22,940 nucleotides of DNA from a virus: positions 1 through 22,940 of IMG/VR virus record IMGVR_UViG_3300000236_000006. One strand, 5' to 3'. Under the pieces are notes generated by a model. That model made no database searches, was not told the origin of the DNA, and saw only the letters and a program-made list of their open reading frames with translations. The translations under genes were made by a program, and so were the position numbers. Shown here in pieces: positions 1-22,940 of the stretch (position 1 is the first letter of the stretch; every line of letters starts with the position of its first letter).

Positions 1-2
1 TG

Positions 3-182
3 CGATTTGGCATTAAAGACAAGCTGAAGGGGCAGGAGTTCACGAATAAGCAACGGCTTGGCAGGGAGATTGGCAACCTGCTGACCATGGTTAATCTGCT
101 TGTTATGTCGGGAGATGTGAAGGATGAGGATATTGAAGAGGGGATGAAGGCGAAGGTTGAGAGTTTGGAAGAGGTGTATTGA
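3..182 (+). CDS. 3' end of an early phage gene, possibly MazG-like
   Basis: An open frame enters from the left edge and ends at TGA 180-182, giving the last 59 residues of a protein. The visible part is helical and charged, with a segment REIGNLLTMVNLLVMSGDV followed by an acidic/lysine-rich tail. This loosely resembles the C-terminal helix of phage MazG-like nucleotide pyrophosphohydrolases, where an E-G-N/D-L-L pattern is followed by a short loop and a K-rich end. The catalytic part would lie outside the window, so the assignment is only a suggestion. It lies in the early region upstream of gemA and mor and probably belongs to the same transcription unit, although the palindromes that follow may interrupt it. 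Confidence 0.4.
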   Translation, partial: RFGIKDKLKGQEFTNKQRLGREIGNLLTMVNLLVMSGDVKDEDIEEGMKAKVESLEEVY

Positions 183-184
183 TG

Positions 185-214
185 CGTAGGGGCGTATTGC
201 TATACGCCCCTACG
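185..214. repeat. Interspersed palindrome, copy 1
   Basis: Two 13-base arms (185-197 and 202-214) are perfect inverted complements around a 4-base loop TGCT. The arm reads CGTAGGGGCGTAT. It is nearly identical to the palindrome at 288-315, differing at the loop. GC-rich palindromes of this TAGGGGCG...CGCCCCTA type occur as dispersed repeats in several bacteria, including, as I recall, green sulfur bacteria. As RNA it would form a very stable hairpin just 3 bases after the stop of the preceding gene. No long T-run follows, so it is not a classical terminator. Confidence 0.9.
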
Positions 215-217
215 GTT

Positions 218-267
218 GTTCCCGTGGCGGAATTGGGTCAATGCAGGTTCGAGTCCTGCCGGGAGCA
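218..267 (+). pseudogene. tRNA-Leu-like remnant lacking the anticodon arm
   Basis: The ends fold like a tRNA. GTTCCCG (218-224) pairs with CGGGAGC (260-266) as a 7-bp acceptor stem with one G-U pair, followed by discriminator A267. A 5-bp T-stem GCAGG/CCTGC (243-247 and 255-259) closes a 7-nt loop TTCGAGT. The 5' part TGGCGGAATTGG (225-236) matches the start of a bacterial tRNA-Leu D-arm. Only about 6 bases separate this from the T-stem, so the rest of the D-arm, the anticodon arm and most of the variable arm are missing. It cannot act as a normal tRNA. It sits precisely between two near-identical palindromes. It could be a decayed phage tRNA, a captured host fragment or a structured RNA element. 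Confidence 0.7.
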
Positions 268-287
268 CAGGGAAATATTGAGAACGT

Positions 288-315
288 GTAGGGGCGTATT
301 GCAATACGCCCCTAC
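288..315. repeat. Interspersed palindrome, copy 2
   Basis: This is a perfect 28-bp palindrome made of two 14-base arms with no spacer; the left arm is GTAGGGGCGTATTG. It repeats the element at 185-214 almost base for base. The pair brackets the tRNA-like remnant, leaving 3 bases on the left side and 20 on the right. Confidence 0.9.
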
Positions 316-331
316 GGGAAACGGGGATGTT

Positions 332-646
332 ATGGATGATCTTGAAAGAAGAAAGATATTGAACCGGTTGACGAAATCAGCACTGGTTGATTTGGTGCTG
401 ATTCAGATTCAGCCGGGTTTTAATCGAGGCTTAACGCTTGATAAGCTTTTGATTGATAGCTTGTTACGGCTAAAGCAGGAAGCGATTGATAAGACGATGA
501 AGGCGATAGAGAGTTTGAACCGGTCGTCTTCAGGGTATCGGAAGATATGGTTTGAGCTGAACGAGCAGCTTGATAAACTTTGGGTTGAACACGGGAATCT
601 TATGGATTTGGCGTATCCGAAAAAGAAGGAGGAAACTCATGCCTGA
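332..646 (+). CDS. Hypothetical early phage protein, 104 aa
   Basis: The protein begins MDDLERRKILNRLTKSAL and is a charged, helix-rich polypeptide with a long lysine/glutamate-rich centre and the C-terminus PKKKEETHA. I do not recognise the family. The frame is open upstream to 179, but that part would translate the palindromes and the tRNA-like remnant, so I place the start at ATG 332, just after a purine-rich ACGGGG. The 3' end overlaps gemA by 8 bases, so the two are probably translated together. Genes at this position in Mu-like phages are small, poorly conserved early proteins. Confidence 0.7.
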   Translation: MDDLERRKILNRLTKSALVDLVLIQIQPGFNRGLTLDKLLIDSLLRLKQEAIDKTMKAIESLNRSSSGYRKIWFELNEQLDKLWVEHGNLMDLAYPKKKEETHA

Positions 647-1124
647 ACTGAAGAAAGTAACCTTGCCGCCGATGCTGATTAAGCGGATCAAGACGCTGCA
701 AGGTCTTGCCGGCGTGTCTGATGAGCAGTACAGGGCGATGCTGGGTGGCTATAATGTTGAGAGCTGTAAGGATTTGACGATTCTTGAGGCTCGTGCAGTT
801 TGTGATTTTCTGCAGGGGATTGTTGATAAAATCCCTGAGAAGGCGCAGTTTAAGGCGGCTGCAAAGGCGAAGCCGTATAGCGGTCTTGGGAATCGTCATG
901 AGGATATGGCAACGGAAAAGCAGTTGCGTATGCTTGAGGCAATGTGGATGCAGGTGACGTTTCAGCCTAACCGGAAGGCAGCGCTTGATGCGTACAGTGT
1001 GTGGCTGAAGAATCGGTTCAACATCGGGTCGCCGGAGTGGATTGTGCGCGATAAAGTTGGCGCTATCAAACGGGCGCTTGAGGCTATGATTTTGCAGGCA
1101 ATGAAATACCAGCAGAACGCGTGA
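639..1124 (+). CDS. gemA: GemA-like regulatory protein (Mu gp16 / DUF1018 family)
   Basis: The 161-aa protein matches the GemA pattern. The N-terminal segment IKRIKTLQGLAGVSDEQYR is followed by an AMLGGYNVESCKDLT segment. A C-terminal region around residues 95-150 then has TEKQLRMLEAMWMQV and WIVRDKVGAIKRALEAM. In Mu, GemA is an early protein that modulates host gene expression and DNA supercoiling. The start ATG 639 is set by an ideal AAGGAGG at 626-632, six bases upstream; a longer frame exists from 570 but lacks such support. It lies immediately before mor, as in Mu, with stop and start codons overlapping. Confidence 0.88.
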   Translation: MPELKKVTLPPMLIKRIKTLQGLAGVSDEQYRAMLGGYNVESCKDLTILEARAVCDFLQGIVDKIPEKAQFKAAAKAKPYSGLGNRHEDMATEKQLRMLEAMWMQVTFQPNRKAALDAYSVWLKNRFNIGSPEWIVRDKVGAIKRALEAMILQAMKYQQNA

Positions 1125-1441
1125 AGCGGATGACTCGACATAATGCGTCTGATCAGTCGCAGTTTGCAGGTATCCCTCCGGGCGATATGCGCTTGGTTGC
1201 TCATGAGCTTGGGGCGGCTGTTGCCAGAAAAATGATGCTGAAGTTGGGCGGGTTAAAGCTGTATATTCCAAAAAGCACGGCATACCGCAAGTGGCACGTC
1301 GAAACCTACTTCACCGGCAATAATCACAATGATCTTGCGCTTGAGCTTGGGGTTACGACCAGTACGATAAACAATTACGTGAAGGCGATGTACAATAAAC
1401 CAAAGCCTGAAGAGCGGCATCAGCAGTCGTTGTTTGGGTGA
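1121..1441 (+). CDS. mor: Mor-family middle/late transcription activator
   Basis: The protein is about 106 aa. It has a dimerisation-type N-terminal half (MRLVAHELGAAVARKMM, LGGLKLYIPK) and a C-terminal helix-turn-helix around residues 65-90 containing YFTGNNHNDLALELGV and TSTINNYVK. This is the arrangement of the Mu Mor/C family, DNA-binding dimers that activate middle and late phage promoters through host RNA polymerase. The start may be GTG 1121, which overlaps the gemA stop, or ATG 1130. It directly follows gemA as gp17 follows gp16 in Mu. It is the best candidate in this window for controlling the late operons; its binding sites cannot be located by eye. Confidence 0.85.
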   Translation: MKRMTRHNASDQSQFAGIPPGDMRLVAHELGAAVARKMMLKLGGLKLYIPKSTAYRKWHVETYFTGNNHNDLALELGVTTSTINNYVKAMYNKPKPEERHQQSLFG

Positions 1442-1466
1442 TAATTAACGAAAAAGGAGAACCACC

Positions 1467-1742
1467 ATGGAGTTTGTTTTTATGTCAGCAATTGTTGGAT
1501 TGGTTTGCGGGATGGTCGCTATTGCAATTGCCGAGGGGAAGGGTCATCCCAAGTCAGCTAATGGGAAATGGTTTGCGACAGGTTTTTTTCTTGGGCCGAT
1601 TGGTGTCGTTATTGCTCTTCTATCGAGCAAGCAAACCGCAGGGTTTGTGGAACAGGGGAAGATGAAAGTTTGCCCGTTCTGCAAGGAGTCTATTCTTGCA
1701 GAGGCGATTGTGTGCAAACACTGCCAGTCGAAGCTTGATTGA
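1467..1742 (+). CDS. Small membrane protein with C-terminal zinc ribbon
   Basis: The 91-aa product has two hydrophobic segments. Residues 1-22 (FVFMSAIVGLVCGMVAIAIA) and about 36-52 (FATGFFLGPIGVVIALL) are likely membrane helices. A short linker leads to a C-terminal zinc ribbon with CPFC and CKHC pairs. Such double-helix plus zinc-ribbon proteins are common small accessory proteins of unknown function in bacteria and prophages. The start ATG 1467 has AAGGAG at 1453-1458. It sits between mor and a KilA-N gene, a region of phages that often carries cargo genes. A role at the host membrane is an inference. Confidence 0.7.
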   Translation: MEFVFMSAIVGLVCGMVAIAIAEGKGHPKSANGKWFATGFFLGPIGVVIALLSSKQTAGFVEQGKMKVCPFCKESILAEAIVCKHCQSKLD

Positions 1743-1812
1743 TAATGCAAAAATAGTTCTTTGAAGGAGTAAAAATTATTGCGTAAGTTGCGGGTGCTAA
1801 TATCAACATGCC

Positions 1813-1834
1813 CCGCTTCTGAACGCGGTTTTTT
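1813..1834 (+). terminator. Weak candidate intrinsic terminator
   Basis: CCGC (1813-1816) can pair with GCGG (1825-1828), followed directly by six T's (1829-1834). The stem is only 4 bp with an 8-nt loop, so termination would be weak. An upstream GCGGG near 1788 could pair with CCCGC instead, giving an alternative fold. It lies in the roughly 200-bp gap between the zinc-ribbon gene and the KilA-N gene, which otherwise holds an orphan AAGGAG-like site near 1764 and no convincing gene. Confidence 0.35.
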
Positions 1835-1941
1835 GCGTTGTACGGATTCGAGTCAAGATTCCTGCTTCCGTGAGGGGTGGGGTGCTTTGTTGAGCATTAG
1901 CAAATCTTGGCTCATTTTTTTAATGCTAAATTCAACAAGCC

Positions 1942-2484
1942 ATGCAACACATCTTACTTGCCATCAATGGCGTCTCGATCCGCAAGGATGAGCGAAACTT
2001 TATCTGCCTTAATGATCTTTGGTATGCCGCTGAAAAGCCGGGCAACAAAAACCCTCGAAAATGGAGAGGTTTTGTTCAGGCAAAAGAAATTATCAACCAC
2101 TATCAAACAGAGGGAACCGTACTTATTAAGGACGGTTTGATATCTGGAACCGCCCGGAATAAGGACGGTTCGGTGATTTATTCTATTGGTGGAGCTGGTG
2201 GAGGTACCTTCGCAATTAGGGAAATCGCCCTCGCGTATGCAGGGTATCTCGATGTTCATTTACAGGCACTCATTTACCAAGCATTTCTCGATAGAGTTGA
2301 TGGAGTGCAAGGTTCTACGGGAATGCCTGCGCCACTATTACCGACCTTTTCAGGTTCATCAAAAGCTCAACGGAAAAAAATTGTTCCGGTGACTGAAGAT
2401 CAAGACGCCTCTTACTGGAAAGGCTATGCGGCTGCGCTTGAAAAGATGGTGATCAGGCTTTCCGGCAAGGAGGTGGCACTATGA
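1942..2484 (+). CDS. KilA-N domain protein (phage antirepressor-like)
   Basis: The 180-aa protein carries the KilA-N signature across residues 10-115. It includes FICLNDLWYAAE, then an NPRKWRGFVQAKEIIN segment, a glycine-rich stretch GGAGGGTF, and AIREIALAYAGYLDVHLQAL followed by YQAFLDRV. KilA-N is a small DNA-binding fold found in phage and large DNA virus proteins, often as antirepressors or lytic regulators. The C-terminal 60 residues are unlike known domains and contain a YWKGYAAALEKM helix. The start ATG 1942 has no clear ribosome site. The 3' end overlaps the next gene by ATGA, so both are likely co-translated. Confidence 0.85.
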   Translation: MQHILLAINGVSIRKDERNFICLNDLWYAAEKPGNKNPRKWRGFVQAKEIINHYQTEGTVLIKDGLISGTARNKDGSVIYSIGGAGGGTFAIREIALAYAGYLDVHLQALIYQAFLDRVDGVQGSTGMPAPLLPTFSGSSKAQRKKIVPVTEDQDASYWKGYAAALEKMVIRLSGKEVAL

Positions 2485-2669
2485 CAATTGCCGAAATGTT
2501 TGACCAGGTGTTAGAGAGCAAGCTTCTCGTCGATACCTTACGGGATGCGATATGCAATCCTCAAATTCATTCAAACACAGAGAGTTATTGGGTCTTGATT
2601 GACTATATCAGAGACAAACTTTCTGGAGTGGAGCATTCTCTTGAGAGTATGATTCCCAACCAGGATTAA
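2481..2669 (+). CDS. Small hypothetical protein, 62 aa
   Basis: Its ATG overlaps the KilA-N stop in an ATGA, and an AAGGAGG at about 2466-2472 precedes it. This is a strong sign of real, coupled translation. The product (MTIAEMFDQVLESKLLVDTL...) is acidic and helical with no recognisable motif. It is the last gene of the rightward early unit and is followed at once by a strong terminator. It may be a partner or modulator of the KilA-N protein, but only gene position suggests this. Confidence 0.7.
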   Translation: MTIAEMFDQVLESKLLVDTLRDAICNPQIHSNTESYWVLIDYIRDKLSGVEHSLESMIPNQD

Positions 2670-2678
2670 CCTACAGCT

Positions 2679-2704
2679 AAAAGCCCCGTAACAGCGGGGC
2701 TTTT
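2679..2704. terminator. Bidirectional intrinsic terminator between convergent operons
   Basis: AAAAGCCCCG (2679-2688) and CGGGGCTTTT (2695-2704) form a perfect 10-bp inverted repeat with a 6-nt loop. The stem has a GC core flanked by A-run and T-run, so it works in both directions. It lies 10 bases after the stop of the rightward early unit and 5 bases after the stop of the leftward head operon. Confidence 0.92.
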
Positions 2705-2708
2705 GCTT

Positions 2709-3275
2709 TCACACCATTTTCTTGATATCCTCAAGAATCATCCCTTTGATATCCTCAATATCCTCTGGCAAGACCACAAAGAAAGGCCGTGCCGGAATGC
2801 CAGGGTGATTGACGTGCTTGAACACGCCGAGGCCGGGGATGGCAAGTGCCTTCTTGCTCTTTGGGTAGATGGTGTAGGGCTTGGTGCCGGTCTGCTGGTA
2901 TCCCATATACTTGACGGCGCTGAGTGAGAGCCCGTCGGGCGTGAGTTTGTAATTGAGGCTTTGTAACCCGATGCCGGTACGCTGCAAGGGTGCATTGCTG
3001 ACAATGCCTGCCTTGTTGACGCGGTTTGCAGGCTTCTTTTTCTGCTCAAGCGCCCAGCGGTCGTTGATGGTGCGCTCTTTGATGGGTTTCCATCCTCCCG
3101 GCAGTCCGGTGCCTCCCTCTTTGATGGTACGCCTTGCACGGGCAATAAGCAGCTCACCAACACTCGTTTTGATGGCTTTGCTCTCTATCACCACAGCAAG
3201 CTTTGCGGAAAAGTTGCTGATGGACTGCTCAAACGCCTGTAATCCCTCAAGCGATATTGAAAGGTGGTCGGCCAT
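2709..3275 (-). CDS. Mu gpG-like virion morphogenesis protein
   Basis: The 188-aa protein fits the phage virion morphogenesis family (Mu gpG). The N-terminal ISLEGLQAFEQSISNFSAKL helix is followed by a middle with GGWKPIKERT and the C-terminal hallmark HPGIPARPFFVVLPEDIEDI. In Mu, gpG acts in head or head-tail joining. Start ATG 3275 overlaps the preceding gene's stop as TAATG. It is the last gene of the leftward packaging operon, ending next to the bidirectional terminator. Confidence 0.83.
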   Translation of the reverse strand: MADHLSISLEGLQAFEQSISNFSAKLAVVIESKAIKTSVGELLIARARRTIKEGGTGLPGGWKPIKERTINDRWALEQKKKPANRVNKAGIVSNAPLQRTGIGLQSLNYKLTPDGLSLSAVKYMGYQQTGTKPYTIYPKSKKALAIPGLGVFKHVNHPGIPARPFFVVLPEDIEDIKGMILEDIKKMV

Positions 3276-3937
3276 TATCTTGTTATGGTTGCCGGGTTGT
3301 TGTAGAAGTCTTCGACGGCTTGCATTGCCCGCGTTGTTCCAAGGTTTGCGGAGCGGATGGCAAGGCGGGTAGCGGACGGGAGCAGGTTAAAGAGCCTGCG
3401 CTTGATGGTGATGGTAAGGTCTCCCCAGAATCCCCAGCGGGCAGCAAGAATAATTTCATCGTTACTCATGTCTGGTTTGTCACGCAAGGTATAGAGCCAC
3501 CGCTCGGCATCGAAGCGCTTGCCCGTCAGTTCGGTGCGTACTCGGGCAAAGGTCTGCCAAGCTTCGTCATGTGATGGTAAGGGCTGATATTTGGTGCCGT
3601 TTGCAAAGCTGGTTTTGATAACCTGATCGTACCAGACGGCTACTTCTTCGATGGTGGCATAGGATGAGAGCAGTGATTCAGGAATCCCTGCATAGGCTGG
3701 AGGCGTGGCTCCAACAATGGACACGGCGGCATAGACTTTGCCTTTGATGCCCTCGATTTTCTGCAGAGCGGAAATGATGGTCTCCCGTGACGCTTTATTG
3801 AGCAGAGCATTGGCGTTGGAGGTTACTTCGTGCAGGGAGTCACCGCCAAGCGTTGTTATGCACAGCTCTTTTTGTTGCTCAATTTTGAGTTGGCTCATCA
3901 GCTTGTCACACGTTTTCGTTGTCGTGTCAGTTGGCAT
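3275..3937 (-). CDS. Unknown head-region protein between gpF-like and gpG-like genes
   Basis: The product is 220 aa, with no family I recognise. The N-terminal part (about 1-60) is polar and helical. A central stretch has YAAVSIVGATPPAYAGIPESLLSSYATIEE. The C-terminal half contains EAWQTFARVRTELTGKRFDAERWLYTL and ILAARWGFWGDLTITIKRRLFNLLP. There is no signal peptide or membrane helix. The gene overlaps the gpF-like gene by 11 bases and gpG by one base, so it is translationally embedded in the morphogenesis operon and is probably a structural or assembly protein. Mu has no gene between F and G. Confidence 0.75.
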   Translation of the reverse strand: MPTDTTTKTCDKLMSQLKIEQQKELCITTLGGDSLHEVTSNANALLNKASRETIISALQKIEGIKGKVYAAVSIVGATPPAYAGIPESLLSSYATIEEVAVWYDQVIKTSFANGTKYQPLPSHDEAWQTFARVRTELTGKRFDAERWLYTLRDKPDMSNDEIILAARWGFWGDLTITIKRRLFNLLPSATRLAIRSANLGTTRAMQAVEDFYNNPATITR

Positions 3938-4766
3938 TTAACAGGTCATTTAAGAGGTTATCAAAAGCTTGTTGAAGAAGGTTTAAAGCTGCGGAGCTCA
4001 TCCCCCGCTGCTGCTCTTTGAGCCAGTCGTTATAACTGCCGATTTTGTCGCCAATGAACTCGGCATTTTGCAGGTTCCCCCGCATTTCAGGGGTGATGGT
4101 GTCGGGCTTTGTAATACCTCGGCGCTCTGCCTGCGCTTTACTGATAAGGATAACGGTACAGCGGCAACGGAAACCGAGGGGCGGCCAGAACTGACTGTCG
4201 GTGGCGAGAAAGATTTTACCGTCAAGGGCGCGGTGACTTGGCCGGGTGCGCTGGTCGAGAATGGCGCTGTATTCCCAGAAGGGGAAGTTGGTTTTGATAC
4301 CTTGCAAGCGTGCGAACTGTGCGCCACCAAAAGAGATAGCGCTTTCGGTGCGGTAGATAGTTTCGAGCCTGAATGAGGAGAGCCGTGAAACGCCAAGCTT
4401 GTCGAACTGTTCGTCAATGGTGGTTTTCCAGTCATCAAAGCTGCTGCCATTGGCCAATGCTTCAGTAAGGCTTTGCTTGAGGGCATCGCTAACCCGTTCG
4501 TTTTCAATGAGCGCTGCTGCAAATCCCTTGAACGAGTGAAACGCGGCTGCGCTCTCGTTGCCGTAGCTGAGTGTTTCAGGAATAGAGATTTCAGCGGCAA
4601 AGGTTGCTGCGTTGAATGATGGGTCGGCCTCTTTAGCAAGTCGGTCAGTATCGGCAAGGCCATCAGCCCAGGCGTTATTGAGTTCAAGGGTGAATGATTC
4701 TGAGAAAGCGTTGATGAAATCGTTGTCGGGCTGAGGGTCAAGAATCGCATCAGCCGTGCCGGTCAG
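3927..4766 (-). CDS. Mu gpF-like minor head protein, start unclear
   Basis: The C-terminal two thirds show the Mu gpF (minor head / morphogenesis) pattern: LETIYRTESAISFGGAQFARLQ, then ILDQRTRPSHRALDGKIF and FWPPLGFRCRCTVILIS. It would be a minor capsid protein near the portal vertex. The frame is open from 4802 and reads sensible protein from about 4769 (ALTGTADAILDPQPDNDF...). It contains no ATG or GTG there, and the first TTG is at 4457, inside the conserved region. Possible origins are a CTG start at 4766 overlapping the portal stop (CTGA), or a -1 shift from the portal at the A-run. The coordinates here assume CTG, giving 279 aa. Mu gpF is longer. Confidence 0.75.
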   Translation of the reverse strand: MTGTADAILDPQPDNDFINAFSESFTLELNNAWADGLADTDRLAKEADPSFNAATFAAEISIPETLSYGNESAAAFHSFKGFAAALIENERVSDALKQSLTEALANGSSFDDWKTTIDEQFDKLGVSRLSSFRLETIYRTESAISFGGAQFARLQGIKTNFPFWEYSAILDQRTRPSHRALDGKIFLATDSQFWPPLGFRCRCTVILISKAQAERRGITKPDTITPEMRGNLQNAEFIGDKIGSYNDWLKEQQRGMSSAALNLLQQAFDNLLNDLLNAN

Positions 4767-6091
4767 GGCTTTTTTTTTAACAGGTCGTAGGCTTTGAGGA
4801 GGTCAACCGGCGGCGCTTCAGTGGCGAAGGTGGCGGAAGCAGGTAGTTGACTCCCCAAAGCCGTTGGTTGCGATGGTTGCGCCTGATCAACCGGCGCGGT
4901 AAATACAAACTCGTCTTCCTGAAAGCCACGGTTGAGGAAGAACTTTTGTGTCGGCTTGAAGCCCGGCATTGTTGCGTAAATGTTGTCGCGTTCAGCCTCT
5001 TCTTTGCTGATTTCTTCGTCATGAGTAAGAATAAAGGTTATGGTTTCATCGTCGCTTCCGGGCAAGGTGTTGATTTCTGAGCAGATACGAAACAGCTCGT
5101 GCATTACCTGCTGCACAATGCGCTTTCCGCTGCTGAGGGCTTCGCCCCTGAGCTGGATACCGCTCTGGCTGCTGCTGTACCCTCCTTTACCTTCTACCTG
5201 CATCATGAGGTCTGTGCCGTACCAGAGCTTGAGAATCTTACGGCTCAGGAGTTCATCGGCCTTGGTGTAGGCATCGCTGCTGCTTGCCCTGCCGGTCACG
5301 TCTTTTTTGTCGAACTCGTTGCCTTCAGGAATGGCGGCCACACCGTTGTTGCGGAGTTCAAAAGCCATATTCAAGGCGTTGTTGATCTCCTCACTGGTGG
5401 CGTTGCGCGGGTGGCGGACTACCCACTTGTCGCGGCCATCCTCTTCGAGAAAGGTCATCATAAATTCAAAGTTGCCATTGAGGGCGACGGCGTGCCAGTA
5501 GGCAAGATCAAGGAGGCCTTTGCCGTAAGGGTTGGCGTAGCGTGACCGGTGGCGCGGATTGATGAACTTGTTCGGCCATTTGGCGTGCACGTCAACTCCT
5601 TCGTTGGGCTGGTCCTTAGTATAGAATCGCAATGCTCCAAGCTGATCGTAGCCGAACCAGCGTTGCGGTTTCGCCTCAAGGGTTCCCGGTACGGTCTTGC
5701 CCTGAAAGGTTTTCCATCGGGTGATTTCCAGTACGGTGTAGCCGTAATCACGGGCTTCAAGCGCCTGTTCGATAAGGTCGGGAAGGTCGATACTGTCGAG
5801 GTACTCGAGAAAGAAGGCTGCCCTTTTGCTGTTTTCGAGGTCACTCTGTACGTTGAACTCCATACTTGCCACACCGGCGCGGTAGTCGTTGATGGCAGCA
5901 GCAATATCAATCTGCTCAGCAACCTTGTCGAACACGGCAATGGTATCGGCGCGGGAGTTGAGGATGATGCTCGGGTTTGGCAGGCGGTTGATGGAACCAA
6001 TGAATTCACCGTTAGCGGACTGCCGCGTAGCGACTTCAATGAAGCGTTGCGCCTTGCTGGTTATCTTGCGGCCTTTTGCGTCGTAAAGCAT
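4763..6091 (-). CDS. Portal protein (Mu gp29 / DUF935 family)
   Basis: The 442-aa protein has the Mu-type portal pattern. The N-terminal INRLPNPSIIL precedes a region around residues 100-140 with EQALEARDYGYTVLEITRW and a WFGYDQLGALRF segment. NPYGKGLLDLAYWHAVALNG follows near residue 190, then the QSGIQLRGEALSSGKRI region near 310. The portal forms the ring through which DNA enters the head. Start ATG 6091 overlaps the terminase stop as TAATG and has AGGAG upstream. Its C-terminal tail after about residue 400 is proline/serine rich and ends at an A9 tract, where a frameshift into the gpF-like frame is possible. It is shorter than Mu gp29. Confidence 0.9.
   Translation of the reverse strand: MLYDAKGRKITSKAQRFIEVATRQSANGEFIGSINRLPNPSIILNSRADTIAVFDKVAEQIDIAAAINDYRAGVASMEFNVQSDLENSKRAAFFLEYLDSIDLPDLIEQALEARDYGYTVLEITRWKTFQGKTVPGTLEAKPQRWFGYDQLGALRFYTKDQPNEGVDVHAKWPNKFINPRHRSRYANPYGKGLLDLAYWHAVALNGNFEFMMTFLEEDGRDKWVVRHPRNATSEEINNALNMAFELRNNGVAAIPEGNEFDKKDVTGRASSSDAYTKADELLSRKILKLWYGTDLMMQVEGKGGYSSSQSGIQLRGEALSSGKRIVQQVMHELFRICSEINTLPGSDDETITFILTHDEEISKEEAERDNIYATMPGFKPTQKFFLNRGFQEDEFVFTAPVDQAQPSQPTALGSQLPASATFATEAPPVDLLKAYDLLKKKP
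4769..4775 (-). other. Candidate -1 frameshift site (A AAA AAG)
   Basis: On the minus strand the portal gene ends TTA AAA AAA AAG CCC TGA, with nine A's at 4770-4778. The heptamer A AAA AAG is in the correct phase for a -1 slip, and it is a highly efficient slippery sequence in bacteria such as in dnaX. A slip would bypass the portal stop and continue into the gpF-like frame as AAA AAA GCC CTG. A missing A in the run (sequencing or real mutation) would have the same appearance. No strong downstream stem was found. Confidence 0.5.
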
Positions 6092-7494
6092 TATGATCTC
6101 CTGTATCCTGATAAAAGTTTTCGGTTGCCCGGCTTGCGGCGGTCGCTCTTGAGGTGTTCTTCTGCCGACATGGTTGTTACTTGTGGCTTTCCAAGGGTGA
6201 CGTTCCCTGCTGCGGCGTTGCAGAGCGCTGCTCCCCAGAAGTAGTCAGCGTGGCTATTTGGGTTTTCTTCATTCTCGCCGGGGTTGAACCGCATGTTTCC
6301 GGCATCTGAGACGATTTGCTGCATACTGTGCAGATCTTCGCGGATGGTGTCGGCAAGCTTGCCATCTGAAGGGACAAGGAAATCGCGGTCTTCCATCTGC
6401 GTTTTCAGTGATTCAGCCATTGAGCTTTTCACCGGTGCGGTAAAGCCTACGGCTTCAACCCTGTAGGTTCCGTAATCTGTCTGGGCATCTTCGGCGATCT
6501 GTTCACCCATACCGGTTCTGTCAATGCATGCACGAAAGCAGAGCGGGTGCTTGAGAAAGGTTTCAAGCGTCTTGTACTGTGTCCGGAATGGCGTGTTCTC
6601 CATCGGTTCGATGATACGGGTGTACTTCCGGCGCTCAATGATTTCAGCTATCCAGATAACAGAAAGGTTACGACGGCGGGCAATATCCATACCGAGCACG
6701 AAGTAGTTCTGAATCTCTTCAAGTGAACGCCAGAGTTCCTTTTCGCTTGACTTGTCTATCAAATCATAAGAGAGAAACGCGGTGCTTTCATCAATCGGTT
6801 CACAGCAGTACTCCTGCGCCCAAACAGTAGGACCTACTTTTCTCCGCTTCGATTCAAGCCAGGCAGCGCGTTCTTCAATGGTGGTTTTATGCTGGACAAT
6901 CTTGTCAACAAGGCCATCCTCTACCGCATCGAAAATAGAGGTCTTGTGAACGACGGCACCAATTTCATCAGCCTTGTCGATGAGCTTGTAGAAGGTGCAT
7001 CCTTTGCCGTTATGGGTGCTGATGATCCTGAGTGGAAAACCCCAAGTGGTTACCGGTTCAGCGGCTGCCCACATGCCTGCCTGATCTTTGTGCCAGGCAA
7101 ACTCATCGAGCACTACTTTTCCGCCCTTTGACCGAAACTGCGACGGTGACGAGCTGAGGGCTGTGATGCGCTTGCCGTTGGTGAAACGGATGCTGAAGAC
7201 GGCGATCGGCTTGCCGGTGTCCTCAAAAACGGTTTCGTTGAACTGCTGGGCGGCCATTTTGAAGAGCTTTGCCCAACGTTCGCAGTAGAGAATATATTCA
7301 CGGGCGGCGGTTTCATCGGCGGATGAGAACCAGACATCCCAGCGACCGGCCACGGCATCACGAACGTCTTCGTAGCTTTGGACGTAGGTCATACCGCCAC
7401 GGCGGGTTTTCTCCCATATCTTGAAAGGGCTGTCATCGAGCAGCCAGGCGATCTGATAAGGCAGAAAGTATTTGCTAAGGTTCGGGTTGCTCAT
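6091..7494 (-). CDS. Terminase large subunit (Mu gp28-like)
   Basis: The 467-aa protein is the ATP-driven DNA packaging motor with nuclease domain. The Walker A-like region is EKTRRGGMTY (residues 28-37), Walker B is KVVLDEF with D130 and E131, and a coupling motif IISTHNG lies at 157-163. The RNase H-like nuclease domain begins with GMDIARRRNLSVIW (D270), has CIDRTGMGEQIAED (D325), and ends with NSHADYFWGAAL (D417). These match the three acidic residues of terminase nucleases. It is coupled by ATGA to the small subunit upstream. In Mu-like phages packaging follows transposition and takes host DNA at both ends. Confidence 0.93.
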   Translation of the reverse strand: MSNPNLSKYFLPYQIAWLLDDSPFKIWEKTRRGGMTYVQSYEDVRDAVAGRWDVWFSSADETAAREYILYCERWAKLFKMAAQQFNETVFEDTGKPIAVFSIRFTNGKRITALSSSPSQFRSKGGKVVLDEFAWHKDQAGMWAAAEPVTTWGFPLRIISTHNGKGCTFYKLIDKADEIGAVVHKTSIFDAVEDGLVDKIVQHKTTIEERAAWLESKRRKVGPTVWAQEYCCEPIDESTAFLSYDLIDKSSEKELWRSLEEIQNYFVLGMDIARRRNLSVIWIAEIIERRKYTRIIEPMENTPFRTQYKTLETFLKHPLCFRACIDRTGMGEQIAEDAQTDYGTYRVEAVGFTAPVKSSMAESLKTQMEDRDFLVPSDGKLADTIREDLHSMQQIVSDAGNMRFNPGENEENPNSHADYFWGAALCNAAAGNVTLGKPQVTTMSAEEHLKSDRRKPGNRKLLSGYRRS

Positions 7495-7910
7495 GAGCGG
7501 CGAAGTCCAAGCACTTCTTCTTCAATCTGGCGGATGGTCTCTTCGGAGAGGCCTCGTTTCGGTTCCTTCTGCTTTGGAGCTATTTCAGCATCCTCATACT
7601 CAACGGTGTTTTTGACCACAGCAATGGCGCGGAAAGCAACACTCATTGCCCGGGCATCAACGGCTTCACCGGCTTCAAGTGAGCTGAGGTTTTTGCGGGT
7701 GAGGAGCTGGGCAAGCCGGTACAGATCACCGTGCAGGGAGGTTTCAAGTTCTATAAATCCTTGACGTTTGCCGTCCCAGTTGCCGTCAGCTTTCCAGTTG
7801 GTGAGCGTGCGGACGCCACACCCCAGTTTTGAGGCAATGGCTTCGAGCGTGAGCTGATCATTGACGTAGAGCCGCTCGGCATCGGCGTACAATGCAGCTT
7901 TCTTAGCCAT
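7491..7910 (-). CDS. Terminase small subunit (Mu gp27-like, DUF1804)
   Basis: The 139-aa protein begins MAKKAALYADAERLYVND, then an N-terminal helix-turn-helix around residues 18-45 (LTLEAIASKLGCGVRTLTNWK followed by DGNWD). This is the usual DNA-binding module of small terminases. The rest is helical and ends EETIRQIEEEVLGLRRS. Its position directly before the large subunit, with an ATGA overlap, supports the role of recognising phage DNA for packaging. Confidence 0.88.
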   Translation of the reverse strand: MAKKAALYADAERLYVNDQLTLEAIASKLGCGVRTLTNWKADGNWDGKRQGFIELETSLHGDLYRLAQLLTRKNLSSLEAGEAVDARAMSVAFRAIAVVKNTVEYEDAEIAPKQKEPKRGLSEETIRQIEEEVLGLRRS

Positions 7911-8151
7911 AGAGTTCGTTATTGACTTGAGTGATTGTGGTGTTCAGTCCTCGAAGTGCCCTGACCGCATTGTCAAGGTCTTCTGCCGCCTGTTTAATGG
8001 CTTCAGTATCAAGGAGGTCGATATCCGTGTAAGGGTCGGCTTTCATTTGCAGGACGGTCAGTGCGTTTCCTGCCTCGGTTACAATTTTGCGCCGATTCTC
8101 TTGCATTGTCAGCAATTGCCCTTTGCGTTTCAAACGTAATTCAGCACTCAT
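7903..8151 (-). CDS. Small helical phage protein (Mu gp26-like position)
   Basis: The 82-aa protein from MSAELRLKRKGQL is a predicted all-helical polypeptide with heptad-like leucines (AEDLDNAVRALRGLNTTITQVN). I choose ATG 8151 because it forms an ATGA overlap with the preceding stop; a frame open from 8184 would overlap that gene more. Its place between a membrane/coiled-coil gene and the small terminase matches Mu gp26. Function is unknown. Confidence 0.75.
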   Translation of the reverse strand: MSAELRLKRKGQLLTMQENRRKIVTEAGNALTVLQMKADPYTDIDLLDTEAIKQAAEDLDNAVRALRGLNTTITQVNNELYG

Positions 8152-8561
8152 TTTTCGGAGGTGTGTTTGAGTTGATGGATACAACGATTCTCAAGGATTC
8201 CGGAGATTTTTGTGAAGAGGTCGCGAAATGCCTGGTCGTTAGTCTCTCGATGATTATTGCTTTCAGTCTGCATCGACCGCAGACGCTCTACCACACCACG
8301 AAGGATGCTTATCTGCCCGCGGTTATCATCAAGCGCCGCTTTGAGTAAGTCAAAGTCCTTGTCCCTACTCTTAGATATCTGGTCGATGATGCTTTGATAG
8401 ACGGCTGTGGTGTTGCGCTCTCGCTGTTCCCACTTTTTGGCATCAGTCCTGATATACCAGAGCATAATGATGGAAAGAGCAAGCAGTGCGAAAAAGAGGA
8501 GCACAGCAATACCAAGTTGTGCGGCGAGTTGGTTTGGGTCTCCAAAGTTGAAATCCTGCAT
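8148..8561 (-). CDS. Membrane-anchored coiled-coil protein (Mu gp25 / DUF2730-like)
   Basis: The 137-aa product has a single strong membrane helix at residues 15-40 (GIAVLLFFALLALSIIMLWYI). A long charged helix then runs to about residue 115 and is probably a coiled coil. This is the architecture of the DUF2730 protein preceding the terminase genes in Mu-like phages, whose function is not known. It is the first gene of the leftward packaging operon and faces the divergent promoter region. An i-spanin is a less likely alternative, since the lysis genes are elsewhere. Confidence 0.7.
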   Translation of the reverse strand: MQDFNFGDPNQLAAQLGIAVLLFFALLALSIIMLWYIRTDAKKWEQRERNTTAVYQSIIDQISKSRDKDFDLLKAALDDNRGQISILRGVVERLRSMQTESNNHRETNDQAFRDLFTKISGILENRCIHQLKHTSEK

Positions 8562-8731
8562 AAAAAGCGGCTCTTGTTGTTGCTAAAAAATGAATATACC
8601 CATCAAAAGACCGGATAACTTCCCAAACGTGTGATGAAAGTGGCAGTAAACTTTTATGGTAAACTCTTTGAATTGGTTGATAAATCGGGCTTTTCAGTGT
8701 CGGGATTGTCTTTACAGTGAATGAATAAACA
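8562..8731. promoter_or_regulatory. Divergent intergenic region of packaging and capsid operons
   Basis: This 170-bp AT-rich gap separates the leftward packaging operon from the rightward protease/capsid operon, so promoters for both should lie here. Two short direct repeats are visible: GTAAACT at 8646-8652 and 8659-8665 (13-bp period), and ACAGTGAAT at 8714-8722 and 8729-8737 (15-bp period). A TTTACA at 8711-8716 could be a -35 element, but no good -10 is at the right distance. That is expected if these late promoters need a Mor/C-type activator. Exact promoter positions are not supported. Confidence 0.45.
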
Positions 8732-9790
8732 GTGAATAATAATTACATGCTTAAACCTCTTTTTATGTCCGGAACTCATCGGACGCCACACCCGAAAAAG
8801 GTATGGACGGCTGAAGATGTTGATGCGGTCTTTACGGCATCAATGGTCAGTAGTCCGGAAATGATTCCGCTGGTGATTGGCCATCCTGAAAATGATTTGC
8901 CCGTGGTGGGGCTCCTTGCCCGCTCAGCTCTTGTCCGTCAGGGTGAGGGCGACAAGCGGGTGATTTTGATAGACGACGGTTCAGCGACGTTCAGTACGGA
9001 AGCGCTTGAACGATATCGCAAGGCTGGATACAGTAAGGTCTCGGTAAAGATCAAGATGCCGGAGATGGTTATTCGGCATATAGGTTTGGTGACAGAAGCA
9101 GCGGTGGATGAACTCAATAGCGCCACTTTTGGCGAGGGAGATCAGCCCGGCTTTGAGTATGCGGTGTTTGAGGCGGAGGCGCTCTTTGGGCGTGATGAGT
9201 GGCGTATGCCTTACGTCGGGGGTCTGTTTCGGAACGTCAGAGACTTCTTTATCGAGAAGTTTGGCGTTGAGGCTGCCGACAAGGTTCTGCCGACGTGGGA
9301 GATTGATAACCTTATTCCTCAGGCAGAAGAAGATAATCGTGGTGGTCAGGATGGTGGTGTCTGCGCTTTCGCAGCAAGTTTCTCAACAACGAATGCAATA
9401 ATTAACACAATGACAGAAGCAGAAAAACAGGAAATGGATCGGCTGAAAGCCGAAAACGCAAGACTGGCGGGGATTGTGGCCGTGAGTGCAGGAGCTCAAC
9501 GAACAGCGGCGATTGATGCTGTGTTCAGTGCGCCTGAAAATTCAGGTAAAGTTACCGACAAAAACAAGGATGCTTTACGCTTGATTGCTGAAGGTCTGGT
9601 GCCTGCTGATGCAACGTTTGGTGTGGGAGCTGACCCGCTGAAACCGTTTAAGGATTTGTTATCAATAATGCCGGTGGTGCAGCCTGCGGATGGCTCGGTA
9701 GCGACGTTTGGCCGGTCGGCTGATGGTGAGCCGGGGGATGAACGCAGCAAAAAACTCAGGGCAGAAATTTCAGCCGTAACCGGCGACTAA
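8732..9790 (+). CDS. Mu gpI-like prohead protease with C-terminal scaffold region
   Basis: The protein is about 350 aa. The N-terminal half (to about residue 180) resembles the Mu-type prohead protease: SGTHRTPHPKKVWTAEDVDAV, then LVIGHPENDLPVVGLL with a probable catalytic-type GHP histidine. The C-terminal part from about residue 227 (MTEAEKQEMDRLKAENARL) is a coiled-coil scaffold-like region, as in Mu where the scaffold Z is made from an internal start of gene I. The start may be GTG 8732 or ATG 8747; neither has a clear ribosome site. It directly precedes the capsid gene. Confidence 0.8.
   Translation: MNNNYMLKPLFMSGTHRTPHPKKVWTAEDVDAVFTASMVSSPEMIPLVIGHPENDLPVVGLLARSALVRQGEGDKRVILIDDGSATFSTEALERYRKAGYSKVSVKIKMPEMVIRHIGLVTEAAVDELNSATFGEGDQPGFEYAVFEAEALFGRDEWRMPYVGGLFRNVRDFFIEKFGVEAADKVLPTWEIDNLIPQAEEDNRGGQDGGVCAFAASFSTTNAIINTMTEAEKQEMDRLKAENARLAGIVAVSAGAQRTAAIDAVFSAPENSGKVTDKNKDALRLIAEGLVPADATFGVGADPLKPFKDLLSIMPVVQPADGSVATFGRSADGEPGDERSKKLRAEISAVTGD
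9410..9790 (+). CDS. Possible internal scaffold product of the protease gene
   Basis: ATG 9410 is in frame inside the protease gene and begins a 126-aa segment with a charged coiled coil (EKQEMDRLKAENARL) followed by a flexible C-terminus. In Mu the scaffold Z is translated separately from an internal start of gene I. Here the sequence upstream (CAATAATTAACACA) has no good Shine-Dalgarno, so separate translation is an inference from family precedent only. Confidence 0.35.
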   Translation: MTEAEKQEMDRLKAENARLAGIVAVSAGAQRTAAIDAVFSAPENSGKVTDKNKDALRLIAEGLVPADATFGVGADPLKPFKDLLSIMPVVQPADGSVATFGRSADGEPGDERSKKLRAEISAVTGD

Positions 9791-9817
9791 CTCTTATTAA
9801 TCAAAGCGAGGAAACAG

Positions 9818-10765
9818 ATGAAACTGAGAGAAATATCGGCGAGGGTACCAGCAGTGGCTGATACTTATATGCCAGAGATGACGAGAGTTGGTGTTGAGAC
9901 CTTTATACAGTCGCACCCGCTGATCCAATTCCTTGAGTTTTACGACATGGTTGGCGATGCAGCGTATGTGCAGCGGCAAAGTGACGCGTCTGGCGGTGTT
10001 GGCAGGGTGAAAGGCGTTGAATTTACGGCAGGGAATGAGAGCGGCGACTGGGTAGCTCCGGCGCTGAAGATTTTCGGTGACAGTAAAACGATCGATCAGG
10101 CGGAACAGCGTAGAGGCAAGAACCTTACTGATTTTGCTGACAGGGTGCTGAAATCTCTTGCACGGTACCAGGCGTGGAACTTCGCAGAAAGGTTTGTCGC
10201 CGGAACGGCATCGACATCCATGTGGGATGGTATTGCAACCCTTTGCCCAGTTGGGCAGAAAGTATCGCTGGCAACCAATGGCGCGGTAATCCCGCCGGGT
10301 AACTCGGATACAAACAGGGCTTTGCAGCAGGCGTTCTTTGAGGCTTTGGATACAGCCATATCTTACTGCCTTGGTGGTCCAAACGTCATAATGATGAACT
10401 CGAAGCTACTGAGCAGGATTACGAATGTGTACAAAGAGGCGTTCACTGTACCGGAAGGCCAGCAACAGGTAGGGGTTAGAATTCCCTACTACAATGGCAT
10501 ACCGATTGTACCGATGGGCAGAACTTCTGCAGGTGCAGAGATTCTGCCTTTCAGTGAAACAGTTGGTTCAGGCACAACGTGCAGTTCGATCTACATACTG
10601 AGTATCGGAGAGGCTGACCAGTTATCTGTTGGTACGAACATCGGGTATAATGCATTCCTCTCAAAACAAGGAGAGAAGTACAGGGTAACGTTTGAGGGTG
10701 ATTTTGTGCCGGTACTGTTTCATAACAAATGTATTTCGGCACTCACCGGCGTTAAACTGGCGTAA
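9818..10765 (+). CDS. Major capsid protein
   Basis: The 315-aa protein starts at ATG 9818 with a GAGGAA site upstream. It has the look of an HK97-fold capsid protein: an N-terminal helical part (MKLREISARVPAVADTYMP), RVKGVEFTAGNESGDW, and RQ/RR-rich helices with NLTDFADRVLKSLARYQAWNF. A C-terminal beta-rich region has IPYYNGIPIVPMGRT and FEGDFVPVLFHNKCI. It follows the protease/scaffold gene and precedes the gp36 connector, the Mu order for gpT. Sequence similarity to Mu gpT itself is not obvious, so the call rests on gene order, size and fold-like features. Confidence 0.82.
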   Translation: MKLREISARVPAVADTYMPEMTRVGVETFIQSHPLIQFLEFYDMVGDAAYVQRQSDASGGVGRVKGVEFTAGNESGDWVAPALKIFGDSKTIDQAEQRRGKNLTDFADRVLKSLARYQAWNFAERFVAGTASTSMWDGIATLCPVGQKVSLATNGAVIPPGNSDTNRALQQAFFEALDTAISYCLGGPNVIMMNSKLLSRITNVYKEAFTVPEGQQQVGVRIPYYNGIPIVPMGRTSAGAEILPFSETVGSGTTCSSIYILSIGEADQLSVGTNIGYNAFLSKQGEKYRVTFEGDFVPVLFHNKCISALTGVKLA

Positions 10766-10768
10766 GCA

Positions 10769-11257
10769 ATGCTTTATCTGACGCTTGATAATATTATCGC
10801 AGAAACCTCACTCCCCATTCTGCAACAGCTCGCCCCTTGGGTGAGTGGGGAGGATCAGGAGAGTGGGGAGTTCTTTGGCAAAGAAGTGAGTAACTCGCTG
10901 GTTGAATCGATCGAACTCACAGCGGTTGGCGAATTGTATGGTTATATCCGTGGGATTTATACCCTGCCACTGACAGCTCCGGTTGACTTGCTTGTACGGC
11001 AGACGCTTTTGGAGTTGATGCACTACCAGCTCTACAAGCAGCGTGACGGGGCTAACCTCCCCGACAAGATTCTTGAGCTGTACAAAGGGGCGGTTAAGCG
11101 GATGCAGGCAATGCAGCGCAGGGAGATTGTGCTCGATGCACTAATGGCGGTGGAGGACGCTGATCAACCGACGACATTCCAGTTTATCAGTCCTGCAGCA
11201 AAGTTTCCTGCGGGGTTTACTGCAACAGGCAGAACGTTCAGGAGCGGTTATTATTGA
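10769..11257 (+). CDS. Head-tail connector protein (Mu gp36 / DUF1320 family)
   Basis: The 162-aa protein opens MLYLTLDNIIAETSLPILQQL. Residues 50-70 (AVGELYGYIRGIYTLPLT) and 75-90 (LLVRQTLLELMHYQLYKQRD) match the gp36 pattern, where a helical protein binds the portal side of the head. It begins 3 bases after the capsid gene. The C-terminal region (SPAAKFPAGFTATGRTFRSGYY) is short and probably disordered. Gene order after the capsid supports the connector role. Confidence 0.82.
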   Translation: MLYLTLDNIIAETSLPILQQLAPWVSGEDQESGEFFGKEVSNSLVESIELTAVGELYGYIRGIYTLPLTAPVDLLVRQTLLELMHYQLYKQRDGANLPDKILELYKGAVKRMQAMQRREIVLDALMAVEDADQPTTFQFISPAAKFPAGFTATGRTFRSGYY

Positions 11258-11289
11258 GTAAAAGGTAGAATGAGCCGTCGCAACAAAAG

Positions 11290-11350
11290 TTAAACGGTTT
11301 TAAACGGGTTTTTAATGGGTTCTCTGGTTTTTAACGTGGTCTTTAAAAGG
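11290..11350. repeat. Imperfect 10-11-bp tandem repeats before the lysis genes
   Basis: TTAAACGGTT (11290-11299), TTAAACGGGTT (11300-11310) and TTTAATGGGTT (11311-11321) are three successive imperfect copies. Looser versions follow in GGTTTTTAACGTGG and CTTTAAAAGGG up to 11350. The period is about one helical turn. The array fills the 100-bp gap between gp36 and the endolysin, which has no gene and no clear promoter, and it could be a regulator-binding or bent-DNA region. Confidence 0.5.
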
Positions 11351-11357
11351 GTGTTTT

Positions 11358-11765
11358 ATGGCAAAGTTTTCAAAGATATCACAAAAGCGGCTTTTGGAGT
11401 GTGATCAGAGGTTAGTGGATCTCTTTACTGAAGTGATAGCTGACTTCGATTGCGTTGTTCTGGTTGGTCATAGGAATAAGGTAGATCAAGACGCGGCTGT
11501 AGCTGCCGGTAATTCAAAACTCGTGTATCCAAAAAGCAAGCACAATACCGTACCGAGTAAAGCTATTGACGTTGGGCCTTATGATCGGCCACAATCTCCG
11601 ATTGATTGGAATGATCGTGAACGGTTCACCCTTTTTGCAGGGTTTGTGCTTGGTGTGGCAAAATCTCGCGGGATTCCGCTCCGATGGGGTGGCGACTGGA
11701 ATGGTGACAATAGACTTGCTGATAACACGTTTGATGATCTGGTACACTTTGAGTTGATCGATTGA
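11358..11765 (+). CDS. Endolysin, L-alanyl-D-glutamate / M15 (VanY-like) peptidase
   Basis: The 135-aa protein has the phage M15 peptidase signature. LVGHR lies near residue 36, the zinc-binding SKHNTVPSKAIDVGP has H62 and D71, and a C-terminal DDLVHFEL supplies the third ligand at H130. Such enzymes cut the peptide side chain of peptidoglycan at the end of infection. There is no signal peptide, so it needs a holin-type exit, and small membrane proteins follow. The start ATG 11358 follows AAAAGGG. The final codons run into an 8-bp tandem repeat. Confidence 0.88.
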   Translation: MAKFSKISQKRLLECDQRLVDLFTEVIADFDCVVLVGHRNKVDQDAAVAAGNSKLVYPKSKHNTVPSKAIDVGPYDRPQSPIDWNDRERFTLFAGFVLGVAKSRGIPLRWGGDWNGDNRLADNTFDDLVHFELID

Positions 11766-11777
11766 TCGATTGATCGA
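11754..11777. repeat. Three perfect tandem copies of TTGATCGA
   Basis: The 8-bp unit TTGATCGA occurs at 11754-11761, 11762-11769 and 11770-11777. It covers the endolysin stop codon (11763-11765). Because the stop lies in the second unit, changing the copy number would not alter the protein end. Each unit contains TGATCGA/GATC sites. Confidence 0.85.
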
Positions 11778-11814
11778 CCGAATGATTTTATCAATTTTAA
11801 AATATGGGAAGATT

Positions 11815-12009
11815 ATGGATGTGAGTACAATTTTGGAAAAACTTGGGCCGTCAGGAGCGGTGATTGTTCCTGCTGTGGTGATTGCCGGAGCGTCTATACT
11901 TGATGCTTTGGTACCGATGCCAAAACAAGGGACAGTGCTCTGGTATGTGAAAAAGGTTGTCGCTTGGTTGGCGGTGAACATCGGGAACGCCAAAAACAAG
12001 GTGTCCTGA
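11815..12009 (+). CDS. Small membrane protein, probable holin
   Basis: The 64-aa protein (MDVSTILEKLGPSG...) has two hydrophobic segments. About residues 14-34 (AVIVPAVVIAGASILDALVP) and 39-56 (TVLWYVKKVVAWLAVNIG) flank a short loop, followed by a basic tail NAKNKVS. Size, two helices and position just after the endolysin fit a class II-like holin, the pore former that times lysis. I choose ATG 11815, which has GGGAAG upstream, over the alternative start at 11770. The stop overlaps the next gene's ATG. Confidence 0.6.
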   Translation: MDVSTILEKLGPSGAVIVPAVVIAGASILDALVPMPKQGTVLWYVKKVVAWLAVNIGNAKNKVS

Positions 12010-12227
12010 TGCTGACGGCGCTCATGGTATTTCTTGGCCGCATTGTAGCGTGGTTCCGCCCTGTTATTACTGATACGGCGTTGGAGGTAATGAAAGTCAA
12101 TATCAATACTCCGGAGTACTCGGCAACCACGGTGGCTGAGAGTGTGGCCACTCCGGAACAGCAAAATGAGGTTCTTGAAACAATTCAAAACTCGGAGTTA
12201 TGGAAAGCAACGCATTCAAAGTCCTGA
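12009..12227 (+). CDS. Small N-terminally membrane-anchored lysis-region protein
   Basis: The 72-aa product begins MLTALMVFLGRIVAWFRPVI, a single hydrophobic helix with a basic end, followed by a polar tail. The ATG overlaps the stop of the holin-like gene (TGATG), so translation is coupled. Its 3' end overlaps the lipoprotein gene by 28 bases in a different frame. That overlap recalls Rz/Rz1 spanin pairs, but the periplasmic part is very short for an i-spanin. It may instead be an antiholin. Confidence 0.6.
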   Translation: MLTALMVFLGRIVAWFRPVITDTALEVMKVNINTPEYSATTVAESVATPEQQNEVLETIQNSELWKATHSKS

Positions 12228-12460
12228 TTGTTGCGCTCATCGGTCTGCTGTCACTTTCGGGCTGTATGTCGCTCTCGATGCGCAAGCCGGTTGAACTTAC
12301 TTTTGCCGGCCAGTCGGTAATGTTGCGCGGTGTGGTTCCGGTAACGACGCGGGTCGAGTATTACGATACAACAGTTAAAGCGGTCAAGGTTAAAGAGGCA
12401 ACCATCACCCCGCCCTTCTGGATTGTCTCTGATGAGCTTCTTAACAAGTCAGTCAAATGA
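12200..12460 (+). CDS. Small lipoprotein, o-spanin-like
   Basis: The 86-aa protein has a lipoprotein signal. A hydrophobic stretch VLIVALIGLLSLSGC ends in the lipobox LSGC with C22, giving a mature protein of about 65 residues. It overlaps the preceding membrane-protein gene in another frame and lies in the lysis cassette. This is what an outer-membrane spanin subunit would look like in a phage of a Gram-negative host. It is not proline-rich as many o-spanins are, so the role is a proposal. Its stop overlaps the next start by ATGA. Confidence 0.6.
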   Translation: MESNAFKVLIVALIGLLSLSGCMSLSMRKPVELTFAGQSVMLRGVVPVTTRVEYYDTTVKAVKVKEATITPPFWIVSDELLNKSVK

Positions 12461-12861
12461 TTGTTGAACTGGAAACATTGTTAGTTGATACCTTGACGGC
12501 ATCCTTTTCCGGTACTGGTGTGCTGGTTGAAGCCTATCCGGACAATGTTGATACGTATGTCCTGAAAGGTACCAGTGCTGTGTTGGTGCACTATTCAGGC
12601 GCGGACTTCACAGTTCCTGATGGATCGGAAGTTGTCCGGCAAATGATGGGACCATCGTTTCAGATTGTGATTGGCTCTCGTAATCTGCGTACCCATACCG
12701 GTGCATACGTAATTATGGATACGATACGGTCAGCGGTGGTAGGGTCGGAATCGCGGAATAAACAGTTTTTCGCAGTCTCGGAGCAGTCCCTCGGGCGGGA
12801 TAATGGTGTGTGGTGGTTTGTTCAAACATTCGCAATACAGCAAAGAGTAAAACAGGCATAA
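12457..12861 (+). CDS. Gp37-family protein (Mu-like tail completion protein)
   Basis: The 134-aa protein matches the Mu Gp37 family in length and pattern. The N-terminal helix is MIVELETLLVDTLTASF, then YVLKGTSAVLVHYSGADF, with a central FQIVIGSRNLRTHTGAYVIMDTIRSAV. The C-terminal strands are NGVWWFVQTFAIQQR. Gp37-type proteins sit between head connector and tail genes and are considered tail terminator or head-tail joining components. It overlaps the lipoprotein stop. The lysis cassette thus splits gp36 from gp37, which are neighbours in Mu. Confidence 0.75.
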   Translation: MIVELETLLVDTLTASFSGTGVLVEAYPDNVDTYVLKGTSAVLVHYSGADFTVPDGSEVVRQMMGPSFQIVIGSRNLRTHTGAYVIMDTIRSAVVGSESRNKQFFAVSEQSLGRDNGVWWFVQTFAIQQRVKQA

Positions 12862-12898
12862 CTGTCAAGTTTAAAAACAACTTAAATAAATTTTAAAG

Positions 12899-13639
12899 AT
12901 GGCATTAACATTAGCAAATAATTGGGGTAATCTTCCAGGAAGGTTTATGTCATCCTTAAAAAGTGATGCAGCAATCGTACCTATCAATCAAGACACGCTT
13001 GTCTTCACGGCCGGCGGATACGACCCCTATAACGCTGGGCAACAGTTCTCAGGATCATGCGCGTACAAGCTTGGTAGCTCAACTGGAGAAAAATCATATA
13101 AACCAGTTTTTAAGGTTGCCACAGCAAAAGATGAACTTGATTCGATTATAAAAAAGAAAACAATCTTGGTTGATGGCACTGTCGATCTGACATTCAATCA
13201 GGATCCGGAAGCGTTTTTGCTTAAGAATCTCAATCAGCGATTTTTCCTTATCTACCGCGAAAGCGTTATGGATGATGGCTTTATCAAGTACCGGATTTTC
13301 CCAAAGGTTATTTTCTCTCCAGGTGATGTGAAAATCCCTGCGGGTGGCGATTATGTTACTTATCCGGTGTCGGCTCAGGTTGAAGAAAATAATGTGCCGT
13401 TTTCTCTGACTTACCGCACTATCTGCGATATTTATGCGCAGGAATTCTTTGTTGCTGCTAATGCGTCGAAAGTCCTCTATTTTGAGTATTCCTCCGGTGG
13501 GCAAGTCAAAATGGCTGATTTAGCGCAGGGAACGGGTTCGCCAACGTATGCAGCATCTTCGCTAATGATCGCGATTGTTGTGGATGCAGGTATTCGTACG
13601 GGGTTTCTTGTTGGTAGATTCATTATCTCAGCAGCGTAA
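12899..13639 (+). CDS. Probable major tail (tube) protein
   Basis: The 246-aa protein is beta-rich and soluble, without signal or membrane segments. Its position after the Gp37-family gene is where a tail tube protein is expected. It has a segment VDLTFNQDPEAFLLKNLNQR and PKVIFSPGDVKIPAGGDYVTYPVSAQVEEN, similar in style to tail tube proteins of long-tailed phages. I do not recognise the exact family. The leader 12862-12898 is very AT-rich and lacks a Shine-Dalgarno, like leaders of highly expressed genes in some Bacteroidota/Chlorobiota. It could also be another tail component. No sheath gene is present nearby. Confidence 0.5.
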   Translation: MALTLANNWGNLPGRFMSSLKSDAAIVPINQDTLVFTAGGYDPYNAGQQFSGSCAYKLGSSTGEKSYKPVFKVATAKDELDSIIKKKTILVDGTVDLTFNQDPEAFLLKNLNQRFFLIYRESVMDDGFIKYRIFPKVIFSPGDVKIPAGGDYVTYPVSAQVEENNVPFSLTYRTICDIYAQEFFVAANASKVLYFEYSSGGQVKMADLAQGTGSPTYAASSLMIAIVVDAGIRTGFLVGRFIISAA

Positions 13640-13685
13640 TACTTTAACGATTGGCTTTTTTAAGAAAAAAATACCGGAGGTAATT

Positions 13686-14978
13686 ATGGCTTGGGATACA
13701 CCGTTTTGGGGGAATGAATTTGTCTCTACAGCGAGAAGGTTAAAGTATGGATGGTTTGGGATTGCGCTTAACACGATAACCGGAGAGATTACCCGTCGTG
13801 GTGATGGGGAGTTTATGCCGGTGTCATCATCGGAAGGATCGAAATATATCGGTGATTGGGCATCGAAAGTGCTTGAACAGTTATGCCCTGTCGTCTTGAC
13901 TGATGACGGAGTTGAGTATAAAGAGATCAGTAAGCTCGATGTTACCCGACATACCGACGACACTAACGTTGATCGGACTGGTGGAAATGGTCAGATTATG
14001 GTGCGGCTGCCTGTACACTTTTACCGCTGTGCGGTTATTGGTATCTATTACATCCTTGATTTTTCAGATCAGGCGCTTGATGGATTCACGATCAGCCCAG
14101 CGACACCAACCGGTGTTCCTGCGTATATCGGGATGTACGAAGCGAGCAGGGTTCCATCGACAATGAAACTCTCCTCAATCAGCACTGATCCACGTGATTC
14201 GGCTTCTCCTGTGTGGCCAATCACGACAAGGGGAACGGACGAATGGGGAGTTGCTTCCGGTGGGTCCGCTGCTTATTTCCAGACATTGGCCACAGCCCGA
14301 GGAACTGGATGGACGTGTGTAAAAACGTGGTGGTGGATTATGCACTATCTGATACATGTTGCGGCTTATGGTACTCTCAACACTGATTTCTCCGTCGGGA
14401 CAGGACGAACAACATTGTCTGGTGGTACTTGGGTACGGGATTCAGACGCGTCGAATACAGGGTATATCGCGAGATGCGGATTGTCCAACCCCCTACGAGG
14501 TGAATCAGTAAGTGTGAATACTGGGTTTTTGACATCCGTTTCAAGAATGTTGTTTGTTGAAAATCAGTTCGGAAATATCTGGAAGGCTATCCCTGATTGT
14601 CTCATCGATGCGCAGATCCCGTCTGCGGTGAGGATGATGATCAAGCAAAGTCCGCCCTATAGTGAAGTAAGTTTGACTGGATACATCGCACTTAAAGACT
14701 TTGCGGGCCATGATGTACTCCTGCCAAGCAGTAGCGGATATCAGGGAGTACCGAATAGCGGCCTTGCTCTGTTCTTGTCGTCAATATCTAATGGAAACAG
14801 CAGTTCTTGGTCAGGAGACTACAGTTATATCACTACGGGTATCGGTCTCCGCGGTTTGCTGGTTGGCGGTGGCGCGGCCGATGGTGCGTCTGCGGGGGGC
14901 GTTCATCGGTATTCGTATCACGCGCCTTCGATTTCGTCTACGTCTATCGGGTCGCGGCTCGGCTTCCAGGCTGCGTAG
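13686..14978 (+). CDS. DGR target protein: variable tail/receptor-binding protein
   Basis: The product is 430 aa. ATG 13686 has GGAGG at 13676-13680, five bases upstream; the frame is open further upstream but lacks support. The C-terminal domain ends with the DGR variable-protein layout: an IGLRGLLVGGG motif, several altered codons, and SIGSRLGF near the end. This corresponds to a C-type-lectin/formylglycine-enzyme-like fold in which loops tolerate many residues. The VR covers residues 386-427. By analogy with BPP-1 Mtd it would be a receptor-binding tip protein, made highly variable through adenine-specific retrohoming. Residues 1-380 lack motifs I recognise. It precedes TR and RT on the same strand. 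Confidence 0.9.
   Translation: MAWDTPFWGNEFVSTARRLKYGWFGIALNTITGEITRRGDGEFMPVSSSEGSKYIGDWASKVLEQLCPVVLTDDGVEYKEISKLDVTRHTDDTNVDRTGGNGQIMVRLPVHFYRCAVIGIYYILDFSDQALDGFTISPATPTGVPAYIGMYEASRVPSTMKLSSISTDPRDSASPVWPITTRGTDEWGVASGGSAAYFQTLATARGTGWTCVKTWWWIMHYLIHVAAYGTLNTDFSVGTGRTTLSGGTWVRDSDASNTGYIARCGLSNPLRGESVSVNTGFLTSVSRMLFVENQFGNIWKAIPDCLIDAQIPSAVRMMIKQSPPYSEVSLTGYIALKDFAGHDVLLPSSSGYQGVPNSGLALFLSSISNGNSSSWSGDYSYITTGIGLRGLLVGGGAADGASAGGVHRYSYHAPSISSTSIGSRLGFQAA
14841..14967 (+). repeat. DGR variable repeat (VR)
   Basis: This is the 3' end of the target gene. It aligns without gaps to TR 15029-15155 with a constant offset of 188 bases. Over 127 bases, 19 differ, and each difference is an A in TR: nine A-to-G, six A-to-C and four A-to-T. 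TR has 28 A's in this span, so about two thirds are altered. All C, G and T positions match. Fourteen codons change amino acid, including all eight AAY codons. Confidence 0.96.
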
Positions 14979-14983
14979 CAGCC
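14969..14983 (+). promoter_or_regulatory. Hairpin at the VR 3' end (probable target-recognition element)
   Basis: GGCTGC (14969-14974), loop GTA (14975-14977) and GCAGCC (14978-14983) form a perfect 6-bp stem. It overlaps the stop codon TAG and begins one base after the last VR base I align. TR has no such structure. In BPP-1 and related DGRs, a DNA hairpin or cruciform just downstream of VR is needed for efficient retrohoming. A weak terminator role is possible, since a T-run (14997-15003) follows 13 bases later. Confidence 0.7.
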
Positions 14984-15028
14984 CGAATGCGTTGTGTTTT
15001 TTTGTTCTTTGGGATGGTGTTGCGCTGT

Positions 15029-15155
15029 ATCAGTCTCCGCGGTTTGCTGGTTGGCGGTAACGCGAACAATGGTGCGAATGCGGGAGGCGTTAATCGGAAT
15101 TCGAATAACACGCCTTCGATTACGTCTACGTATATCGGGTCGCAGCTCAGCTTCA
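15029..15155 (+). repeat. DGR template repeat (TR)
   Basis: This is the non-coding partner of VR, starting ATCAGTCTCC and ending near AGCTTCA. In the frame equivalent to VR it has eight AAY codons, which can mutate to many amino acids but never to a stop. It would be transcribed, probably with the target gene or RT transcript, and reverse-transcribed with errors at A. The rest of the 14979-15247 gap is only TR flank: 50 bases before TR and about 90 after it, with a 17-codon ORF (ATG AAG ATT TGC...) that I do not regard as a gene. Confidence 0.95.
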
Positions 15156-15247
15156 TGAAGATTTGCAACATTGTCCTTGCCTCTTGGCAAAAAAGTAAAC
15201 GGCCGTAAAGTTGTGCTGGTAGGGTTAACGAAAGCTCAAAGGGTCAC

Positions 15248-16201
15248 GTGAAGCGGATAGGAAGATTATGGGAACGGCTTTGTTCTCTTGAAAATATTGA
15301 ACTTGCTCATTGCCGTGCCCGCCGAGGGAAAAAGCACTACGAGGAAGTGATGATGGTTGACAAGGATCATCAAAAGTATTTCGGATTGATACGGGAGATG
15401 TTGGTTGCTAAAACGTTCGTCAATTCGCCTTACGTGGTGATGATGAGAAATGACGGGATGAAAGAGCGCGAGATATGGAAACTCCCTTACTTCCCTGATA
15501 GAATTATACATCATTGCATTGTGAATGTGTTGGAGTTGATGTGGATGCGAGGTTTTATTCGTGATACGTATGCAGCATTACCCGGACGTGGCGTACATGA
15601 TGGAGTGAAGAGAATTAGAAAATCGTTGGAAAATGTCGATGAGACAAGGTATTGCCTCAAGATGGATGTGCGGAAGTTTTATCAGTCGATTGATCACGGT
15701 GTTCTGAAGGGTTTGTTGAGAAGAAAAGTAAAAGATAATGACCTGCTTTGGCTCCTTGATGTGATTATTGATAGTGCAAAAGGTGTGCCGATAGGGAATT
15801 TTTCAAGCCAGTATTTTGCGAATTTTTATTTATCTGATTTTGACCATTGGATTAAAGAGGTGTTGCAGGTCAAGTACTATTTCAGGTATTGCGATGACCT
15901 TGTTTTGCTTGGTGCGGATAAAGCTGAGCTCCATGCGTCACGGGTTGCAATTGATGAATATTTCTCAGGCAAACTCAAAATTGAGGTTAAAGGGAATTGG
16001 CAGGTTTTTCCGGTTGATGCACGAGGAATTGATTTTTTAGGATATCGGTTTTTCCATGGGTACACGTTGGTCAGAAAATCGATTGTCAGGAATTTCAAAC
16101 AAAAGTATAGAGCAGGAAATTGTAACGCAATGTCGGCTTATAACGGGTGGTTTGTTTGGGCAAACACTCATAATCTAAGGAGAAAATATGCAGGGATTTA
16201 G
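15248..16201 (+). CDS. DGR reverse transcriptase
   Basis: The 317-aa RT is of the DGR class. It starts at GTG 15248 (AAAGGG just upstream), giving the class-typical start MKRIGRLWERLCSLENIELA. Palm motifs in order are CLKMDVRKFYQSIDH (catalytic D140), VPIGNFSSQYFANFYL with the DGR-specific SQ at 187-188 (group II intron and retron RTs usually have QG...SP), YFRYCDDLVLL with D216 and D217, and GIDFLGYRF. It copies TR RNA into adenine-mutated cDNA that replaces VR. It has no maturase or endonuclease domain and is about as long as BPP-1 bRT. It overlaps the next gene by 14 bases. Confidence 0.96.
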   Translation: MKRIGRLWERLCSLENIELAHCRARRGKKHYEEVMMVDKDHQKYFGLIREMLVAKTFVNSPYVVMMRNDGMKEREIWKLPYFPDRIIHHCIVNVLELMWMRGFIRDTYAALPGRGVHDGVKRIRKSLENVDETRYCLKMDVRKFYQSIDHGVLKGLLRRKVKDNDLLWLLDVIIDSAKGVPIGNFSSQYFANFYLSDFDHWIKEVLQVKYYFRYCDDLVLLGADKAELHASRVAIDEYFSGKLKIEVKGNWQVFPVDARGIDFLGYRFFHGYTLVRKSIVRNFKQKYRAGNCNAMSAYNGWFVWANTHNLRRKYAGI

Positions 16202-16487
16202 TGATGCAAAGCCCATCGTGGTTGAGAACGTCAATGGTCGGCACCAGTTCCGGTACAATATTACTGAGGTTCCGGCAGTAGAGGATAAGGTTGCTGGATG
16301 GCGGTATGATTACCTTGAAGTGGATCAGCTTGACTGTAAGGTTATCATTGATGCAATGATAACGCAAAAATATTCCTACGCAAGCCAACTTGGAAAACTG
16401 GCATTATCGAGGACATCGGCGGAATGGATCGAATATAACGCATACCGGTTGAGCTGCATTGATGCGGTGATGAGTGGTTTGCAATAA
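16188..16487 (+). CDS. Unknown small protein, possible DGR accessory factor or fibre chaperone
   Basis: The 99-aa product starts at ATG 16188 with AAGGAG upstream, inside the RT 3' end. It has a short polar N-terminus, then GWRYDYLEVDQL and a helical C-terminal half (CKVIIDAMITQKYSYASQ, then SAEWIEYNAYRLSCIDAVM). I do not recognise it; small proteins of this WRYDY...EYNAYR style accompany tail-tip genes in other phages. It is not obviously Avd, the usual accessory protein, which is a basic four-helix bundle. Its overlap with the RT suggests co-regulation. Confidence 0.65.
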   Translation: MQGFSDAKPIVVENVNGRHQFRYNITEVPAVEDKVAGWRYDYLEVDQLDCKVIIDAMITQKYSYASQLGKLALSRTSAEWIEYNAYRLSCIDAVMSGLQ

Positions 16488-16784
16488 ATGATGAAACGGT
16501 TTTCTGATTTCGCGGATCCACTGAATATTCTTGATGGGGCAAAGATTAAGCTTGATGAGGTTATTAATAGGGAGATCGTTGTTCTTGGGTTCCGTGTTAC
16601 TGAGAGTAAGTTTGGTAAAAATAAGTCTGGGAAGTGCTTGATGTTGCAGATTGAGATTGATGGTGTTCACAAGGTAATTTTTACAGGTAGTGATGTTTTG
16701 ATTGAACAGATGGCGCGATATGGAGGAGAGGTTCCATTTTGTGCGACTTTAAAAAAGATCGACAAGTTCTATACGTTGAGTTAA
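16488..16784 (+). CDS. Small beta-rich protein, possible nucleic-acid-binding DGR accessory factor
   Basis: The protein is about 97 aa, starting at ATG 16488 or 16491. It begins MKRFSDFADPLNILDGAKIK, then a beta-rich middle (EIVVLGFRVTESKF, CLMLQIEIDGVHKVIFTG), and ends ATLKKIDKFYTLS. The alternating strands and KI/KIDKFYT pattern suggest an OB-fold like that of single-strand DNA-binding proteins, but I cannot confirm this. I recall related short proteins as unnamed phage genes. A nucleic-acid-binding protein next to a DGR RT could assist cDNA synthesis or integration; this is inference from position and predicted fold only. Confidence 0.6.
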   Translation: MMKRFSDFADPLNILDGAKIKLDEVINREIVVLGFRVTESKFGKNKSGKCLMLQIEIDGVHKVIFTGSDVLIEQMARYGGEVPFCATLKKIDKFYTLS

Positions 16785-16802
16785 TATTTTTTAGGGGAAG
16801 CT

Positions 16803-17243
16803 ATGACTATCTACGACAATCTTGGACGCTATCCATCGCGTGTAATCCCTATCAGGGAGGGGAGGGTCGAGATTCAACTTTCGGGCGCTGGGCCTTATAA
16901 AGATATAGGGTACTGTAGAATTGAATGTGATGAGCCGGCAGCGATAACCGTTAAGACTGCTCTGGGAGGACGGCGGGTGCTTGGTTATAATGACCGGCTT
17001 GAGATTACCTGGCTTCAAACAGGAAGTTCGGAGATGGCAGCACTGTTTGGCTTGCAGAATGGTGAGCACGACATCAAATTGTCTCGCAAAAGAGATGTCT
17101 CTGAGGGAGGTGGTGAGGAGATACGGATGTACCTCGCATACTTTATGCAGCTCTTGCCGAGCTTGGGTAAAGGGGAGATTAAGATGATTTTCGAGAAGCA
17201 AATCAGTGTGGCTGAGATGCAAAGAAGAATGTTCTATCAATGA
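16803..17243 (+). CDS. Hypothetical phage structural protein, 146 aa
   Basis: The protein begins at ATG 16803 with AGGGGAAG upstream. The N-terminal half is beta-rich (RVEIQLSGAGPYKDIGYCRIECDEPAAITVKT). The C-terminal half is helical (EIRMYLAYFMQLLPSLGKGEIKM), with the basic end QRRMFYQ. No family is recognised. It overlaps the next gene by ATGA, so it is probably expressed with the following large tail-associated proteins. Its N-terminal strand pattern would fit a fibre or baseplate adaptor. Confidence 0.65.
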   Translation: MTIYDNLGRYPSRVIPIREGRVEIQLSGAGPYKDIGYCRIECDEPAAITVKTALGGRRVLGYNDRLEITWLQTGSSEMAALFGLQNGEHDIKLSRKRDVSEGGGEEIRMYLAYFMQLLPSLGKGEIKMIFEKQISVAEMQRRMFYQ

Positions 17244-18076
17244 AGTTACTTAAACCGATACGCAAGGTACGTATTGAACAGGCAACGGGGAATAAGTTGT
17301 TCGATGCTTCAGAAAAGCAGACCTTCGAGTACTCCCAGTTTGAGCCGGGGACATATACGAAGTCTCCATTAACCTATATGCACCAGAATGGGCAGGTAAT
17401 GCCGTACGCTGTGCGCGAGGAAGTTATTGTTGATTTGGTGGAGTTTACGGATACTCAGTTGAATCTCCTGTTTGCTTGGGAATTGATTGATGTAGAGGTA
17501 ACGCTCGGCTTTCCAGATGAAGCTTCTACGATGATCTACTTTTATGCGGTTAAGCCGCAACTTAATTTAAATATTACTGAAGGAGTTCAAAAGTTAAAGT
17601 TCTCTGTACAGCAGTTCGCCACCGACAACGGGGATCTGACTGGAGAATATTATGTCGCGAAATTCGGTTATGGAACGCATCTCGGGGCTATTGATAATAT
17701 AGTTGAAATGCCGATTATCGGCTGCCGTGTTGGGCTGCAGGTGATAAAACTCCCGTACAGGAATGGATTATATGCTGACATCGAAAGGATTATCGGTTAT
17801 AAACGCACTGCAGTGATAACTTTATCGCCTAAAGCAGCGAACAGTATGGGTAATGGGTTTAACTCAGCGATTGAGACCTGGTTGTTTGCTCCATACAAGA
17901 ACGTGTGGGCAAGAAACTTTTTTGCTGACACAGTAATAAATAGTACAGATGTTCCGCGTTTGGTGGTTTGCACGAATTCTGAAGAAATTGTGGAGGAGCG
18001 CCTTGATAACCTCTATCAGGGGCGCAATATCACGATTGAGGTGATTGACCGAAATATTAACTTTTTACCAGTATAA
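17240..18076 (+). CDS. Probable tail-tip or distal tail protein, 278 aa
   Basis: The product is soluble and beta-rich. It starts MKLLKPIRKVRIEQATGNKL, has EEVIVDLVEFTDTQLNLLFAWELIDVEVTLGFPDE in the first third, and ends VEERLDNLYQGRNITIEVIDRNINFLPV. The N-terminal ATG overlaps the preceding stop. No family is recognised. It lies before a 693-aa tail-tip-like gene, the usual place for a distal tail (Dit-type) protein in long-tailed phages, but I cannot show homology. Confidence 0.6.
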   Translation: MKLLKPIRKVRIEQATGNKLFDASEKQTFEYSQFEPGTYTKSPLTYMHQNGQVMPYAVREEVIVDLVEFTDTQLNLLFAWELIDVEVTLGFPDEASTMIYFYAVKPQLNLNITEGVQKLKFSVQQFATDNGDLTGEYYVAKFGYGTHLGAIDNIVEMPIIGCRVGLQVIKLPYRNGLYADIERIIGYKRTAVITLSPKAANSMGNGFNSAIETWLFAPYKNVWARNFFADTVINSTDVPRLVVCTNSEEIVEERLDNLYQGRNITIEVIDRNINFLPV

Positions 18077-18079
18077 CAC

Positions 18080-20161
18080 ATGGGTACCCATACATGGAGT
18101 TTGCTGACACCAGGTGTTTCGGCGCTTATCACGCTTACCGTTGACAGTACAGTCCCTTCATTGGATGGTAGTTCCTTTGACGAAGGATTCACCGATCGTT
18201 ACGACCTTGATGTATCTCAAGATATTATAATCTCATGTGGTATTGAGAGTGAGTACTCTGATGGGGAGTATGGATATTTTTTACCCAGCGAGACCACAAT
18301 ACAATTTGCGGTGCTTGGTCATGATGCTTATGCAATGCGGTATTTCCGTGATGCTGTTAAGTCGGTTGTTATTAGCCGTGCGGGTGAACCGGTTTTTTGT
18401 GGTAATCTTGACCGTAAGTCGGTGAGCTACTCGTTTGAATCTCGGACGTTAATCGCAGTATTTACACCGTTCATCCGCCCTGACCGAGATATAAAGGCTA
18501 ACGACGGCACTGTTGATGCTGCTCTTTTTCAGCAGGTCTTTGGCGTTCCTTATGCTCAATATGATGATGGAACTGTGGTGGGTGATTGGATACAATTACG
18601 GAGCGCACTCCACGCTCTCTTGCGGTGGTTTGGTGCTGTTGGAGACATTGTTGAGGGTGATTTTAACCGATATATGACTTCTGTTATTCTACAGAACCGA
18701 GGTGAACCAATTCGGTCTACCAGTACCCATGGGGCATCCGGTTGGGATGGGTCGGTATCTTTGTCGCAGTGGCTTAATAGTGTTGAAAAGAACTTGACCT
18801 ATAATCGGCTTTATATTTATAAGCGGATACTTGTTCAGGATGGAAAGTATGAATCGGTTGGAGCATCAACACTCCTTGATGTCATTATTAATCTTTGTCG
18901 TGAAATTGGTGCTGTAATCGGGATTGCTCCGGATGGGAATGGTTTTATCTATCCAGCGTATATGGTGCGAACACCTATTTATCTTGCTGAAGATTCGGTA
19001 TTAAGCGTATCCATTGAAGGATATCTTGAAAAAGTACCAGCAGTGGTTGCTGCTGGTAGCTTATATCCTCTTTCCAGTTTTGGGGAGAACTCTCCAGGGA
19101 TGTCTTTTATACCGGATATTACGACGTTTGGGACTGTGCGGTATAACCAGGCAGGTCTGCATCAAGCGCAGTATTATTCTGTATCAACTCTTTTTACTGA
19201 GGATATTGATACTGGGGACGCGGTAAAAGTATGTAAGTTTATGCACAACCCACAACAAGGGTCTATCCCGAGCGGAGTAGGCACGGACACGTTTGGTTAC
19301 TGTGCTACAGGCACGATAACGCCAGACGGGTCGTTGATGGCAGTGAAGTATATGGGGACAGAGGATAATTGGAATACCAACGGATATGGGTATTGGTTAG
19401 TATCAGATATTTCTTCGATTATTAGTATTGGGTGCTGGTACTATTCGCTCTATAGGTTTGATCGAGAACAGATTACCTTGGGACTCGATGGTGTTGATTA
19501 TCTCCCTTATGAAATATACGTGTTGCCTACTCGGTATGGAAGTATTGTGATTAGGCCGTTGTCTATATCTATAAATTTAACACAGAATACGACATCGTTG
19601 ACGGGGATTTCTGTTGACGAGTCTGGGTTAATTCTCCCTTCTGGGGTGGTTCCGGGTAGTGGTGGTGAAACTGCGCTTGAGGTTCGGATAATTGTGATTT
19701 CTTGTGGCACAGCTATACTGACACCCGGTACGACTAATATTCCGGATAATCGTATACCAATGTGGGTGACTTCTCTTCCATGTTGTGTGCATTGTGGAGT
19801 CACTTTCACACCAGGGGCTATCTATACTGACTATATAGGGAATCCTATGGTAGGTGTGAGTGCGACAGCGGCTTGGCAAATTAATGTTAATTCATCAGGT
19901 ATATGGCGCCTATGGGTGAAGGCTGAGGTTATTGAAAATTTCGTGCCGTCCTTCTCAAATTTTTTATCGCTACAAGTTGATGGGGATACCCCTGATCAGT
20001 TTAATGTTCCGATTCTTTCTGGAATGGTTTGGCAACTGATTACAACAAAAACTCTTAGCCTTGGGCCGCATCAATTAGTTCTTCGATACGTCAACCCATG
20101 GATGATGTACGGAGTCGCAGCAATTTATTTAACTAAAGACGGTGAAACACCAAACTTCTAA
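18080..20161 (+). CDS. Large tail-tip / baseplate-hub-like protein, 693 aa
   Basis: The largest protein in the window. The first 350 residues resemble tail hub proteins in style: repeated beta segments such as SETTIQFAVLGHDAYAMRY, GEPVFCGNLDRKS and TLIAVFTPFIRPDRDI, then a helical insert LLDVIINLCREIGAVIGIAP. The C-terminal part (about 540-693) has a jelly-roll-like domain with SGIWRLWVKAEVI and LSLGPHQLVLRYVNPW, typical of carbohydrate-binding modules. The start ATG 18080 follows the previous stop by 3 bases and has no strong ribosome site. Its role as a tail hub is inferred from size, composition and position. Confidence 0.55.
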   Translation: MGTHTWSLLTPGVSALITLTVDSTVPSLDGSSFDEGFTDRYDLDVSQDIIISCGIESEYSDGEYGYFLPSETTIQFAVLGHDAYAMRYFRDAVKSVVISRAGEPVFCGNLDRKSVSYSFESRTLIAVFTPFIRPDRDIKANDGTVDAALFQQVFGVPYAQYDDGTVVGDWIQLRSALHALLRWFGAVGDIVEGDFNRYMTSVILQNRGEPIRSTSTHGASGWDGSVSLSQWLNSVEKNLTYNRLYIYKRILVQDGKYESVGASTLLDVIINLCREIGAVIGIAPDGNGFIYPAYMVRTPIYLAEDSVLSVSIEGYLEKVPAVVAAGSLYPLSSFGENSPGMSFIPDITTFGTVRYNQAGLHQAQYYSVSTLFTEDIDTGDAVKVCKFMHNPQQGSIPSGVGTDTFGYCATGTITPDGSLMAVKYMGTEDNWNTNGYGYWLVSDISSIISIGCWYYSLYRFDREQITLGLDGVDYLPYEIYVLPTRYGSIVIRPLSISINLTQNTTSLTGISVDESGLILPSGVVPGSGGETALEVRIIVISCGTAILTPGTTNIPDNRIPMWVTSLPCCVHCGVTFTPGAIYTDYIGNPMVGVSATAAWQINVNSSGIWRLWVKAEVIENFVPSFSNFLSLQVDGDTPDQFNVPILSGMVWQLITTKTLSLGPHQLVLRYVNPWMMYGVAAIYLTKDGETPNF

Positions 20162-20162
20162 G

Positions 20163-20633
20163 ATGATAGAAACTAAAAAAGAACTCACACGGAGCGACTA
20201 CCTTACAATGATCCAGGCGCCGCTCGTTATTGCCGGGTCAACCGTGAATTTTGCAGAGCCAACCGTCGCTCGGATGGAGGCGGTCAATGATCTTATCGGG
20301 TTCGATCTATGGGAGAGTAACCCGTCGACAGACAGCCGTGTCCGGAAACTCCTGATGGTGCGCTTTGATGGCGATAACGCGAAGGTTGAGCAGCTTTGCA
20401 GGCAGGTGTTGCAGGTTGTGCCTGACGATCTTGATGTTGACAAAGTAACCGGTCTGGAGCTTGGAGCGCTCCTGCAGGGTTTTTTTATCTACTTTCATGT
20501 CCGGGCGGGCACCATCGATGTAACGCTAAAGCTTATGCCGCAGCAAGCGGTGCCGACAGTGTCGCCCAGCGATACATCTCTGATGCTCAAAAAGAGTTCG
20601 CACAGGTCAAATCGCAAACCTTCCGTATGCTGA
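20163..20633 (+). CDS. Tail assembly chaperone, short form
   Basis: The 156-aa protein starts at ATG 20163, two bases after the upstream stop. It has ETKKELTRSDYLTMIQAPLV, a central EQLCRQVLQVVPDDLDVDKV and a GALLQGFFIYFHV segment near the T-run. Position immediately before the tape measure gene and a probable -1 frameshift extension match lambda G/GT-type chaperones, which keep tape measure protein soluble during tail assembly. The C-terminus after residue 110 (PQQAVPTVSPSDTS...NRKPSVC) has non-coding flavour, supporting recoding before the stop at 20631-20633. Confidence 0.7.
   Translation: MIETKKELTRSDYLTMIQAPLVIAGSTVNFAEPTVARMEAVNDLIGFDLWESNPSTDSRVRKLLMVRFDGDNAKVEQLCRQVLQVVPDDLDVDKVTGLELGALLQGFFIYFHVRAGTIDVTLKLMPQQAVPTVSPSDTSLMLKKSSHRSNRKPSVC
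20480..20486 (+). other. Candidate -1 frameshift heptamer (T TTT TTT)
   Basis: The chaperone reads CAG GGT TTT TTT ATC. The in-phase heptamer T TTT TTT (20480-20486) allows a -1 slip to TAT CTA. That frame stays open to TGA 20780-20782. The clearly coding part of the -1 frame begins a little later (NAKAYAAASGADSVAQRY from about 20522), so the true slip point could be downstream. Confidence 0.45.
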
Positions 20634-20782
20634 CGATCACCGAGAAATACAAGGTATTCTGTGCTGACCTTGCCCAGAAGGGCTTTGGCTCTTTTAATGA
20701 TCTTGTAACGACACCTTTAAATCAAGTTGAAGAGTGGCGTGCTATCTCAATTTTACAAAGTATAATCTCCGGAGGAAACTGA
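20486..20782 (+). CDS. Frameshift extension of the tail chaperone (GT-type)
   Basis: This frame has no start codon before a clearly coding stretch. It reads YAAASGADSVAQRYISDAQ, then KSQTFRMLTITEKYKVFCA and FGSFNDLVTTPLNQVEEWR, ending SIISGGN. It lies -1 relative to the chaperone and stops 1 base before the tape measure ATG. A GT-like fusion of about 206 aa would be produced if ribosomes slip at the T-run. In lambda the T domain recruits tail tube protein to the tape measure complex. The sequence GGAGG needed for the tape measure start is embedded in its last codons. Confidence 0.6.
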   Translation, partial: YLLSCPGGHHRCNAKAYAAASGADSVAQRYISDAQKEFAQVKSQTFRMLTITEKYKVFCADLAQKGFGSFNDLVTTPLNQVEEWRAISILQSIISGGN

Positions 20783-20783
20783 T

Positions 20784-22838
20784 ATGGCAGCAACCAATGA
20801 AATGTTTGAGCTGCTCGTTAAAATCACTGGCGACAGCTCTTTGGCTCAATCCTCTCTTGGAGACCTGAAGGCTGATGCTGAGAAGCTTAATGCAAAGCTC
20901 GCGACAATGGATGTTGGGAGTAAGGCTTTTGAGGAAACGACCACAAAAGCAAAGGCATACGGAAGAGCAATACAAGAGCTGGAGCAGCCGATCAAGCGGC
21001 TGAGTACTGCAAATACGGACGCCCAGAACACGGCGATGAATGTTAGCCGTGTTATATCGGATATGCCTTATGGCATTCAGGGTATTGCCAACAACGTCGA
21101 TATGTTGATGGAGAGTTGGGGCCGCTTGAGATCGCAAAATAACTCGGTAAAAGCAACATTTCAGGCGCTCTTGAGTGCAATGACCGGCCCGATGGGGATT
21201 ATGATGGCTGTAACGGCTGTAACGTCATTGGCGATTGCGTTCGGGGATAAACTGGTACAGGCGATTGGAGGCGCCGGGGATAAGGTGGATGGCCTCAAAA
21301 ATAAGATAGATGATATTGAAAAAAACTCCAGAATCGATGTTGATGTTCGGGTTATTGGTCTATCAGCTCTTGCTGCGGTTGCGATTAAGATTGAGGATAT
21401 TGTAACAAAGCTGAATGATGTAAGGCGTGCAGAGAAAAGAGATGCGATTATAAAGAAGGGTCCAGGTTATGGAGATTATGGGGCGTCACTGAAGGCTGCT
21501 TTTACAGGGGATTACTCAAGAATACAGGCGCAAACTGATGCGTATGAGGCAGCTATTCAGGAGTTAAATAAACAGATGTATGACCGAATAAAATCAATGA
21601 AACTCGGTAAATCAACCGTTGATGCGAAGATATGGTTAGAATATGCTGAGAACCTTGGAATGGCGGCACCAACTGAATCGGAAATTACACAAGCGAAGTT
21701 GCTGCGGCAATTGGCTATTGCTAGGGCAGAAAGAACTCATCAAAAGGTTATCGCGGAGGAAAAGTTAGGTAAAAGCGAGGAATCCGCAGATAAAAAAGCA
21801 GAAGCAGCAGAAAGAAGATTAGCTGCTACTCAGGAGAAACTTCGAGCAGAAGAAGATAAAGAGCAAGAGAGGATTGAGGCTGCGCAGACTTCGATCTATG
21901 CAAGTATCATGAGCGATGTTGAGCAGATGCAGATCAAGACGAAAGCGGATGTTGAGGCTGTAACAGCAAAGATCAACTCCGGTGCTCTTGGGGAGAAATA
22001 TGCTGAAATGATAGAGGATCTCCAAGAGAAGACGAAAACAGCAATCAATCAAACTGTTGTAGATCAATTTCAGGCTATCATCCAAAAGATGAAGAGTGGT
22101 CAGAAACTCACGAAAGAGAATATGACACTCCTGCAGACCCAAGCGGGGTTCTCAAAAGAAGATTCCGCGTTGATGGGTCAGATTTCGGATAAACAGTATG
22201 ATATAGCGAACCGTGGTAAGGGGAAGAAAGGGGAAAATGATAAGCCGACGACTTTTAAAGAGGTAAAAAAAGAGAGTGATGAGGCTTTGGATAATTTCGC
22301 GGAAAAATTTGAAGCAAAAACGGTTGCGGCTTATGAATCTTCAGTCGATCTGTTTTCAGAACAGTTATCATCAGCGATTCTTCAGGGTGGTCAGTCATTT
22401 AGTGATATTCTTGGTAATGTAGCGTCAGCGTTTGGTCAGGCTTTGATGCAGTTTGTTATACAGGCGTTGGTAAAGCAAGCGTTTGGCGGAATATTTTCAC
22501 TTATAGGTTTTGCGGAAGGAACTCTATCGGCTCCCCCGGGTTACTCTTGGGTTGGTGAGAAAGGCCCCGAATTAGTGCGTTTTAGGGGAGGTGAGGAAGT
22601 GGTGCCGACGAACCAAGTTCACTCACGCTTGAATAGCCTTTATAGTGCGAGTAGCTCCGCACAATCAGCTCAAAGTACAATGGATACATCTGGGCTTGTC
22701 CGTGCTCTCGAACGGCAGACAAAGGCACTGATTAAAGACCGTTTGAATTATGAAATCACGATGAATGGAGTGAACCAAATAGCACGGGCAACGAAGGCAA
22801 GGGAAGCTCAAATAAGCCGCTATACTGGGTTGAGATGA
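20784..22838 (+). CDS. Tail tape measure protein
   Basis: The 684-aa protein has a long charged helical body, including a coiled coil around residues 330-370 (EAAERRLAATQEKLRAEEDK). A hydrophobic segment lies near residues 130-155 (LSAMTGPMGIMMAVTAVTSL), with a second at about 555-580 (FGQALMQFVIQALVKQAFGG). The C-terminal GEKGPELVRFRGGEEVVP is a hallmark of tape measure proteins. It sets tail length and is ejected with DNA. The start ATG 20784 has GGAGG at 20771-20775. The size implies a tail of roughly 100 nm by the usual rule of about 0.15 nm per residue. Confidence 0.9.
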   Translation: MAATNEMFELLVKITGDSSLAQSSLGDLKADAEKLNAKLATMDVGSKAFEETTTKAKAYGRAIQELEQPIKRLSTANTDAQNTAMNVSRVISDMPYGIQGIANNVDMLMESWGRLRSQNNSVKATFQALLSAMTGPMGIMMAVTAVTSLAIAFGDKLVQAIGGAGDKVDGLKNKIDDIEKNSRIDVDVRVIGLSALAAVAIKIEDIVTKLNDVRRAEKRDAIIKKGPGYGDYGASLKAAFTGDYSRIQAQTDAYEAAIQELNKQMYDRIKSMKLGKSTVDAKIWLEYAENLGMAAPTESEITQAKLLRQLAIARAERTHQKVIAEEKLGKSEESADKKAEAAERRLAATQEKLRAEEDKEQERIEAAQTSIYASIMSDVEQMQIKTKADVEAVTAKINSGALGEKYAEMIEDLQEKTKTAINQTVVDQFQAIIQKMKSGQKLTKENMTLLQTQAGFSKEDSALMGQISDKQYDIANRGKGKKGENDKPTTFKEVKKESDEALDNFAEKFEAKTVAAYESSVDLFSEQLSSAILQGGQSFSDILGNVASAFGQALMQFVIQALVKQAFGGIFSLIGFAEGTLSAPPGYSWVGEKGPELVRFRGGEEVVPTNQVHSRLNSLYSASSSAQSAQSTMDTSGLVRALERQTKALIKDRLNYEITMNGVNQIARATKAREAQISRYTGLR

Positions 22839-22891
22839 TGGCGTTTAATACGTCAAAAAAGTTCTTTTAAATGCCTGTTAAATTATTCGAG

Positions 22892-22926
22892 TTTTATAAA
22901 ACTGCGTGATGACTTTTATAAAACTG
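22892..22926. repeat. 22-bp-spaced direct repeats of TTTTATAAAACTG
   Basis: TTTTATAAAACTG occurs at 22892-22904 and 22914-22926, starting exactly 22 bases apart (two helical turns). Each contains the palindrome TTTTATAAAA, and each is followed by CGTG (after 0 or 3 extra bases of TTTG context). The last 100 bases of the window contain no gene I can support. The spacing and location could suit transposase or regulator binding near the phage right end, or an operator. Confidence 0.55.
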
Positions 22927-22940
22927 TTTGCGTGGTTATA

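Follow-up and report, generated by a model that had tools for sequence, protein, structure and literature searches.

A diversity-generating retroelement in a Mu-like phage, with a structured spacer RNA and a candidate accessory protein

Introduction

A phage genome fragment in which a tail gene ends in a repeat, with a second copy of that repeat and a reverse transcriptase (RT) gene following directly downstream, raises two questions: whether these parts make up a diversity-generating retroelement (DGR) that could still work, and by what machinery such an element would copy its template into the tail gene. The DNA that we analysed, called the window throughout, is a viral sequence of 22,940 bases, itself a fragment, and the locus lies in the region from 13686 to 16201, which a sequence-only reading had described as a complete DGR of the BPP-1 model in a Mu-like phage. 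DGRs in Mu-like phages are already known from hankyphage (PMC6199706), and DGRs have been well surveyed (PMC8144416).

Results

The repeat pair and the reverse transcriptase

The core features of the locus are the following.

13686-14978, plus strand: target gene, an open reading frame (ORF) for a 430-aa tail protein (PHROG 5302), with VR at its 3' end
14839-14966, plus strand: variable repeat (VR), a 128-nt direct repeat of TR
14969-14983, plus strand: hairpin GGCTGC-GTA-GCAGCC, with a perfect 6-bp stem, around the stop codon that ends the target gene
15027-15154, plus strand: template repeat (TR), a 128-nt repeat outside the target gene
15248-16201, plus strand: DGR RT of 317 aa, with a GTG start and the motifs IGNFSSQ and YCDD

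VR and TR align without gaps over 128 bases and differ at 18 of them, every one of which (18/18) is an adenine in TR. The sequence-only reading had counted 19 differences in 127 bases, each of them at a TR adenine, and comparing 14841-14967 with 15029-15155 reproduces these counts exactly (9 changes to G, 6 to C and 4 to T); the chance of all 19 differences landing on the 28 adenines among 127 bases is 4e-16. The 19th difference (TR A15155, VR C14967), however, directly precedes a non-A mismatch and so falls on the boundary of the homology or outside it, and the repeat proper is therefore the one of 128 bases with 18 differences. Seventeen of these 18 replace the encoded residue, and they fall mainly in Asn codons (AAY) of TR.

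The RT matches the family models PF00078 (E 2e-12) and PHROG 1423 (E 5e-111). For a profile built from this RT and 16 relatives the best solved structure was the BPP-1 RT (bRT, 8ub7; E 1e-59), and retron and intron RTs fell some 35 orders of magnitude short of this fit. The RVT_1 domain is common to the RTs of DGRs, retrons and group II introns and to defence-type RTs, and NCBIfam models of intron, Drt and retron RTs match the window RT weakly, all far under their cut-offs; from these matches one could propose that the RT is of the retron, group II intron or defence type and that the repeat pair next to it has no connection with it. The present data contradict that proposal, to which we give next to no probability: the repeats differ at A only, the profile favours bRT to the extent just given, and the VR-TR-RT layout is kept in 49 distinct loci. 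Across those loci VR and TR differ at 948 of 1481 TR adenines versus 40 of 4118 other bases, counts that come from related loci and are not independent events.

With the differences between VR and TR confined to A, a DGR-type RT adjoining TR and VR at the 3' end of the target gene, the reading of the locus as a DGR stands, and we regard it as almost certain that the element is a DGR with all core parts. Its description as complete on the BPP-1 model holds for those core parts but not for Avd, the BPP-1 helper protein, which was not found, and the cassette contains every part claimed for it but really ends beyond 16201, at about 16784. Between VR and TR, at 15002-15013, the window has the sequence TTGTTCTTTGGG, conserved in the nearest relatives L003, L004, L006, L008 and L048 (in part), which may serve the template RNA as an upstream signal.

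Variation of VR in related genomes

Searching viral contigs with the exact TR 5' pattern, a search from which near-identical records may be omitted, we found no sister genome of the window phage, and hence no direct sign of activity in this phage itself. Five contigs from different metagenomes (L014-L018) are identical over the 600 bases upstream of VR and over TR and RT (1201/1201), while their VRs share only 96-103 of 116 bases. This variation affects 21 of the 28 columns that are A in TR versus 5 of the 88 other columns, and in this VR diversity the activity of the DGR becomes visible in a relative of the window phage. The five variable non-A columns, mostly T to G, represent rare errors outside A. 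L003 and L085, which are among the closest relatives, have identical TRs and yet VRs that disagree at 13 A positions and 2 others. In L070, two VR copies (5242-5312 and 5623-5695) match a single TR, giving two targets for one RT.

A DGR that was once active but is now inactive in the window phage, with VR as a relic of past retrohoming, would fit the near relatives L009 and L049, whose repeats (VR 5592-5718, TR 5777-5903) carry nine non-A differences beside 12 at A, a decay-like pattern that possibly reflects a decaying DGR or a changed TR. We consider such inactivity unlikely, since zero non-A differences lie inside the window repeat and the IGNFSSQ and YCDD motifs of the RT and the cassette ORFs are intact in the window.

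The target gene and the hairpin after VR

The target matches the tail protein family PHROG 5302 (E 4e-39), which supports its earlier assignment as a tail protein, and homologs with 34-64% identity lie upstream of TR and RT in relatives. The AlphaFold model of the 430-aa protein was poor (pLDDT 39), the domain search returned no domain match, C-type lectin included, a profile search of the PDB gave a single weak match (E 0.017), and tblastn against phage records gave no match. Because the target thus yielded no confident model, a C-type lectin fold and receptor binding are expectations, and a tail-tip receptor-binding protein through which the phage can change its host range, as the sequence-only reading had it, is a reasonable supposition about the target.

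The hairpin starts two bases past VR, and its stem covaries in relatives (AGCTGC/GCAGCT, GGCCGC/GCGGCC and GGGCGC/GCGCCC). It is the counterpart of the hairpin/cruciform of BPP-1, which is required for efficient target recognition and which has 7-10 bp and a 4-nt GRNA loop (PMC3240598), whereas the window hairpin has 6 bp and a 3-nt loop.

The phage and its probable host

Genes with family matches to GemA, a Mor-type activator, KilA-N, a Mu-type portal (Portal_Mu), Phage_Mu_F and a large terminase flank the cassette; a head protease, a major head protein and an endolysin are also encoded near it, and a Gp37-type gene is among its neighbours. The GemA, Mor, Portal_Mu and Phage_Mu_F matches agree with the description of the phage as Mu-like. 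No MuA-type transposase was found in the 22.9-kb window fragment, and three near relatives that share its DGR (L004, L005 and L048) have in their records Mu-transpos_C, the C-terminal domain of Mu-type transposases. Packaging and portal genes occupy the minus strand at 2709-8184, and capsid and tail genes the plus strand at 8732-22838; hankyphage divides the same gene groups between the strands in the same way. The RTs from bacterial genomes that are nearest to the window RT, at 73% and 70%, belong to Chlorobiaceae assemblies. The likeliest host is therefore a green sulfur bacterium, as judged from no more than the RT and some of the tail genes.

A structured RNA and a long-range helix between TR and RT

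Three further features lie at the end of TR, in the spacer and at the start of the RT gene.

15150-15157, plus strand: GCTTCATG at the 3' end of TR, forming the 5' strand of a long-range helix
15173-15260, plus strand: RT-17-like structured RNA, with a hairpin at 15177-15190 and an inner stem of 15213-15217 with 15233-15237
15247-15254, plus strand: CGTGAAGC across the RT start codon, forming the 3' strand of that helix

The spacer of 90-odd bases between TR and RT matched Rfam RF03020 (RT-17) at 36.8 bits (E 1.2e-5), for a gathering score of 40.4; at the gathering score Rfam gave no match in the window, and RT-17 appeared in E-value mode only. Twelve of 18 other sources reach the RF03020 gathering score. 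In a structure-blind alignment of 30 loci all 270 cells over nine pairs (270/270) hold standard pairs, eight of the nine pairs show changes in both partners, and not one of 500 shuffles approached this result, which strongly supports the fold; the window stretch taken alone folds no better than shuffles. We conclude that this spacer RNA very probably belongs to the template RNA. It resembles RT-17 in sequence, in structure and in its position before an RT gene, and differs in scoring just under the gathering score and in being tied to the TR of a DGR and to a longer-range helix.

The BPP-1 spacer is the Rfam family Phage_DGR, and the hankyphage spacer (L165 38551-38700) is RT-3, at 146.6 bits, so a structured spacer is a trait that DGRs share with different RNA families. 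Since the hankyphage spacer is RT-3, several Rfam families named 'RT-n' have the look of scaffolds for the template RNA of DGRs.

The long-range helix joins the 3' end of TR to the start of the RT gene, and its complementarity is kept despite sequence change, with 35 different 5' strands in 38 loci. Native partners out-pair swapped partners (0 of 20,000 permutations), in what is, on related loci, a test of co-change and not of independent events. Mutated TR adenines abut the helix: in the 38 loci they make up 23 of 23 within 3 bases of it, 45 of 46 within 4-10 bases and 687 of 1091 further upstream, and in 16 of the 38 the last changed A directly adjoins the helix. This count left out three loci with misplaced helices, and the only evidence that it provides is the surplus of mutated A immediately upstream of the helix; the 0 of 9 mutated adenines inside the helix carries no evidential weight, since under the strict repeat-end rule the last 4 bases always match. 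The same scoring applied to BPP-1 pairs TR 123-129 with spacer 48-54, beside the priming adenine, reportedly position 56 (Handa et al. 2018). Applied to hankyphage, it showed no such helix before the RT.

Because the complementarity is conserved, mutated adenines abut the helix and the BPP-1 pairing lies beside the priming adenine, we propose, with somewhat better than even confidence, that the helix of TR end and RT start is a template-primer duplex; the hankyphage result and the folding of the window stretch on its own speak against it. The 3' strand overlaps the RT start codon in the window and in L003-L005, and the spacer RNA and helix might instead act mainly in cis on translation of the RT. 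This we think improbable, as most relatives have this strand 7-30 bases ahead of the start codon and a translation switch leaves unexplained why mutated A abut the helix. Moreover, the counterpart spacer of BPP-1, for which an RNA structure and priming from a spacer adenine are established, recruits RT-Avd and primes cDNA (PMC12875486). As a priming duplex, the window helix would differ from that of BPP-1 in the place of its pairing segment, at the RT start in the window and inside the spacer in BPP-1.

Avd and a candidate accessory protein

We searched for Avd with two family models, neither of which (PF22296, PF05635) had a match in the window, which is a fragment, or in relatives; PF22296, applied to 30 relatives, detected the Avd of BPP-1 at E 2e-37 as a control. 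Downstream of the RT there are two small ORFs.

16188-16487, plus strand: 99-aa ORF between the RT and the accessory gene, with homologs beside the RT in 13 loci; its membership of the cassette is uncertain
16488-16784, plus strand: candidate accessory protein of 98 aa, predicted to be OB-fold-like, with homologs at RT loci

The 99-aa ORF gave no family match. Homologs of the 98-aa protein are present at 107 of 163 RT loci. At 73 of these the protein has a gene of its own, which in most cases directly follows the RT, and at 34 it is part of the RT ORF itself; 36% of nearby RT loci have no accessory protein in the available sequence, some of them because they are truncated. Hankyphage is a case of fusion, its RT residues 327-422 being a homologous accessory domain in which the bAvd model found no match. 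When viral contigs were searched with the accessory family alone, 74 loci had enough upstream sequence, and 73 of these have a DGR-type RT, always on the same strand. L207 is the sole viral locus in which the accessory protein lacks a recognisable DGR RT upstream of it.

The location of the 98-aa gene in the tail region, with the 99-aa ORF separating it from the RT, is what one would see if it were an ordinary tail-module gene that stands beside the DGR by chance. We hold this to be very unlikely in view of the same-strand DGR RT at 73 of 74 independent viral loci and the fusion to the RT in 34 loci. The gene also has many homologs at other loci, unlike the neighbouring phage genes, which have few or none, and it occurs in seven bacterial genomes with a single copy in each. 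In all likelihood, then, the 98-aa protein is a DGR accessory, as judged from gene linkage and fusion.

Single members of the accessory family gave no convincing Pfam match and no NCBIfam match. PHROG 19665, which has no assigned function, matches 43 of 59 family members but not the window's own member at E 0.01. The model of the protein (pLDDT 91.5) has the strand order of an OB fold; its matches among solved structures are weak and include the OB-fold domains of SSB and RPA, and its best two matches among viral models are RTs. Wu et al. 2018 proposed DGR accessory proteins, one of which, as far as the account in PMC10053308 goes, is without Pfam/CDD attribution, and the 98-aa protein may be that one. 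That it replaces Avd is a reading to which we give even chances.

Discussion

We consider it highly probable that the locus is best explained as a DGR that looks functional, carried by a transposable (Mu-like) phage whose host is probably a green sulfur bacterium or one of its relatives. In the mechanism that we propose, an RNA spanning TR through the spacer would be made, and its spacer would fold as an RT-17-type structure. The 3' end of TR would pair over the RT start, as co-change of the two strands indicates, and this pairing may set a primer strand against TR. The RT would copy TR with errors at A, the pattern of which is seen in the repeats, and the cDNA would then replace VR in the tail gene with the post-VR hairpin assisting, if BPP-1 is a guide. 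The 98-aa OB-fold-like protein would aid the RT, perhaps doing the work that Avd does in BPP-1, as its linkage and its fusion to the RT suggest. The outcome would be a tail protein diversified at its C-terminus.

Hankyphage (Bacteroides phage p00, BK010646) is likewise Mu-like, with the order target-VR-TR-RT and A-only differences (PMC6199706). It also shares with the window a structured RNA between TR and RT, the lack of a bAvd Pfam match and a homologous accessory domain. Its DGR lies at the end of the late region, whereas that of the window lies between the tail gene and the tape measure; its spacer RNA is RT-3 and not RT-17; its accessory is fused to the RT and not a separate gene; and its RT is very different from the window RT, at 33% identity. 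A small hankyphage ORF has been labelled Avd (PMC12135933), an identity that the bAvd model did not support here. The DGR of Bordetella phage BPP-1 (mtd-avd-TR-brt) resembles that of the window in the pattern of A mutagenesis, in RT family, in the structured spacer, in the hairpin after VR and in the complementarity of TR end and spacer, and differs in having Avd and in its spacer RNA, Phage_DGR.

A wider possibility, which we put forward tentatively and at less than even chances, is that there is a large group of DGRs without Avd in which RT-17-type RNA and a covarying duplex of TR end and RT start would prime the cDNA. In such DGRs a small OB-fold protein, either as a separate gene or as a C-terminal domain of the RT, hankyphage included, would take over the RNA- and cDNA-handling role of Avd, and the Rfam families RT-17, RT-3 and Phage_DGR would be versions of one DGR template-RNA scaffold.

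The element belongs to a known kind of DGR and its setting has a precedent in hankyphage; our account of its Avd-free machinery is well supported but partly inferred. What it adds is a testable account of DGRs without Avd that covers the template RNA, a possible start of the cDNA and a partner protein of the RT. As the accessory domain is present inside the hankyphage RT, an existing laboratory system could test the accessory role.
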